DNA of 64,000 nucleotides, taken from Deltaproteobacteria bacterium. Lineage in GTDB: Bacteria; Desulfobacterota; Syntrophia; Syntrophales; Smithellaceae. The number at the start of each line of letters is the position of its first letter. Positions within the stretch are counted from its first letter, which is position 1. Both the position numbers and the translations under genes were made by a program. This document shows, piece after piece, positions 1 to 64,000 of the stretch. The stretch lies in NCBI GenBank assembly GCA_026388535.1, contig JAPLJP010000026.1, positions 1 to 64,000 of the forward strand. The letters run 5' to 3'. The notes under the pieces are model-generated. The model searched no databases and was not told the DNA's origin. It was given only the letters and a program-made list of their open reading frames with translations.

Positions 1-1
1 T

Positions 2-1717
<1,716 letters not shown>

Positions 1718-1771
1718 AAAATACTTTTAGATTAATGATTTTGCCGGCTGAAAATCAGTCAGCTTTATATT

Positions 1772-1780
1772 GAGAGAGGA
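1772..1780 (+). promoter_or_regulatory. Ribosome binding site of gyrA
   Basis: The purine run GAGAGAGGA ends 9 nt before the ATG at 1790 and fixes this start, which gives the usual GyrA N-terminus before the conserved [21 protein letters not shown] block. Confidence 0.7.
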
Positions 1781-1789
1781 TGAAACAAA

Positions 1790-4285
1790 ATGGAACGTGA
1801 TATCCACCACAAGCAAACACTGGTGAATATAGAAGATGAAATGAAAAAATCCTACATGGATTACGCCATGAGCGTCATCATCGGCCGGGCTATTCCCGAT
1901 GTGCGTGATGGCCTCAAGCCGGTGCACCGCCGGATTTTATATGCCATGTATGAAATGGGCAACCGCTATAACAAACCCTACAAAAAATCCGCCCGTATCG
2001 TCGGCGAGATCATGGGTAAATATCATCCGCACGGCGACGCGGCCATTTATGACACCATGGTGCGTATGGCACAGGAATTTTCTCTGCGCTACATGCTGGT
2101 GGACGGACAGGGCAACTTCGGTTCGATTGACGGCGATCCGCCCGCGGCCATGCGTTATACGGAAAGCCGTTTGGCGCGCATTTCCGATGAAGTGCTGGCC
2201 GATCTGGAAAAAGAAACCGTTGATTATGTGCCCAACTATGACGAATCACTCACGGAGCCGTCGCTGCTGGCAACACGCATTCCTCTTTTGCTGCTCAATG
2301 GAACATCCGGCATCGCTGTCGGTATGGCGACCAATATTCCGCCCCATAACCTGAAGGAAATTATCAACGGCACCATCGCCTGCATTAAGAATCCGGATAT
2401 TACCATCGAACAACTGATGCGACATATTCCGGGTCCTGATTTTCCCACGGCCGGTTTCATCAATGGCCGGGAAGGAATTCTTTCCGCTTATAAAACGGGA
2501 CGAGGCATCATCCGTATCCGAGCGAGGGCGCTGATTGAAAAGAACTCCCGCAACGATAAAGAAACCATTGTCGTCACAGAACTGCCTTATCAGGTCAACA
2601 AGGCTATGCTGATCGAAAAAATAGCCGAACTGGTGCGCGATAAAAAGATAACCGGCATTTCCGATTTGCGTGACGAATCCGACCGGGACGGCATCCGTGT
2701 GGTAATTGAACTCAAACGGGATGAAAATTCGGCCATCATCCTCAACCAGCTCTATAAATTCACGCAAATGGAAGTCTCCCTGGGCGTCATCATGCTGGCG
2801 ATCTCCGAAAACAAGCCGCAGGTTTTCAACCTCAAAGAAGTGCTCGAAAAATTCATCAGCTTCCGTCGTGATGTTGTCATTCGCCGTACAAAATTTGATC
2901 TGGCGCGCGCCCAGGAACGAGCGCATATTTTAGAAGGCTACATTATCGCTTTAAACAATATCGACGCAATTATTAAAGTCATTAAAGCGTCGAAGACGCC
3001 CGCGGAGGCGGCGGTGCAGTTATGCGCTAAATTCAGTTTATCGGAAATCCAGGCCAAAGCGATTCTGGAGATGAGACTCCAGCGCCTGACCGGTCTGGAA
3101 AGAGCGAAGATCGACGAAGAATACGCCGAAGTAACCAAACTTATCAAACATCTTCAGGCAATTTTGGATGATCCGCAGAAGGTTCTGCAGGTTATCATGG
3201 ATGAACTAAATGAAATCAAGGAACGTTACGGCGATGAACGCCGCACGGAAATTGTCGCCAGCTCCGAAGATATCAATATTGAAGACATGATCGTGGAAGA
3301 AGATGTGGTCGTGACGATATCCCATACCGGCTATATCAAGCGCAACGCGGTCAGCCTTTACAAGAGCCAGCACCGCGGCGGGCGCGGCAAGATGGGCATG
3401 GGCACGAAGGAAGAAGACTTTGTGGAAAAAATCTTTATTGCCTCCACGCATCATTACCTGCTGGTCTTCACCAGCGCGGGGAAAGTGCATTGGTTAAAGG
3501 TTTATCAAATACCGCAAGCCGGACGCGCGGCCAAAGGCAAGGCCATGATCAATCTGGTTAATCTGGCGCCGGGTGAAAGTGTCCGGGCGACATTACCGGT
3601 CAAGGAATTTGTTGAAGATAAATTTATTGTGATGGTAACGAAAAAAGGAATCATCAAAAAAACGGAACTGGCTGCTTACGCCAATCCGCGTTCCGGAGGC
3701 ATCATCGCTATTTCTATTGATGAAGGCGATGAACTGGTGGATGTACAGTTGACTATGGGCAATCAGGATATCTTCATAGCATCAAGGTTGGGCATGGCCA
3801 TTCGTTTTAAGGAAGATGATGTGCGGGATATGGGCCGAACCGCGCGCGGCGTGCGCGGCATTAATCTGGACGAAGGAGATGATGTTATCGGTATGGATAT
3901 TCCCGCCCAGAACACTTTCATGCTTACGGTTTCCGAAAATGGCTTCGGCAAGTGCACGCCGATTGACGAATACCGTGTACAAACCCGCGGTGGCAAAGGA
4001 ACAATCAATCTCAAAACGGTGGACAAGGTCGGTAATGTTTCCGGCGTTCTACAGGTTATCGGTGAAGATAACGTCATGTTGATCAGCAATGCCGGCAAAG
4101 TAATACGTCTGAAGGTACAGGAAATACCGGTCAATCATCGCGTCACGCAGGGCGTGAAGCTGATTGAACTGGATCCCGAAGAAAAACTCGTCGGTGTAGC
4201 ACGAACTACTTCTGAGACAGAAAGCAGCGGAAACGGCGATGACGACGCTGATGGAACTGCCGAAGACAACGGCGTTGAAGAATAG
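1790..4285 (+). CDS. gyrA: DNA gyrase subunit A
   Basis: Breakage-reunion subunit of gyrase (831 aa). The N-terminal winged-helix/tower region carries [20 protein letters not shown], the quinolone-resistance-determining region [11 protein letters not shown] (residues 79-89) and the catalytic tyrosine Y123 in [11 protein letters not shown]. The C-terminal beta-pinwheel carries the GyrA box QHRGGRG, which separates gyrase from topoisomerase IV. The tail is short and acidic. The residue equivalent to E. coli Ser83 is Ala84, while the Asp87 equivalent is kept (D88); Ala at this site is known to lower intrinsic quinolone susceptibility in other bacteria. It sits 72 bp after gyrB and is probably co-transcribed with it. 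The start is supported by a good RBS. Confidence 0.98.
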
Positions 4286-4288
4286 TAG

Positions 4289-4427
4289 TGAGCCAAGCTA
4301 AGAGCGAACGTAGTGACGCTCGAAGCGTAAGGCGAACTATCCCCGAAGCGCAGCGAATGGGGATCGGAGCCAAGTTAATAATGAGACCCAAGCTTCAGAA
4401 ACAAAGTGTACTGAAGCTTGCTGGACG
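4289..4427 (-). repeat. R1 hairpin repeat, copy a
   Basis: Reverse-orientation copy of the two-hairpin repeat. Hairpin 1 is ATCCCC (4339-4344), a 14-nt loop and GGGGAT (4359-4364). Hairpin 2 is CAAGCTTCAG (4389-4398), the 12-nt loop AAACAAAGTGTA and CTGAAGCTTG (4411-4420), a perfect 10-bp stem. The loop is the reverse complement of the loop in the other copies and the left flank TGAGACC is the reverse complement of their GGTYTCA flank. A further decayed stem GAGCG/CGCTC lies at 4303-4322. Confidence 0.75.
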
Positions 4428-4503
4428 AATTATACCAGGCACGAAGTGCCGTGGTAAATAGAAGTCTTAATAAATAAGTTTTTATAAAAGAATAATCATG
4501 GAA

Positions 4504-4538
4504 CACAAGCTTCATCATCGTAAGAGTTGAAGCTTGTG
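4504..4538. repeat. Perfect 11-bp hairpin, possible terminator
   Basis: CACAAGCTTCA (4504-4514), a 13-nt loop and TGAAGCTTGTG (4528-4538). The stem core AAGCTTCA is the same as in hairpin 2 of the adjacent R1 copy, so it may be a related or recombined arm. No T-tract follows on either strand, so intrinsic termination is uncertain. Confidence 0.6.
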
Positions 4539-4707
4539 CATTGCGTTATTTCGCAAAGTGGAAAATCAAAACCCGTGGTATAAACCGATTCATAAAAACA
4601 ATTTTGGCTGTAATATAATCTAAATCAATTTCATTATGATCGGTCCGATGTTAACCAAAAAAAATATATAGAAAACCGATTAGTAATGCAAAATCTAGGA
4701 GGCTCAT

Positions 4708-5742
4708 ATGGTTCTTAATTGGTGGCATTCCCCGGAAATAATAAGCAAATTACAAATAATTATAGCTGTCCTGATTATATGCCTTACTGGTTTTGGATTA
4801 TTACTCAAAGTGCAGGGAGATCGCCTCAAAAAACAAATAGAAAAAGAAAAAACTACTGAATTACAAAATGAATTAACAATGACGAAGAATAAACTGAACA
4901 ACTCTGACCAAACAATTAAACAACTAACCATAGTGACAGAGCAGGCGAAAGGGCAAATAAATAATCTGGCGGATGATTCAATAAAGGCACACAAAACAAT
5001 AGAAGCTTTAAATATTAAAGCAAAAAAAGCGGAGAGAGGTATCTCCTCAACATATGATTTCCAAGGGATTAAACGTGATATTTCACCAGGTGTCATTAAG
5101 GCAAACATGGGAGAAGAAACAGAGGTATTTAAGAAATTGGTCAACTTAGAAAAAGAGAAAAAATATCCCGATTTGGCATCTCTCTGTAAATCACAAATAG
5201 TTAAAACTCCCGACTGGCTCACACCATATTTATTTCTTGGTGTGGCCCAAGCCAATATGGGCCTCAAGACAGAGGCTCTTTCAAATTTTGAACATGTTAT
5301 TAAAAATGCTCCTGGAGCCATGTCCAACTACAAATTCTTTGATCATACGGCAGATATCGGTGTTGAAGTGACGGGCCGGACCAGAAGAGAGCTTTTTGTG
5401 ACCGCTGCCGGGGCTTTGTTTGATGTAATGATTGAGAGCAAAACCGGTGAGGCTTCGGAAAAACAGCATAAAACAATAACGATTGAAGGCGCGGACGCTG
5501 CCGACTTGCTGATTAATTTTTTACGGGAGCTTCTTTATCTGTTCAATGGCGAAAAGTTTATAATAGTTCGGTGCGAAATGATTAAGTTCACCAATAAAGA
5601 ATTGCAGGCACGGTTGACAGGAGAATCGTTTAACAACAAAAAACATTTGATTAAAACCGAGATCAAGGCGGTAACCTATTCCGGCGCACAGGTTGAGAAA
5701 CTTGAAGATCACTGGACAGCAAGGGTGATCTTCGACGTTTGA
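4708..5742 (+). CDS. Membrane-anchored TPR-like protein fused to archease
   Basis: 344-aa two-part protein. Residues 1-204 contain one N-terminal membrane segment (about 14-33, KLQIIIAVLIICLTGFGLLL), a Lys/Glu/Gln-rich coiled coil (about 38-110) and a TPR-like helix pair ending in TEALSNFEHVIKNAPGA. Residues 205-344 are a complete archease domain starting MSNYKFFDHTADIGVEV and ending WTARVIFDV. Archease is the cofactor that activates the RNA ligase RtcB, and rtcB lies just downstream. The ATG at 5320 could start a free archease, but GGAG lies only 2 nt before it, too close for a good ribosome site, and there is no stop between the halves. The start at 4708 has a good RBS (AGGAGG). Either a real fusion that tethers archease to the membrane or a recent read-through joining of two genes. 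Confidence 0.85.
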   Translation: MVLNWWHSPEIISKLQIIIAVLIICLTGFGLLLKVQGDRLKKQIEKEKTTELQNELTMTKNKLNNSDQTIKQLTIVTEQAKGQINNLADDSIKAHKTIEALNIKAKKAERGISSTYDFQGIKRDISPGVIKANMGEETEVFKKLVNLEKEKKYPDLASLCKSQIVKTPDWLTPYLFLGVAQANMGLKTEALSNFEHVIKNAPGAMSNYKFFDHTADIGVEVTGRTRRELFVTAAGALFDVMIESKTGEASEKQHKTITIEGADAADLLINFLRELLYLFNGEKFIIVRCEMIKFTNKELQARLTGESFNNKKHLIKTEIKAVTYSGAQVEKLEDHWTARVIFDV

Positions 5743-5755
5743 AAAGTATAAAAGT

Positions 5756-5774
5756 CCCCCTTTTTTAAAGGGGG
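5756..5774 (+). terminator. Possible terminator hairpin after archease gene
   Basis: CCCCCTTT (5756-5763), TTT loop and AAAGGGGG (5767-5774), 13 bp after the archease stop codon. There is no clear T-tract after the right arm, so it may act with Rho or simply be part of a CCCCCTT-type dispersed repeat. Confidence 0.45.
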
Positions 5775-5840
5775 AGTAAGGGGGATTTAAATGACACTTG
5801 CTGAAATCGCGCAGAGCGAAGATTGAAGCATCAGTGGAGG

Positions 5841-5918
5841 TATCCCACGGCGCTTTGCGCCTGGGATAGTTCGTCCAACAAATTTTAGCGCGTTATACTT
5901 CTAAAATTTGGGACTCAC
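5841..5918 (+). repeat. R1 hairpin repeat, copy c
   Basis: Hairpin 1 is TATCCCA (5841-5847), 14-nt loop and TGGGATA (5862-5868). After the spacer GTTCGTCCAA comes hairpin 2: CAAATTTTAG (5879-5888), loop CGCGTTATACTT and CTAAAATTTG (5901-5910), a perfect 10-bp stem, then GGACTCACTA. Stem sequences differ from other copies but remain complementary. Confidence 0.8.
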
Positions 5919-5940
5919 TAAATCTCCCCTAGCCCCTCTT

Positions 5941-5955
5941 TACCCTAAAGGGCAC
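5941..5955 (+). repeat. R3 repeat TACCCTAAAGGGCAC, copy 1
   Basis: 15-bp motif with a CCCTAAAGGG core, repeated exactly at 7681 and 19508. Here it interrupts a hairpin: CCCCTCTT lies directly before it and AAAAGAGGGG shortly after. Confidence 0.7.
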
Positions 5956-6090
5956 ACGTAAAAAAGAGGGGGAAAACTCATTTGAAACAGAGGTGCTTTA
6001 AATCATTTATATATTAACCGAATTTTATCCACCTCCGTCACTGCGTGACACCTCCGCCAGCGGAGGACATTAACTTGAAGAGAATGCATC

Positions 6091-7533
6091 ATGTCTGGAA
6101 TTGTTTTAGAAAAGTTAGATGATAACCGCTGGCTGCTTCCTCAAACAGGCGGCATGCGCGTGCCGGGGATTATCTACGCCAATGAAAAAATCTATCAGCT
6201 CTTACGTGGCGACGAAAGCGCGAAGCAGGTGGCCAATGTAGCGCATTTGCCCGGTATTGTAAATTACTCGCTGGCCATGCCGGATGTCCACTGGGGGTAT
6301 GGCTTTCCCATCGGCGGTGTGGCGGCCTTTGATCTGGACGGCGGCATTATTTCGCCGGGCGGCGTCGGTTACGATATCAACTGCGGCTGCCGTCTGATGA
6401 CAACGAATTTAACTCTGGATGATATTAAGGCAAGACTCAGCGATTTAACCACGGCCTTGTATCAGCATATCCCTTCCGGCGTCGGCTCGACCGGTTCGGT
6501 AAAATTATCGGGGAAGGATCAGAAGAAGGTGCTCGAAGATGGCGCGGCCTGGGCGGTCAAGGCGGGTTTCGGTTTACAGGAGGATCTGGAAACAACGGAA
6601 GACGGCGGCGCCATTAAAGGGGCCGATCCGGAGCAGGTATCGGCACGCGCGCTGGAGCGCGGCAAACAGCAGTTGGGCACGCTTGGGTCCGGCAATCATT
6701 TTCTGGAAATTGAGGTTGTTCAGGAAATCTTCGATGAAGAAGCGGCCCAGGCCTTTGGTTTGCGCAAAGGGCAGATTGCCGTCATGATTCATACCGGTTC
6801 GCGCGGCCTGGGTTATCAGATTTGTGATGATTATCTGGCGTTGATGGTCAAGCACGCTCGCGACACAGGCATAGAGCTTCCGGACAGACAACTGGCCTGC
6901 GCCTATTTGGAGTCGGGACGGGGGAAAAATTATCTGGCGGCCATGGCTTGCGGCGCCAATTACGCCTGGGCCAACCGGCAAATTCTGATGCATCGCACAC
7001 GGGAAATATTTGAAAAAACTCTGCGCATGTCGCCGCGTGAAGTGAATATGCGGCTTGTTTATGACGTCTGCCATAACATTGCCAAGATAGAAGAATTTAG
7101 CATCGGCGGAATTATGAAGAAACTTTGCGTTCACCGCAAAGGCGCGACACGCGCTTTTCCCGCCGGACATGAAGCGGTTCCCGCGCGCTACAAAAGTGTC
7201 GGCCAGCCGGTGCTCATTCCCGGCGATATGGGCAGCGGCTCGTATGTGCTGGTTGGTCAGGAAAAGGCGATGTCGGAAACTTTCGGCAGCGCCTGTCACG
7301 GAGCGGGCAGGGTGATGAGCCGGACGCAGGCAATCAAATCCAGCCGTGGGCGTTCCATCAGCCGCGAACTGGCCGAGCAGGGTGTTTTGGTGATGGCCGG
7401 ATCCAAAGGCACGCTCAGCGAAGAAATGCCCGAAGCTTATAAAAATGTGCAGGACGTTGTGCAAGTGATGCACGATTCAGGAATTGCCAGAAAAGTGGCG
7501 AAATTGAAATCCATTTCTTGTATAAAGGGTTAA
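6091..7533 (+). CDS. rtcB: RNA-splicing ligase RtcB
   Basis: 480-aa GTP- and Mn-dependent RNA ligase joining 2',3'-cyclic phosphate (3'-phosphate) to 5'-OH ends; cytoplasmic RNA repair. All catalytic and metal residues known for the family are visible: Cys98 (DINCGCR), His203 (GNHFLEIE), His234 (IHTGSRGLG), His328 (CHNIAKIE) and the guanylated His403 (ACHGAGR). The numbering is almost identical to the archaeal enzyme. The length is typical. The archease cofactor domain is encoded 348 bp upstream, so ligase and activator are neighbours. The start ATG at 6091 follows GAAGAGA. No rtcA or rtcR neighbour is present. Confidence 0.98.
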   Translation: MSGIVLEKLDDNRWLLPQTGGMRVPGIIYANEKIYQLLRGDESAKQVANVAHLPGIVNYSLAMPDVHWGYGFPIGGVAAFDLDGGIISPGGVGYDINCGCRLMTTNLTLDDIKARLSDLTTALYQHIPSGVGSTGSVKLSGKDQKKVLEDGAAWAVKAGFGLQEDLETTEDGGAIKGADPEQVSARALERGKQQLGTLGSGNHFLEIEVVQEIFDEEAAQAFGLRKGQIAVMIHTGSRGLGYQICDDYLALMVKHARDTGIELPDRQLACAYLESGRGKNYLAAMACGANYAWANRQILMHRTREIFEKTLRMSPREVNMRLVYDVCHNIAKIEEFSIGGIMKKLCVHRKGATRAFPAGHEAVPARYKSVGQPVLIPGDMGSGSYVLVGQEKAMSETFGSACHGAGRVMSRTQAIKSSRGRSISRELAEQGVLVMAGSKGTLSEEMPEAYKNVQDVVQVMHDSGIARKVAKLKSISCIKG

Positions 7534-7535
7534 TG

Positions 7536-7559
7536 GTGGAACCGCTTCGCTTGTTCCAC
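7536..7559 (+). terminator. Hairpin immediately after rtcB
   Basis: 7-bp perfect stem GTGGAAC/GTTCCAC starting 3 nt after the stop codon, loop CGCTTCGCTT. No T-tract follows, so termination is a guess from position. Confidence 0.35.
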
Positions 7560-7680
7560 AAACTGACGCCTCATGTGTTGAGAGCTGGCACGAAAATGAA
7601 GATTTTCCCGCCCCTGGTGGGCGGGAATTAAAGGGCGGGGGATTTTATTAAAAGGGTTTCACCCTCCTTTTAATTTCCTC

Positions 7681-7700
7681 TACCCTAAAGGGCACCATGG
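7681..7700 (+). repeat. R3 repeat, copy 2
   Basis: TACCCTAAAGGGCACCATGG, identical over 20 bp to the copy at 19508. It lies between TTTCCTC and GAGGGAGGAAA, so it again appears to interrupt a palindrome. Confidence 0.7.
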
Positions 7701-7802
7701 CCGTCGAGGGAGGAAAGATAAGAAATTGAGCATAGGACTGTTTAGTGGAAAAAATGGTGAAGCTGGTGTAAGAGGAGTTGAAAATATTTCCGGGAGAACA
7801 AA

Positions 7803-8123
7803 ATGACCGAAATCATTTTTGATAAAAATGAAGATTGGGAAAACAGAATCCTGTGCAGTGATGAATCATGTATTGGAACTATCGGTCCTGATGGTAAATG
7901 CAGGGAATGCGGAAAACCTCACGAAGGTGAACTCCCCTCGGAACAAGGCGCAAGAATTGGTCAAGCTGTGACGACAGAAGAGCACAAATCAGTTTCTTCA
8001 ACAAATTTGGATTGTGGCGACGATTGGGATAAAAGAGTTTTATGTAGTGATGAATCCTGTATCGGCACCATCGGTTCCAGCGGCCGCTGTCGTGAATGCG
8101 GCAAACCCTCTATTAACAAATAA
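7803..8123 (+). CDS. Small protein with two near-identical zinc-ribbon repeats
   Basis: 106-aa soluble protein of unknown function. It consists of two copies of a ~35-residue unit, W-x-x-R-[IV]-LCSDESCIGTIG-x2-G-[KR]-CRECGKP, at residues ~12-41 and ~75-104, joined by an acidic Ser/Thr-rich linker. Each unit has a C-x4-C and a C-x2-C pair, so each can form a small zinc ribbon. The 12-residue run LCSDESCIGTIG is identical in both copies, indicating either recent internal duplication or strong constraint. It has a good RBS (GGGAGA). It stands alone between repeat-rich spacers, so context gives no function. DNA, RNA or protein binding are all possible. Confidence 0.8.
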   Translation: MTEIIFDKNEDWENRILCSDESCIGTIGPDGKCRECGKPHEGELPSEQGARIGQAVTTEEHKSVSSTNLDCGDDWDKRVLCSDESCIGTIGSSGRCRECGKPSINK

Positions 8124-8427
8124 ACACTTCATTAGGTACCTTGCCTCAATAAGTCGTCCGTTCTCAACTAAACCGCCTGGTAAACTCACTATTTAAACTA
8201 TTTTAGTTTATCAACAGTTATTATCCATGCTGTAATCATATAAGTAGTTGAATGTCTGAATATATATTAAAAACAAAAGTAAAAATATTTTAAAAATGTT
8301 GACAGGTTATATAATATTTAATATTTACCAGCGGGTAAATAATTTTTAGATATATAAAGTTTGGGGAAGTTGAGCGAGATATACCGGCAATTCAATAATT
8401 CTATAAGAATAGCAAAGGGGTTTTTAT
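8124..8427. other. AT-rich region with candidate promoter for HMG-CoA reductase gene
   Basis: 304 bp with no supported gene. It contains TTGACA at 8299-8304 followed after 17 nt by TATTTA (8322-8327), a plausible sigma-70 promoter about 100 nt upstream of the next ATG. AAAGGGG (8414-8420) is the RBS. Confidence 0.5.
8299..8327 (+). promoter_or_regulatory. Candidate sigma-70 promoter
   Basis: Perfect -35 TTGACA, 17-nt spacer, -10 TATTTA (weak). Position and AT-richness fit transcription of the HMG-CoA reductase gene. Confidence 0.4.
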
Positions 8428-9612
8428 ATGGATGAGAAAATACCGCGGTCGAGTGAAAACGACTATTCAACAGACATAACTAAGGCACGTCAGAAATTTA
8501 TTGAATCAAAAACAGGTGTGAATCTAAAGCACGTTAAAAAATACTCATTTGATCCCGGAATTCTTCCCGGCAACATCGAGCATTTCACTGGTGTGGCGCA
8601 GGTGCCTATCGGGATTGCGGGACCAGTGCTTGTCAACGGCGAGCATGCCAACGGCGATTTTTATGTTCCCCTCGCGACTACGGAGGGCACGCTGGTGGCA
8701 AGCTATAACAGGGGCATGAAAATAACCAGGATGAGCGGCGGAATCGACGTAACGATATCGGACGACGCGATGCAGAGAGCCCCTGTTTTTATTTTCAAGA
8801 ATGCCCGTGAAGCGCGGGACTTCGGGCTCTGGCTGGACAAAAGTTTCCTCGAAATAAAGGCGCAGGCCGAAACAACCACCAGTATCGGCAAACTAGTGAT
8901 CATCGAACGCTATCACGCGGGAAGGTATATGTATCTGCGGTTCGATTACACCACCGGCGATGCGGCCGGGCAGAACATGACCGGCAAGGCGACATTCATG
9001 GCGTGCGAGTGGATTCGGTCGCACTATGAACCGGCGAAAGTGTACATCCTCGATTCGAATTTCGCGACCGATAAAAAGGCCTCAATGATAAACACCCTGA
9101 AAACGCGCGGGAAACGGGTCACCGCCGAGGTGACCATACCTGAGGCGATAGTGCGGAGCGAGATGAACAGCTCTCCGTTCAAGCTCGAATACGGTCTGAA
9201 AGTTTCGATGATCGGCAGTTATATGTCGGGGGCAATGAACAACGGACTCCATTCAGCGAACGCGCTGGCGGCGCTCTTTATAGCCACCGGCCAGGACGCG
9301 GCAAACGTCGCGGAATCGCATACCGCGGTGGTGAACGCGGAACGGACAAGGGAGGGAGACTTCTATTATTCCATCACTATCCCATCGCTTATAGTCGCCA
9401 CATACGGGGGCGGCACTGGCCTCGCCACACAGCGGGAATGCCTTGAGATACTTGGGTGCTTCGGGGTGGGAAAGGTGATGAAATTCGCCGAAATAGCCGC
9501 AGCGACGGCACTTGCAGGGGAGATATCCCTCATGAGCGCTATTAATATAGACAAGCTGTCCCGCGCCATAGATTGGGTATCGAGCCACGATAAAATGGGA
9601 CGTAACCGTTAA
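8428..9612 (+). CDS. Hydroxymethylglutaryl-CoA reductase, class I-like
   Basis: 394-aa enzyme that converts HMG-CoA to mevalonate with two NAD(P)H. The catalytic residues align with the class I enzyme: Glu86 in PLATTEGTLVAS, Lys in ATDKKASMIN (216/217), Asp290 in ATGQDAANV and the C-terminal His387 in SSHDKMGRNR. The nucleotide loop TTGDAAGQNMTGKA is divergent from the usual DAMGMN form. No membrane domain is present, as in archaeal and bacterial enzymes. No other mevalonate-pathway gene is in the window; Desulfobacterota normally use the MEP route. The gene stands alone, and its body is visibly more GC-rich than its flanks, which suggests acquisition. It could serve isoprenoid or leucine/isovalerate-related CoA metabolism; the sequence alone does not decide. 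Confidence 0.85.
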   Translation: MDEKIPRSSENDYSTDITKARQKFIESKTGVNLKHVKKYSFDPGILPGNIEHFTGVAQVPIGIAGPVLVNGEHANGDFYVPLATTEGTLVASYNRGMKITRMSGGIDVTISDDAMQRAPVFIFKNAREARDFGLWLDKSFLEIKAQAETTTSIGKLVIIERYHAGRYMYLRFDYTTGDAAGQNMTGKATFMACEWIRSHYEPAKVYILDSNFATDKKASMINTLKTRGKRVTAEVTIPEAIVRSEMNSSPFKLEYGLKVSMIGSYMSGAMNNGLHSANALAALFIATGQDAANVAESHTAVVNAERTREGDFYYSITIPSLIVATYGGGTGLATQRECLEILGCFGVGKVMKFAEIAAATALAGEISLMSAINIDKLSRAIDWVSSHDKMGRNR

Positions 9613-9624
9613 AGATACTATTTT

Positions 9625-9717
9625 TTAATAGTCAATAGTCACCTTAACGTTTTCCTCTTTCAAAGCTAATTGATCCGGTGGCGGGAGAAAATCTTTTACG
9701 ATTTTTAATTTTCCCAT
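9625..9717 (-). pseudogene. Remnant of CopG-family antitoxin N-terminus
   Basis: A 30-codon reading frame MGKLKIVKDFLPPPDQLALK... ending VKVTIDY-stop. Upstream in the same frame is AEFTDEQ. The pattern [FY]-T-D-E-x-[MI]-G-x-[LIV]-x-V-x-DFLPPP-x2-L-x-x-[KR]-E-E-x-VKVT is the conserved N-terminus of a chromosomal CopG/RHH antitoxin family of ~70-75 aa; the helical C-terminal half is missing after VTIDY. The frame overlaps the end of the DUF2238 gene. No toxin gene adjoins. Recognition is from memory of the family, without a search. Confidence 0.5.
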
Positions 9718-9733
9718 TTGTTCGTCCGTAAAT

Positions 9734-10351
9734 TCAGCGCACGCCAATTCGTTGAAGATATTTATTGTGCAATTTAGTAAGCAGTATGAGGGCGACAATC
9801 GAACCTATCAGACACCAGAACATATCGGTTTGCGTATCCCAGATGTAACCCTGTGTTCCGAGAAAAGCTTCCGTATCGGCTGGATTGGAAAGGGATGCCA
9901 TCCATTCAATGATTTCATACAATGCGGAAAAAGCCAGAGGCACACAGATGGAAACAAAGCCAAGCATTTTACCTCGCTTAAGCGGAGATGTGCGCGCTAT
10001 AATTTCACGGGTATATATAGCCGGACCGAAGCCCTGCATGAAATGCCCGATCTTGTCATAATTATTGCGGGTCCATCCGAACCAGTCTTCCATCCAGAAT
10101 CCCAGTGGTACTTTGGCGTAAGAATAATGACCACCAAACATCAAAATTACGGCGTGGATGGCGATCAGAGTATAGGTTAAATTGGTCAGCGGGAATCTTT
10201 TATATGTAAGCAGTATGATCGGCAAGGCGATCATGAAAGGAGCTGTTTCCAAAACCCATGTCAGGCGGGTATCATGCGGCCCGATTCCGGACCACGCCCA
10301 GAAGAGAAGGACGATTGCTAATAATATGATGTGATAGTTTTTAGATGACAT
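9734..10351 (-). CDS. DUF2238 (YjdF-like) integral membrane protein
   Basis: 205-aa polytopic membrane protein with about six hydrophobic segments. Family hallmarks are GGHYSYAKVPLG, RNNYDKIGHFMQGFGPAI, ALYEIIEWMAS and the C-terminal FLGTQGYIWDTQTDMFWCLIGS. The biochemical function of the family is unknown; conserved His, Asp and Glu residues in the membrane suggest a catalytic or metal site. It is monocistronic, and a 38-bp perfect palindrome lies 62 bp upstream of its start, between it and lepB. Confidence 0.88.
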   Translation of the reverse strand: MSSKNYHIILLAIVLLFWAWSGIGPHDTRLTWVLETAPFMIALPIILLTYKRFPLTNLTYTLIAIHAVILMFGGHYSYAKVPLGFWMEDWFGWTRNNYDKIGHFMQGFGPAIYTREIIARTSPLKRGKMLGFVSICVPLAFSALYEIIEWMASLSNPADTEAFLGTQGYIWDTQTDMFWCLIGSIVALILLTKLHNKYLQRIGVR

Positions 10352-10412
10352 ATTCTATTTGTTGTCCGAACCATCAGTTGGATGAAAAGAAATGCCGATT
10401 TATTATGATTGT

Positions 10413-10450
10413 GTTCCTAATTGAGGATATTAATATCCTCAATTAGGAAC
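10413..10450. repeat. 38-bp perfect palindrome
   Basis: GTTCCTAATTGAGGATATT followed directly by its exact reverse complement (10432-10450). It lies 14 bp after the lepB stop and 62 bp before the DUF2238 start, both genes on the minus strand. No T-tract follows. Possible operator, protein-binding cruciform, or loopless terminator; the length without a single mismatch is unusual. Confidence 0.8.
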
Positions 10451-10464
10451 TTGTTAATATAGGC

Positions 10465-11313
10465 TTATTGAACTTTTAATCCAATTCTATCCCAACGCAC
10501 TACTTGCTTTTCCTTGTACCACGACCAGTAAATAAATTTTACAGTACCTTGTATTTTTGTTTTTTCTACAGGACCAAAAAACCGGCTGTCAAGGCTTTCA
10601 TCTCTGTTATCACCCAATACAAAATAAAAGTCTGCCGGTATTACTATAGGTCCAAAGTTGTCCCGCGGTTGTTGACTTGCCGGATATATAACTGCGTCAT
10701 GATAAGTAACATAGCTCTCTTTCACGGGATTGCCATTAATAATAAGTTGTTTGTTTCTAATTTCTACAGTTTCACCCCCAATTGCTACAACTCGTTTTAC
10801 TAAATCTTTAGATGGATTATTAAAGTATTTAAAAACTATCACATCATTTTTTTGAGGATTTTTGGCTGACTGGGTTCGATCAACAAGGATATGATCACCT
10901 TTAAGTATTGTCGGCTCCATTGTCGTAGAAGGAATTTTATAGGCTTTAATAATATTGAATTTAACAACTGTTGATACGGTAAAGCTTAAAATTGCAACCA
11001 GCGTAGCAATTCCAATATAGAAGATTGTTTTATTATATTTTTTTAAATGGTATTCGACACTAAATTTTTTTGCAGTTTTTACAGCATCAATAAAAACATA
11101 GATATAAAATGCCATACATATGATCACATATGCAACAAGAAAAAACTTAATATAGTTGCTGTAAAGACATATGATTTTTGCTGGAATAATAAAAAAAGGG
11201 AGTGCATAAATCAAAAAAGCTTTTTTAAGTTCACCGTTGTAAACTTGCCCAAGTCCTGGTTGAATTAGACTTAATAATCCCGCAGCCCATACGTCTCTTG
11301 GTTTATTTTCCAT
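10465..11313 (-). CDS. lepB: Signal peptidase I-like protein with Thr at the nucleophile position
   Basis: 282-aa membrane protease of the S26 family that removes signal peptides at the outer face of the cytoplasmic membrane. Residues 1-90 form an N-terminal multi-span domain (LLSLIQPGLGQVYNGELKKA), followed by a membrane anchor (~97-118) and the catalytic domain. Box B reads KIPSTTMEPTILKGD, so the residue before Met, normally the Ser nucleophile (PSxSM), is Thr131 (codon ACA on the minus strand). The general-base Lys is present (K173, LVKRVVAIGG), as is box E GDNRDESLDSRFFG. It may be an active Thr variant or a reduced-activity paralogue; the rest of the genome probably encodes another LepB. 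It has its own gene neighbourhood and no operon partner. Confidence 0.88.
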   Translation of the reverse strand: MENKPRDVWAAGLLSLIQPGLGQVYNGELKKAFLIYALPFFIIPAKIICLYSNYIKFFLVAYVIICMAFYIYVFIDAVKTAKKFSVEYHLKKYNKTIFYIGIATLVAILSFTVSTVVKFNIIKAYKIPSTTMEPTILKGDHILVDRTQSAKNPQKNDVIVFKYFNNPSKDLVKRVVAIGGETVEIRNKQLIINGNPVKESYVTYHDAVIYPASQQPRDNFGPIVIPADFYFVLGDNRDESLDSRFFGPVEKTKIQGTVKFIYWSWYKEKQVVRWDRIGLKVQ

Positions 11314-11345
11314 AAAGTTTTTTATTTAATATTCTTCGGTATCAT

Positions 11346-11459
11346 TACTCCTCATTCGCTTCGGGGATAATTCCAGTTGCGCTTCGAACTTCGTTTCACT
11401 CAGGGGATAGTTCAACCATCAAGTTTCAGTGCGCTACGCTTCTGAAACTTGGGTTTCAC
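11346..11459 (+). repeat. R1 hairpin repeat, copy d
   Basis: After a degenerate first half (CATTCGCTTCGGGGATAATTCC), the second half reads GGGGATAGTTCAACCAT and then hairpin 2: CAAGTTTCAG (11420-11429), loop TGCGCTACGCTT and CTGAAACTTG (11442-11451), followed by GGTTTCAC. It fills the gap between lepB and the ACT-protein stop codon. Confidence 0.8.
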
Positions 11460-11890
11460 TAAAATTCGTACAGCTTTTCACCTGGTATAACTGTAAACTT
11501 ATGCTTCAGCAAAATGTCGATGGCCTTTTCTGGATTGTCGAAGCGGAAGATGATGACGGCGTTCTGGCCGCTTTTCTCCACAAAGGCGTAAAGGTATTCC
11601 ACGTTAATGCCTTCTTTGGAAACAACTTCCATGATGCTATGCAAGCCGCCCGGTTTGTCGGGAACTTCCACGGCGACAACAGGGGTTTTGCTGACTTGAA
11701 AACCGCTATCTTTAAGAACTTTATTGGCCTTCTCCACATCATTGACAATCAAACGCAGAATGCCGAAATCAACTGTTTCCGCCAGCGACAGAGTTCGAAT
11801 ATTAATGTTGGCATCTCTAAGCACGCGCGTTGCATGCTCCAGCGAGCCGGGTTTGTTTTCCAGAAAAACAGATATTTGTTCTACTTTCAT
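11459..11890 (-). CDS. Tandem ACT-domain protein
   Basis: 143-aa protein made of two ACT domains: residues ~1-70 ([34 protein letters not shown]) and ~71-143 ([35 protein letters not shown]). ACT domains bind amino acids or related ligands and regulate enzymes. It lies 17 bp downstream of paaK on the same strand, an arrangement common in anaerobes, where it probably regulates phenylacetyl-CoA ligase or senses aromatic amino acids. The start has a GGGGGT RBS. There is no catalytic motif. Confidence 0.9.
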
Positions 11891-11907
11891 CGTAACCCCC
11901 TTATGGA

Positions 11908-13206
11908 TTAGTAGCGGCGCTTATCAATAACTTTCGCCCCTGTTTTTTGCAGAGTATTGGGCTGGACGAGCTTTACGCGCGCGGCAATACCCAGATAATC
12001 CTTCATGTCCTTGACAATTCTTTTTTCAATTTTCTGCAGTTCTTTCACGCCGCCGGAATCGCTGCATATCTTATCGCTGACTTCCACCTGCAAGTCGAGA
12101 GAATCCAGCGCTCCCACTTTATCAATAATGATTTGATAATTGGGCTGTAATCCTTCAATATCCACTAAAATAGCTTCGATTTGTGAAGGGAAAATATTGA
12201 TGCCGCGGATAATCAGCATGTCGTCGCTTCGTTTCAAGACTCTTTCCATTTTGACATGACTGCGGCCGCAGCGGCACGGCTCTGTTATCAGGCGCGATAT
12301 ATCGCCGGAACGGTAACGGATGAGAGGACCCGCTTCTTTAGTCAGAGTCGTGAAAACCAGTTCGCCTTCGGAACCTTCCGGCAGTACTTCGCCGGTTTGG
12401 GGGTTGATTGTTTCGACAATAAAATGGTCTTCAAAAATATGCATTCCATTACGGCCTTCCAGGCATTCCATCGCCATGCCCGGGCCGATAACTTCCGATA
12501 GTCCAAAGAGATCCAGCGCGGTTATTCCGAAAGCCTTTTCAATTTCATCACGCGTCGACTTGTTCCATGGCTCCGCTCCGAAAATGCCCACGCGCAGTTT
12601 AAGCGATTTCATGTCCACGCCAAGAGCCTTACCTTCTTCGGCCAGATGCAGTGCGTAGGAAGGTGTACAGCAGATAACAGTCGGCCCGAAATCCTGCAGA
12701 ATCATGATTTGCCTTTTGGCGTTTCCTCCGGACATGGGGATAACACTCGCGCCTATTTTTTCCGCGCCGTAATGCAACCCAAGCCCGCCGGTGAACAAAC
12801 CATAACCGAAGGCGTTATGAATAATATCATTTTTTGTTATACCCGCGGCGACAAGACAGCGCGCGATGAGATCAGACCATGTTTCGATATCGCGTTTGGT
12901 GTAACCGAAAACAGCCGACCGGCCGCTGGTGCCGGAAGAAGCATGCAGCCGAACGACACTGCTCATAGGCACGGAAAATAAACCGAAGGGGTAATTATCC
13001 CGTAAATCTTTTCTGGTAATGAAGGGAAGCTTTTTCATGTCGGCAATGGATTTTATATCGTCGGGTTTGACTTTAGCGGCGTCAAAAGATTTTTTATAAA
13101 ATCCCACCGTATGATAAACCCGTTCCAGAACCTGTTGCAGTCGTTTGACTTGCAAGGATTTTATGACTTCACGGGGCATGGTTTCAAATTCTTCGTTGTA
13201 GATCAT
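11908..13206 (-). CDS. paaK: Phenylacetate-CoA ligase
   Basis: 432-aa AMP-forming ligase activating phenylacetate (or a related aryl acid) to its CoA thioester. Visible motifs are [18 protein letters not shown] (phosphate loop, ~90-107), [49 protein letters not shown] and the C-terminal hinge [19 protein letters not shown]. Length and layout are those of PaaK rather than of the larger fatty-acyl ligases elsewhere in the window. In anaerobes this family acts in aromatic amino-acid degradation. It forms an operon with the ACT protein. The start follows AGGGAGG. Confidence 0.93.
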
Positions 13207-13300
13207 GGTGGTGCCTCCCTTATATAATGGATACTAAACAGGAAAAGAGTCTAACAAAACTTTATGCCTCTGGCAAGAAGCTTTCTATAAAAAGAAGACC

Positions 13301-13837
13301 TTATGCGGTCTTTTGCTGTAAATAACTTTCGGCAAGGAGAATCCCTAAAACGGTTTTAGCGTCAATTATCTCGCCGTTTTTTATTAAATCTCTCGCATGA
13401 GAAAAACTGGCGGGCATTATTTCAATGAATTCATCTTCGTCGGGCGTAAGCGGCGCGCTAAAAAGATCCCGGGCAAGAAAAAAATACATATATTCATTGC
13501 AGTATCCCGGAAGTAAGTAGCCTTCGAAAAGTTTAACAAGAATTTTTGCTCTAAAACCGGTTTCTTCGGCCAGTTCCCGCTGCGCGCAGACATCTGGGGA
13601 TTCCTCTAAATTATCCAGCGAGCCGGCCGGAATTTCCAAAATATGTTTTTTAACAGCGATGCGGTATTGTTTGATGAGAATTAGTTCGTTTTTATCGTTG
13701 ATGGCGACAATGGCGACGGTGTGGTTGTGTTTTATCCAGCTTTGCCTGGTTGTCTTGCCGTTGGGCAGATCAACTTCTTCTTCCCAAACATCGAAAATTT
13801 TACATTGGTACGCTAAAGATGGGTTGTTTTTTTTCAT
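13301..13837 (-). CDS. Nudix hydrolase, ADP-ribose pyrophosphatase type
   Basis: 178-aa hydrolase of nucleoside diphosphates linked to another moiety, most likely ADP-ribose. The Nudix box GSLDNLEESPDVCAQRELAEETGF (~residues 73-96) has the RExxEE core; the spacing between the box glycine and RE is one residue longer than the standard GX5EX7RE. The preceding KQYR and EIPAG motifs are typical of the ADP-ribose group. The track begins at a TTG, but the ATG one codon later (13837) is the natural start. It lies 16 bp downstream of the thioredoxin gene, so the two are probably co-transcribed. Confidence 0.9.
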   Translation of the reverse strand: MKKNNPSLAYQCKIFDVWEEEVDLPNGKTTRQSWIKHNHTVAIVAINDKNELILIKQYRIAVKKHILEIPAGSLDNLEESPDVCAQRELAEETGFRAKILVKLFEGYLLPGYCNEYMYFFLARDLFSAPLTPDEDEFIEIMPASFSHARDLIKNGEIIDAKTVLGILLAESYLQQKTA

Positions 13838-13853
13838 CAACGCGTCGCTTAAT

Positions 13854-14417
13854 TCAGTTTGTCTTGATTATGGATAACAAATGTCTTTCGATTTCTTCTT
13901 TCGGCAGAGCTCCAGTCAACTTCTGCACCATCTTGCCTTCCTTAAAGAAAAGCATGGTTGGAATACTGCGAATTCCATATTGCGAAGCGGTAAGCGGATT
14001 TTCATCAACATTAAGCTTGACGACCTTGACTCCATTGGCATAATCGGAGGCCAACTCGTCAATTATGGGTGATAATGTCCTGCAGGGACCGCACCAGGGT
14101 GCCCAGCAATCAACCAAAACGGATGTTTCAGAACTCAGCACTTCGCGGGCGAATGTATTATCTGTTACCTCGAACGCCATGATTTTTTGTTGAGGAATTA
14201 TCAAGGGTTCGTGACATTTGCCGCATAAAGGTTTTTGGTTTAAACGATCTTCAGACAGTCTGTTTTTCGTGCCGCATTTCAGACAAGGAATAATTAATTC
14301 ATCCAGCGAAGCGCCGCACTTGCCGCAGATAGACCTGCCCTGTAATTTTTGTTTTGGTATTCTATTTTTTGTGCCGCAATTGAGACAGCGGATAATCACG
14401 TTTTCAGACATATTCAT
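13854..14417 (-). CDS. Thioredoxin with two N-terminal zinc ribbons
   Basis: 187-aa redox protein. Residues ~8-40 (CLNCGTKNRIPKQKL...CGKCGA) and ~45-72 (CLKCGTKNRLSEDRL...CGKCHEP) are two CxxC-CxxC zinc ribbons; residues ~78-187 are a thioredoxin fold with active site WCGPC and the cis-Pro in SIPTM. The known TrxC (thioredoxin-2) type has one such ribbon, which lowers activity under oxidation; two in tandem are unusual and indicate an internal duplication. It probably reduces disulfides in the cytoplasm under oxidative or metal stress. First gene of a two-gene unit with the Nudix hydrolase. Confidence 0.92.
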   Translation of the reverse strand: MNMSENVIIRCLNCGTKNRIPKQKLQGRSICGKCGASLDELIIPCLKCGTKNRLSEDRLNQKPLCGKCHEPLIIPQQKIMAFEVTDNTFAREVLSSETSVLVDCWAPWCGPCRTLSPIIDELASDYANGVKVVKLNVDENPLTASQYGIRSIPTMLFFKEGKMVQKLTGALPKEEIERHLLSIIKTN

Positions 14418-14461
14418 TAACCTTTGTTATTATTATCTCTTTTTTGCCGGAAAAAGGCAAA

Positions 14462-14944
14462 TCATATAGCAACGCTCACTAAAACCGGTTTAAGTATCCG
14501 AACAAGTTCAGCGGAAGGCATCCGCGCCAGTAAACCACGACTGCCCGCGTTGATAAAAATTTCCGGCAAATCGGCCACGGTATTTTCCATGTAAACAGGC
14601 ATTGTTTTTCTTGTGCCGAAAGGCGACGTGCCGCCGACTTTATAGCCTGTATGTTTTTCCGCGATTGCCGGGTTGCAAGGTGAAATCGACTTTACGCCGA
14701 TAGCTCGGGCAAGTGATTTTGTGGAAACCTCCTTATCACCGTGCATTAAAATAATCAGCGGTTTGCCTGTTTCGTCCTCCATTGCCAGCGTTTTAATAAC
14801 GCGATGTTCTTCAACCCCCAGTTTTTTTGCCGATACTTTCGTGCCGCCCCTTTCCTCGTATTGGTAAGTATGCAGAGTAAAATCAGCTTTTTGCGCCTTC
14901 AGAGCTAAAATAGCTGGTGTTGTCGGAATTTTTTCTTTTGTCAT
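14462..14944 (-). CDS. ybaK: Cys-tRNA(Pro)/Cys-tRNA(Cys) deacylase YbaK
   Basis: 160-aa trans-editing enzyme that hydrolyses mischarged Cys-tRNA(Pro). Family motifs seen are TPAILALKAQKADFTLHTY, VIKTLAMEDETGKPLIILMHGDKEVSTKSLARAIGVKSI (with the conserved Lys) and GYKVGGTSPFGTRKTMPVYME. Length fits YbaK/EbsC. It is separated by 44 bp from the thioredoxin start and may be transcribed ahead of it. Confidence 0.93.
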   Translation of the reverse strand: MTKEKIPTTPAILALKAQKADFTLHTYQYEERGGTKVSAKKLGVEEHRVIKTLAMEDETGKPLIILMHGDKEVSTKSLARAIGVKSISPCNPAIAEKHTGYKVGGTSPFGTRKTMPVYMENTVADLPEIFINAGSRGLLARMPSAELVRILKPVLVSVAI

Positions 14945-15003
14945 CAGGGATTATAATAACAATTAAAACTAAAAAAGCAATATACGCCGGGTTAAATCAC
15001 TGG

Positions 15004-15095
15004 TCTCATTAATAGAGCCCCACTTAGCTTCGCACTAGGGACAATTCAACTTACAGACATTACTGCGCTCAGCTTGTAATATCTGAGTTTCATTG
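15004..15095 (+). repeat. R1 hairpin repeat, copy e
   Basis: Degenerate hairpin 1 (CCCC...GGGACAATTCAACTTA) then hairpin 2: CAGACATTAC (15054-15063), loop TGCGCTCAGCTT and GTAATATCTG (15076-15085), 9 of 10 pairs; the odd pair is G-T when read on the minus strand. Followed by AGTTTCATT. Confidence 0.75.
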
Positions 15096-15126
15096 ATTCC
15101 ACTAATGCTTTCTATAGTCAGCGAGC

Positions 15127-15209
15127 CTCAAATCCCGCGTCGCTTCGCTTCTGGGATAATTCAACTTACATATTTCAGTGCACTCCGTTTCTGAAATATG
15201 CGTTTCATT
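15127..15209 (+). repeat. R1 hairpin repeat, copy f
   Basis: Hairpin 1 is ATCCC (15132-15136), 16-nt loop and GGGAT (15153-15157); spacer AATTCAACTTA; hairpin 2 is CATATTTCAG (15169-15178), loop TGCACTCCGTTT and CTGAAATATG (15191-15200), perfect stem, then CGTTTCATTA. This is the cleanest copy. Confidence 0.8.
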
Positions 15210-15288
15210 ATTTTTTGATTCATTCTCTTGATTTTACTTTTATTTTAAGTTATCTGTGCAAAACGTATTTTTGACGGGGAGAATTTAA

Positions 15289-16440
15289 TTGCAAATCAAT
15301 CCTTACCCGAAACATAAACTTATACGCGATTCCGTGCGGCATTTTGCAGAAACGGAACTTTCGCCTATTGCCGCCGAAATAGACCGCAGTGCGACTTTTC
15401 CTGTGGAAGTTATCGGGAAAATGAAGGCGCTTAATTATTTCGGCCTTCAGGTGCCCAAGGAATTTGGCGGCGCGGCAATAGATTCTATCAGCGCCGCCAT
15501 AGTTGTAGAAGAAATATCCCGCGTTTGCGCCGCGATAGGTTTGTGTATCACGGTGCATAACGGAGTTGCTGTTTATCCGTTTCTCCAGTTTGCCACTCCG
15601 GCGCAGAAAAAACATTATCTGCCTAAATTAGCCAGCGGTGAATTTATCGGCGCTTTCAGCCTGACTGAGGCCAATGCCGGTTCCGATTCGGGAAGCGTGG
15701 AGACAACAGCGATAAAAAAAAATCAGGAATACATATTAAACGGAACGAAAATATTTGTCACCAACGGCGGGGTTTGTGATTTGGCCTTGATTTTCGCTTT
15801 GACCGGTTTTGATCCGGCGCGCCCGCAGAGCAGCGTTTTTATTGTCGAAAGTAATTATGCCGGATTTTTGCGAGGGGAGTTGGAAGATCTTTGCGGAATG
15901 AGAGCCAATCCCGTTTCTTCACTATTTTTAGAAGATTGCTGCGTACCGGAAAAAAATCTGCTGGGGAAAATCGGCGAAGGAATGAAAATAGGGTTGGCCA
16001 CGCTGGATAACGGCCGGATCGGCATTGCCGCGCAAGCTCTGGGTATTGCCCAGGGAGCATTGGAAGCGGCGATTAAATACGCCAAGGAAAGACAGCAGTT
16101 TAAGAAACCCATTGCATCTTTGCAGACAATCCAGAATTACATAGCCGATATGGCCACCGAAATTAAAGCGGCGCGCTTGCTTTTGTACCATGCCTGTTCC
16201 CTGAAAGATGAAGGAGTGTCCTTTGGCTGTGAGGCAGCGATGGCCAAACTTTACTGCAGTCAGATTGCGTCCAAGACAACATCACTGGCCGTACAGATTC
16301 ATGGCGGTTATGGATACAGCAAGGAATACGATGTGGAAAGATATTTCCGCGATGCCAAGGTTACAGAAATTTATGAAGGCACCAGCGAAATTCAGCGCAT
16401 GGTTATCGCTCGCGCGGTGTTGTCTCAATTAACTTTTTAG
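15289..16440 (+). CDS. Acyl-CoA dehydrogenase (short/medium-chain type)
   Basis: 383-aa flavoenzyme oxidising acyl-CoA to trans-2-enoyl-CoA and passing electrons to Etf. Motifs: GAFSLTEANAGSDSGSVETTA (FAD/substrate), YAKERQQFKKPIASLQTIQ, QIHGGYGYSKEYDVERYFRDAK and the catalytic base Glu in TEIYEGTSEIQRM, the position used by butyryl/medium-chain enzymes. The start is TTG at 15289 with GGGGAG 6 nt upstream; the next in-frame ATG would remove the first helix (KHKLIRDSVRHFAE), so TTG is preferred. First gene of an operon with etfB, etfA and a flavin reductase-like gene. Confidence 0.95.
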   Translation: MQINPYPKHKLIRDSVRHFAETELSPIAAEIDRSATFPVEVIGKMKALNYFGLQVPKEFGGAAIDSISAAIVVEEISRVCAAIGLCITVHNGVAVYPFLQFATPAQKKHYLPKLASGEFIGAFSLTEANAGSDSGSVETTAIKKNQEYILNGTKIFVTNGGVCDLALIFALTGFDPARPQSSVFIVESNYAGFLRGELEDLCGMRANPVSSLFLEDCCVPEKNLLGKIGEGMKIGLATLDNGRIGIAAQALGIAQGALEAAIKYAKERQQFKKPIASLQTIQNYIADMATEIKAARLLLYHACSLKDEGVSFGCEAAMAKLYCSQIASKTTSLAVQIHGGYGYSKEYDVERYFRDAKVTEIYEGTSEIQRMVIARAVLSQLTF

Positions 16441-16446
16441 AAAATT

Positions 16447-17283
16447 ATGTTGAATCTCGTAGTTTGTTTAAAACAAGTTCCCATGGTGACGGAACTTCCA
16501 TGGGATGAGAAAACAGGAACGCTCAGGCGCGATCTCGCCGCCGGGATGATGAATCCGGCCTGCAAGCACGCTCTGGAAGCCGCCCTGCAAATCAAGGAAA
16601 AATTTTCGGCGAAAATCACGGCCATAACAATGGGCCCGCCCGCCTCCGAGGAAGTACTGCGCGAAGCCCTGGCTCTTGGCGCCGATGAAGTAATTCTTAT
16701 TTGCGATAGGCTTCTGGCCGGGTCGGATACCTACGCCACCTCTTTGGTTTTAACAGCGGCGATAAAACAGAAATGTCCAAAATTTGATCTTATCCTTTGC
16801 GGTGCCTATACAGCGGACAGCGAAACCGCGCAGGTCGGACCGCAATTAGCAGAAGAAATGGATTTACCCGCGGCGGCTTATATTGAAAAACTGGAAATTA
16901 CCGGACGGACGTTGCGCGTTCGCCGCCTTGTCGATAATTTCCGCGAAACACTGGAAATGGAATTTCCGGCGTTGGTGACTGTTTCCATGGAAAATTACAA
17001 ACCCCGCTACACCGGGCTTGCGGGTTTGGAAAAAGCGTTTGACGGAAATGAAGTTATTGTTCTAGATGCCGCCGCTCTCGGTCTCAAGACTTCATCCATT
17101 GCCAATAAAGGTTCGCGCACCAAAGTGCGCAAGGTTTTTTTGAGAAAAGCGCAAAAAGAAAACGTGCTCCTGCAGGGAACGGCTTCTGCTGTGGTTACTG
17201 AACTTCTCGACCGGTATCAAAGAAAAATCGGTGCGGCGATAGGCAAATCTATTGAGGGAACAAAGCTCGATGACGAAAAGTAG
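16447..17283 (+). CDS. etfB: Electron transfer flavoprotein beta subunit, bifurcating-type motif
   Basis: 278-aa EtfB. Starts 6 bp after the dehydrogenase. The flavin/nucleotide loop reads TADSETAQVGPQLAEE. The TAQVGP form is that of clostridial EtfB with two FADs capable of electron bifurcation or confurcation, whereas canonical AMP-binding EtfB has DDDCNQTGQM here. The remainder (YIEKLEITGRTLRVRRL... NYKPRYTGLAGLEKAF) also resembles the clostridial group. With EtfA it would link acyl-CoA oxidation to NADH and a low-potential carrier. The stop overlaps the etfA start by 14 bp. Confidence 0.95.
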   Translation: MLNLVVCLKQVPMVTELPWDEKTGTLRRDLAAGMMNPACKHALEAALQIKEKFSAKITAITMGPPASEEVLREALALGADEVILICDRLLAGSDTYATSLVLTAAIKQKCPKFDLILCGAYTADSETAQVGPQLAEEMDLPAAAYIEKLEITGRTLRVRRLVDNFRETLEMEFPALVTVSMENYKPRYTGLAGLEKAFDGNEVIVLDAAALGLKTSSIANKGSRTKVRKVFLRKAQKENVLLQGTASAVVTELLDRYQRKIGAAIGKSIEGTKLDDEK

Positions 17284-18274
17284 AAAAAAAAGCATCTGGG
17301 TATTCGGCGATTACCGCAATTATTATCAAAACCGTGTAACCCTGCAGTTGATTTCCAAAGCGATGGATCTCGCGAAAACAATCAGGGCTGAAGTTTGCGC
17401 GTTGATTTTCGGCCACGAGATTGACGAATGGATTATGGAATACACGGCTCACGGAGCGGATAGAATTCTGGCAATTGACGATCCCGCCTTAAAGAGCTAC
17501 AGCACGGAAAAATATTTAGCAATCATAGAAGCTTTGGCCAACCAAAGAGATCCGGAAATTATACTGATAGGCGCGACCGATTTCGGTCGTGAATTCGCAC
17601 CGCGGTTAGCCAAGCGTCTGAAAACTGGTTTATCCGCTGATTGCGTGGGACTCGATATTAGCCAGGACGGCTTATTACTGCAGATAGCTCCTTCGTTCGG
17701 CGGCAACATGCTGGCGGAAATTGTTACGGAACTCCATCGTCCCCAGATGGCGACAGTGCGTCCCGGAACATTTAAGGAAATACCGCATGATTATCAAAGA
17801 AAGGCTTTGGTCGAACGCTTGCCGCTGATGAAGGGATTGCCCAAGCCCCGAGTTCGTCTTGTGGAGTATGAACGCTCTGTGGAAAAAGAACATACAATTG
17901 AAAATGCGTCCGTTATCGTTTGCGGCGGCCGCGGTATGGGCAACAAGGAAAAATTCAAAAAACTGCAGGATCTGGCCAAACTTCTGGGGGGAGATGTCGG
18001 GGCCACCAGACCAGTGGTTTATGCAGGATGGGCTGACCATGGTGCGCTGGTGGGACAGGCGGGCAAACACATAAAACCGAAAATTCTTTTTTCTTTTGGG
18101 ATAAGCGGCGCGATTCAGCATACGGCAGGATTGGGAGAAGCTAATTTTATTGTCGCGATTAATAAAAATCCGCAGGCGACGATGATGAAAATGGCCGATG
18201 TCGCAGTTGTTGGCGACGCGAGCGACGTTCTCAATAATTTGATTAAAGAACTAAAAAAACGAATCAGAGAATAA
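17270..18274 (+). CDS. etfA: Electron transfer flavoprotein alpha subunit
   Basis: 334-aa EtfA. The ORF track begins at TTG 17252, but ATG 17270 is placed about 10 nt after GAGGGA, gives MTKSRKKSIWVFGDYRN and is a more usual start, overlapping etfB by 14 bp. The C-terminal FAD domain is complete: VVCGGRGMGNKEKFKKLQDLAKLLGG, GATRPVVYAGWADHGALVGQAGKHIKP, FSFGISGAIQHTAGLGEANFIVAINKNPQA and ADVAVVGDASDVL. No N-terminal ferredoxin domain is fused. Forms the heterodimer with EtfB. Confidence 0.96.
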   Translation: MTKSRKKSIWVFGDYRNYYQNRVTLQLISKAMDLAKTIRAEVCALIFGHEIDEWIMEYTAHGADRILAIDDPALKSYSTEKYLAIIEALANQRDPEIILIGATDFGREFAPRLAKRLKTGLSADCVGLDISQDGLLLQIAPSFGGNMLAEIVTELHRPQMATVRPGTFKEIPHDYQRKALVERLPLMKGLPKPRVRLVEYERSVEKEHTIENASVIVCGGRGMGNKEKFKKLQDLAKLLGGDVGATRPVVYAGWADHGALVGQAGKHIKPKILFSFGISGAIQHTAGLGEANFIVAINKNPQATMMKMADVAVVGDASDVLNNLIKELKKRIRE

Positions 18275-18295
18275 AATTTTATAGAGGAGGATTTA

Positions 18296-19408
18296 ATGAT
18301 TAAGTCAAGACTTTGCGATCTTACAGGGATTAAATATCCCATCATTCAGGCGGGAATGGGACCATTCAGCAATAACAACCTTGGCGTAGCCGCGGCCAAT
18401 GCCGGTGTTTTAGGGTTGTTCTCCACAAGCGGACTCTGCAATAAGGATTTTCTGCCATTTGTCTACAATGATTGGATCAAGAGTGCCGAAGCCAATCCGG
18501 AAGATGACATTATAGTTGCGATGGAGAAAATGCTCAAACGAGCCTATCGCTTGACGAAAGATAAAAACGGTATATTCGGCATTAATGTAATGGTGTCCGC
18601 GGAGTTGCTTTTGCAAGCACAGATCATTATCGATACGGCAATTCGGGTGCGAGCGGCAAATCCGGGCATGGAAAAACACTTCAAGGTTATATTCACTTCC
18701 GCGGGCGATCCGGTGCCCTTCCGCGAGAAGATCAAGGAAGCAGGTTTTACATGGATGCATGTAGTACCATCTGTTAAGGGCGCCCTGCGCTGTAAGAAAG
18801 CGGGTGTTGATGTGATAGTTGCTTCCGGTCACGAAGGTGGTTTTCATACATCATGGGAACCGGTTCACTCAATGATACTACTGCCAGCTGTTGTGGAAGC
18901 GGTTTCCGATGAAAAGACTCTGGTATGCGGAGCCGGCGGCTTCTGCGACGGTAAAACTCTGGCTGCGGCTCTGGTGATGGGCGCTGACGGCGTCCAGATG
19001 GGCACGCGTTTTCTGGCAACGCAGGAAAGTGATTTTCCCCAGATTTGGAGACAAGGTGTTGTTGATGCCGGGGACAGAGGCACGCTTGTTGCCCGCGGAT
19101 TTGTGGGGCCGGCACGCTGGATTAAAAATCCTCGCAGTGAAGAGCACGCCAAAAACACACTGCAGAAATCGCCCGGATGTTATTTGGGGGTACCGGATGA
19201 TATGATGTCGATTGATATGAATTTGATCATGTTTGAGCTTGAGTCTATGAAGGCAGCCTATGATGGTGACAAGGAGAAAGCTCTTCTGGCGGCCGGCGAA
19301 GCAGTACAGCGCATCAATGACATGCCCAAAGTCAATGATTTGGTTCAGACAATGATGAAGGAGACGGAAGATATACTTAAAGGCGTGCAGACCAAGATGC
19401 TCGGGTAG
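18296..19408 (+). CDS. Nitronate monooxygenase / FabK-like flavoprotein
   Basis: 370-aa FMN-dependent TIM-barrel protein. Motifs: YPIIQAGMGPFSNNNLGVAAANAG, VDVIVASGHEGGFHTS, CGAGGFCDGKTLAAALVMGADGVQMGTRFLAT. The family includes nitronate monooxygenases, enoyl-ACP reductase FabK and enoyl-CoA reductases; in an anaerobe next to an acyl-CoA dehydrogenase and etfAB, an enoyl-thioester reductase or NAD(P)H:flavin role is more plausible than oxygen-dependent nitronate oxidation. It follows etfA by 21 bp with RBS GAGGAGG. A terminator lies ~260 bp downstream. Confidence 0.88.
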   Translation: MIKSRLCDLTGIKYPIIQAGMGPFSNNNLGVAAANAGVLGLFSTSGLCNKDFLPFVYNDWIKSAEANPEDDIIVAMEKMLKRAYRLTKDKNGIFGINVMVSAELLLQAQIIIDTAIRVRAANPGMEKHFKVIFTSAGDPVPFREKIKEAGFTWMHVVPSVKGALRCKKAGVDVIVASGHEGGFHTSWEPVHSMILLPAVVEAVSDEKTLVCGAGGFCDGKTLAAALVMGADGVQMGTRFLATQESDFPQIWRQGVVDAGDRGTLVARGFVGPARWIKNPRSEEHAKNTLQKSPGCYLGVPDDMMSIDMNLIMFELESMKAAYDGDKEKALLAAGEAVQRINDMPKVNDLVQTMMKETEDILKGVQTKMLG

Positions 19409-19507
19409 GGAGCCGTTGACCGGAAGCGCATTCCCGCAAGGGAAGCGCAATAAAATAATGGTAATATTCCTTACCGGTAAAAACCGAAGGATTTTACAAA
19501 ACGCTCA

Positions 19508-19527
19508 TACCCTAAAGGGCACCATGG
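19508..19527 (+). repeat. R3 repeat, copy 3
   Basis: TACCCTAAAGGGCACCATGG, identical to the 20-bp copy at 7681 and to the first 15 bp at 5941. Confidence 0.7.
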
Positions 19528-19640
19528 TCTGCGGCGTTGCGCGTCGCCTTTCGTCATTGCGACGTATGCACAAAATACGTCTCATTCCTCATGGCTCGCG
19601 CGCCTTGCATCTACGCATTTTTGAACAGCTCCTAAACAGC
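19525..19640. repeat. R5 REP-like element, copy 1
   Basis: GC-rich stretch with GCGTTGCGCGTCGCC, GCGACGTATGCACAAAATACGTC (inverted TACGTC/GACGTA), CATTCCTCATGG and GCGCGCCTTGCATC. The order TTGCG...TCG..TTGCG.CGTA...TACG/TATG.CTCA..CCTC.TG...GCCTTGC is shared with the element at 63710. Confidence 0.5.
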
Positions 19641-19664
19641 TGAGACTTTTAAAAGAAATAATAG

Positions 19665-19693
19665 AAAAGCCGGAGATCAACACCGGCTTTTTT
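19665..19693. terminator. Rho-independent terminator
   Basis: AAAAGCCGG, 9-nt loop, CCGGCTTTTTT (19683-19693). It sits between convergent genes and can serve the etf operon on the plus strand; the A-tract on the left makes it usable on the minus strand too. Confidence 0.85.
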
Positions 19694-19737
19694 ATTTTCT
19701 TCCGCATTGGAGATTGAATTGAGTCGTAATTCTCAAA

Positions 19738-19831
19738 TGTCATTGCGAGTTCACGACAGTGAACGTGGCAATCTAAATATATTCTGATGCTGATGAGATT
19801 GCTTTGGTCGTTAATCTCCCTCGCAAAGACA
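19738..19831. repeat. MITE-like element with CATTGCGAG ends
   Basis: 94-bp element bounded by TGTCATTGCGAG and CTCGCAAAGACA (inverted, one mismatch), with inner inverted GGCAATCT/AGATTGC. The CATTGCGAG...CAATCT...GATTGCTT pattern is a widespread non-autonomous bacterial repeat type. Confidence 0.7.
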
Positions 19832-19866
19832 TTATTATACAGTCTCGTTTCCATTGGTTGATATTT

Positions 19867-20886
19867 TCATCCTGAATTTTTCTGCAGTGGCTTCGGGATT
19901 TCGGATTCACAGGGAACGCCTGTGGCGCAAAGGCCGCATCCATAGATAAAGATATGATAATTTTTATTGCAGTACATTAGAGATTTGGCCACCCTTTGAT
20001 AGCAAGTTTCCTTGTTGTGGGCCTTTTCTGCGGTTATGGCATTCGCCGGGCAGCGCTTCGCGCATTGCAGGCACTGTTTTCCCTGATACTGCAGACAGTA
20101 AGCATGAATGTCATCCGGCCGTTTTCGGTTGGGTGCAAGTTTCAAATTAACGACAAAGCTTCCCGTCCTGTGAGCGCACCCTTTTTCCGTAATAAAGAAG
20201 TCATGCATTCCGAAGGTGCCAAGCCCGGCCGCATAAGCCATATGTCGATGAGACCAGGGAGAAGCCCAGCCCACTTGAGGATAGCGTTTTTTATTAAACA
20301 TGGGAGTAACGTCCGGCGATATGGCTAAAACGCCTCGTCCCATTAGAGATGTTACAATTTCACGCACAAACGTCTGGCTGAATATTTCTCCCAAAAGGCG
20401 TGTCTGCGCCCATCTTTCCGAAGGCCACTCTTTAATGGCTGCATTATCATCCTTTGTAATCCTTGATATCGGCATGATGTAAGATACAACGCTCAAATCT
20501 TGTGCTTTGGGAGCGGGAACACCATTATTCTCGGCCTGCCAGCGCATAATTTCTTTCGGAGTGAAGTGATGCGGTCCGATAATACTTTTGTATTGTTGAA
20601 GAATCGGATCGTCACCCCGGACAAATCCGATCAGCGGCTCATCGAATATTTTCTCTCCGGCAAAAGGGTACTCCATGGTATTTGCCGGATGAGTGGCTAT
20701 CTTTTCTTTGATGGTATTAATAAACCAATCTTCATTCAGAACAGGATCATCATGCGATCTTATATAGTTGGCATTTAATTTGGGTTGCTTCTGATAGCCC
20801 CAGCCACGCATTTCACCGATTGCATTCTTTATCCCACGAATATCGGTGAGAAATGAATATTTTCGATAGCCGTCTTTTTTCTTCAT
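19867..20886 (-). CDS. QueG-like iron-sulfur protein
   Basis: 339-aa protein with a C-terminal Fe-S region: CLQYQGKQCLQCAKRCPANAI followed by CYQRV and a last Cys set CGLCATGVPCESEIP. The core PWSHRHMAYAAGLGTFGMHDFFITEKGCAHRTGSFV matches the epoxyqueuosine reductase/reductive dehalogenase-like fold (AGLGxxGxHxxxxTxxG-R-GSV). It is not QueG itself: length and N-terminus differ, and no queuosine gene is near. It may be a cobamide-binding reductase or an electron-transfer protein of unknown substrate. The track start (20934) overlaps the MFS gene; the ATG at 20886 shares one base with the MFS stop (TAATG), indicating translational coupling, so this start is chosen. Confidence 0.8.
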   Translation of the reverse strand: MKKKDGYRKYSFLTDIRGIKNAIGEMRGWGYQKQPKLNANYIRSHDDPVLNEDWFINTIKEKIATHPANTMEYPFAGEKIFDEPLIGFVRGDDPILQQYKSIIGPHHFTPKEIMRWQAENNGVPAPKAQDLSVVSYIMPISRITKDDNAAIKEWPSERWAQTRLLGEIFSQTFVREIVTSLMGRGVLAISPDVTPMFNKKRYPQVGWASPWSHRHMAYAAGLGTFGMHDFFITEKGCAHRTGSFVVNLKLAPNRKRPDDIHAYCLQYQGKQCLQCAKRCPANAITAEKAHNKETCYQRVAKSLMYCNKNYHIFIYGCGLCATGVPCESEIPKPLQKNSG

Positions 20887-22262
20887 TAATGTACCTTTCC
20901 CCGCGCCAGCGACGCGAAAATCCCTCCGCAGCAAATAACACTCAGAATGGCAAAAATAATTCTGGTGCTTTGTAAAAGGAGGGGATTGTTGGCTTCCGAA
21001 ATCGGATGGCTTCCTAAAATAAGGGCAAAAACCAACATAGTGATGCCCATACTGAACATTTGTCCCAAAAGCCTCATTGTAGCTAAAGTCGCGGAAGCGA
21101 CACCGTAAAATTTATTTTCCACCGCACTCATCGTGGCGTTAACATTGGGTGAAGAAAAAAGTGCAAAACCGACGCCGAGTATAATAAGGCAAAGCAATAC
21201 GTAATTGATACTTGTATCATTATAGAGAAACATTAACAGGACAAGGCCGATTACATTCAGAGCCATGCCGATTGAGGCGATAATCTGCGGTTCAAAATGG
21301 TCGGAAAGTCTTCCGGCAAATGGTGAAAATAACGCCTGTATCGCAGGTGCGGCAACAAGAATTAATCCGGTTTGATAAGGCGTCAGCATTTTAATGTGCT
21401 GTAAATAAAGACTGAGTAAAAAGGTAACTACAAATGTGGCGCAATAATTAATCAGAGCCGCTAAATTAGAAAAAGCAAAAACCTTGTTATTCAGAAACAA
21501 GCGTATGTCCAATAAAGGAAATGGATGTTTTAATTGCTGAAAAATAAAGAAAATCAGGCAAAGAACCCCCAGAACGATTAGAAGTCCCGCGTTCCATGTG
21601 GGTAGGAGGGAAAATCCATACATAATGGCAAAAAGAGCAAACGCATAAAGCAAAGAGCCGAAAATATCGAAACCTTCATCTTTGTTTTCCGGCCATTCTT
21701 CTTCAACCATACTCGTAGTAATGAAAATAATAGTTGCGCCCAGAAAAACCGTAAAAAGAAAAATGTATCTCCATCCTAAATACTGCGTGAGCAATCCGCC
21801 GATAAAAGGACCAATGGTTAAACCGACATACACGGCGGTTATATTGATTCCTAAAAATTTACCACGCTCAGCGGGAGGATAAGCCGAAATCAACATCGCC
21901 GTGCCGGTGCTGAAAATCATTGCTCCGCCAATTCCCTGTATGGCGCGAGCAGCAATTAAGAAAGATTGTGTTGGAGACAATATGCAAAACGAAGAAGCCA
22001 CGGTAAAAATTGAGGCACCATAGAGAAAAACTATTCTGCGGCCGTAGATATCGGCCAGCCTTCCTAAAGGGATGAGGGTTATAGCGGCAGCCAAAATAAA
22101 GGAGGAAGCCACCCAACTCAGAGACAAAGCGTTCATGGATAATTCTTTGGCTATCGCGGGCAAGGCGACGTTGACGGCGGAACCCATAAACGGCGTTAGA
22201 AAAGAGCTTAGGGTTGTTACAAGAAGAATAGATAATTGTTTTTTGCTGTGAGATGTCTTCAT
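20886..22262 (-). CDS. MFS drug/metabolite exporter, DHA2 (14-TM) type
   Basis: 458-aa transporter with about 14 hydrophobic helices. Motif A GRLADIYGRR (~67-76), motif C-like GLTIGPFIGGLLTQYLGWRYIF (~149-170) and an internal GRLSDHFEPQ repeat of motif A identify a proton-driven exporter of the EmrB/QacA group. No EmrA-like partner is adjacent. It is translationally coupled to the downstream QueG-like Fe-S gene. Confidence 0.93.
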   Translation of the reverse strand: MKTSHSKKQLSILLVTTLSSFLTPFMGSAVNVALPAIAKELSMNALSLSWVASSFILAAAITLIPLGRLADIYGRRIVFLYGASIFTVASSFCILSPTQSFLIAARAIQGIGGAMIFSTGTAMLISAYPPAERGKFLGINITAVYVGLTIGPFIGGLLTQYLGWRYIFLFTVFLGATIIFITTSMVEEEWPENKDEGFDIFGSLLYAFALFAIMYGFSLLPTWNAGLLIVLGVLCLIFFIFQQLKHPFPLLDIRLFLNNKVFAFSNLAALINYCATFVVTFLLSLYLQHIKMLTPYQTGLILVAAPAIQALFSPFAGRLSDHFEPQIIASIGMALNVIGLVLLMFLYNDTSINYVLLCLIILGVGFALFSSPNVNATMSAVENKFYGVASATLATMRLLGQMFSMGITMLVFALILGSHPISEANNPLLLQSTRIIFAILSVICCGGIFASLARGKVH

Positions 22263-22292
22263 TTAGTAATTGTTATTAGCGCAAAGGGATCA

Positions 22293-23765
22293 TCATTTAC
22301 GGGAGAAATTATTTTTATAAAGTTCAGCAAAACCGTCCTTGCCGCAGGCCATCATTAGGGTTAAAGGCATGACTTTTTTAGCCTGTTTAAGCAACTTTTG
22401 CGTCAAGTCGCGAATATCCCATTGGGCGTGCGCATCGGCGCGCAAACGCGCCAGATGGTATAATTCTCGAGCGTTGAATTTCATCAAAACCCGTTTGCGG
22501 TGCGCGTTGGCCAGAACGTATGGAGCAGCCAGGGGCGCTTTTTTCCTGATTTGCTCATAAGCGTTTTGCGTATTACGCATAACTTCCATAAAATTCTTCT
22601 GCTGACCGATGGCTTTAATGGATGGGGGCACTGTCACGCCCAATCGCGGATTATAATCCTGCGCGATAATTGTGGACATACGGTGTCTCTTTAACTGAGC
22701 GAAGCAACTGGAGCTCAATACAAGCTCAAATTGCAGATCAACATTTTCCAATTCCCTCAGCACTGCATCATGCGCCTGCAAATTTACAAAAGCCGTTTTG
22801 AACAGGACCATTTTATCTTTCGTAGTCATACTGTTTGCCTGGCTTAAGCATTGAGAATAACTTAAATCAGACGAAGAAAACAACAGTGCGGCGGCTACTT
22901 TGGTATCGGCGGCAGGAGAAACAAAAACCAATTGAACGGCAGGCAATTTTTTAGAACCATCTGTCTCAGAAGGATATTTTTGCAGGAAAGCGGACGCCTC
23001 GCAGCGCAAATATTGTCTGGTAAATTTGTCATAATCGGTGGCCTGGGTATAACGGATAAGAGAAGGCGCGATGGCTTTTGTCGCCGCGTATAGTTTTTCA
23101 CTGTATTCCTGTGCTTCAGCTAAAGGATGGGAGGCCAGCCGCCTAAGCATTAGCTCCAGGTTGCGGGCGTTAACGGTCATGCCTAGTTGTGTTTGGGTTG
23201 CCATTGATATTACATAACGGGCGTCTTCCTTAGCCCAGCCTTCCAGAAGCGATTTGTTTGCAGGGTCTTTCGCCAGAATTTTATTTTCAGCAAAAACGTA
23301 CGGCCTTAATTTCTCGTAGAGCGCGTGATAATATTCGTTTTGCGTCTTGACGGCGGAGGTGAACACATCAGGCAGATTGGCCTCTTTGATCTCTTCCGGA
23401 ATGACAAAATCTTTATTAAAAAGAACATAGCGTTGTGATTTTTCAGTGAATGAACACAAGCGGAACTTTTCAATTTCTTCGACTAGCAGGCGGGATACGC
23501 CGATAACGTCAATATTGAATACGGCATGTTCGGCAACGGAGCTGTGCCCCATTTCAAAGACGATGTTGCGGTTGGAAAGGCGTGCCTTGTCCACCTCCTC
23601 GCGGGATATTTCGCGTAATTCATTTACTTGCTTCGGGCTGCGGCTGATACGTGCGTAGGCGGCCGAGATTGTTTCGGGCGTTAAATCTTGTTGCAGCCCG
23701 CTTTTATCTTTAAGCTCGCGAATGAGGTCGTAATCCAAATTGTAACCGGCAAGAAGAATTTTCAT
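22293..23765 (-). CDS. Tandem ThyX-like protein (FAD-dependent thymidylate synthase family)
   Basis: 490-aa protein containing two ThyX-like domains. Domain 1 (~1-245): FEMGHSSVAEHAVFNIDVIGVSRLLVEEIEKFR then SFTEKSQRY, where the canonical RHRxxS is KFRLCS. Domain 2 (~250-490): QLKRHRMSTIIAQDYNPRLG keeps RHR but the following Ser/Arg pattern deviates, and ARELYHLARLRADAHAQWDIRD is the ThyX C-terminal signature. Classical ThyX is ~220-250 aa and tetrameric; each half here has only part of the RHRx7S motif, so a split active site is possible. It could make dTMP with FAD and methylene-THF or have a different nucleotide/RNA methylation role. 20 bp separate it from murI upstream. Confidence 0.88.
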   Translation of the reverse strand: MKILLAGYNLDYDLIRELKDKSGLQQDLTPETISAAYARISRSPKQVNELREISREEVDKARLSNRNIVFEMGHSSVAEHAVFNIDVIGVSRLLVEEIEKFRLCSFTEKSQRYVLFNKDFVIPEEIKEANLPDVFTSAVKTQNEYYHALYEKLRPYVFAENKILAKDPANKSLLEGWAKEDARYVISMATQTQLGMTVNARNLELMLRRLASHPLAEAQEYSEKLYAATKAIAPSLIRYTQATDYDKFTRQYLRCEASAFLQKYPSETDGSKKLPAVQLVFVSPAADTKVAAALLFSSSDLSYSQCLSQANSMTTKDKMVLFKTAFVNLQAHDAVLRELENVDLQFELVLSSSCFAQLKRHRMSTIIAQDYNPRLGVTVPPSIKAIGQQKNFMEVMRNTQNAYEQIRKKAPLAAPYVLANAHRKRVLMKFNARELYHLARLRADAHAQWDIRDLTQKLLKQAKKVMPLTLMMACGKDGFAELYKNNFSRK

Positions 23766-23785
23766 AGTGTCTTATTGAGGTTGTT

Positions 23786-24634
23786 TTAAAGGCTTACCAA
23801 TTCAACACGGCCCAGTGTGCGTCCCAGGAAGCGTTCGCCGATTGTTTGAAAGCGATAGGGTAAATCGCTTACATAAAAAGTATAATCCGGCGGCAAGTTG
23901 TTTTGATTGCCCATGTTTTGTTTATCAATTAAATTGGCGGCGATATCAGCCATTGCTTCCGCTGAATCAATAAGATTTACTTCTGTCCCCAGAATATCCT
24001 GCAGTAATGGTTTTAAAAGTGGATAATGGGTACAGCCTAAAACCAGCGTGTCAACTTGTTCGGCAATAACCGGTTTTAAATATTCCTGAGCGATTAGCCT
24101 TGTTGCTGGATGATCAAACCATCCTTCTTCCACCAGAGGTACGAAAAGGGGGCAGGCCTGAGAAAAAACCTTTGCTTCTTTATCCAAAAGGTGGATAGCA
24201 CGGGCGTAAGCGTTGCTGTTGATGGTTGCTGGAGTGCCGATTACTCCGATTGATTTGTTACGGGTGCTTTGTATGGCCATGCGGGCGCTGGCGTCAATAA
24301 CTTCCAGCACAGGTACAGGGTCAACAAAAATTTTTCGAGGAGAGACTGCCACCGGCACATTTGCGAAATCAACTATTGTTTGATGGGCGACCGCCGCCAT
24401 AGTGTTGCAGGCAACAATTAAAAGCTTTACGTCTTTCTTAATAAGAAATTCAGTAATTTGCGCCGCGTAGCGATTGATGGTTTCCACCGATTTAATACCG
24501 TAAGGCACACGAGCGGTATCCCCGAAATAAATGATGTTTTCAAAAGGTAGACGTTCCATCAGGGAACGGACGACCGTCAGGCCGCCAATACCGGAATCAA
24601 ACACGCCTATGGCACGATTTGTTTTTGAATTCAC
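23786..24634 (-). CDS. murI: Glutamate racemase
   Basis: 282-aa cofactor-independent racemase providing D-glutamate for peptidoglycan. Both catalytic cysteines are present: LLIVACNTMAAVAHQ and LVLGCTHYPLLKP. N-terminal IGVFDSGIGGLTVVRSL and YFGDTARVPYG are family signatures. It lies 20 bp ahead of the tandem ThyX gene on the minus strand. Confidence 0.97.
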   Translation of the reverse strand: MNSKTNRAIGVFDSGIGGLTVVRSLMERLPFENIIYFGDTARVPYGIKSVETINRYAAQITEFLIKKDVKLLIVACNTMAAVAHQTIVDFANVPVAVSPRKIFVDPVPVLEVIDASARMAIQSTRNKSIGVIGTPATINSNAYARAIHLLDKEAKVFSQACPLFVPLVEEGWFDHPATRLIAQEYLKPVIAEQVDTLVLGCTHYPLLKPLLQDILGTEVNLIDSAEAMADIAANLIDKQNMGNQNNLPPDYTFYVSDLPYRFQTIGERFLGRTLGRVELVSL

Positions 24635-24939
24635 GAGTTATATTCTTCTTCAAATTAAAAATGTCTATTTATACAAGGTTACTACCGGAAAAATGTTTAT
24701 CATAACTAATTAGAATATAGCAAGATTTCTTGTAAATATTTTTATAACAACGAGGGAAATGCACCAAGATAATGCAATTTTACTTGGAAGATGCCGCCTG
24801 TTCGATGTCACTTCCCGGTAGGGTAAAAATTTATTTTTATAGAACGCTCTTTGAATGAATCAAACAAAGATTTTACCCTCACGCACCTGCTAAATTCTGC
24901 AATCATTATTTTTCAACAATCAAAGGCATACCCCTTTGC
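24635..24939. other. Intergenic region, no feature recognised
   Basis: 305 bp between murI and the MaoC gene. AT-rich on the murI side, where the murI promoter must lie. No ORF, hairpin with T-tract or known repeat was found. Confidence 0.5.
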
Positions 24940-25470
24940 TCATATATTTGCCTTAAGGGAGTGCTTTTTGTGATGGTCTTTTTTGAGAAGCTTATTGGTA
25001 GGGTCGCCTTCAGCGATCATCTGCTTTAAAACCTGTTTTTCAGAAGGAGCAGGCAAATAGCCGTGCAGCGATGCCTCCAGAACCACAATGCCGTGTTGGT
25101 TTGTGTACACTGCCTTGGCAGTTGCTTTTTGTTTTTCATCGAGCTCGGTGATAGTGCATGTACAGGTGATAGTGTCGCCGAAATAAACCGGCTTTTTGAA
25201 GCGGAAACTCATGCCTGAGGCAAACCAGGCAATCTGGCCCCCGATCTCCGTGATCATGCCTGCAACCAGAAGACCGTGACAGATACGTGCGTTCAGGTTC
25301 TTTACTTGTGCAAAACGGTCATCATAGTGTACTGGATTATAGTCTTTGGTGATATTGCCGAGTACCATGGTGTCCTGCTCAGTAAAAGTGCGCGTAGTCG
25401 TGAGCACATCACCCCTTTCGAGTCCTTTGGTTGCCTTTTTTCTCAATTCTGACACAATCGCCTCAATCAC
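24940..25470 (-). CDS. MaoC-family (R)-specific enoyl-CoA hydratase
   Basis: 176-aa hotdog-fold protein hydrating trans-2-enoyl-CoA to (R)-3-hydroxyacyl-CoA. The catalytic signature is present as NITKDYNPVHYDDRFAQ...ARICHGLLVAGMI (Asp and His). The last ~30 residues are a basic tail (KLLKKDHHKKHSLKA). The start codon is GTG at 25470; the RBS is poor, and an R2 repeat begins 24 bp upstream, so the promoter may lie in or beyond the repeat. It is separate from the 36-58 kb lipid island. Confidence 0.9.
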   Translation of the reverse strand: MIEAIVSELRKKATKGLERGDVLTTTRTFTEQDTMVLGNITKDYNPVHYDDRFAQVKNLNARICHGLLVAGMITEIGGQIAWFASGMSFRFKKPVYFGDTITCTCTITELDEKQKATAKAVYTNQHGIVVLEASLHGYLPAPSEKQVLKQMIAEGDPTNKLLKKDHHKKHSLKANI

Positions 25471-25493
25471 ATATGATTCTGACCTGTCGCGAA

Positions 25494-25568
25494 TAAAACG
25501 GGATATAATACCACGCAGCTTGCTGCGAAATGTTTCCCAGGCTTGCTTTGGGGTTTATACCCGTGATT
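25494..25568 (-). repeat. R2 repeat, copy a
   Basis: Read on the minus strand: AATCACGGGTATAAACCCC, AAAGCAAGCC, GGAAACATTTCGCAGCAAGCTGCG, GGTATTATATCCCG. Same order and near-identical words occur at 30164, 30553 (inverted) and 47354. It lies directly upstream of the MaoC gene. Confidence 0.75.
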
Positions 25569-25613
25569 GCCGCATATTAATAATCTATATGTGAGTTCAT
25601 GAATCCCTTATAT

Positions 25614-26426
25614 TTACAGATATATTTTGTTTTTTTGTCCTTTCATGCTCTCCCCGGTAATTTTTTCCATTTCTGCCCTGAACGACCAGCTATTAGAAAT
25701 ATAATCTATCTTCAAAACATTTTCAGGACAATTAGCTACACAGTCTAAACAGGCGATACATTTTTCTCTGTCTACTTCACCGGATTCAGCATTCATCGCT
25801 CCAGAGGGACATGATTCCTCGCAAACTAAACACATGCCGCAGCTTTCTCCACCTCTGGTCGGGAGTTGTGTGAGCATGTTAAATCCGCTTGATTCCATAG
25901 AATCAAGCTGTTCTTCAGTATAATTGGTCTTTGCCAAGATGGTGTTGTCCTCACCGATAAATCGCTTGTATGTTATCTGGGCATATTCTGTCGCCACTTT
26001 AAAATCTGATTCATCAGGTCGACCTTCCATCGCCTTCCAGCCGCCAAGGTTGAAGGTATGAAACCCCAAGAACTCCGAGGAAGAAACAACGATAAAGTTT
26101 TGATTTTCTAATAGCTGTTTTGTGGAATAATGAGTTGGGTGAACGGCAAATCCACCATATGTGAAAAAGGTTGAACATTTTTTACCTTGGCCATTCAGAG
26201 TTCTTATCCATTCCCTCACTGCTCTTGGGGCTCGCCAGGAATTAATAGGTGTACCAAACACTACCGCGTGATAAGGCTTTAAATCAAAGATCCTTTGTCT
26301 ATCTGCAAAGGAGGTAATATCAGACATGGTGACTTGACATCCAGTCTTTGTGAATGCATCTCCAATTACCTTTGCGATTTTTTTGGTGATTCCTGTGGAA
26401 GAAAAATACAATATAAGCAACTTCAT
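25614..26426 (-). CDS. Flavodoxin-ferredoxin fusion protein (EFR1 family)
   Basis: 270-aa electron-transfer protein. Residues 1-~160 are a flavodoxin-like domain (LYFSSTGITKKIAK phosphate loop, VVFGTPINSW). Residues ~190-245 hold two [4Fe-4S] motifs, CGMCLVCEESCP and CIACLDCVANCP. Such fusions mediate low-potential electron transfer in anaerobes. No redox partner is adjacent. Monocistronic. Confidence 0.92.
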   Translation of the reverse strand: MKLLILYFSSTGITKKIAKVIGDAFTKTGCQVTMSDITSFADRQRIFDLKPYHAVVFGTPINSWRAPRAVREWIRTLNGQGKKCSTFFTYGGFAVHPTHYSTKQLLENQNFIVVSSSEFLGFHTFNLGGWKAMEGRPDESDFKVATEYAQITYKRFIGEDNTILAKTNYTEEQLDSMESSGFNMLTQLPTRGGESCGMCLVCEESCPSGAMNAESGEVDREKCIACLDCVANCPENVLKIDYISNSWSFRAEMEKITGESMKGQKNKIYL

Positions 26427-26522
26427 GGAATTAAATTACCAATCTCTCAATGTTTTGATACTTATGTTCATCCTTTGTCACATAAAAATTAGTATAGGAG
26501 CTTCGTTTTTTTCGACTTGTGA

Positions 26523-27788
26523 TTACACCTTAAAGTTGGTTAAGCCGTTAAAATCTAAAGTAGCGAAGTAATCTTTCACTGTTTCGGCGCGGCGGATTTG
26601 CACGACTTCGCCATTTTCTCTTAACAGCAGTTCCGCCGAGCGAAGCTTGCCGTTATAATTGAAACCCATAGCGAAGCCATGAGCGCCGGCATCGTGGATT
26701 ACAATGATATCGCCTTGGTCGAGTTTTGGCAGTTTGCGGTCAATGGCGAATTTGTCGTTGTTTTCGCAAAGTGAGCCGGTTACATCATAAACAAAATTAT
26801 GAGGTTTATTTTCCTTGCCCATAACCGTGATGTGATGATACGCGCCGTAAAGAGCGGGACGCATCAGGTTGGCCATGCAAGAATCCAGGCCGGCAAATTT
26901 TTTATAAGTGTCTTTAATATGCAGGACTCGGGAAACCAGATAACCGTATGGACCGGTGATATAGCGGCCGCATTCCGTAAAAAGTTTAATGGGGGCAAGG
27001 CCGTTAGCGACAATTATTTGTTCATATTTTTTCCTGATGCCGCCGCTCATTGTTTTTAAGTCTATTCGTTTTTCTTCCGGCCGGTAAGGAATACCCACAC
27101 CGCCGCCGATATTGACAAATTCAAATTTGATTTTCAGCTTTTGTGAAATTTCCGCTATAAGTTTAAACAGTATTTCAGCCGTTTCTTCAAAATAATGGGC
27201 ATCGAGTTCATTGGAAGCAACCATGGTATGAATGCCGAATCGTTTGACACCTTTTTCTTTACAAATTTTATAACCTTCAAAAAGCTGTTCCCTAGTGAAG
27301 CCGTATTTCGCCTCCTCGGGATGGCCGATAATAAAATTCCCTTTTTTCAAATGGCCGGGATTGTAGCGGAAACAAATCAGAGAAGGTAATCCGGCGTATT
27401 TTTCGAGATAGGCAATATGGCTGATATCATCCAGATTGATAATAGCTTTTAATTTCTTTGCCAGCAGAAAGTCTTCCACGGGCGTGTCATTGGAAGAAAA
27501 CATGATTTCTTTGCCGGTGATTCCCGTTTTTTGCGCCATGATAAGTTCCGCCAGTGAACTGCAATCAGAGCCGAAGCCTTCCTTATGCAGTATTTTCATC
27601 AAGTAGGGATTAGGCGCGGCTTTGACTGCGAAAAATTCTTTAAATCCCTCATTCCAGTTAAAAGCGTTCTTAAAGGCGCGCGCGTTTTCCCGCATGGCTT
27701 TTTCGTGGTAAAGATGAAAAGGCGTCGGATATTTTTTTATGATTTTTTCAATTTGATTTTTTGTAAAAGGCAATGGTTTTTCCGGCAT
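26523..27788 (-). CDS. lysA: Diaminopimelate decarboxylase-like PLP enzyme
   Basis: 421-aa fold-III PLP decarboxylase. PLP lysine in FFAVKAAPNPYLMKIL; GGGVGIPYRPEE glycine loop; TECGRYITGPYGYLVSRVL; DSCMANLMRPALYGAYHHI and VTGSLCENNDKFA, with the Cys used across the dimer, as in LysA. The expected product is L-lysine from meso-DAP, but the family also includes other amino-acid decarboxylases and carboxynorspermidine enzymes. The ATG at 27788 has AGGAGAG upstream, so it is preferred over 27803. The Shine-Dalgarno AGGAGAGCT has an exact 9-nt complement 100 nt upstream in the leader. Confidence 0.85.
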   Translation of the reverse strand: MPEKPLPFTKNQIEKIIKKYPTPFHLYHEKAMRENARAFKNAFNWNEGFKEFFAVKAAPNPYLMKILHKEGFGSDCSSLAELIMAQKTGITGKEIMFSSNDTPVEDFLLAKKLKAIINLDDISHIAYLEKYAGLPSLICFRYNPGHLKKGNFIIGHPEEAKYGFTREQLFEGYKICKEKGVKRFGIHTMVASNELDAHYFEETAEILFKLIAEISQKLKIKFEFVNIGGGVGIPYRPEEKRIDLKTMSGGIRKKYEQIIVANGLAPIKLFTECGRYITGPYGYLVSRVLHIKDTYKKFAGLDSCMANLMRPALYGAYHHITVMGKENKPHNFVYDVTGSLCENNDKFAIDRKLPKLDQGDIIVIHDAGAHGFAMGFNYNGKLRSAELLLRENGEVVQIRRAETVKDYFATLDFNGLTNFKV

Positions 27789-27790
27789 AA

Positions 27791-27911
27791 AGCTCTCCTG
27801 CATGAGACTATTTCATCGCACATAAAATATCGTGCTTAGATTGTATGGCTTGATAGATGAATTTACGGTAAAAAATAAAAATTATCAATATTATTTTCTG
27901 CTAGGAGAGCT
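27791..27911 (-). promoter_or_regulatory. Possible SD-sequestering inverted repeat in lysA leader
   Basis: AGGAGAGCT containing the lysA SD (27799-27791 read on minus) and AGCTCTCCT (27911-27903) can pair over 9 bp. TTGATA-17-TAAATT lies between them on the minus strand and could be an internal promoter that removes the upstream arm. Confidence 0.3.
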
Positions 27912-27930
27912 GGTAGGTGAATACAGAAGA

Positions 27931-28932
27931 TTAAAAGAAATATTGTTTTAAAGAAAGATAAGTGATTGCGGAGATAATGGCGGAAATGGGAATGGTTAAA
28001 ATCCATGCCCAGATAATGTTTCCGGCAACACCCCAGCGCACGGCGGAAAGTCTTTTGGTGGCGCCGACACCGACGATAGCGCCGGTTATTGTGTGGGTCG
28101 TGCTTACGGGTATTCCAAAAACGGATGCGCCAATAATGGCACAAGCGGCCCCGGCTTCGGCGCTAAAGCCGCCAATTGGACGCAGCTTCGTAATTTTAGT
28201 GCCCATAGTTTTAACGATGCGCCATCCGCCGAACATTGTTCCCAAGGCGATGGTAGTGTAGCACATGATAATAATCCAATAGGGAATGTTGAAGTTGGAA
28301 TTAATCAATCCCTTGCTGTAAAGGACTATCGCGATTATTCCGATTGTTTTCTGCGCGTCATTCATACCGTGGCCTAGTGAATAGATCGCCGAAGAAATAA
28401 ACTGTAATTTTCGATAAAGTTTATCGGAACGGGCCATGTTGGAATTGCGGTTTAGATTCATGGAGAGTACCATAAAAAAAAATCCTAAAAACATACCTAT
28501 GGCCGGTGAAAGAACAATGAAGGCTGTAGTCTTTATTATACCTGACCAAACAAGCGTGCTGGTGCCCGCTTTGGCAATACCGGCTCCGATAAGACCGCCA
28601 ATTAAGGCATGAGAAGAACTGCTGGGAAGTCCGTAATACCACGTTGTAATATTCCAGATGATGGCGCCGCTGAGGGCGGAAAGAATGACTAAATTATCAA
28701 CAATATTAAGATGGATAATGCCCCTGCCGATAGTATGAGCGACCTGTGTTCCAATAAAAAATGCTGCTAAAAAGTTAAAAAAAGCCGCCCAGACCACCGC
28801 TTGTTTTGGGGAAAGAACTCTTGTGGAAACAATAGTGGAAATAGAATTAGAAGAATCGTGAAAGCCATTCAGGAAATCAAAAACAAGCGCGACGAGAACA
28901 AGAAATATGACAAAAGCCATTGAATCAAGCAT
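27931..28932 (-). CDS. pit: PiT-family inorganic phosphate transporter
   Basis: 333-aa membrane protein with ~10 hydrophobic segments, a cation-coupled phosphate carrier. The two PiT signatures are present: FDFLNGFHDSSNSISTIVSTRVLSP near the N-terminus and YSLGHGMNDAQKTIGIIA in the middle, plus GLPSSSSHALIGGLIGAGI and GIPVSTTHTITGAIVGVGATK. It overlaps the DUF47 stop by 8 bp (ATGCTTGA), a coupled pair conserved in many bacteria. A second ATG lies four codons in. Confidence 0.96.
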   Translation of the reverse strand: MLDSMAFVIFLVLVALVFDFLNGFHDSSNSISTIVSTRVLSPKQAVVWAAFFNFLAAFFIGTQVAHTIGRGIIHLNIVDNLVILSALSGAIIWNITTWYYGLPSSSSHALIGGLIGAGIAKAGTSTLVWSGIIKTTAFIVLSPAIGMFLGFFFMVLSMNLNRNSNMARSDKLYRKLQFISSAIYSLGHGMNDAQKTIGIIAIVLYSKGLINSNFNIPYWIIIMCYTTIALGTMFGGWRIVKTMGTKITKLRPIGGFSAEAGAACAIIGASVFGIPVSTTHTITGAIVGVGATKRLSAVRWGVAGNIIWAWILTIPISAIISAITYLSLKQYFF

Positions 28933-29545
28933 GTTTCAGGACAATCCCTTCCACGATGTTGGATACATCTTCACAAACGTCAATTGCTTCTTCAAGGAGT
29001 TGAAAAATATCTTTCCATTTCACAAGCTCAATGGCGTCTTTTTCGTTTTCGAAAAGATCGGCCATGATAGTTCTTAGAACAATATCACCGGCATTTTCCA
29101 GCGTGTTGATTTCCACGCATCCGGCGAGAATCATTTCGGAGTTTTTCATGTTGCGCATTGCCTGAACAATGCTTTTTACTTTCTTTATAGAATCGTTAAG
29201 TATTTGAGCCTGTTTTATTATTTCATCAGATGTTTTTTTGACTTTATAAAGATGAATACGGACAGCAGTTGCTTCAATGACATCCATGATGCTGTCCATT
29301 TTGTTAACAAGCGCGTAGATATCTTCACGATCTATCGGCGTAAGGAAAGTCTTATGCATTTTTTCATATGTTTTATGGGTAATACCATCCGCTTCGTGTT
29401 CAATTTCTTTGAGCTTGGCAACCCTCACATCGGAATAATCACGAGTTTGTGCCATTTCCAGAAAAAGATTACCGCCCTCTTCAATTTTGTCAGCAAGCTC
29501 TTCAAAAAGTTCAAAAAAATTTTCTGTTTTAGGAAAAAGGCGCAT
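28925..29545 (-). CDS. DUF47/PhoU-like phosphate transport accessory protein
   Basis: 206-aa all-helical PhoU-like protein (PhoU_div). Conserved patterns are MRLFPKTENFFELFEELADKI, EIEHEADGITHKTYEKMHKTFLTPIDREDIYALVNKMDSIMDVIE and EEAIDVCEDVSNIVEGIVLKHA. It regulates the partner PiT transporter encoded immediately downstream. The start has RBS GGAGG. Confidence 0.95.
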   Translation of the reverse strand: MRLFPKTENFFELFEELADKIEEGGNLFLEMAQTRDYSDVRVAKLKEIEHEADGITHKTYEKMHKTFLTPIDREDIYALVNKMDSIMDVIEATAVRIHLYKVKKTSDEIIKQAQILNDSIKKVKSIVQAMRNMKNSEMILAGCVEINTLENAGDIVLRTIMADLFENEKDAIELVKWKDIFQLLEEAIDVCEDVSNIVEGIVLKHA

Positions 29546-29671
29546 GAAAAATACCTCCCTTTATTTTTCCCAGGGGTTTATAAATTCAGGCAGTCCTCTA
29601 GCGAATTTTGAGAAAAAATGCAAGCTGTTTTAAAGCATGATATTTCCGCTTTGAGGATTTACTGTGTGTTA

Positions 29672-30154
29672 TTAAAGGGTTTTAGCGTAAATAATTTTAC
29701 CATCGCCTTCGTGATAAAAATTCTTTAAAAAGGCTTCCTTTTGATAGCCGCAGCTTTCATAAAAACCATGGGTTGGTTGATATTGGTGCCGGGAAGATGT
29801 TTCGACGTATACCTGCCTGCCGCCGCTGGAGCGAATGATCTTTTCTGTTTCGGCCATAAGTAGTTTTCCCAGACCTTTGCTGCGCATTTCTTTTAATACG
29901 GCTATCCAGTAGATGTCATAGCTGGAGTGAGTTGCGGGAATGAGACCATAGCAAGTGTATCCGACAACACGTTTGTTGTCTTCGGCAAATACAAACTGGT
30001 AAGAGCAGTCATGGGGCTGTGTCAGCTTTTCTTCCGCTAGCTCCAGAGCGATTTCTATTTCCTCGGCGGAGAAAAAGCCGCTGGATTTTACAATATCGGC
30101 AATGGCTCCGATATCTGAATGCTGTATATGCTGACGATAGATAAAATCATTCAT
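29672..30154 (-). CDS. GNAT-family N-acetyltransferase
   Basis: 160-aa acetyl-CoA-dependent acyltransferase. The acetyl-CoA loop is LKEMRSKGLGKLLMAETEKI (R/Q-x-x-G-x-G/A), followed by VYVETSSRHQYQPTHGFYESCGYQKE, typical of the C-terminal half of the fold. The ORF track extends it to 30250, but residues 1-32 of that ORF are translated R2 repeat; the ATG at 30154 (MNDFIYRQH) starts the conserved domain. It lies after the kamA/ATP-grasp operon, separated by a 446-bp repeat block, and might originally have been part of it. Substrate unknown; a beta-lysine acetyltransferase role is only a guess from position. Confidence 0.85.
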   Translation of the reverse strand: MNDFIYRQHIQHSDIGAIADIVKSSGFFSAEEIEIALELAEEKLTQPHDCSYQFVFAEDNKRVVGYTCYGLIPATHSSYDIYWIAVLKEMRSKGLGKLLMAETEKIIRSSGGRQVYVETSSRHQYQPTHGFYESCGYQKEAFLKNFYHEGDGKIIYAKTL

Positions 30155-30163
30155 AAAATAATA

Positions 30164-30246
30164 ACCACGGGTATGAACCCCAAAGCAAGTTTTGGAAACG
30201 TTTCGCTGCAAGCTGCTGGGTATTATACCCTCCGCTTTGCGGGATA
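30164..30246 (+). repeat. R2 repeat, copy b
   Basis: ACCACGGGTATGAACCCC, AAAGCAAGTTTTGGAAACGTTTCGC, AGCTGCTGGGTATTATACCC, TCCGCTTTGCGGGATAT. Ten bp upstream of the chosen GNAT start, on the opposite orientation. Confidence 0.8.
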
Positions 30247-30404
30247 TCACGTCGAGCTTCAGTCGCTGAATAATATCACAAACAGCAAAGGTTTGCTGTT
30301 AAAGTTTTTCAGGTGGCCGTACCAGGCGAAAGTCATAAACAGGTTGGAAAAGAAAAGGAATACAATGGTTCTTAACACAGAATTTAAATCTCCTTCAAAA
30401 TTAA

Positions 30405-30555
30405 TGAGACCCAAGCTTCAGAAACGGAGTGTACAACCTGAAGGTCATCTACGACTGAAGTTTGCAGGTCGAATTAATGAAACTCAAATATTACAAACGC
30501 AGTGCAGTAATATTTGTAAGTTGAATTATCCCTGTGTGCAAAGCACATAGGGATA
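30405..30555 (-). repeat. R1 hairpin repeat, copy g (double)
   Basis: Reverse orientation. A first hairpin 2 has arms CAAGCTTCAG (30412-30421) and CTGAAGTTTG (30455-30464) with the normal loop AAACGGAGTGTA enlarged by 21 nt. A second, normal hairpin 2 is CAAATATTAC (30485-30494), loop AAACGCAGTGCA, GTAATATTTG (30507-30516). Spacer TAAGTTGAAT, then hairpin 1 TATCCCT/AGGGATA (30527-30555). Confidence 0.8.
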
Positions 30556-30614
30556 TCCCGCATAGCGGAGGGTATCATAACCAAAAGCTTGCTTTGGGAT
30601 TCATCCCCGTGATT
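30553..30614 (-). repeat. R2 repeat, copy c (inverted, partly deleted)
   Basis: Minus-strand reading AATCACGGGGATGAATCCCAAAGCAAGCTTTTGG then TATGATACCCTCCGCTATGCGGGATAT. Lacks the central GGAAAC...GCTGC part. Inverted relative to copy b. Confidence 0.75.
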
Positions 30615-31593
30615 TCAGCGCGTTATCGATTATCAAACCAATAGCATCGTGATATTTTATTTTTGCCTGCTCGAGCGCGGCGGCAAAACCGGCGTCAGGC
30701 GATAAACATGGATTGGAATTGATTTCCAGCACCCAAGGCTTGCCGTTATTGTCAACGCGAAAATCGACGCGCGCGTACCCGCGTAAAGAAAAAAGATTCC
30801 AGCAACGCAAGGCAATTTCGCGCAAAGATGTTATTAAACCAGTATCGTTTTTCTGAAAATTAAATTTTCGTATCGTATTATTATATTCAAAAGAATCAGC
30901 AACCCATTTGGCTCTGTAGTCAACGATTTTAAGTTTGTCCGGGGCGTAATCCTGAAATAACATTTCCGCTATAGGCAAGACTTTAACACCGGCTTTGCCC
31001 GATATGAGGGCTACGTTGAATTCACGGCCGTCAATATAGGCTTCGGCGTAACATGAGCCGCCAAGTTTTTCTTTACGGCGGCTTATTTCTTTTAAGATTT
31101 TTGCTTTACTTGTATAGCTGATAAGCGAGTCTTCATCGAGGCCGATAGAAGCGTGTTCCCAGGAAGACTTGATTAAATATGTTTTGGCATTATCTTTTTG
31201 GGAACCGAAACCATCATGTTCTATCCAGTCCGGAGTGGAAACACAGGCATCGCGCATGATTTTCTTGGACAGAGGTTTGTTCGATGTTTGAAACACAGCT
31301 TGCGTGTCGCATCCGGTGTAAGAAAGTCGCAGGCTATCGAGAAGGGCTGGAGCAAAATAAATCAAACTGCCCTTAGAGGCCAGAGTTTCCACAATATTGA
31401 AAACGGCCTGCGGTTTTAATGATTTCAGCTTTATTATGGTCTGATTTAAATCAAGTTCAAAAGGCAACAATATAGGTTTGTAATCCAGTATGCGCAAAGC
31501 CCGGGCGATTGCTTCGGCTTGCTGGAGACAATCAAGTTCATCCTCTGCGGCGTCGGGCGAAATATCACTGTGTAATATCACTATTTTTTTCAT
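30601..31593 (-). CDS. ATP-grasp amino-acid ligase (D-Ala-D-Ala ligase-like) B
   Basis: 330-aa ATP-grasp protein. N-terminal Rossmann-like part (KIVILHSDISPDAAEDELDCLQQAEAIARAL), central ATP-binding region (TYLIKSSWEHASIGLDEDSLI) and C-terminal Mg/ATP site YARVDFRVDNNGKPWVLEINSNPCLSPDAGF. The fold ligates a carboxylate (acyl-phosphate) to an amine; the real Ddl signature EVNTxPGMT is replaced by EINSNPCLSPD, so it is unlikely to be the housekeeping D-Ala ligase. Third gene of a kamA-ligase-ligase operon, 30 bp after ligase A. Its last codons lie in a repeat, so the C-terminus may have been altered by insertion. Confidence 0.85.
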   Translation of the reverse strand: MKKIVILHSDISPDAAEDELDCLQQAEAIARALRILDYKPILLPFELDLNQTIIKLKSLKPQAVFNIVETLASKGSLIYFAPALLDSLRLSYTGCDTQAVFQTSNKPLSKKIMRDACVSTPDWIEHDGFGSQKDNAKTYLIKSSWEHASIGLDEDSLISYTSKAKILKEISRRKEKLGGSCYAEAYIDGREFNVALISGKAGVKVLPIAEMLFQDYAPDKLKIVDYRAKWVADSFEYNNTIRKFNFQKNDTGLITSLREIALRCWNLFSLRGYARVDFRVDNNGKPWVLEINSNPCLSPDAGFAAALEQAKIKYHDAIGLIIDNALKSRG

Positions 31594-31623
31594 GAAGAAT
31601 ATTTCACCGGCCTTTATAGATGA

Positions 31624-32646
31624 TTATTTCCTCGCGCGTTTTAAAGCTGATTTAATAATGGCACTGATTAATTTGTGATAGCTCATTCCTATTTTAGAGC
31701 ACAAAATGGGTAAATCCGAACGAATGGGATTCAGTCCGGCAAGCGAATTGACTTCCATGAAATGGGGAACACCATGAACATTAGAGCGCAAATCAATACG
31801 GCCGGCGTCTTTTAAATCCAATCCGCGCCAGGCCATAAGTGAAATTTCCATGGCTTTTTGGGCTTCATCATCGTTGACCAGTGTATACTCAACCAGCTTA
31901 TCATAGTGTTCTTTGTTTTCGTATGAGTAAGCGTTCTTTTCCGCGTCCGGTTTGAGAATTACCTCCAGTGCTCCCAGGGCGCGGGCATCCTTCCCTGTTC
32001 CTAAAATGCCCACGGTAAATTCGCGGCCGGGAAGATATGTTTCGATAAGTACAGGCTGTTGGAAAGTTTTTAAAAGATTTTTGCAGACCTTTTGCAAATT
32101 TCTACGATTGGTTATTTTTGACAATGCCGTTATGCCCTTGCCTGTTCCTTCCGCCACAGGTTTGGCAAAAAGCGGAAAGGGAAGATTAACTTTGTCAATA
32201 TCTTTTGCGTTGTTAACTACTGCAAAATCGGGAGTGGGTATTCCCAAATCGCGGAGAATTTGCTTTGTAATGCCCTTATGGAGAGAAACGGCGTGGCCTA
32301 GGGGATCGGAAAAAGTATAGGGAATGTTATATGCTTCCAGAAGGGCGGGAACCTGCGCTTCGCGGCCGAAACCATACATGCCTTCAGCAATGTTAAAAAC
32401 GAGATCCCATCGGTTTCCTTCCACAAGCCGGCGGGTCAAAGCTTTTATATTGCCGATTCGATCAGCCCCAAAGCCGTTGTCTAAAATTACCTTTTCAATC
32501 GCTTCGATTGTATCGGGAAGATCGAATTCCGCGGTTTCTTCGAGACCATAACCTTCTTTTAGATAATCATCGCGTAGATCATAGGTGAGACCGATTTTGA
32601 GTTTCTTGCTGACGCGACTCACGGTTAAATTATCTACCCCCTGCAA
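31624..32646 (-). CDS. ATP-grasp amino-acid ligase (D-Ala-D-Ala ligase-like) A
   Basis: 340-aa ATP-grasp protein. Motifs: DLVFNIAEGMYGFGREAQVPALLEAYNIPYTFSDP (Ddl-like N-domain), FPLFAKPVAEGTGKGITALSKI (ATP lysine and glycine loop), GREFTVGILG and AGRIDLRSNVHGVPHFMEVNSLAGLNP (metal-binding Glu/Asn). EVNSLAGLNP differs from the EVNTxPGMT of true Ddl. The start is uncertain: the track begins at TTG (32646); GTG at 32622 (VSRVSKKLKIGLTYD) with AGGGGG upstream is an alternative. It follows kamA by 15 bp. With ligase B and KamA it suggests formation of an amide or peptide containing a beta-amino acid. Confidence 0.85.
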   Translation of the reverse strand: MQGVDNLTVSRVSKKLKIGLTYDLRDDYLKEGYGLEETAEFDLPDTIEAIEKVILDNGFGADRIGNIKALTRRLVEGNRWDLVFNIAEGMYGFGREAQVPALLEAYNIPYTFSDPLGHAVSLHKGITKQILRDLGIPTPDFAVVNNAKDIDKVNLPFPLFAKPVAEGTGKGITALSKITNRRNLQKVCKNLLKTFQQPVLIETYLPGREFTVGILGTGKDARALGALEVILKPDAEKNAYSYENKEHYDKLVEYTLVNDDEAQKAMEISLMAWRGLDLKDAGRIDLRSNVHGVPHFMEVNSLAGLNPIRSDLPILCSKIGMSYHKLISAIIKSALKRARK

Positions 32647-32661
32647 TAAGATTCTGCCGAT

Positions 32662-33969
32662 TTAATGTATATCTTTCGACTTTGCGTGATTGTCGGGGTA
32701 GCGGAAAGTATTGCCTTCGTAATTACGCAGCAGCAAAGCGCCGTTTTCCCATCCGATGGCGTATTCGGGAAGCAAAGGAATTTTACCGCCGCCGCCGGGC
32801 GCGTCAACAACATAAGTAGGCACAGCGTAACCGGTGGTGTGTCCGCGCATGCCTTGAATAATTTCAATGCCCTTGCTTATCGGTGTCCGGAAATGAGAAG
32901 AACCCGGAATGGGATCGCATTGATACAGATAATAGGGACGGACTCTGATTTGTAGTTGGCCATGCACCAATCTTGTCATGGTGGCAACGTCATCATTAAT
33001 ATCAGCAAGCAGGACGGTTTGGCTTCCCAACGGAATGCCGGCATCGGCCAGACGAATGCAGGCAGCGCTCATTTCCGGAGTCAGTTCTCTCGGATGGGTT
33101 ATATGAATGCTCATCCATAAGGGATGATATTTTTTCAGCATGGTGGTAAGGGCCGGGGTTATTCTCTGAGGCAAAACAACGGGCACCTTTGTTCCGATGC
33201 GGATAAGTTCAATATGAGGAATCTTGTGCAGGCGCGTTAAAAGCCATTCTAACTTTTCATCGGATAGGGTTAGGGGATCGCCGCCGGAAAGCAACACGTC
33301 CCGGATATTTTTATTGCCGGCAATATATTGAATAGCCTTTTCCCATTTTTCGAGACTTATCAAGTGATGCTTGCTCCGTTCAATAATACGGGAACGGGTG
33401 CAGTAACGGCAATAAGTGGAGCAGCTGTCGGTTACCAGAAACAGAACGCGGTCAGGGTAGCGATGAATAATACCCGGCACAGGAGAATCCACATCCTCGC
33501 AGAGTGGATCTTCTTCTTCTCCTTCGGTATGCAGGCATTCATCGACCACGGGAACAACGCAGCGGCGCAAGGGATCTGAAGGATCATCAGGATAGAGCAG
33601 ACTGGCGTAATAAGGTGTAATGGAAACAGGCAATGCTCCGGAATGATGCATCATGGCTTGACGTTCATTGTCTGAAAGATTAAGTATTTGAGACAAGGTG
33701 TCAACATCCCTGATGGCGTTACGCAGTTGCCAGTGCCAGTCAAACCATTCCAGGCGGGTAATTTCGGGATAATTTTGTGTTCGGAAGATACGGGAGCGGG
33801 CTGAATCTTTAAAAGGAAATAAAACTCTATCTGACTTTTGTTTAATCGGGTACTGGGAATGCTCTGCTTTGAATAACAAAAAGTCACTTACATTATTTTC
33901 AACATTAACAAGACCGGTCAATGGACCAGGAGGTTCCTCCTCCTCTTTAAACAGGGTCTCGCTTTCCAT
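32662..33969 (-). CDS. kamA: Lysine 2,3-aminomutase (radical SAM, PLP)
   Basis: 435-aa radical SAM enzyme interconverting L-alpha-lysine and L-beta-lysine. The cluster motif is C183-STY-C187-RY-C190. PLP lysine is K396 in VVDAPGGGGKIP. The two aspartates that bind the lysine side chain in the clostridial enzyme are kept at the same spacing: D352 (QCDPIPGSSHFRTP) and D389 (VVDAP), 37 apart and 7 before K396; glutamate 2,3-aminomutase lacks them. Length is nearer to catabolic KamA than to the EF-P enzyme EpmB (~340). Strong RBS AAAGGAGG. It heads an operon with two ATP-grasp ligases rather than with ablB or lysine-fermentation genes. Confidence 0.93.
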   Translation of the reverse strand: MESETLFKEEEEPPGPLTGLVNVENNVSDFLLFKAEHSQYPIKQKSDRVLFPFKDSARSRIFRTQNYPEITRLEWFDWHWQLRNAIRDVDTLSQILNLSDNERQAMMHHSGALPVSITPYYASLLYPDDPSDPLRRCVVPVVDECLHTEGEEEDPLCEDVDSPVPGIIHRYPDRVLFLVTDSCSTYCRYCTRSRIIERSKHHLISLEKWEKAIQYIAGNKNIRDVLLSGGDPLTLSDEKLEWLLTRLHKIPHIELIRIGTKVPVVLPQRITPALTTMLKKYHPLWMSIHITHPRELTPEMSAACIRLADAGIPLGSQTVLLADINDDVATMTRLVHGQLQIRVRPYYLYQCDPIPGSSHFRTPISKGIEIIQGMRGHTTGYAVPTYVVDAPGGGGKIPLLPEYAIGWENGALLLRNYEGNTFRYPDNHAKSKDIH

Positions 33970-34515
33970 TTTGTTCCTCCTTTTGAAGGTTTCCCTCCCG
34001 TAAAAATAAATCTGTAATGAAAAATAAAAACTCTTGATTAAGGAATGTACTCATACAGAAATATTTGTCAACACTTTTTTGCATTTTTGTCATAAAAAAA
34101 TAAAAATAATTTTTGAAGGCGTTTTCCTTGAAAAAAATATTTCTGATTCCCCGGTGATATTTTTGCCGGCTTAATGGTTAAGTTCTATTATTTATCGGGC
34201 AAAATATAAAATCATCAATGTTGCGCTAACACCCGTGGAGTCTATGTCAGAACAAGATGGAAGAGGCTGTCGGAGGAATAGGAACGTTCCAAGGGAAACG
34301 CGAATTCTTTTGAAAAAATGAATGGGGAGGTCTGGTTATGACCAGTTATGTTCATCTGTAGCTCATCGGGCGGGCGGAGCATGTTTAGTTAAAGATCGGG
34401 GGAAGTTTGTCGAACGGAAAAAAGAAATAGGCAAAAAGAATGTTTTTTAGTAAAACGAAAACGTTCCTTCAAAAGATAAATAAAAATGTTTCCAATGTGA
34501 ACGCGGAGATCATCA
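33970..34515. other. Divergent intergenic region between kamA and mutM
   Basis: 546 bp. The kamA side holds a good minus-strand promoter (34044-34071). The remainder includes a hairpin CTGGT/ACCAG (34332-34345) and a G-rich segment (CGGGCGGGCGG near 34367). A 25-codon ATG frame at 34224 has no recognisable product. No lysine-riboswitch features were recognised. Otherwise nothing identified. Confidence 0.5.
34044..34071 (-). promoter_or_regulatory. Sigma-70 promoter of kamA operon
   Basis: On the minus strand TTGACA (34071-34066), 16-nt spacer, TACATT (34049-34044). The implied start of transcription is about 70 nt upstream of the kamA ATG. Confidence 0.6.
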
Positions 34516-35289
34516 ATGCCCGAATTGCCTGAAGTAGAAACTCTCAGCTGTCAACTGCAAGAAAAGATTTGCGGCAGGAAGATATTGGCTACTGAGGTTT
34601 ACGACAGTAAACTGGCCGATATTAAAAATCTTAAAGGAAGAATAATCACGGCGGTTGAACGCAAGGGAAAAACGATAGCCATTCTGCTCGATGACGGGAA
34701 TTTCGTGTTAATACATCTGCGCATGACGGGAAGACTTTTTTGGCAGGAGGATTCAACAAGGCCGAAACATAGCCGCTGGAGAATAACTTTTGTCGGTGGC
34801 AATGTCTTTCTTATCGATCCACGCCGTTTTGCCACAATCAAGATAATTAAGAAAGTTGAAAGCCAGCCCTCCAAAGATATTTTTAAGGAATTTGATCTCA
34901 AAGATTTCATAAAAAATCATGGAAGCCGCAGAGCAAAAGTTAAATCGCTGATTATGGATCAAAGAGCCGTGGCGGGAATAGGCAACATTTATGCGAGTGA
35001 GATTTTACACAGGGCCGGTATTCATCCCGAACGAATAGCGGCAACTCTGACGAAAGATGACTGGAAAAAAATATTCCATCAGGCCAAAGCCGTATTAAAA
35101 ACAGCGATTAGAAAAAGAGGCACTTCAATTTCCGATTGGCGCGATTTGTATGGTCGCAAAGGCGAAAACCAACACGAGTTGAAAGCTTATGGACAGGTAG
35201 GAAAACGCTGTTCAATTTGCGGTGGCACAATTTGCCGGATAAAACAAGGTGGACGCGGCACTTTTTATTGTCCCAGTTGTCAAAAGTAG
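34516..35289 (+). CDS. mutM: Formamidopyrimidine-DNA glycosylase
   Basis: 257-aa bifunctional glycosylase/AP lyase removing 8-oxoguanine and formamidopyrimidines. N-terminal catalytic PELPEVETL (Pro2, Glu3), the beta-hairpin lysine region VERKGKTIAI, MDQRAVAGIGNIYASEILHRAGI (helix-two-turns-helix) and a C-terminal zinc finger CSICGGTICRIKQGGRGTFYCPSC. About a dozen residues shorter than the usual ~270. RBS GGAG. Stands alone. Confidence 0.97.
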   Translation: MPELPEVETLSCQLQEKICGRKILATEVYDSKLADIKNLKGRIITAVERKGKTIAILLDDGNFVLIHLRMTGRLFWQEDSTRPKHSRWRITFVGGNVFLIDPRRFATIKIIKKVESQPSKDIFKEFDLKDFIKNHGSRRAKVKSLIMDQRAVAGIGNIYASEILHRAGIHPERIAATLTKDDWKKIFHQAKAVLKTAIRKRGTSISDWRDLYGRKGENQHELKAYGQVGKRCSICGGTICRIKQGGRGTFYCPSCQK

Positions 35290-35312
35290 CGCATACGATA
35301 AAAAATGAACAT

Positions 35313-35819
35313 TTAAAAATTATTTATTGGCTTATAAGCTTCAATGATCAATTGACGTATTTTGCTTTTCGGAGGCACATCGCCAACAGAGACAACCTTA
35401 TTATTTATTACCAGAGCGGGAGATCCTAAAAGTTTGTAGCGCGCTATTTCCTTAACATCGGTAATGTGTCTAAGGCTGGCGGCAATTTTCATTTCGGATA
35501 ATAAATCGCGCACATCATTTTCCAACTGACCACAACGCGCGCAGCCCATACCCACAACTTCGATATTAAGTCCGCGGACAGTTTCTTCGGCGACAAGTAT
35601 TCCTTCTGCTATCTTGAATTCTCTTAAAAGCGCGTTCCCATAAGAGTCAAGCGCGGAAGGCGGCACGTAATTATTAATAGAAATGTCTTTGAGCAGACTA
35701 TTTTTGATTTCTTCATCACTATTGGCCTGCAAGCTTATTTTTTTTATAGCATCGTCTAACCCGACGATACCAACCAGGCGGCCATTAATCATAATTTGTT
35801 TTATTTTATCTTCAGCCAT
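35313..35819 (-). CDS. Thioredoxin-like small redox protein with extra N-terminal domain
   Basis: 168 aa from ATG 35819 (the track's TTG at 35861 adds a low-complexity AT-rich stretch). The C-terminal ~80 residues are a thioredoxin_3-type domain: LNIEVVGMGCARCGQLENDVRDLL with a CxxC (CARC) and GSPALVINNKVVSVGDVPPKSKIRQLI. The N-terminal ~75 residues (KQIMINGRLVGIVGLDDAIKKI) form a separate small domain not identified. Similar thioredoxin_3 proteins act in redox or arsenic/heavy-metal-linked operons, but no such genes adjoin. Convergent with mutM. Confidence 0.8.
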   Translation of the reverse strand: MAEDKIKQIMINGRLVGIVGLDDAIKKISLQANSDEEIKNSLLKDISINNYVPPSALDSYGNALLREFKIAEGILVAEETVRGLNIEVVGMGCARCGQLENDVRDLLSEMKIAASLRHITDVKEIARYKLLGSPALVINNKVVSVGDVPPKSKIRQLIIEAYKPINNF

Positions 35820-35940
35820 ATATTTTTTTGTAAATTTATTAGTGTGTGACGATTTCGTCAAGTAAGAAATTTGATTTTATACAAATTTTGTATTTGGATA
35901 TTAAAATTAAGCACTTAGTATTATTTGTTTTCTGATTTTT

Positions 35941-35955
35941 TAAAACAATGTTTCA
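35941..35955. promoter_or_regulatory. TetR operator O1
   Basis: TAAAACAATGTTTCA, an imperfect copy of the 15-bp palindrome TGAAACAWTGTTTCA, centred 31 bp from O2 and just upstream of the -35 box. Confidence 0.7.
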
Positions 35956-35963
35956 TTTATTGC

Positions 35964-35992
35964 TTGACATTTGAAACAATGTTTCATATTTG
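35964..35992 (+). promoter_or_regulatory. tetR promoter with embedded operator
   Basis: TTGACA (35964-35969), 17-nt spacer, TATTTG (35987-35992). The spacer is filled by operator O2, so binding would block RNA polymerase; the gene is probably autorepressed. Confidence 0.65.
35972..35986. promoter_or_regulatory. TetR operator O2
   Basis: TGAAACAATGTTTCA, a perfect odd palindrome. The same 15-mer palindrome occurs at 58388-58402, and a near copy at 58357-58371, at the same 31-bp spacing. Confidence 0.75.
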
Positions 35993-36019
35993 TAAGCAAA
36001 TGTGAAGATAGAAGGTATT

Positions 36020-36616
36020 ATGATAACAGAAAAACCAGTAATCCCTGAAAAAATAAAAGAACGTCTGTATCCTGTAGTGTTGCGACAGTTTTCCATGAAA
36101 GATTTCCACGCTGCCAATATACGTGATATATCAAAAGAAAGTGGAATCAGCACAGGAACAATCTACAAATATTTTTCATCAAAGGAAGATCTTCTTTTTT
36201 CAATCATTGACGAACAATTGCGCGACCTGGCATCATTGCTGAGGATGCATCTTGCGGGAACCGAGGATATACGCGAGATGTTCAGAAAGTTGTTCTGGGT
36301 CACGATGAATTTCTTCGATAACAATCCCGATCTTGCGATTACGGTTTTTATAACGGTTCCACTTAAAAGTTTTATGGCGAACAAATCTTATAAAAGAAAA
36401 ACTGAAATAGATATATTAAACGGTATAATCGAAAAGGCAAAAAAAAGAGGCGCGGTTATTTCAGATATTGAAAGCCATTATTGTGCCGATCTTTATATAA
36501 TGACAACTCACAGGCATATACAAAATTGGTATGTCCATGGAATGAAATGGAAACTTGCCGACACGATAAATAATTTTTTCGATTTTTTCTGGAAAGTTGT
36601 CGCGCCTCTAGCGTAA
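36020..36616 (+). CDS. TetR-family transcriptional regulator of the lipid island
   Basis: 198-aa repressor. N-terminal helix-turn-helix at ~20-60 (DFHAANIRDISKESGISTGTIYKYFSSKEDLLFSIIDEQL), C-terminal all-helical ligand/dimer domain with no known signature. The ATG at 36020 has AGAAGG 5 nt upstream and is preferred to GTG 36002. Two operator palindromes sit in its own promoter, and the identical arrangement occurs before the minus-strand acyl-CoA dehydrogenase operon at 58 kb. This is like FadR/PsrA-type TetR regulators that release DNA on binding acyl-CoA; the ligand is inferred from context. Confidence 0.9.
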   Translation: MITEKPVIPEKIKERLYPVVLRQFSMKDFHAANIRDISKESGISTGTIYKYFSSKEDLLFSIIDEQLRDLASLLRMHLAGTEDIREMFRKLFWVTMNFFDNNPDLAITVFITVPLKSFMANKSYKRKTEIDILNGIIEKAKKRGAVISDIESHYCADLYIMTTHRHIQNWYVHGMKWKLADTINNFFDFFWKVVAPLA

Positions 36617-36799
36617 AGGAATCACTATAATATTTTTATTTGGTAAACCGGAAAAATTTAAAGATACAAGAGGTATAAGGGCACCGTAAGTATTAATAAT
36701 GAATTAAGTAGAACATCAGCGTATTGCTATCTAAGTGATTGATATAATACGTATAATATTTAGTTCATAAATATTATAAAATTGGAGTTGTATTAAAGA

Positions 36800-38983
36800 A
36801 TGGAAATGGAAAAAATAGATATTATTGAAAAAGCAAAGTCTCAAAAGCGAACGGCATTAACAGAGGCTGAAGCAAAGGAAGTATTAAAAAAATATGGCAT
36901 TCCGGTAGTAGAAGAAAAAGCCGTTAAAACTATAGAAGAAGCGGAAATGGCAGCGGAAAAAATCAGTTATCCTGTAGTTTTAAAAGGATTGGGTTCTCGT
37001 CTTACACATAAAACAGAAAAAGGTTTGGTTAAGCTGAATTTAAAAAATAAGGAAGATGTTCGCTCTGCGGCGCTATATATAAAGGAAGCAGCCGGAAGTG
37101 ACTTAGAAGGTTTTTTAATTCAGCCGATGCTGGAAGGCAAGAGAGAGTTTGTTGCCGGTCTTTTCCATGACGAACAATTTGGCGCCACAGTAATGTTTGG
37201 CTTAGGTGGAATTTTTACAGAAGCAATCGGAGATGTTGTTTTCCGCCTGGCTCCCCTTGATGATAACGAAGCAGGAAAAATGATTGACGAGTTGCATGCA
37301 CAGAAATTACTGGGTGCGTTTCGCGGAGAAAATGCCCCGGACAAAAGCGCTCTGATTAAAACGCTTGTCGGTTTATCCCGGATTGGCATGGAAATACCGG
37401 ACATAAAAGAAATAGATATTAATCCTTTACTGGTTACGGCGGAAGGCAAGGTTACGGCTGTTGACGCTCTCGTTGTTTTGGGGAAAGCAATAGATCAAAG
37501 AATAACCCCTTTGCCGGTGAAGCCCAAAGATATTGAAAAAATATTTTATCCGAAATCAATTGCTTTTGTTGGCGCTTCTGCAAATCTTAGCAAATGGGGA
37601 CATTTGGTATACACTAATGTTGTTGCCGGGCAATACCAGGGGAAATTTTATTTAGTAAATGCCAAAGGTGAAGAAATTGCCGGTAATACTGTTTATAAAT
37701 CCGTTACAGAAATTCCTGGTCCGGTTGATCTCGCTGTTATTACAGTCCCCGCAGATAAGGTTTTGTCTCTAATACCTGAGATGAAGAAAAAGGCGATAAA
37801 AAGTGTATTACTTATATCGTCCGGTTTTAGTGAAACCGGCGCGGAAGGCAGGGTATTGGAAAATGAACTGGTAGAAAAAGCTCGAGAAGCAGGAATTTTA
37901 ATTCTTGGCCCCAATACAATGGGAATATGCAATCCCCACATATCTCTTTATTGCATGGGAACGCATGTGAGACCAAAAGCGGGAAGCACAGTTTTGGTTA
38001 CTCAATCAGGAAATTTGGGAACGCAATTATTGGCTTTTGCCGAAAAAGAAGGCATTGGCATCCGCGCGTTTGGCGGTTCAGGCAATGAAGCAATGATAAC
38101 AATTGAAGACGCTTTGGAAGGATTTGAAGTTGATGAGCTGACTAAAACAGTTGTTTTGTACATAGAAAGTATTAAAAACGGCCGAAGATTTTTTGAAGCG
38201 GCAAAACGTGTTGGCAGAAAAAAACCGATTATCGCCTTAAAAGGCGGGCGCACAGAGGCCGGCGCCCATGCGGCGGCCAGCCATACGGGCGCGATGGCTT
38301 CTGATATAAAAGTTTTTAAAGCAGCATGCCGGCAAGCAGGGATCATACAAGTAGAACACCCCATGGACTTGCTGGATCTTTCTGCGGCATTTTCCTCGTT
38401 ACCGTTGCCCCGAGGGAAAAAGGTTGGCGTTTTGACTTTAGGTGGAGGCTGGGGTGTTGTTGCCTCAGATTTATGCGTGGAAAATGGCTTGGAGATACCA
38501 AAATTATCAGAGGATGTAATTTCTCACATTAATAAATTGCTGCCGCCGTTTTGGAGCCACGCTAACCCGATAGATGTAGTCGGGGACATGAATACAGAGA
38601 CATATATGACAATTCTCGAAAAACTTCTTCAATGGTCTGAATGTGATGCCATAATCCACATGGGTATTATCGGAAGAATAATGATAATAAAAGCGACGCT
38701 GGAATCGACTATTGCTTTAGATAAGAAATATGATCGTAAATTTTTAGAAAAATCTTTGCGTTATCTGGAAGATTTTGAACAAAAGTCTATAGAGCGAACG
38801 GTAAAATTAATGGAAAAATATGATAAACCAATAATAGGGGTTTATTTGCTCAATGATGATAAATCACGAACAATAACTGATGTCGAAGACTGCAAATATA
38901 AAGGAGTAAACTTTATTACTCCAGAGAGGGCCGTTAAGGCATTAGCTAGAATGTATCAATATGCAGAATGGCTGAAGGGATAG
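36800..38983 (+). CDS. Acyl-CoA synthetase, ADP-forming (fused beta-alpha)
   Basis: 727-aa protein. Residues ~10-235 are the ATP-grasp beta part (LTEAEAKEVLKKYGIPVVEEKAV, LKGLGSRLTHKTEKGLVKLNL, EIDINPLLVTAEG). Residues ~245-727 are the CoA-binding and succinyl-CoA-synthetase-like alpha part (YPKSIAFVGASANLSKWGH, GPNTMGICNP, TQSGNLG, phospho-His region AAASHTGAMASD). It reversibly forms ATP from ADP, phosphate and an acyl-CoA, so it can conserve energy from acetyl- or acyl-CoA without pyrophosphate loss. The beta-first domain order is a known fused arrangement. A parS-like palindrome begins one base after its stop codon. Confidence 0.93.
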   Translation: MEMEKIDIIEKAKSQKRTALTEAEAKEVLKKYGIPVVEEKAVKTIEEAEMAAEKISYPVVLKGLGSRLTHKTEKGLVKLNLKNKEDVRSAALYIKEAAGSDLEGFLIQPMLEGKREFVAGLFHDEQFGATVMFGLGGIFTEAIGDVVFRLAPLDDNEAGKMIDELHAQKLLGAFRGENAPDKSALIKTLVGLSRIGMEIPDIKEIDINPLLVTAEGKVTAVDALVVLGKAIDQRITPLPVKPKDIEKIFYPKSIAFVGASANLSKWGHLVYTNVVAGQYQGKFYLVNAKGEEIAGNTVYKSVTEIPGPVDLAVITVPADKVLSLIPEMKKKAIKSVLLISSGFSETGAEGRVLENELVEKAREAGILILGPNTMGICNPHISLYCMGTHVRPKAGSTVLVTQSGNLGTQLLAFAEKEGIGIRAFGGSGNEAMITIEDALEGFEVDELTKTVVLYIESIKNGRRFFEAAKRVGRKKPIIALKGGRTEAGAHAAASHTGAMASDIKVFKAACRQAGIIQVEHPMDLLDLSAAFSSLPLPRGKKVGVLTLGGGWGVVASDLCVENGLEIPKLSEDVISHINKLLPPFWSHANPIDVVGDMNTETYMTILEKLLQWSECDAIIHMGIIGRIMIIKATLESTIALDKKYDRKFLEKSLRYLEDFEQKSIERTVKLMEKYDKPIIGVYLLNDDKSRTITDVEDCKYKGVNFITPERAVKALARMYQYAEWLKG

Positions 38984-38999
38984 TGTTTCACGTGAAACA
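38984..38999. other. parS-like centromere site
   Basis: TGTTTCACGTGAAACA, a perfect 16-bp palindrome identical to the consensus parS bound by chromosomal ParB. parS sites cluster near the replication origin; gyrB and gyrA at the left end are often origin-linked too. It differs from the TetR operator, which has the half-sites in the opposite order. Confidence 0.85.
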
Positions 39000-39263
39000 T
39001 TTTTATTCATTCCGTGTCGGGGTGAGCGATAAAACTAAAATCTCCGGAGTTACTCACTTCGTCAATTTATCGTTGCGGATAGATACCTACAGTATCTTCT
39101 AAGCAATCGATACCCCACATTTTGTGGCCAAAGTTTCTTTGACATATAAAATCTAAATTCTTATGGATCAACTATGAATAAGCAATGTTTTATCAAATAT
39201 CAAAAAAATGTTGGTTGAAGCAGGATCCGGTCTTTTTGATCTTATAATAAAAGGAGGTTTTTT

Positions 39264-40115
39264 ATGGCACTTAATGAAAAGGTAATTGGAAAGAAGTACT
39301 CAGTCCCACCTGTAGAAATATCAGCTCATGAAAGCATTTATTATGCTTTGGCCTACGGCGATGATAATGACGCCTATTTCGACAACCGGCGAGAGGGCGG
39401 CATCATTGCCCCTCCCATGTATGCCGTGAAATATGCGTCGGGTCCGGTAGTAGAAATCATTATGGACCAGGAAGTGGGCCTTAATTTCATGATGGTGGTG
39501 CACTATTCTCAAGAATTTGAGTGGCTGAAACCCGTCAAGCCCAATGACAGTATCAAAACCGAAGGCGTAATCAAAAAGATCGAGATCAAGGAAAAGGGCA
39601 GCATTTTGGGTTGGGAGACGATAAGCACCAACCAAAATGGTGAAATAGTGCTCAAGGCCAATTGGGAATTCTTCGACCGGAGTGCCGGTTCAGGAATACC
39701 TGAAGAGAAAAAAGAGGAAGAAGCGCAGGTACACGATATATTGTGGACTCAGGCCGTGAAGGTCAAAAATGGACAAACTTTCATCTACGCGGAGCCATCG
39801 GGAGACTACAACCCCATCCATGCGGACGATGCTTTTGCCAAGCAGGTCGGTCTTCCCGGCATCATACTTCAGGGACTTTGCACCATGGCCTTTGCCCATA
39901 AGGCTGTGACGGACAATCTTACCGGTCCGTATAGAAATCCACTGCTGGTGAAGAAGCTGAAAGTCCGTTTCGCCCGCCCGTTACTGCCTGGCCAGACCAT
40001 CACCTACCAGGCCTACAAGATCGGTACGGAAGCGGGAGGAACAAAGTACGGCATTATTGCCAGAAATGACGAAGGGAAAGACGTACTTCGAGATTGTTGG
40101 TGTATCATCGGATAA
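39264..40115 (+). CDS. Two-hotdog MaoC-type 2-enoyl-CoA hydratase
   Basis: 283-aa (R)-specific enoyl-CoA hydratase of the hydratase-2 type found in peroxisomal MFE-2. The N-terminal hotdog (~1-145) is non-catalytic and binds the acyl chain. The C-terminal hotdog (~155-283) carries the catalytic signature EPSGDYNPIHADDAFAKQVGLPGIILQGLCTMAF. Suited to long or branched acyl chains. RBS AAAGGAGG. Followed by the MFE-2-like dehydrogenase, which would oxidise its (3R)-hydroxyacyl-CoA product. Confidence 0.93.
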   Translation: MALNEKVIGKKYSVPPVEISAHESIYYALAYGDDNDAYFDNRREGGIIAPPMYAVKYASGPVVEIIMDQEVGLNFMMVVHYSQEFEWLKPVKPNDSIKTEGVIKKIEIKEKGSILGWETISTNQNGEIVLKANWEFFDRSAGSGIPEEKKEEEAQVHDILWTQAVKVKNGQTFIYAEPSGDYNPIHADDAFAKQVGLPGIILQGLCTMAFAHKAVTDNLTGPYRNPLLVKKLKVRFARPLLPGQTITYQAYKIGTEAGGTKYGIIARNDEGKDVLRDCWCIIG

Positions 40116-40219
40116 TTCCCGATTTCAAAGCGAAAATGATATCGAGTGTACAACAAGGCCAACAAAGATAGCGCTTTGATTCGGAATTGGAATAAAATTA
40201 AATTTTCTAGGAGGATAAT

Positions 40220-41128
40220 ATGTCAGAAATAAGATTTGATGGAAGAGTAGCAATCGTGACCGGAGCGGGAGCGGGTTTGGGTCGTTCCTATGCGTTAGAT
40301 TTTGCCAAAAGAGGCGCCAAGGTAGTCGTCAACGATCTAGGAGGGGCCCGCGACGGTTCCGGAGCCAGCCATAGTGCGGCCGATGTGGTTGTCAATGAGA
40401 TCAAGGCGCTGGGCGGCCAAGCCGTTGCCAACTATGATTCCGTGGCAACAGTCGCCGGTGGAGAGAACATCGTCAAGACCGCCGTTGACGCTTTTGGCAA
40501 GGTTGATATATTGATAAACAATGCCGGAATTCTCCGCGATAAAAGTTTTGCTAAGATGACGGAAGATGAGTGGGACCTGCTAATCAGCGTTCATCTCCGT
40601 GGTGCCTACTGCGTGACTAAACCGGCTTTCAACGTGATGCGCGATAATCAATATGGTCGTATCGTCTGCACCACTTCCGGTGCTGGCCTTTATGGCAATT
40701 TCGGCCAGGCCAATTACAGTTCCGCCAAGATGGGGCTGGTTGGACTCATGAACGTCCTGAACATCGAAGGCGCCAAATACAACATCAAGACGAATACCAT
40801 CGCCCCGGTTGCCGCCTCCCGATTGACCGAGGACGTTCTACCGCCTGACCTGTTTAATAAATTGAAACCGGATTATATAATGCCCATAGTCCTTTTCCTC
40901 GCTTCCGAGGCCAATCAAGATTCCGGCATGATCTTCAACTGCGGGGCCGGCTGGTACAGTCGTACGGCTATTGTTTGTGCCAAAGGCGTTACCATCGGCG
41001 ATGGCAAACGGCCGATAAAACCGGAAGAGATCCAGGATAACTGGAGTGTAATCAAGGGGCTGGACGAGGCGAAACCGCTGGGCAGCGTAGCCGAATCTTT
41101 CGAATATATGATGCCGCTTCTCAAATAA
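40220..41128 (+). CDS. (3R)-hydroxyacyl-CoA dehydrogenase, SDR family (MFE-2/HSD17B4-like)
   Basis: 302-aa short-chain dehydrogenase. NAD loop TGAGAGLGRSYALDFAKRGAKVVVNDLGG (T14-G20), NNAG at ~100-103, Ser153, Tyr166 and Lys170 in YSSAK. The sequence VVNDLGGARDGSGAS and the C-terminal part are those of the dehydrogenase domain of peroxisomal multifunctional enzyme 2. Consecutive with the hydratase-2, so the two genes reproduce the MFE-2 pathway as separate proteins. RBS TAGGAGG. A run of 10 G follows shortly after the stop. Confidence 0.95.
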   Translation: MSEIRFDGRVAIVTGAGAGLGRSYALDFAKRGAKVVVNDLGGARDGSGASHSAADVVVNEIKALGGQAVANYDSVATVAGGENIVKTAVDAFGKVDILINNAGILRDKSFAKMTEDEWDLLISVHLRGAYCVTKPAFNVMRDNQYGRIVCTTSGAGLYGNFGQANYSSAKMGLVGLMNVLNIEGAKYNIKTNTIAPVAASRLTEDVLPPDLFNKLKPDYIMPIVLFLASEANQDSGMIFNCGAGWYSRTAIVCAKGVTIGDGKRPIKPEEIQDNWSVIKGLDEAKPLGSVAESFEYMMPLLK

Positions 41129-41556
41129 GAAAATCTTTTTGGGGGGGGGGATTTGTAATCTCTCCCCAGGGATGTTTGACGGTATCATAAAAAACACTTG
41201 TTGTGTTATATCGGATGTAGTTAGAAACATTGAAATAATTAAAGATTTTTCGTCAATCTGTTCTTCAAATGGGTATAAATATGGGTAAAGTGTTGCTGAA
41301 AATGAGATAAAGATGCTAAATACTTAATATGTTTGACAGTTTATTCGTCAGGCTAAAAAATAAAATTAAAGTTGTTTCACTACTGTTCCAACGTTTTAGA
41401 TAGATGATGATGTGAAGTAGAGAAAACAATGAGAATAAGCAATGAAAAGTTATATACCTATTTGAAATATCTTTCTTCAGGATGCCATAGTCTCGCATTA
41501 AATTACGAGGATAGATGCAACCGCAACTAAAAAAACTAAAAAAATGGAGGGAAAAA
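41129..41556. other. Intergenic region with G10 tract
   Basis: 428 bp from the SDR stop to the chosen thiolase start. Contains a homopolymer of 10 G (41141-41150) and a small hairpin AACAC/GTGTT near 41190. GGAGGG at 41544-41549 is the thiolase RBS. Otherwise AT-rich without recognisable features; a promoter for thiolase is likely here. Confidence 0.5.
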
Positions 41557-42738
41557 ATGAGAAGAGTTAATGTTATTGGTGTTGGTATGACAAAATTTAC
41601 GTCACCCAAGGCTTTGCGTCCATACACGGAAATGGGTAAAGAAGCCCTTGCTGACGCTTTTAAAGATGCAGGTATCGAATATAAAGAAATCGAGCAAGCC
41701 TATTGCGGTTGGGTGTATGCCGACAGCTGTGCTGGCCAGAAGGTGCTCTATGATATGGGCATGACAGGTATTCCCATTTTCAACGTTAACAATAACTGCT
41801 CTACCGGATCGAACGCTCTCTTTTTGGCGCGCCAAGCAGTCGGCAGTGGTTTAGTTGAATGCGCCTTAGCGCTCGGTTTCGAGCAGATGAAGCCGGGGGC
41901 ACTGGGTATTGTCTTTGATGATCGCCCCATCCCCATGCAAACGTTTTTCGAAAAGACCTTTGAAGTTGTCCCGCCGACACCCGGCGCGGCTCCGGCGGCC
42001 ATGCTATTTGGCGGGGCCGGTTTTGAGCATCAAAAGAAATATGGTACCAAGAATGAGACTTTCGCGAAGATTGCCGTCAAGGCGCGCAAACATGCCGAGC
42101 ACAATGAGCGGGCCATCTTCAGGAACCTCGTAACGGTGGAGGAAGTGTTGGCTTCGCCGCCGCAGGCCCCACCCCTGACGCGGCTGCAATGTTGCCCACC
42201 GACCTGCGGCGCGGCTGCAGCAATTGTTTGTTCTGATAAATTTGCCAAGAAACACAAGATCAGCAAACCGATCTATATCGCGGCGCAATCCATGATCACG
42301 GATTTTGCCGGATCTTTTGAAAACCGAAGCTGCATGAGCATTTGCGGCTATGACATGACGGCCGCCGCGGCCAAGGCCGTATACAATGAGGCAGGCATCG
42401 GACCGGAAGATGTAAATGTGGTCGAGCTGCATGACTGCTTCACCGCTAATGAACTCATCACTTATGAGGGGCTGGGCCTGACCCCGGAAGGTACCGCAGA
42501 AAAATTCATAGAAGACGGTGACAACACTTACGGCGGTAAATATGTGACCAATCCTTCTGGTGGCTTGTTGTCTAAGGGACATCCGCTTGGCGCTACTGGC
42601 CTTGCCCAGTGCTCCGAACTTGTTTGGCAGCTTCGCGGTCAGGCAGGTGTTCGCCAAGTGGAAGGCGCCAAGATCGGTCTCCAGCACAATATCGGCCTTG
42701 GCGGAGCCTGTGTAGTAACCATGTACCGCAAGGATTGA
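41557..42738 (+). CDS. SCP2-type (sterol carrier protein x-like) thiolase
   Basis: 393-aa thiolase of the lipid-transfer/SCP-x subgroup. Nucleophile Cys81 in NVNNNCSTGSNALF; HDCFTANELI; NPSGGLLSKGHPLGATGLAQCSEL with the active-site His; and QHNIGLGGACVV. The SCP-x thiolases cleave 3-ketoacyl-CoAs with a 2-methyl branch as well as straight chains, so this fits branched-chain beta-oxidation. The track start adds 14 residues; ATG 41557 with GGAGGG 7 nt upstream gives the natural MRRVNVIGVGMTKF. Confidence 0.95.
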   Translation: MRRVNVIGVGMTKFTSPKALRPYTEMGKEALADAFKDAGIEYKEIEQAYCGWVYADSCAGQKVLYDMGMTGIPIFNVNNNCSTGSNALFLARQAVGSGLVECALALGFEQMKPGALGIVFDDRPIPMQTFFEKTFEVVPPTPGAAPAAMLFGGAGFEHQKKYGTKNETFAKIAVKARKHAEHNERAIFRNLVTVEEVLASPPQAPPLTRLQCCPPTCGAAAAIVCSDKFAKKHKISKPIYIAAQSMITDFAGSFENRSCMSICGYDMTAAAAKAVYNEAGIGPEDVNVVELHDCFTANELITYEGLGLTPEGTAEKFIEDGDNTYGGKYVTNPSGGLLSKGHPLGATGLAQCSELVWQLRGQAGVRQVEGAKIGLQHNIGLGGACVVTMYRKD

Positions 42739-42746
42739 GTAGTAAA

Positions 42747-42798
42747 CTGATTGCTTAAAGAAAGCGGGGGCATAATACCTGTTCTCAAATTAGAGGAA
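42747..42798 (+). repeat. Direct repeat R6, copy 1
   Basis: CTGATTGCTTAAAGAAAGCG followed by GGGGCATAATACCTGTTC and TCAAATTAG; a similar ~50-bp segment lies at 44417-44469 (CTGATTGCTT...CGGGGTCATGATACC TGTTCACAAATTAG). Both are in spacers following genes of the plus-strand island. Confidence 0.55.
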
Positions 42799-43027
42799 TA
42801 TAAATTTTATTTTTTCATAAGATATTTCTTCAGTATAATTGAACTTGGTATCGTTTCCGCAACAACATCCGCAACGCTGACCAGGATGTACTGTAAGGCT
42901 TTGTGTTGGTATGCGCTTTTATCACTATCAAGACGCTAGGCATCTTGCGCTTGAGCTTATGGCATTGATTGGGCGATAGGTGTAGACTGGTTCAGCCTGT
43001 TACATTTAAAAAAGGGGGGATAAATAA

Positions 43028-44266
43028 ATGTTTCAGCTCAATGAACAACAACAAATGATCCAGGATATGTTTCGCGACTATATGGCCAAAGAGATTCAAC
43101 CCAAGGTGGAAGCCATGGAGGACGGCACGATTTCCAGTCTCGAACTCTCCCGTAAACTTTACTCGGTAATCGGAGCGGCCGAGATGATCAGACCGTCTCT
43201 GGAAAAGCTGGCCAAAAAGCGCGAAGCGAATCCGGAAGAACGCATAGAGATGGCCAATGTCGTGTCTGACAGTGCCGGTGCCATGGGCGGTGATCCCATG
43301 ATCATGATGATCTTGTTGAAGGAAATAAGCCGGGTGAGCCCCGGCATGGCCATGAGTTTCGGGGTCAGCGTGGGGCTGGCCGGTATGGCAGTTCTCTCCA
43401 AAGGGACCGTCCGTCAGATCCGAGAATATGCCATACCATTAATGACCTTCGAGAAGATCGGTTCGTGGTGCCTGACCGAACCAGGTGCCGGCTCGGATGC
43501 CTTTGGCAGCATGAAGACCAAGGCGATACCAGACGGCAAAGGCGGCTATATCATCAACGGCACCAAAACATTCATCACTAATGCCCCCGAGGCTGATCTC
43601 TTCATCGTGTATGCCAAGCTAGATACGGGGCAACCTCCAGAGGAACGGCCGGTGCATGCCTTTATCCTCGAAAGGGGGATGCCGGGACTTACCACGGGTA
43701 AACCGTTCCATAAATTGGGCATGCGTGATTCACCTACGTCCGAGGTTTTTATGGATACCGTACGGCTCGAGAAGAAGCACCTTATCGGGGAAAACGAACA
43801 AAAGACCGGCGGAAGGACATCTACCAAGGATAGCCTCGGCAACGAAAGATCGGGTGTACCGCCAATATGCTTAGGAATAATCGAACGCTGTTATGAGGAA
43901 AGTATCAAATATGCCAAAGAGCGCGTTCAATTCGGCCGGCCAATCGGTGAATTTCAAGCAGTACAATTGAAGATTGCCCATATGTATATGCTGTATAAAA
44001 ATGTTGAGAATATCGTCTTCAGAACCGCCTGGATGCAGGCCAACGGCATTCGTGATGCCAGTTTCATCAACGCCAGTAAAGCGTATGCCAGTACCAGCGC
44101 TGTCGAAGTAACCAATATTGCTCTTCAAATTTATGGAGGTTATGGGTATATGCAAGAATATCCGATTGAAAAATTATATCGTGATGCTAAGTTGATGGAA
44201 TTAGGAGCAGGGACAACTGATATTAACCTATTAACCAGCGCCCGGATTGAATTGGATTTATTTTAA
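43028..44266 (+). CDS. Acyl-CoA dehydrogenase (isovaleryl/long-chain type base)
   Basis: 412-aa flavoenzyme. SWCLTEPGAGSDAFGSMKTKA, YAKERVQFGRPIGEFQAVQ and QIYGGYGYMQEYPIEKLYRDAK are family motifs. The C-terminal position of the base used by short/medium-chain enzymes reads MELGAGTTDI (no Glu), while a Glu is present in the helix GNERSGVPPICLGIIERC, matching the isovaleryl-CoA/long-chain type. Slight enlargement before the middle domain. RBS AAAGGGGGG. Supplies the first oxidation step for this cluster. Confidence 0.93.
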   Translation: MFQLNEQQQMIQDMFRDYMAKEIQPKVEAMEDGTISSLELSRKLYSVIGAAEMIRPSLEKLAKKREANPEERIEMANVVSDSAGAMGGDPMIMMILLKEISRVSPGMAMSFGVSVGLAGMAVLSKGTVRQIREYAIPLMTFEKIGSWCLTEPGAGSDAFGSMKTKAIPDGKGGYIINGTKTFITNAPEADLFIVYAKLDTGQPPEERPVHAFILERGMPGLTTGKPFHKLGMRDSPTSEVFMDTVRLEKKHLIGENEQKTGGRTSTKDSLGNERSGVPPICLGIIERCYEESIKYAKERVQFGRPIGEFQAVQLKIAHMYMLYKNVENIVFRTAWMQANGIRDASFINASKAYASTSAVEVTNIALQIYGGYGYMQEYPIEKLYRDAKLMELGAGTTDINLLTSARIELDLF

Positions 44267-44416
44267 GGCATACAGAAGAAACGAAAACAATGGACTTGAA
44301 AGCTGATACATCTATTGTTGGTCAGTGTGGCTTGAAAAATAATTCCGATCATCCGACAAACCTGCAAAGACAGAAGGGTATGGCAAAACCATGAATAGCA
44401 AAGATTGAAGATTAAG

Positions 44417-44469
44417 CTGATTGCTTCAGTAACGTCGGGGTCATGATACCTGTTCACAAATTAGCGGGA
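44417..44469 (+). repeat. Direct repeat R6, copy 2
   Basis: See copy at 42747; about 38 of 50 positions appear to match by eye. Confidence 0.55.
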
Positions 44470-44510
44470 GTTAAAGAATGTTATGATTAAATAAGCAGGG
44501 AGGCAACTTC

Positions 44511-45506
44511 ATGAAAAAGGTATTGGTCACGGGAGCCGGTGGCTTCATAGGGTCGCACGTTGTTGAGGAGTTATTAAAGGAAAACATCGAGGTCAGAGCT
44601 CTTATCAGACCGGGTGAATCCCTGACCAATCTGAAAGGGATGGATATTGAAAAGGTCGAAGGCGATGTCCTTGATAGCGGCGCCGTCTTAAAAGCCATGG
44701 CTGGCGTCGATACCGTCTTTCACTTGGCGGCCATCTTTTCCATCTGGATGAAAGACTGGAGCAGGATTTACGAAGTCAACATGCAGGGTACACAGAATGT
44801 GCTCTGGGCGGCAATGAAATCTAACATTGCCAGAGTCGTCTATACAAGCTCCATAGCCTCCATCGGCATCGCCCCGGGAAAGCAGCTAAGCGATGAAAAA
44901 ACGCCTTTCAACCAGTATACCTTGGGAAACCACTACGTCTTGACAAAATACCTCTCTCAGCAGATCGCTCGCGGCTTTGCCACAAACGGTCTTGATTTGA
45001 TTATCGTCAATCCCTGCTTTCCCTTCGGGACCAACGACACCGTCCCTACGCCCACGGGGCAGCTCATTGTCGATGTATTGAAGAGCAAAAACATGTTTGC
45101 TTTTCCCGGCGGCATCAATATCGTGGACGTGAGGGATGTTGCTCGGGGCCATGTTCTGGCCGCCAAGAAGGGCAGAACCGGCGAACTCTACATCCTCGGT
45201 AACAAGAATGTTACCATGAAGGAATTCATGCAACTGGTCTATCAGGCGGCCGGTTTTACGGTAAGGCCAATCTTCACTTTCCCGGTGCCTATGCTGAAAA
45301 TCGCCGCTTACGTTTTTAAATATTGGGCCGATAACATCGGTCACAAGACACCACTCACCACACCTCCTGAAGTGAGTTACGCCTCCCAGTACTTGTTCTT
45401 CGATAACTCAAAAACGAAAAATGAACTGGGGCTGACATTCACTCCCATCGAGGAATCGCTACGGGATTCCGTACGCTGGTTCCGCGAAAACCGCTATGCT
45501 CCATAG
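44511..45506 (+). CDS. NAD(P)-dependent epimerase/dehydratase-family reductase
   Basis: 331-aa extended SDR. NAD loop VLVTGAGGFIGSHVVEELL, GDVLD, HLAA, catalytic Ser/Tyr/Lys in YTSSIASIG and NHYVLTKYLSQQ. Similar to hopanoid-associated epimerase HpnA, dihydroflavonol reductase-like and 3-beta-hydroxysteroid dehydrogenase-like proteins; substrate not predictable from motifs. In this acyl-CoA context it may reduce or oxidise a beta-keto/hydroxy intermediate. RBS AGGGAGG. 69 bp before the first AMP-ligase. Confidence 0.87.
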   Translation: MKKVLVTGAGGFIGSHVVEELLKENIEVRALIRPGESLTNLKGMDIEKVEGDVLDSGAVLKAMAGVDTVFHLAAIFSIWMKDWSRIYEVNMQGTQNVLWAAMKSNIARVVYTSSIASIGIAPGKQLSDEKTPFNQYTLGNHYVLTKYLSQQIARGFATNGLDLIIVNPCFPFGTNDTVPTPTGQLIVDVLKSKNMFAFPGGINIVDVRDVARGHVLAAKKGRTGELYILGNKNVTMKEFMQLVYQAAGFTVRPIFTFPVPMLKIAAYVFKYWADNIGHKTPLTTPPEVSYASQYLFFDNSKTKNELGLTFTPIEESLRDSVRWFRENRYAP

Positions 45507-45575
45507 ATAGAAGTAAAAACAGAAAAACCATCGGCAGAAGTAGTTTAGCGACGTTTGATCAAAAAGGGAGGGCCT

Positions 45576-47315
45576 ATGTCAAGAAAGTGTTTCAGTCTGG
45601 TGCTGGCCGATATGGCCAAGTATAATCCAAGAGGAAAGGCAATCATTTACGGCGAGAAAAAAGTTACCTGGAAGGAGTTGAACAACCGGGTCAACCGCTT
45701 TGCCAACGCTTTGAAGTCCTTGGGCATAAAAAAAGGCGATCATGCCATCATTCTTTTTCACGACTGCCCCGAATTCATCGAGGCCAACTACGCCCTGCAG
45801 AAGATCGGCGCTGTGCCCATCCCCATGAACTTTCGTTTTGTCGCCCGGGAGATTGAATACCAGACCGATCAATCCGATTCGGTGGCCTTCATCTGCGAAG
45901 ACATCTTTATGGAACAGATACAAAAGGCACTGCCCAACTGCAAAAAACTCCAGACGGTGATCTGCGTGAGAAGGGGTATGGCGCCCCTACCGGCGGGGAT
46001 GCTGAACTACGAAGATCTCATGGATAAACATCAGCCTACGGAGCCGCCGCCGGTCACCACGGAGGAAGACATCTGTACTATCTCTTATACGGGCGGAACC
46101 ACGGGAATGCCCAAAGGAGTAGTTTTGACCTACAGAAATTTCTGGAATCTGGCCGGATCCATGTTCGGAGATCTGCTGGGCCGCGTGGCTGGCGATCCCA
46201 AGGCAAACTTCGGCCGGATCATCGGCACGCTGATGCCCATCCCGGGTATGGAAAAGACAATCAATACACTGATCGCCCCTAAAGGCGTCCGGCCTTTTCT
46301 GGCCCGGTCGATTCCCCGCCTCCTCCCCAAAACCTTTGGCACCCCCATGGGGCCTCTGCTCAACCGATTCACGGGTGGATTTTCCATGTTTCTCAACATG
46401 CCCCTTTTTCACATGGCCAATTACCAGGTTTTGATTATTGGCCCCATATCAGGGCTGTCGCGGTTCATCTTGCGACCCGGCATCAGCTTCGACCCAAAGG
46501 AGGCCATGGAGATCATCGCCAAGGAAAGACCCATACTGGTTATGTTCGTCCCCACCCAGTGGAAGAAGGTTCTGGACTACCCCGACCTGCAAAAGTTCAA
46601 CAGAAAGTCTGTGCTAGTGGCCATGACCGGTTCGGGCGTCAATCCCGCCCAGCAGAAGAAGAGGATTCTCAAAGAATTTCCCAACGCCCTGGTGGCTGAC
46701 GTCTTCGGTCAGACGGAGATGACTCCCGACACGAGCATCCGCTTGGATGCTTCCGAAGAAAGCCTAAAGGATCGCTGTGTGGGAAAACCCCTGGCCGGCG
46801 TCGAAATCAGAATCGTTGATGAAAGGGGGAAAGATGCCGCACCCGGAGAAGCGGGTGAGATCCTTTACCGTAGCGGCACCATCATGAAGGAGTACTATGG
46901 CGACCGGGAAAAGACTGCGGAAGTGATCAAGGACGGCTGGTTCCATTCCGGCGATCTGGGTTATCTGGACAAGGACGGGGAGATTATTGTCGTAGACCGG
47001 ATGAAGGAGACGATTTCCACGGGTGGTGAGAAGGTCTATCCCCATGAGGTGGAGGAGATTCTGGAGTCCCACACCAAGGTGGAACACGCCTGCGTGATCG
47101 GCGTTCCCGACGAGACATGGGGAAGTACCGTTCGGGCAATCATAGTTCCTTATGAAGGAGAACAGTTAACACAAGAGGAGATCATTGATTGGTGCCGTGA
47201 CAAGATGACCGGCTTCAAGAGGCCCAAGTCCGTGATCATCGTCGATGCCCTGCCCTTAAGCCCTGTGGGAAAGGTGATGCGGGCCCAGGTGAAAGAGAAG
47301 TACGGCCGTCCTTGA
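45576..47315 (+). CDS. AMP-forming acyl-CoA ligase 1
   Basis: 579-aa ANL-superfamily ligase. Phosphate loop ISYTGGTTGMPKGVVLTYRN, VFGQTEMTPDTS, WFHSGDLGYLDKDGEIIVVDRMKETISTGGEKVYPHEVEE and the C-terminal lysine in LSPVGKVMRAQVKEKYG are intact. A ~75-residue insertion rich in Pro/Gly (MFGDLLGRVAGDPKAN... to GFSMFLN) follows the phosphate loop before PLFHMANYQ. ATG 45576 with GGGAGG upstream is chosen instead of the track's 45555. Acyl substrate unknown; the island implies a long-chain or branched fatty acid. Confidence 0.92.
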   Translation: MSRKCFSLVLADMAKYNPRGKAIIYGEKKVTWKELNNRVNRFANALKSLGIKKGDHAIILFHDCPEFIEANYALQKIGAVPIPMNFRFVAREIEYQTDQSDSVAFICEDIFMEQIQKALPNCKKLQTVICVRRGMAPLPAGMLNYEDLMDKHQPTEPPPVTTEEDICTISYTGGTTGMPKGVVLTYRNFWNLAGSMFGDLLGRVAGDPKANFGRIIGTLMPIPGMEKTINTLIAPKGVRPFLARSIPRLLPKTFGTPMGPLLNRFTGGFSMFLNMPLFHMANYQVLIIGPISGLSRFILRPGISFDPKEAMEIIAKERPILVMFVPTQWKKVLDYPDLQKFNRKSVLVAMTGSGVNPAQQKKRILKEFPNALVADVFGQTEMTPDTSIRLDASEESLKDRCVGKPLAGVEIRIVDERGKDAAPGEAGEILYRSGTIMKEYYGDREKTAEVIKDGWFHSGDLGYLDKDGEIIVVDRMKETISTGGEKVYPHEVEEILESHTKVEHACVIGVPDETWGSTVRAIIVPYEGEQLTQEEIIDWCRDKMTGFKRPKSVIIVDALPLSPVGKVMRAQVKEKYGRP

Positions 47316-47353
47316 AATAGATAAAGACGAATGATGAAAATTGCATTTGCAGT

Positions 47354-47438
47354 AATCACGGGTATAAACCCCAACGCAAGCTTTGGAAACAAAGTCGAAA
47401 GCTCGCTGCGGGGTATTACACCCTCCGCTTTGCGGGAT
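47354..47438 (+). repeat. R2 repeat, copy d
   Basis: AATCACGGGTATAAACCCC, ACGCAAGCTTTGGAAACAAAG, GCTCGCTGCGGGGTATTACACCC, TCCGCTTTGCGGGAT. Same word order as copies a-c. Confidence 0.8.
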
Positions 47439-47489
47439 TGTTCGACTTACAAATTTCAATTCACTTCGTTTTTGAAATTTGAGTCTCAC
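47435..47489 (+). repeat. R1 hairpin repeat, copy h
   Basis: GGGATTGTTCGACTTA then hairpin 2: CAAATTTCAA (47450-47459), loop TTCACTTCGTTT, TTGAAATTTG (47472-47481), perfect 10-bp stem, then AGTCTCAC. Hairpin 1 is replaced by the end of R2 copy d. Confidence 0.8.
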
Positions 47490-47515
47490 AATAAACAATA
47501 AAAGGGGAAACACAA

Positions 47516-49366
47516 ATGGCAGACAAGAACAAAAGTTTTGTAAATCTGATGAAGGCCCTTCCCAAGCTTGCCATCATGGAACAGACTCGGGGGCTTTTGA
47601 GAAGCATTGTCACCCAATGGGGGACGAAAAATGCGCTGCGGATCGTATCACGCACCATCAAGAGGATGGGGATGGCGGCGGCCCTGAAAGGGTTACTCAA
47701 CTTCCGTCTGGAGAAATTCATGCCCAACCTTTTGATCTCCCAGTGGGATGTCTTGGGAGATCGGGAGGCAATCATCGCGGGAGACAAGAGAATCACCTTC
47801 CGGCATTTTAAGGACAGGGTCTTTCGGCTGGCCAACGGCCTCCAGGGGCTGGGTTTGAAACCGAAAGATAAGTTCGCCGAACTTCTCCACAACGGCAGCG
47901 AATTTTTCGAGGCTTTCTTCGCCGGTTCGTTCATCGGCTGTCCCATGCCCTTCTTGAACTGGCACATGCACGGAAACGAACTGGCGGAGGCGATCAATAG
48001 GGGCGCCCCTAAACTTCTCATCTTCGACGAGGAATTTACTGATGAAATCCTCGCCATTAAAGACAAGCTCACTACCATCCGCCATTTTGTCGTTGTTGGT
48101 AGCAAGGCGCCAGAGGGTATGATCCGCTATGAGGATCTGATCGCTCGCTCGCTCAACCACGAACCGGATATCCATTTCATCATAGCGCTAAATCCTTATA
48201 CCGGCGGGACTACGGGCACGCCCAAGAATGTCAACTTCTTCGACTCCATCGGCTATGCTTTTAGCGAACTGTCGGAGGCGCCCCAGGTTTCTCTTGGTGA
48301 GTATCTACGCTACATGGTCCTTCAGTTCAGTTTCCTATACTGGTATGGCGGCACCACGATCAAGGACCCTATCAGCCAAAACATGCGTTGCCTGCTGCCT
48401 GGTCCCCTCTACCATGCGGGAACCATTTCCGGTTGGGCGCCTTTCCTTCTTTTGGGTGGAACGGCTATCCCAGTCAGGGGTTTCGATCCGGAGGAATTTT
48501 TACAGATCATAGAGAAAGAGCGAGTCAACTGGGTATTTGTTGTACCCACCATGCTCCAACGTATTCTCGATCTGCCCCCCGAAGTGAGGAAGAAATACAA
48601 TCTCGGTTCCATGCACTCGCTGATCTGCGCGGCAGCTCCGGCCACTCCCGAGTTGAAACAGGCGATCAACAAGTACTTCCGCGAACAGGGTTGCAAGAAA
48701 AACATCTTCATGGAATTCTACGGTTCGTCGGAGACGGCCGTGACCTCGGTGCTCCTGCCGGGGGACTACGAGGGAAATCCACAGCGCTATGCCAGCGTCG
48801 GCAAGATCAGGTGCGCGGAAACGAAGGTTTTTGACAAGGAAAGTTTCCGTTGGTGCGCTCCCGGCGCCGAGGGGAGCATCATGACGCGAAGCCTCACGAC
48901 AATCAGCCTCAAGTATGCCGGTTCACCGGAAAAATTGGACTCCACCTTCGAAAACATAGAGGGGCGAAAATGGTTCGACGACGGGCTTCAGGGCTACATG
49001 GACAAGGATGGATTTTTATACCTGACCGGACGTCTCAAGGAAATGATCATCACCAGTGGTGTCAACATTTTCCCCTTGGAGATCGAATCCACCATTATTC
49101 GGCATCCCAAGGTGTTGGATGTGGGGGTCGTCCGCTATCCGGACAAGGAACTGGGTGAAGTCCCGGCCGCCGTGATCCAATTAAGAGCGGGGGAGGAATC
49201 CACACCCGAAGAGATCTGCAGCTTCTGCCGGAAAGAGGGCCTTATGGGGATGAAGATTCCCAGGGTGGTGGAATTCGTAAAAGAGCTTCCCCGGCACATC
49301 GACGGGAAACTAATAAAAAGAGAGTTGGAGGACAAATACTGGAAGGGCATAGAAAAGAGAGGATAA
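47516..49366 (+). CDS. AMP-forming acyl-CoA ligase-like protein 2, altered A7 motif
   Basis: 616-aa ANL-family protein with ~70 extra N-terminal residues. The phosphate loop is NPYTGGTTGTPKNVNF; MEFYGSSETAVTS and GRLKEMIITSGVNIFPLEIES are present, as is the C-terminal Lys region PRHIDGKLIKRELEDKYW. The normally invariant Asp of the A7 motif (W-F-x-x-G-D-x-G) is Leu: EGRKWFDDGLQGYMDKDGF. That Asp binds the ribose of ATP, so activity is doubtful or the neighbouring DD compensates. Could be a divergent ligase or a regulatory/inactive paralogue. Followed 12 bp later by the crotonase gene, so likely one operon. Confidence 0.87.
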   Translation: MADKNKSFVNLMKALPKLAIMEQTRGLLRSIVTQWGTKNALRIVSRTIKRMGMAAALKGLLNFRLEKFMPNLLISQWDVLGDREAIIAGDKRITFRHFKDRVFRLANGLQGLGLKPKDKFAELLHNGSEFFEAFFAGSFIGCPMPFLNWHMHGNELAEAINRGAPKLLIFDEEFTDEILAIKDKLTTIRHFVVVGSKAPEGMIRYEDLIARSLNHEPDIHFIIALNPYTGGTTGTPKNVNFFDSIGYAFSELSEAPQVSLGEYLRYMVLQFSFLYWYGGTTIKDPISQNMRCLLPGPLYHAGTISGWAPFLLLGGTAIPVRGFDPEEFLQIIEKERVNWVFVVPTMLQRILDLPPEVRKKYNLGSMHSLICAAAPATPELKQAINKYFREQGCKKNIFMEFYGSSETAVTSVLLPGDYEGNPQRYASVGKIRCAETKVFDKESFRWCAPGAEGSIMTRSLTTISLKYAGSPEKLDSTFENIEGRKWFDDGLQGYMDKDGFLYLTGRLKEMIITSGVNIFPLEIESTIIRHPKVLDVGVVRYPDKELGEVPAAVIQLRAGEESTPEEICSFCRKEGLMGMKIPRVVEFVKELPRHIDGKLIKRELEDKYWKGIEKRG

Positions 49367-49378
49367 GGAGGTTAGAGC

Positions 49379-50179
49379 ATGATGGAGTTCAAGACGATAA
49401 CCTTTAAAGAAGTAGAACCAGGCATTGGATTGATTAGTTTTAACCGACCCGCGCAACTAAACGCCATTAACGTGGCAATGCTGGCGGAGTTCGCGGAGCT
49501 CTTTGACTATCTTGCCCAAAACGATGCTGTAAGGGTTGTCATCATCACCGGGGAAGGACGGGGATTCTGCGCCGGGGCCGATCTAAGCGATGCGATCAAT
49601 TTCAAAGACACGGAGGCATTCTCCGGTCCGGAAGCGTTTCTCCGCATGGCCCAGGAACGATACTCAGCCATGATCCTCGGCCTGAGAAAGATTCCTCAGC
49701 CCATCATCTCCGCCGTAAACGGACCTGCGGCGGGCGGTGGCTTTGCTGTCGCCCTGGCCTCGGATCTGCGCCTGGCTTCCCCTGAAGCCTACTTCGTGGC
49801 CTCCTTCATAAATATCGGCCTCTCAGGCGGAGAACTGGGTTGTTCCTATTTTCTTCCCCGCCTGGTGGGCCTTTCCCATGCCGCCGATATCCTCTACACT
49901 GGCCGCAAGGTTAAAGCGAACGAAGCGGAAAGGATCGGCCTGGTCAGCCGAGTGGTGCCCAGAGAAGAGCTTATGGAAACCGCCCTCTCCTATGCGCACA
50001 TCATGCTGGGGAAAAGTGCCGGAGGTCTCCGACTGACCAAGCGAATCCTGGATCAGAATATCGATGCTCCCTCGCTGGAGGCGGCCGTCAACCTGGAGAA
50101 CAGAAACCAATCGATCATGGTTTTCTCCGGTGAATTCTTCAAACTCATCGAACCGTTTTTTAAAGGCGGTAAAAGGTAA
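49379..50179 (+). CDS. Enoyl-CoA hydratase/isomerase family protein
   Basis: 266-aa crotonase-fold protein. Oxyanion-hole motifs GRGFCAGADLSD and NGPAAGGGFAVALASDLRLA are present. The two catalytic Glu of enoyl-CoA hydratase are not at their usual places: GGGFAVA has Ala for the first and ASFINIG has Phe for the second, but an acid is present in GLSGGELGCSYFLPRLVG, as in a subgroup including dienoyl-CoA isomerase-like enzymes. It may therefore isomerise double bonds or act on an unusual acyl-CoA. RBS AAGGAGG; two adjacent ATG codons. Confidence 0.9.
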   Translation: MMEFKTITFKEVEPGIGLISFNRPAQLNAINVAMLAEFAELFDYLAQNDAVRVVIITGEGRGFCAGADLSDAINFKDTEAFSGPEAFLRMAQERYSAMILGLRKIPQPIISAVNGPAAGGGFAVALASDLRLASPEAYFVASFINIGLSGGELGCSYFLPRLVGLSHAADILYTGRKVKANEAERIGLVSRVVPREELMETALSYAHIMLGKSAGGLRLTKRILDQNIDAPSLEAAVNLENRNQSIMVFSGEFFKLIEPFFKGGKR

Positions 50180-50303
50180 ACTTTAAAAGTTCTTTAGCGG
50201 AAAAAAAGTTAATGACAAAATCTCTCCCACCCTTTAATATCAATTTTCAACGGATTGGAGGCAGGAGGGATTTTTTAGATGAGGCAGGAGAAAGAGTGCA
50301 CCC

Positions 50304-50942
50304 ATGAATAAGCAGCGGCGCCTGGGGTTAATATCGGACAGCCACGGAAACTTCCCAGCTACCGAAGAAGCAATAAATATCCTTGTCGACCAAGGTTGTG
50401 AGCAGGTGATCCATCTTGGCGATTTCTGTGACACCAATCGCCGCGACCGCATGGAAGATATTTTCCGGCTCTTTCAGGAACGGAGAGTTATTGCTGTCAA
50501 GGGGAACAACGACTACTTGATTGAGCTGGCTCTGTCCAACTGTGCCGCCGAGGAATATTCCGACCAAAGGTGGATGTATGAATTTCTAAAAGAGATTCCC
50601 ATGAAGGTGATTATGGATAATATTTGCTTTGCCCATTCCTTTCCCTTCGACTACCTGCGAGCCTTTTACGAACCCATAGATGTAGGCTCCACGGAACGGG
50701 CGTCTCTTCTCTTTGGGCAGATGCCCTATTGGATCCTATTCTGCGGCCATTCCCATACACCGGTATATTTTCAATTGAGCTATCCGGACAGTGTTCTTCG
50801 CAAGGTGGCACCACAGGGGAATAAACTTTTATTGGAACCTACCAGTCGTTATATATTCGTAGTTGGTTCCGCCGATGAAGGCGAGTGCGCTGTCTTCGAT
50901 GCGGAAGCATCGACATACGAGCGGATTAATATCCGCTCATGA
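50304..50942 (+). CDS. YfcE/MJ0936-type metallophosphoesterase
   Basis: 212-aa calcineurin-like phosphoesterase. Metal-binding motifs in order: ISDSHGN (D, H), HLGDFCD (D), KGNND (N, H/D), AHSFPFD and CGHSHTPVY. Family enzymes hydrolyse phosphodiesters in vitro; physiological substrates are unknown. Last gene of the plus-strand arm of the island and convergent with the next ligase. RBS AGGAG. Confidence 0.9.
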   Translation: MNKQRRLGLISDSHGNFPATEEAINILVDQGCEQVIHLGDFCDTNRRDRMEDIFRLFQERRVIAVKGNNDYLIELALSNCAAEEYSDQRWMYEFLKEIPMKVIMDNICFAHSFPFDYLRAFYEPIDVGSTERASLLFGQMPYWILFCGHSHTPVYFQLSYPDSVLRKVAPQGNKLLLEPTSRYIFVVGSADEGECAVFDAEASTYERINIRS

Positions 50943-50988
50943 GTTTATGTAAGGGGGAATACATGGTATCCCCCTTTGCAAGTTCAAG

Positions 50989-52611
50989 TTACAGCGATTT
51001 CAACTGACTATCTGCATAGAGCTTACGAAGCTCGCGTTTGTTGAATTTGCCCACGCTGGTCTTGGGTATCTCTTTTAAGAAGATGATCTCGTCGGGTATC
51101 CAAAAGGCGGCCTTGACCTTGTCCTTGAGAAAGTCCTTAATCTCATCAGCGGACACGCTCTGTCCCGGTGTTACAACGACACAGGCCAAAGGTCTTTCCT
51201 GCCATTTGGGGTGCGGTACGCCGATAATGGCGGCCTCAATCACCTTGGGGTGTGCCATGATCAAGTTTTCCATGTCCACCGAGGATATCCATTCGCCCGC
51301 GCTCTTTACCAGGTCCTTTTTCCGGTCCACAAGCCTTACATAACCCTCTTCGTCAATAGTGCCAATGTCGCCGGTGTGGTACCATCCATCGATGAATGTT
51401 TCTTTGGAACGCTCCGGGTCCTTGTAGTACTCGTTGGCGATCCAGGGACCCCTCAGGCAGACCTCGCCCCACTCTTTGCCGTCCATTTTCACCTCGGCTC
51501 CGGAATCACCCACGATCTTCATCTCCAGCCCCAAGGCGATAATACCGATGCTCGTCTTGACGTCATAGAGCTTCTCTGCCGGCCAATCAGCCATGTAGCT
51601 CTTGGGAATTGCCGCGGTCGCGAGCGGTGTGGTTTCGGTGGAGCCGTAAGCCTGTTTAATGGGGAAGTTGTACTTCTCGTTGAGATCGATCATGAGCTGC
51701 CTCGGGATTGCTGCGCCGCCGCTTGCTATGGTCTTCAATGACGAGAAGTCATGCCATCCGCCTTTCTCAAGGTAGTCATACAGGAGCATCCAAATAGTGG
51801 GAACCCCTGCGGTGAAGGTAACTTTTTCCCCCGCAATGGTGTGGCAGAGCTTATCCATATTGATTACTTCGCGGCCGGGAAGCACCTGCTTACAGCCGGC
51901 CCCCACAGCGGCGAAAGGTCCGCACCATGCATTAGCATGGAACATAGGCACGATATGCAGGATGCAGTCCGCCTCGCTGGCGCCGAAGGTAACGGCCACA
52001 GCATAGGTGTGGAGCATGATGGCCCGGTGGGAATACACAACCCCTTTGGGGTCGCCGGTGGTGGCCGAGGTATAGCAGATCATGGCCGGGTCCCACTCAG
52101 AGAGATCTTCAGGGAAATCATACTTCTCCGGGAACTGGGCGATGAGCTCATCGTACATGATAAGGTTCTTTATGCCCGATTCCGGCTTCTTTCCTGTGTG
52201 CGACAACACCACGATGTGCTTGACGGTCTTGAGCTGGTCTTTTATCATCTCCACGAACATAAGCAGGTCCTCATCCACGAAGATGACCTGGTCTTCGGCA
52301 TGATTGATGATGTAGACGAGATGATTCATGGGCAGTCTGAAGTTAACCGTGTGAAGAATCGCCCCGGAGCACGGAACTCCGAAGTAGAGTTCCAGGTGCC
52401 GGTGGTCGTTGAGTGCAATGCTCGCCACCCTGTCGCCGCGCTTGATACCTAAAGATTTTAGCGCATGAGCGAGCTGGCATACCCTCTTGTAGTAGTCCGC
52501 ATAGGTATATCGGTGGACACTTTCGGGAAACACTGAGACGATTTCTTTTTTGGGGAAATATTTTGCAGACCTCAACAGAAACGTTTTCAGAAGCAGGGGA
52601 AAATCCATCAT
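50989..52611 (-). CDS. AMP-forming fatty acyl-CoA ligase 3
   Basis: 540-aa medium/long-chain acyl-CoA ligase. All core motifs are intact: CYTSATTGDPKGVVYSHR, PMFHANAWCGPF, QAYGSTETTPLA, GWYHTGDIGTIDEEGYVRLVDRKKDLVKSAGEWISSVDME and PKTSVGKFNKRELR. It activates free fatty acids to acyl-CoA with ATP to AMP, or in syntrophs may run in reverse. RBS AGGAGG. Its upstream region has a direct repeat ACACATGT-TA-ACACATGT (52651-52668), a possible operator different from the TetR palindrome. Confidence 0.95.
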   Translation of the reverse strand: MMDFPLLLKTFLLRSAKYFPKKEIVSVFPESVHRYTYADYYKRVCQLAHALKSLGIKRGDRVASIALNDHRHLELYFGVPCSGAILHTVNFRLPMNHLVYIINHAEDQVIFVDEDLLMFVEMIKDQLKTVKHIVVLSHTGKKPESGIKNLIMYDELIAQFPEKYDFPEDLSEWDPAMICYTSATTGDPKGVVYSHRAIMLHTYAVAVTFGASEADCILHIVPMFHANAWCGPFAAVGAGCKQVLPGREVINMDKLCHTIAGEKVTFTAGVPTIWMLLYDYLEKGGWHDFSSLKTIASGGAAIPRQLMIDLNEKYNFPIKQAYGSTETTPLATAAIPKSYMADWPAEKLYDVKTSIGIIALGLEMKIVGDSGAEVKMDGKEWGEVCLRGPWIANEYYKDPERSKETFIDGWYHTGDIGTIDEEGYVRLVDRKKDLVKSAGEWISSVDMENLIMAHPKVIEAAIIGVPHPKWQERPLACVVVTPGQSVSADEIKDFLKDKVKAAFWIPDEIIFLKEIPKTSVGKFNKRELRKLYADSQLKSL

Positions 52612-52650
52612 GGTGAAGACCTCCTTATGGTATTATTGTATTACACATGT

Positions 52651-52668
52651 TAACACATGTATTAGCAC
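52651..52668. promoter_or_regulatory. Possible operator upstream of ligase 3
   Basis: Direct repeat ACACATGT TA ACACATGT, each containing the palindrome ACATGT, 40 bp upstream of the ligase start. Confidence 0.35.
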
Positions 52669-52772
52669 TACCGGAAAATCAAGAGTTTTTTATTCGTACA
52701 TTTTCTCGCCGTCTGCATTAGCGTTTACGGCATCGGTCTACACGTTGCGCACATCCTCCTTCGAAAGTTTTT

Positions 52773-52808
52773 ATCAGGGAGAGTGGAACTGTTTCCCCTC
52801 TCCCTGAT
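52773..52808. terminator. Strong hairpin downstream of FadE-type gene
   Basis: ATCAGGGAGAG (52773-52783) and CTCTCCCTGAT (52798-52808), perfect 11-bp stem, 14-nt loop, starting 6 bp after the stop of the minus-strand dehydrogenase. No T-tract follows in the transcript sense. Confidence 0.5.
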
Positions 52809-52813
52809 ATTTC

Positions 52814-54676
52814 TTAAGCAAAACTCTCCGTAGCGATTTCAATCACGGAAAGATCTTCGCTCTTAATGGCCTTCGCGGCGGCATCAACCTCCGGCAGAAT
52901 GTTCTTAATGAAGAACCGTGCCCCGGAGACCTTACCGGCATAGAAAGCGGCATCATGATTATTATTGATGAATTCTTTCCAGACAACTGCATCCGAAGGT
53001 GCCACACCATTATTTTTGCTCAGGACATTCAGCTTATTTCCGGCGATACCGGCCTGCCAGAGAAGCAGCCAACCGGAAATGACCTTTCCCATCATCATCA
53101 TAAAGGGATAGGCGTGACTCACCGGTACCATGAACTTGCCCTCCCGTGCACAGTTGGAAAAGAACAGTCCCATTTCCGCCAGCGTGTTAATTGCTCCCTG
53201 GACGTCGGCGGCCAACCCCGTCAACTCCGGCTGTTCCTTATATTTGGCTACTGTGGCGTTCATCTCTCCCAAAAGGCTCATGAAGTTGGCGCCTTTCTTC
53301 ATCCCCAGTTTGCGTCCTATCAGATCCAGAGCCTGAACGCCGTTGGCGCCCTCATAGAGGGAGGCGATCTTTACGTCGCGCATGAACTGCTCTACGGGAT
53401 AGTCGGCACAGTAACCGTAACCGCCGTAGACCTGGATGGCCAGCTCAGTAACTTTAAAGCCAACATCGGAACAGTATGCCTTAATGATCGGGGTGAGGAC
53501 CTCAATCAGGCCGTGCCATTTCTCTTTTTCGGCATTATCATCCATAGTCATTTCCTTATCGAGAGCAAAAGCAGCAAAGTAAATCAGCGCCCGCATCCCT
53601 TCCACATTTGATTTCATCCATAAAAGCATGCGTCTGACATCGGGATGTTCGATTATGGCGACTTTGGGAGCGGCGTCATTACCGAAATCGGTAATGGCCG
53701 GACACTGGATGCGTTCCTTGGCGTACTGGAGAGCATGAAGATAGGCGATTGAACCACTGCCCACTCCTTGGAGGCCGGTGCCGATTCGGGCCTCGTTCAT
53801 CATCTGGAACATAACCTTGATGCCTTTTCGCTCTTCCCCAAGAAGCTCCCCGTAACACTGGCCGTTATCACCGAAGTTGATGGTGCCGGTAGGACTCCCA
53901 TGGAAACCCATCTTTTCTTCGATCTTGGCTATTTCGTAGTCGTTTCGTCTGCCCAGAGAGCCGTCGTTGTTCACGATGTATTTGGGGACGATGAAGATGG
54001 AAATGCCCCTGGTGCCGGCGGGATCACCCTCGATTCGGGCAAGAACGGGATGGATAATATTTTCGGTGAGGTCCTGATCCAAACCGGTGATGAAAGATTT
54101 GGTTCCTTGGATCAGAAAGGTGCCGTCGGGCTGACGAATCGCCTTGGTGCTGAGGTTGCCGACGTCGGTCCCGGCGTTTGGTTCGGTAAGACACATGGTT
54201 CCGCCCCACTCTCCGGAGATCATCTTCGGCAAGTATTTTTTCTTCTGATCCTCCGATCCATAGATCTCGACGAGGTGCGATGCACCCTCGGCCAGGAAAG
54301 GTAAGACCATAAAGCTAAGGTTGTGAATGAACCACTCCTTGGCGGCTACAGTTATGCAATAAGGAAGTCCCTGACCGCCGATTTCCGGGGATTTGCCCAT
54401 GGTGTTCCAGCCGCCTTCGCTGTAAAGTTTGTACAGCCGGTGAAATGCTTTTGGAACACTGATCTTCCCGTTCTTCAACTTGCACCCTTCACGGTCCGAA
54501 TCCACCAGGGTGGGGAATATCTCTTCCACGGCAAACTTTTGCGCCTCCGTCAGAATCATGTCAAACATGTCTGGAGAGAAGTCCGTGTAGGGAGACTTCT
54601 CGCAAAGCTTATCCGCCTCCAGCATTTCATAGAGCACAAATTTCTGGTCTCGTTCGTCTACAATCAAATTCGCCAT
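52814..54676 (-). CDS. Acyl-CoA dehydrogenase with C-terminal extension (FadE/DmdC-like)
   Basis: 620-aa dehydrogenase. Core: MCLTEPNAGTDVGNLSTKAIR, YAKERIQCPAITDF, QVYGGYGYCADYPVEQFMRDVKIASLYEGANGVQALDLIGRK, with the catalytic Glu in YEGAN. The C-terminal ~150 residues (from KKGANFMSLL) are the extra helical domain of the ~600-aa class. This class oxidises long-chain or unusual acyl-CoAs (for example 3-methylthiopropanoyl- or phenylpropanoyl-CoA). RBS AAAGGAG. Preceded upstream by the MaoC pair with a 165-bp gap. Confidence 0.95.
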   Translation of the reverse strand: MANLIVDERDQKFVLYEMLEADKLCEKSPYTDFSPDMFDMILTEAQKFAVEEIFPTLVDSDREGCKLKNGKISVPKAFHRLYKLYSEGGWNTMGKSPEIGGQGLPYCITVAAKEWFIHNLSFMVLPFLAEGASHLVEIYGSEDQKKKYLPKMISGEWGGTMCLTEPNAGTDVGNLSTKAIRQPDGTFLIQGTKSFITGLDQDLTENIIHPVLARIEGDPAGTRGISIFIVPKYIVNNDGSLGRRNDYEIAKIEEKMGFHGSPTGTINFGDNGQCYGELLGEERKGIKVMFQMMNEARIGTGLQGVGSGSIAYLHALQYAKERIQCPAITDFGNDAAPKVAIIEHPDVRRMLLWMKSNVEGMRALIYFAAFALDKEMTMDDNAEKEKWHGLIEVLTPIIKAYCSDVGFKVTELAIQVYGGYGYCADYPVEQFMRDVKIASLYEGANGVQALDLIGRKLGMKKGANFMSLLGEMNATVAKYKEQPELTGLAADVQGAINTLAEMGLFFSNCAREGKFMVPVSHAYPFMMMMGKVISGWLLLWQAGIAGNKLNVLSKNNGVAPSDAVVWKEFINNNHDAAFYAGKVSGARFFIKNILPEVDAAAKAIKSEDLSVIEIATESFA

Positions 54677-54841
54677 ATCATTTCTCCTTTAATATAATTA
54701 AGTCAGTTTTTGACGCATTCATTTTTTGTCACCGCGGCGTACTTCTCCGGGTGGATTCAGGCGAAGGCAGATATATCTGCCTTCGCTCTGCGCAATGGTT
54801 AGTCTAAGGTGTGGTCGTGGTACCCTTACGATGAAAATAAC

Positions 54842-55303
54842 TTATTTAGAAGGAAGAGCGGCAATGAAGCTGCCGGTCAGTTTGACGCCTCCCAGGCCAT
54901 CGGCGGCCTGAATGTCGCACTGTATGCGGTTTTCCGCATCTTCCACGAATTTTTTCACTACCTTACCGGTGATGGTAATTGTAGCACGGGCTTTCGTATT
55001 TTCGAAATCTGTCAGATCTGCCGGTTCTGTCATTCCGGAGAAGCGAACCTTGAAATTTTTTAAGCACTTGTTATCGATCCATTCCGTAATGGCATTGCTT
55101 GTTATCCCCATGATCAACATTCCGTGGGCAATAACCCGCTGCATGCCGAACATGGCTACAAAGGTCTCGTCGTGATGCAGGGGATTGAAGTCTCCGGAGG
55201 CACCAGCATAACGGACCAAGTGAGTTCTTGTAATGGGAGCCGATGTGAAGGCGGGCATCGTATCTCCGATATTTATATCCTCGAAGTAGATTTTTTTAGC
55301 CAT
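54842..55303 (-). CDS. MaoC-type dehydratase, catalytic (HadB-like) subunit
   Basis: 153-aa hotdog protein with the full hydratase motif YAGASGDFNPLHHDETFVAMFGMQRVIAHGMLIMG. It is translated 11 bp after the 157-aa partner, reproducing the HadA-HadB layout in which one subunit binds the acyl chain and the other is catalytic. Probable (R)-specific enoyl-CoA hydratase. RBS AAAGGAG. Confidence 0.92.
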   Translation of the reverse strand: MAKKIYFEDINIGDTMPAFTSAPITRTHLVRYAGASGDFNPLHHDETFVAMFGMQRVIAHGMLIMGITSNAITEWIDNKCLKNFKVRFSGMTEPADLTDFENTKARATITITGKVVKKFVEDAENRIQCDIQAADGLGGVKLTGSFIAALPSK

Positions 55304-55314
55304 AGCGTTCTCCT

Positions 55315-55788
55315 TTATCTTTCTACCAGGGTAGAGCGGGTTTTGATAACGAGCTCTCCGTGTTGATTGCGGATTTCTGTTTCAATGACGGTGAAATCCA
55401 TGAATTTACCTGGTTTGTCTTTTTTTTCTTTTTCGTACATCTCGACTACTTTAGATTTTCCTGTCATGATGTCGCCGGGATGGATTGCGCCCAGGTAATT
55501 GTATTCCTCTTCGCCGTGAAGGAGCCTAATCAGGTCGATGCCCAGAGCCTGAATGAGTGGCAAAAGTCCTCCGGCTGCCCAGAGGGGGAAACTGGTTTGA
55601 AAGGTGGGTGGTGCGATGATGTCCTTGTAGTCAGCTTTTTTCGCTGCTTCCCGGTCTACATAGAGAGGATTTATCTGATCCTTACCTTCTTTCTGAGAGA
55701 TGGCCATAGCAAACTCGGCTATCTTTCCCTTTTCCACTTCAAAGGTGTATGAGGGGAACTCCATCCCTACTTTTGATTTATCTGCCAT
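55315..55788 (-). CDS. MaoC N-terminal-domain protein (HadA-like) subunit
   Basis: 157-aa hotdog protein of the FAS1-like dehydratase N-terminal type (GMEFPSYTFEVEKGKIAEFAMAIS, INPLYVDREAAKKADYKDIIAPPTFQTSF, HGEEEYNYLGAIHPGD). Lacks the Asp/His catalytic pair and is expected to dimerise with the downstream MaoC protein. It is the split counterpart of the fused hydratase at 39264. RBS AAGGAGG. Confidence 0.9.
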   Translation of the reverse strand: MADKSKVGMEFPSYTFEVEKGKIAEFAMAISQKEGKDQINPLYVDREAAKKADYKDIIAPPTFQTSFPLWAAGGLLPLIQALGIDLIRLLHGEEEYNYLGAIHPGDIMTGKSKVVEMYEKEKKDKPGKFMDFTVIETEIRNQHGELVIKTRSTLVER

Positions 55789-55844
55789 TTTGCCCTCCTT
55801 TTCTTAATATAATGAAAAACTTTAATTATGGATTTATTTAAAAA

Positions 55845-57026
55845 TCAATTTAGAATCCCCTCTTTCTCGTAGTCCCTGATCTGTTCTTCCGTATAACCGA
55901 TTTCCAGAAGAACTTCCCGGGAGTGAGTGCCGGCGGGACAGCCCATAAAGCGATATTCCAGTTTTGTGGCGGAAAACTTGATAGGGTTCGCAATCTGTTT
56001 CAATTTTTCTCCCGAGGGGAGGGAGAACTCCACAACCATTTCCCGCGCCAAAGTATTTTCATCAGCGATCGCTTCCGCAAGAGAAAGTACTGGTTCCACA
56101 CAGGCGTCCACCTGCGAAAAAATTTCCGTCCACTGATCCCTTGTTTTTTGCAGGAATATTTCGCGGATCTCTTTTTTTACTTTTTCAAGATCAGGCGTGA
56201 TGATACCGTAGGGAAGCAAATCCTCTCGGCCTATAACGCGGCAAAAGGCGGCGAAGAACTGTGCTTCCAGGCCGCCGAAGCTTATGTATCGCCCGTCTTT
56301 TGTTTCATAGAAATCATAGAGTGAACCGCCGTTTAAAAACTCCTGTTCCCTTTGTGGTTCTGCTGCTCCGGCCAGATAGGTCGCGGCCGTCATGGCGTTG
56401 AAAGCCATAACGCCGTCGGTCATGGAGATATCAATATGCTGTCCCTTCCCCGTATCCTTACGGTGGATTACCGCCGCCAGTATACCGATAACGGAGTTGT
56501 TGGAGCCGGAGGCCACATCGGCAATTTGCATACCCGTAAGAGAAGGTCCTTTATCTTTTGTTCCGGAGTAGTCCATGAGTCCGGAACGGGCCAAATAGTT
56601 AATGTCATGACCTGCCTTGCTTTTAAGTGGTCCCGTCTGTCCGTAACCAGTGAGAGAACAGTAGATCAGGGAAGGGTTCACAGACTTCAGATCTTCATAA
56701 CCTAAACCCAGCTTGGCCATGACGCCGGGACGGAATTGCTCGATAACGATGTCGTATTTCTTTATAAGTCTGTGGACTATCTCAACAGCACTTGTCATCT
56801 TGAGGTTGAGGTTCAGGCAGCGTTTTCCCCTCCCCAGGTAGGCAAGGTTGCAGGATAAATCGCTACAGGGGAGGAAGGGCGGCAAGAAGGAAGCCATGTC
56901 GGGGTAAGAGCCGGAAAGTATACGAAGCACCTCGGCACCCATATCGGCCAGCATCATTGTTGCGTAAGGTCCGGGCAGGAGTGTTGTAAAATCCAGTATT
57001 TTTAAACCGTTCAGAGGTCCGGGCAT
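55845..57026 (-). CDS. Alpha-methylacyl-CoA racemase-like CoA transferase (CaiB/BaiF)
   Basis: 393-aa class III CoA-transferase-fold protein. N-terminal PLNGLKILDFTTLLPGPYATMMLADMGAEVLRI, then GQTGPLKSKAGHDINYLARSGLMDYSG, which carries the catalytic His of alpha-methylacyl-CoA racemase (AGHDINYLA), and QIADVASGSNN with the Asp partner. These point to racemisation of 2-methylacyl-CoA rather than formyl/carnitine CoA transfer, whose catalytic Asp lies elsewhere. Needed for beta-oxidation of methyl-branched chains. Lies 12 bp after the acyl-CoA dehydrogenase in the TetR-controlled operon. RBS AAAGGAGG. Confidence 0.9.
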   Translation of the reverse strand: MPGPLNGLKILDFTTLLPGPYATMMLADMGAEVLRILSGSYPDMASFLPPFLPCSDLSCNLAYLGRGKRCLNLNLKMTSAVEIVHRLIKKYDIVIEQFRPGVMAKLGLGYEDLKSVNPSLIYCSLTGYGQTGPLKSKAGHDINYLARSGLMDYSGTKDKGPSLTGMQIADVASGSNNSVIGILAAVIHRKDTGKGQHIDISMTDGVMAFNAMTAATYLAGAAEPQREQEFLNGGSLYDFYETKDGRYISFGGLEAQFFAAFCRVIGREDLLPYGIITPDLEKVKKEIREIFLQKTRDQWTEIFSQVDACVEPVLSLAEAIADENTLAREMVVEFSLPSGEKLKQIANPIKFSATKLEYRFMGCPAGTHSREVLLEIGYTEEQIRDYEKEGILN

Positions 57027-57038
57027 CGATAGCCTCCT

Positions 57039-58181
57039 TTATAGACCCATGAAACGGGCAGCAATCATCTTCATGATTTCATTAGTTCCGGCGAAGATCC
57101 TGGTGACCCGGATGTCTCGCCAGGCGCGGGATATGGGATATTCATCGCAGTAACCATAACCGCCATAGAGTTGGAGGCAGCGGTCGGCGACTTTGAAGGC
57201 CATATCTGTCGTCCAGTACTTGGCCATGGAGACTTCCACGACCACGTTTTTACCTTCGACATGATCCATAATGAGCTTGTCCAGGAAGGTCCGTCCCAGC
57301 TTTGCCTCGGTTGACATCTCAACGAGCTCGAACTGGGTGTGCTGGAATTTGGAAATAGGTTTCCCGAATGCCGTTCTCTCTTTGCAATACTGGATCGTCA
57401 TTGCCACCATCATCTCCGCCGCCGCCACGGCACCGATAGCGCAAATGAGTCTTTCCTGCTGAAGTTTCTCCATAAGTTTCAGGAATCCTGTTCCCTTTTG
57501 CCCCATCCTGTTTTCCTTGGGAATACGGCAGTCGGTAAAGTACATTTCCGCCGTGTCCTGGCTGTGCCATCCGATTTTTTTTATCTGCTTACCTTTCTCG
57601 AAACCGGGAGTTTTGGCATCGACTAGAAAAAGATCGACAGCGGCGTGTGGATTGGTTTCGGAAGGATCTTTAGCAGCTACAACGACGAGGTCACAGTTGA
57701 TACCGTTGCTGATAAATGTCTTCTGCCCATTTAATATTATATGATCGCCATCTTCAACGGCGGTGGTCTTCATGGAGGCTAAGTCGCTTCCCGCGTTGGG
57801 TTCCGTCATGGCCACGGCGGTGATGATGTCGCCGGAGATGCAGCCGGGAAGATATTTATGTTTATGTTCTTCGGAAGCGAAAGCGGTGATATAGGGGACA
57901 ACAATGTCGCTGTGCAGGCCGGCCGTCAGACCGGAGAAACCACTTTTCGTTGTCTCTTCAGTAACGATGACGGAATAGAGGAAATCGGCTCCCAGCCCGC
58001 CGTACTCTTCCGGTACGCTCGTACAAAGAAAACCCTGCTCGCCCATCTTCTTCCAGATGCTTCTGGGAACAATGCCCGCCTCCTCCCACTCCTCAATGTG
58101 GGGTACGACTTCCTTGTCAAGGAACTTCCTTAAAGAATCTCTGAATATCTTGTGCTCTTCCGAATAGTTGATAATCTCCAT
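57039..58181 (-). CDS. Acyl-CoA dehydrogenase (long-chain/isovaleryl type)
   Basis: 380-aa flavoenzyme. AVAMTEPNAGSDLASMKTTAVEDG, YCKERTAFGKPISKFQHTQFE, QLYGGYGYCDEYPISRAWRDIRVTRIFAGTNEIMK. FAGTNEIMK resembles long-chain dehydrogenase, which lacks Glu at this place and uses the Glu in the earlier helix, here LQQERLICAIGAVAAAEMM. First gene of the minus-strand operon with racemase, HadA/B-like pair and perhaps the FadE-type gene. Its promoter carries two TetR-type operators. RBS AAAGGAG; the leader is about 165 nt. Confidence 0.95.
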   Translation of the reverse strand: MEIINYSEEHKIFRDSLRKFLDKEVVPHIEEWEEAGIVPRSIWKKMGEQGFLCTSVPEEYGGLGADFLYSVIVTEETTKSGFSGLTAGLHSDIVVPYITAFASEEHKHKYLPGCISGDIITAVAMTEPNAGSDLASMKTTAVEDGDHIILNGQKTFISNGINCDLVVVAAKDPSETNPHAAVDLFLVDAKTPGFEKGKQIKKIGWHSQDTAEMYFTDCRIPKENRMGQKGTGFLKLMEKLQQERLICAIGAVAAAEMMVAMTIQYCKERTAFGKPISKFQHTQFELVEMSTEAKLGRTFLDKLIMDHVEGKNVVVEVSMAKYWTTDMAFKVADRCLQLYGGYGYCDEYPISRAWRDIRVTRIFAGTNEIMKMIAARFMGL

Positions 58182-58356
58182 TTCCTGTTTCTCCTTTTTT
58201 AAAAGTATATTCGTTTCATTCCCAGAGACGCGATTACTTTCCAGAAAAAATCAAAAAATTGTTAATCGTGTCGGCAAGTTTCCTTTGATGAAAAATATTT
58301 ATAGATTGTTCCGGTGCTGATTCAACTTTCTTTTTGTTGCGCTTACAAATAAAATA

Positions 58357-58371
58357 TGAAACATTGTTTTA
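58357..58371. promoter_or_regulatory. TetR-type operator O3
   Basis: TGAAACATTGTTTTA, one change from the palindrome, lying in the -35/-10 spacer of the minus-strand promoter. Confidence 0.7.
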
Positions 58372-58373
58372 AA

Positions 58374-58379
58374 TGTCAA
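58374..58379 (-). promoter_or_regulatory. -35 box of acyl-CoA dehydrogenase operon
   Basis: TTGACA on the minus strand between the two operators, followed 17 nt later by TATTTT; the same layout as the tetR promoter. Confidence 0.65.
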
Positions 58380-58387
58380 GACAAAAA

Positions 58388-58402
58388 TGAAACATTGTTT
58401 CA
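58388..58402. promoter_or_regulatory. TetR-type operator O4
   Basis: TGAAACATTGTTTCA, perfect 15-bp palindrome identical (on the opposite strand) to O2 at 35972, centre 31 bp from O3. Confidence 0.75.
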
Positions 58403-58446
58403 ATAAAATTCAAGTATACGGAATAAAAGGTTTTTAACGCTCTCGA

Positions 58447-58663
58447 ATGACTTGCAAACATGTGAACATACCGAACAGGGATGGTATTACAGCTACTACA
58501 GCAACATGTCGTGGGGGGTAAAAGGAAAGCAACGATACTGCTGTTTCCTTGAATCCTTGAGTCAAAGGGGGTGGTGAAGACCTTCGAGAAAAATTGGGCT
58601 AGGCTTATTCAGAAAATATACGAGATCGATCCTTATTTGTTTAATTATCAGAAATATTTATAA
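58447..58663 (+). pseudogene. Decayed IS91-like transposase fragment
   Basis: Two plus-strand frames: HTEQGWYYSYYSNMSWGVKGK up to a TGA at 58575, then from 58571 VVKTFEKNWARLIQKIYEIDPYLFNY ending at TAA 58661. These resemble the C-terminal signatures of IS91/Y2-type transposases (HIPxxGxxxxRYYGYYSN-x-SRGKR, and FRKNWARLIQKIYEVDPLxCPKC). Frameshifted and lacking the rest, so a relic. Recognised from memory of the family. Confidence 0.55.
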
Positions 58664-58744
58664 CTCAATATATCCAATACTACAAATTATTTCGATGGCT
58701 GTTTTTCAGAATAATTTTTCTATGATTATGACCAACATGGCAAG

Positions 58745-58788
58745 AAAATACAAAAGGCAGGCTTTGAATGGCCTGCCTTTTGTATTTT
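58745..58788. terminator. Bidirectional terminator downstream of htrA
   Basis: 18-bp perfect stem AAAATACAAAAGGCAGGC (58745-58762), 8-nt loop, GCCTGCCTTTTGTATTTT (58771-58788). The stem end gives T-rich tails on both strands. Lies 18 bp after the htrA stop. Confidence 0.85.
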
Positions 58789-58806
58789 AAGAAATTGATA
58801 GTCTGT

Positions 58807-60273
58807 TTATTCTATATGCAATCCCACAAAGAAATTAGAACTGCCGCGTTTAACTAAAAGAATAACGCTTTTCTTATCGGCAGCTTTTTTCATTTCCGCG
58901 GTATATTGCTTCATGGATGTAACCTTTACTTTGTTTACTTGAACAATTATATCCTGCTGTTGAATGCCGACATCATCCGCCGGACTGCCCTCTTCTACGT
59001 CAGTAACTATTACGCCGGCATCATGGGAGATTCCCAACTGTTGAGCCATTTCTTTAGTTACTTCCTGAATAGTAATGCCGAAATATCCATTTGATTTCTT
59101 TGTTAGCGCTATTTCGGGCTTATCTTTACGCTCCGCGACCAAGACTTGAAAGGATATTTCCTTACCGTCGCGCAATGCTTTTATTATCGCCTTTTCACCA
59201 ACATGCAAAGAAGCGGTTGTAATAAGCAAATCATGAGTGTCTTTAATAGGCTTTCCGTTAATTTCAGTAATTATATCCCCCACTTTAATTCCAGCCTTAT
59301 CTGCTGGATCATTTTTAACAACATCGGAGACTAAAACGCCGTTCTTGTTGTTATGATTCAGATTTTTTGCTATATCATCCGTAATATTCTGGATGGAAAT
59401 ACCCAGCCATCCCCGGGTTACTTTGCCTTTGCTTTTCAGGTCAGCCAAAATACTTTTTGCCATGTTCATCGGTATGGCAAAACCTATGCCCTGTCCCTGG
59501 GCGACTATTGCCGTATTAATGCCGATAACTTTTCCTGCCATGTTGAACAATGGTCCTCCGCTGTTGCCCGGATTAATGGATGCGTCAGTCTGAATGAAAT
59601 TATCGTAAGCGCCTGCCCCGATCACACGTCCCTTGGCGCTGACAATGCCGGCGGTAACTGTTTGTTCCAGGCCGAAAGGATTGCCAATCGCGATAACCCA
59701 CTCGCCTACTCTTACTGTGTCGGAGTCGCCAATTTCCACTGTTGGCAAGCCATTGTCAGGCTTGATTTTTATTAAAGCGATATCGGTTTTGGCGTCGGTG
59801 CCTATGATTTTTGCCTCATATTCTTTGCCATCGGAGATTTTCACCAGAATTTTATCTGTATTTTCTACCACATGATTATTGGTGAATATATATCCGTCAT
59901 TGCTGATGATAAAACCTGAGCCGAGGCTTCTTTGCTTAAAATCACGCTGAGGAGTATCGCCGAAAAAACGGTTAAAGAAATCATCTCCGAAATAATCGTT
60001 AAAAGGTGATCGGCCAAAATGATTTCCCAGACTTTTCCCCTTAAATGTTTTTGTTGTGCTGATATTTACTACCGCAGGCTTAACTCGTTCAGCCAGATCG
60101 GAAAAAGAACCAGGAGTATTTCCTTCTGAAGAAATTGCTGATGCAGCCCGAATTTCCGGCGCTCCCGAAGAGATAAGAGAAGATCTTAAAACTTCCACCA
60201 AAGAGACAATAAAAAAAGCAACCAAAAACGCCATTAAAAACATAAAAAATGTTTTACGATTTTTATTTTCCAT
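58807..60273 (-). CDS. Periplasmic serine protease HtrA/DegP
   Basis: 488-aa envelope protease/chaperone. N-terminal membrane anchor or signal (~8-30, FFMFLMAFLVAFFIVSLVEVL), trypsin-like domain with His in FTNNHVVE, Asp in KTDIALIKI and Ser in NPGNSGGPL, then two PDZ domains (~285-375 with GWLGISIQNI, ~395-488 with GYFGITIQEV). Includes a Phe/Asn-rich LA loop (GNHFGRSPFNDYFGDDFFNRFFG) as in DegP. Degrades misfolded periplasmic proteins. Own promoter and terminator; monocistronic. Confidence 0.96.
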   Translation of the reverse strand: MENKNRKTFFMFLMAFLVAFFIVSLVEVLRSSLISSGAPEIRAASAISSEGNTPGSFSDLAERVKPAVVNISTTKTFKGKSLGNHFGRSPFNDYFGDDFFNRFFGDTPQRDFKQRSLGSGFIISNDGYIFTNNHVVENTDKILVKISDGKEYEAKIIGTDAKTDIALIKIKPDNGLPTVEIGDSDTVRVGEWVIAIGNPFGLEQTVTAGIVSAKGRVIGAGAYDNFIQTDASINPGNSGGPLFNMAGKVIGINTAIVAQGQGIGFAIPMNMAKSILADLKSKGKVTRGWLGISIQNITDDIAKNLNHNNKNGVLVSDVVKNDPADKAGIKVGDIITEINGKPIKDTHDLLITTASLHVGEKAIIKALRDGKEISFQVLVAERKDKPEIALTKKSNGYFGITIQEVTKEMAQQLGISHDAGVIVTDVEEGSPADDVGIQQQDIIVQVNKVKVTSMKQYTAEMKKAADKKSVILLVKRGSSNFFVGLHIE

Positions 60274-60360
60274 TTTAATCTAATTAACCTCCGCTATATT
60301 GATAAAAGATTATGGCTTTTCGCCACATTATAAGACTGAATTGTTTAACGTTTTTTATGT

Positions 60361-60388
60361 ACTATAATAATCAAATTATTTTTGTCAA
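60361..60388 (-). promoter_or_regulatory. Sigma-70 promoter of htrA
   Basis: Minus-strand TTGACA (60388-60383), 16-nt spacer, TATAGT (60366-60361), about 90 nt before the htrA ATG. Confidence 0.6.
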
Positions 60389-60508
60389 TAAAATATTGTT
60401 TAATTTAGGTAGCTTAAAGTATTACTAATCATGAATTAAGATTCTATATCTAAATTGCGAATTGAAATTTATGTTATTAATAAATAGCAGGACACGGGAC
60501 AATAAAAA

Positions 60509-61300
60509 TTATAAGCTATTCTGAATTCCAAGTTTATAAATATCCGCTCGGCAGTATTCTTTAAAGCCCGCCCGTATGTAAACCTTCGCCCCCAATGGCG
60601 TTGCCTGCAGAATTACATCTTTAAACCCAACGTCTTTCGCGGCTTGCATCGCGGCTTGCGTGATCATGAGGCCGAATCCTTTATTTCTGTATGCGGGGAG
60701 AGTAGATACATAGTATATTCCCGCTGAATTGTTATGCGTGAAAAGTAGCGAGGTGGCTACCGGTTTTCCCTTAAAATAGGCGAGAAAAAGCTTTTGTGGT
60801 GATTGTGCGCCAAGATCAAATAAAGAAACAAAAGCGCCATACTGTTCTCGGGCACGCGGGGGCATTTCAAAACCATGAAAAGAAATATCTCCCCAGACAA
60901 GCAAATCGTTTTTATTTTTAACTGGAGAGATTGTTATATTGTCAGGAAGTTGCCCCTCTGATTCCGAATCGTTTAAATCCGCGGCCATACAAGGCACTTT
61001 TTCAATCAAACGCAATCCAGCGTCTTGTAACTGGCCCCTGGTTTCAGGTGATTGTCCTCAGGGATATATCCACCACCAGAAACGCAGATTTATTTTTTGG
61101 TAAATTTCAATTATGTCCGCGATGGCCTTGGCGTTATCATTATTTAAAGGTTTTTCATTCCATGCCCAGTTGATATCGGAAATAGATATGCCGGTGTTCA
61201 TTGCCCAAATTGATTCGATATTACTAATAGAGGAATTTAAGCTTCCCCAGTATCGGCTAACGGCAAAAAAATTATCTTCAATATGTTTGATTAAATTCAT
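60509..61300 (-). pseudogene. GNAT acetyltransferase gene with one in-frame TGA
   Basis: Two ORFs in the same frame (61300-61058 and 61015-60509) join into one ~263-codon gene split only by TGA at 61060-61058. The upstream part ends FWWWIYP and the next codons read GQSPETRGQLQDAGLRLIEKVPCMAADL, matching the usual two-part GNAT layout (WWIGP-x-S-P...L...GL...MAxDL). The C-terminal domain has LPAYRNKGFGLMITQAAMQAAKD (acetyl-CoA loop) and VYIRAGFKEY. Its ATG directly follows the pdxT stop. Either a nonsense mutation or read-through; selenocysteine is unlikely for this family. Confidence 0.75.
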
Positions 61301-61975
61301 TTAAGCAATGCGGGATTGTCTTGTCCAGCTTGAACTTTTCCAAAGCGGGTCGATATAATCGTGACTATCCGCTGCAGGATTCAAACCGCACTTTAGCGCG
61401 AAGTGACGATGTAAGGCAAGGCATCCAGTTAATTCGGGATGAAATACGGTTACCAAAATATTTTCGCTTTCCGCCGCCGCTATATAATCGTCAATTTTTA
61501 AAAGGACATTAATTTCTTTGCCCACAGAAATAATTTTGGGTGCGCGAATAAAAGTCAGAGGTATTGGTTTAGCGGAGATAGCGGGAATCAGAGCTTCACT
61601 GACAAAACTATCGAGCTGACTGCCGAAGCCGTTACGTTCGATTACAATATCTATCAAATTCAGGCAGGAACTTTCGCCGACAACTTCCCTTGCCAGTAAA
61701 ATTGCTCCCGCGCAAGTGCCCCAAATTTTCATGCCCCGGCGATGAGCCTGAAGCAGGACTTCCTTGATTTCAAAAATATTAAGCAGTCTGAAAAGGCAGG
61801 AACTTTCACCACCGGGAATTATTAAGCCGGCCAGATCGGCGAAATCAGAGGGCTGTTTTACTTTTTTATAAGCGACGCCCAGTCTTTCCAGATGTTCCAG
61901 ATGCTCGTGCACTCCGCCTTGCAGATCCAGAACGCCGATTACAGACGGCTTGTTACTCACTAAATGCAGAGTCAT
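61301..61975 (-). CDS. pdxT: Pyridoxal 5'-phosphate synthase glutaminase subunit
   Basis: 224-aa class I glutamine amidotransferase feeding ammonia to PdxS. PSVIGVLDLQGGVHEHLEHLERLG, GGESSCLFRLL, nucleophile Cys in WGTCAGAILLA, His/Glu in VFHPELTG. The track start (62182) is wrong because it overlaps pdxS; ATG 61975, 5 bp after the pdxS stop, gives the standard N-terminus. The C-terminus is ~25 residues longer than usual (AADSHDYIDPLWKSSSWTRQSRIA). Confidence 0.95.
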   Translation of the reverse strand: MTLHLVSNKPSVIGVLDLQGGVHEHLEHLERLGVAYKKVKQPSDFADLAGLIIPGGESSCLFRLLNIFEIKEVLLQAHRRGMKIWGTCAGAILLAREVVGESSCLNLIDIVIERNGFGSQLDSFVSEALIPAISAKPIPLTFIRAPKIISVGKEINVLLKIDDYIAAAESENILVTVFHPELTGCLALHRHFALKCGLNPAADSHDYIDPLWKSSSWTRQSRIA

Positions 61976-61980
61976 AAAAA

Positions 61981-62862
61981 TTACCAGCCCCGTCCGGCCA
62001 AAATCTGTTCGGGTGGAATTTGCGAAATTTCCAGACCGGGCATTGCTTCCCCTATGCCTATTGAAGCTTCCAGTACCTTTTTCGGATCGTTGAAATAAGC
62101 TGTTGCTTTGACGATGGCCCTTGCGCGCAGAGCCGGATCGGCTGATTTGAAAATGCCGGAGCCGACAAAAACTCCGTCGCATCCTAACTGCATCATCAGC
62201 GCCGCATCCGCTGGTGTGGCAATACCGCCCGCTGCGAAATTAACCACCGGCAGACGTCCTAATTCCTTTACCTTTAAGGCCAGTTCATAGGGAAGGCCGT
62301 TTGTTTTGGCAAATCCGGTTACTTCCTCCACCGGCATTTGCGCCAGTTGGCGGATTTCACGGTTCATTGTTCTCATGTGGCGGACAGCTTCGACAACATT
62401 CCCCGTTCCCGCTTCACCTTTAGTGCGGATCATAGCCGCGCCTTCGGCAATCCGGCGCAGAGCCTCGCCAAGATTTCGCGCGCCGCAGACAAAAGGAATC
62501 GAAAATTTTGTCTTATCAATATGGCATTCTTCATCAGCCGGAGTCAAAACTTCGCTTTCATCTATATAATCAATACGTAAAGCTTCCAGAATTTGCGCTT
62601 CCACAAAATGACCGATACGAGCTTTGGCCATCACCGGAATTTTTACGGATTTTTTGATTGCGGCAATCATCGAAGGGTCGGACATTCTGGCCACGCCGCC
62701 ATCTTTGCGGATATCGGCGGGTACGCGCTCTAAAGCCATAACAGCTACGGCCCCCGCTTCTTCCGCGATTTTTGCCTGTTCAACATTGGTTACATCCATA
62801 ATGACGCCGCCTTTGAGCATTTGCGCCAGCTGGACATTCAGTTCATATCTTTTTGCATCCAC
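61981..62862 (-). CDS. pdxS: Pyridoxal 5'-phosphate synthase lyase subunit
   Basis: 293-aa TIM-barrel synthase making PLP from ribose 5-phosphate, glyceraldehyde 3-phosphate and ammonia; forms a 12:12 complex with Pdx[74 protein letters not shown] and [31 protein letters not shown] are all typical. GTG start with AGGAGG 9 nt upstream. Confidence 0.98.
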
Positions 62863-62929
62863 TTTAATTTGCCTCCTGACTTAATTCACTTATTATAATA
62901 CTTCACAAGATTATTGCCTAGTGAATAAA

Positions 62930-63709
62930 TTACCAGAGCATCCTTGTTTTTATTTTTTGTTCATACAGATATTTCTTAATTTCTTCAATAGTATAGGTAC
63001 GGTAATGCACCATCGAAGCGATTAATGCCGCGTCGGCATTGCCTTTTGTCAATACTTCCGCCAGATGTTCAGGTTTTCCCGCGCCTCCGGACGCAATCAC
63101 CGGAATACGCACATTTTCGGAAATCATTGCTGTTAAATTCAATTCATAGCCGTTTTGTGTACCGTCAGCATCAATGGAATTCAAGCAAATTTCACCGGCG
63201 CCCAAGTTCTCCGCTTCCTTTGCCCACCACAAAGCGTCAATGCCGGTAAATTTTCTGCCGCCGTGAATTACCATTTCGTAGCCCGAAGGAATCGTGCCGG
63301 ATACTTCTACTTTTTTTACATCCATGCCCAGCACAACACACTGAATGCCGAAAGCTTTCGCTCCTTGTGTGATGATTTTAGGTTCATCCACCGCGGCGGA
63401 ATTAACGCTGACTTTTTCCGCTCCGGCTAAGATAACGCGGCGCATATCTTCCAGATTGCGGATGCCGCCGCCTACGGAAAACGGGATAAAAATCGTCTCG
63501 GCCACGCGCCGCACCACATCAATCATAATGTCGCGCTTGTCGGACGATGCCGTTATATCGTAAAAAACAATTTCATCCGCGCCCTGTTCATAATATTCCC
63601 GCGCGGCTTCCACCGGATCGCCGATATCCACATTGCCTTTGAATTTGATGCCCTTGGTTAGCTTACCGTCGCGCACGTCCAGGCAGGGAATAATTCGTTT
63701 ACTAAGCAT
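62930..63709 (-). CDS. hisF: Imidazole glycerol phosphate synthase cyclase subunit
   Basis: 259-aa (beta/alpha)8 cyclase of histidine biosynthesis, partner of His[27 protein letters not shown] with catalytic Asp near residue 11, DITASSDKR with the second catalytic Asp, [28 protein letters not shown]. The track ORF starts 26 codons earlier inside a repeat; ATG 63709 gives the family length. The likely SD, GCGAGG, is part of the R5 element that abuts the start codon. Confidence 0.97.
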
Positions 63710-63826
63710 GACGGCCTCGCAAAACGTCCATATGCTGTGTTGCGCTGCGTCCCTCGTTTTTGCGGCGTACACCAAAGTATGCCTCACGCCTCGTGCCTTG
63801 CCTCTGGCGCTTTTTGCAAGGTCGTC
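63710..63826. repeat. R5 REP-like element, copy 2
   Basis: Bounded by imperfect inverted ends GACGGCCTCGCAAAA and TTTTTGCAAGGTCGTC. Internal words TTGCGCTGCGTCCCTCG, TTGCGGCGTACACC, GTATGCCTCACGCCTCGTGCCTTGC resemble 19525-19640. Fills the hisF-hisH gap. Confidence 0.7.
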
Positions 63827-63858
63827 CGTAATTACACTTACTTTGATTTTTCATAACT

Positions 63859-64000
63859 TCACTGAGCATTGCCCCTCCAAGCGCAGAAATTCCTCAAAAT
63901 CTGTAAGCCGGGACGCCCGCTTTTTTCCGGGTGAAACTGCATGGCCACAAGATTTTCTTTGGCCAGAACCGAACAGAAATCCATGCCGTAATCGGTTATA
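63859..64000 (-). CDS. hisH: Imidazole glycerol phosphate synthase glutaminase subunit, C-terminal end
   Basis: Last ~46 codons of hisH, not in the ORF track: ...[28 protein letters not shown]...GLQILRNFC ending at TGA (63859-63861). QFHPEKSG holds the catalytic His and Glu of the class I amidotransferase; TDYG is also typical. The rest lies beyond the right edge. Upstream of hisF on the same strand. Confidence 0.9.

Follow-up and report, generated by a model that had tools for sequence, protein, structure and literature searches.

A probable single parS site retained within the remnant of a decayed metallohydrolase gene in the order of Smithella

RESULTS

The site and its surroundings

The window, i.e. 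the whole stretch of 64 000 nt analysed here (the first 64 000 positions of contig JAPLJP010000026.1), contains the following features.

11–1717, + strand: 3′ part of gyrB; exact 141-base overlap, at the window start, with a contig carrying parA-parB-dnaA-dnaN-gyrB
1790–4285, + strand: gyrA, which indicates the origin region; 35 kb separate it from the parS candidate
36800–38983, + strand: acs, ADP-forming acyl-CoA/acetate-CoA ligase (727 aa) with intact C-terminus; neighbour of the site conserved in relatives
38984–38999, no strand: candidate parS, exact consensus TGTTTCACGTGAAACA (16/16), the sole copy in the genome at 0–1 mismatch
38971–39111, − strand: decayed fragment of a PHP-domain (CehA/McbA-type) gene around the candidate parS, found by tblastn with intact PHP proteins of relatives
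39264–58181, no strand: beta-oxidation-type island (MaoC, SDR, thiolase, acyl-CoA dehydrogenases, AMP-forming CoA ligases) between the site and htrA
58807–60273, − strand: htrA/degP serine protease, the neighbour on the other side of the site in relatives, split off here by the island

The 16-mer TGTTTCACGTGAAACA is a perfect palindrome in the window sequence and adjoins the stop codon of acs (TAG, 38981–38983) directly, with zero bases between; a preliminary description of this DNA, which had reported a perfect match to the parS consensus next to the acs stop, was confirmed on these points. A search of the window with up to three mismatches returned 38984–38999 as the sole match (shuffled sequences yield 0.28 matches at the same looseness), and it was the sole match at 0–1 mismatch in the 2.86 Mb draft genome (G000). 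The number of exact copies expected by chance in 2.86 Mb is 0.0009 with independent bases and 0.0007 with a first-order Markov model.

A separate observation concerns a palindromic word with two mismatches, TGATTCACGTGAATCA, situated within the argininosuccinate synthase gene on another contig of this genome (G000:C141, 1501–1516); several genomes belonging to genus g2 share a similar word with one mismatch, TGATTCACGTGAAACA.

The spacer downstream of acs had been called gene-poor. This was right in part, as its first ∼110 bp, together with the last bases of acs, cover the dead PHP gene fragment. On the minus strand the fragment reads IDCLEDTVGIYPQR*IDEVSNSGDFSFIAHPDTE*IKMFHVKHYPFS, with two stops (asterisks), and the palindrome encodes the FHVK part. 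The tblastn E-value was 1.8e-13 and, with the 16-mer masked, still 1.1e-8. We considered whether the PHP sequence had supplied the stop codon of acs and rejected this possibility, the C-terminus of the acs product being normal in length and sequence.

The island adds ∼19.7 kb between the site and htrA relative to the congeneric genome G003, in which acs, the site and htrA adjoin; it is absent at the G003 locus, and parts of it are common to G014 and G011. As the island stands between the site and htrA, the 16-mer is at the edge of the island and not, as had been described, inside it.

Partition genes and distance to the origin

In the G000 assembly a 5.5 kb contig (C172) has parA, parB, dnaA, dnaN and the beginning of gyrB in succession, with parA abutting parB, next to dnaA. 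The end of this contig is identical to the first 141 bases of the window, within gyrB, which indicates that one contig continues into the other; they also align next to each other on a single congeneric contig, G003:C9. Across this exact overlap the distance from the site is 42.4 kb to parB and 41 kb to dnaA. Among the 19 relatives with the site and parB on one contig, the distance ranged from 8.7 to 137 kb, with a median of 43.5 kb.

The ParB protein has ParB_N, HTH_ParB and ParB_C domains and a GERRWRAAQ motif. By our reading of its alignment to the solved ParB and Noc chains, it has R, T, K and G at the positions equivalent to 173, 179, 184 and 201 of the Caulobacter protein; R173 and G201 are the invariant pair of ParB, the RxxG class (PMC7383237). 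An SMC gene is present in the genome as well. Absence of the ParB family, which would have spoken against the initial interpretation of the palindrome as a ParB-type parS, was not observed: parB was found beside parA and dnaA, and the predicted ParB with parS-type residues, ParA and SMC all support that interpretation.

The proximity to the origin suggested earlier was supported too. Cumulative GC skew, computed in part, on contigs of relatives, had its minimum in G003 at parB-dnaA, near the left of the contig, and not at the site; on the G033 contig the skew stayed negative as far as parB and was then close to zero, the turn being less marked than in G003. Since the skew turns at parB-dnaA, the site should mark the origin region from one side rather than the origin itself.

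The spacing of 42 kb between parS and parAB exceeds that in many model species, and it could be counted against the identification of the 16-mer as parS. It is, however, within the zone of ∼650 kb around oriC in which one parS suffices in Pseudomonas aeruginosa (PMC5098823).

Distribution of the site in the order

We examined 155 genomes from the order to which Smithella belongs; the motif, at one mismatch or fewer, was present in 132 of them and the reversed motif, used as a control, in 3. Exactly one site was present in 110 of the 132 motif-bearing genomes, and in two of the 23 motif-negative genomes the 14-bp core is preserved and the outermost base on each side differs. One predicted parS per genome is, then, usually the rule across the order. 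This bears on the earlier proposal that copies of the word should cluster near the origin, with a lack of clustering taken as an argument against parS. There is indeed no cluster, because the site is single; a lone origin-proximal parS is nevertheless the norm in the order.

In the genus of the window the site is exact in every member where it was found. No site was detected, even as the 14-bp core with one mismatch, in G001, G004 and G011 of this genus and in G007 (71% complete). The genomes compared are nearly all drafts, and these absences reflect, at least partly, gaps in the assemblies: the G004 contig ends 117 bp past htrA, about where the site is expected; in G011 the island side is assembled and the acs side is not; G001 and G007 yielded no contig with htrA.

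In G013, contig C262 (L043) has two parS-like sites, at 1187 and 7829, along with dnaA-dnaN-gyrB and yidC/mnmE-like genes; it looks unlike the rest of the genus and is probably a contaminant contig in the draft. A second parS locus in G005 (C63, L036, position 5712) has an intact PHP gene, and the HtrA tree places it with another genus; this, too, is probably contamination.

The PHP gene hosting the site in relatives

The genes flanking the site in relatives are, nearly everywhere, acs and htrA/degP, one to each side. Varied flanks within the genus had suggested a mobile or wandering parS; we rejected this idea because acs and htrA are the neighbours of the site in nearly all cases. In most genomes outside the genus of the window a PHP-domain gene lies between acs and htrA or nearby, with the site inside it. 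The gene belongs to the CehA/McbA-type metallohydrolases (PF02811, NF038032), and the protein passes the Pfam cut-off narrowly (26.6 against 26.4 bits); a protein search detected the product in 82 of 155 genomes. Within the gene the site encodes the peptide FHVK.

The first codon test was made with PHP genes fetched for holding the site; given this ascertainment, it was repeated with genes from the protein search alone. Of the 69 PHP genes thus found, 68 contain the 14-bp core GTTTCACGTGAAAC at identical codon positions, and the remaining gene departs from it by a single mismatch. The FHVK residues are invariant in the 69 genes, and the codon entropy at F, H, V and K is 0, 0.11, 0 and 0, as compared with at least 0.63 (mean 1.46) at 76 other near-invariant residues. 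Both the FHVK peptide and the site are absent from the PHP homologues that other orders of the phylum possess. Frozen codons, together with homologues that do without the peptide, argue that the DNA word rather than the peptide has been conserved.

Loss of the PHP gene

The intact PHP gene is gone in the genus of the window, with a remnant persisting around the site in the window itself. The same fragment is present in G014, and between the two genomes 19 of 116 positions beside the site differ, whereas all 16 bases of the site are identical. G017, which belongs to another genus, has kept the site intact within a more extensive PHP pseudogene interrupted by stops; in G025, G031, G035 and G083 the site is still surrounded by short PHP stubs. 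When the state of the PHP gene was placed on an HtrA tree, obtained by a quick method from a single gene, six changes were counted, of which at least four are forced by well supported branches. These comparisons indicate that the PHP gene decayed or vanished in the genus of the window and in several other lineages while the predicted parS stayed.

DISCUSSION

The sequence data make it very probable that the 16-mer at 38984–38999 is the single parS of this chromosome. The candidate is exact, single and origin-proximal, and in relatives it appears strongly constrained at the DNA level. By analogy with characterised ParABS systems, ParB encoded 42 kb away would nucleate on the 16-mer, close as a CTP clamp and slide onto the flanking DNA; ParA would then move the ParB-parS complex, making the origin region the first to separate, and clustered ParB may help to load SMC.

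As to the history of the locus, the ancestor of most of the order would have had parS inside a PHP metallohydrolase gene that acs and htrA flanked. This gene decayed in the lineage of the window, where the beta-oxidation island adjoins the site, with all 16 bases left intact. Loss of the only parS should be costly; therefore, changes were likely tolerated beside it and not through it. We consider it fairly probable that the lone centromere of the order is a 14-bp word placed in a coding gene, which froze the codons it occupies and outlived the gene in several lineages, a stub of ∼45 codons lasting longest. A lone parS would be hard to replace and could therefore serve as a fixed point while its surroundings are reshaped by deletions, pseudogenisation and a 20-kb island.

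Other readings of the palindrome have to be weighed. Together with the following TTTTTATT it could be the intrinsic terminator of acs, the match to parS being incidental; an inverted repeat right after the acs stop, followed by a T-rich run, is what one would expect of such an element. The scan for terminators does not select the palindrome, though, and the fold of the stretch is unexceptional (z −1.4). In most relatives the same 14–16 bp are found in the middle of an ORF, with frozen codons, where a terminator would be senseless, and wherever the PHP gene is intact the end of acs is ∼700 bp away from the site. We rejected the terminator, which we regard as highly improbable. A neutral match, a product of chance or a relic, with the working centromere elsewhere, is equally improbable: the genome holds no other copy at 0–1 mismatch, the word is exact in all members of the genus with a site, its core is kept in nearly all PHP genes, and its 16 bases are shared with G014 in the midst of a fragment that has diverged and has acquired two stops. 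These observations outweigh the distance from parAB, the position within a dead gene and the few congeneric drafts without the site, all of which such a reading would accommodate.

Still less credible is that the 16-mer is an old coding word of the PHP gene, retained for the peptide FHVK and devoid of function in DNA. While the invariance of the four residues agrees with it, selection on the peptide would leave their codons as free as those of the other near-invariant residues, which they are not; moreover, the word survives where the protein is dead or gone, and homologues in other orders do without the peptide. Both the codon data and the gene-less lineages already contradict this reading.

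The 16-mer would be an ordinary parS with an unusual history. It shares with the chromosomal sites of the Bacillus subtilis/Caulobacter crescentus type the identical 16-bp consensus and a location near dnaA and parAB, and the genome encodes ParA, SMC and a cognate-looking ParB with the RxxG residues. It differs from them in being one site only, 42 kb from parAB, and in being embedded in the PHP gene across the order and persisting in the dead remnant of that gene. Chromosomes with a single parS are known, e.g. in Xanthomonas campestris (PMC7333895); unlike the site there, the one described here can be traced across an order in the same syntenic location, even as its host gene decayed. The Noc/NBS system of Firmicutes also pairs a palindrome with a protein of a related family, and this ParB does score against the Noc model, at 248 bits, below the cut-off of 315 bits. 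However, the site is parS and not NBS, and residues 173 and 201 of the protein are R and G, as against Q and R in Noc.

Why the number and position of parS sites vary, and what holds the sites in place, has been named an open question in a review (PMC7333895). A single site that can be followed through >100 genomes, having been acquired in one gene whose codons then froze, and kept when the gene was lost some six times, offers a natural experiment on the indispensability of one parS. A literature search that did not take in the principal survey of where parS sites occur (Livny et al. 2007) found no account of a parS kept in a coding sequence or pseudogene. On the practical side, the acs-PHP-htrA locus provides a centromere marker for draft assemblies of poorly culturable syntrophic bacteria.

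Two genomes have a pair of parS sites ∼0.7–0.8 kb apart. In G033 (L064) the sites are at 9290 and 9994, one in the PHP gene and the other just past its stop; in G021 (L049) they are at 9999 and 10813, one in the PHP gene and the other inside htrA. These two genomes are possible intermediates before loss of the PHP gene, which a lineage may be able to discard once it has a second site.
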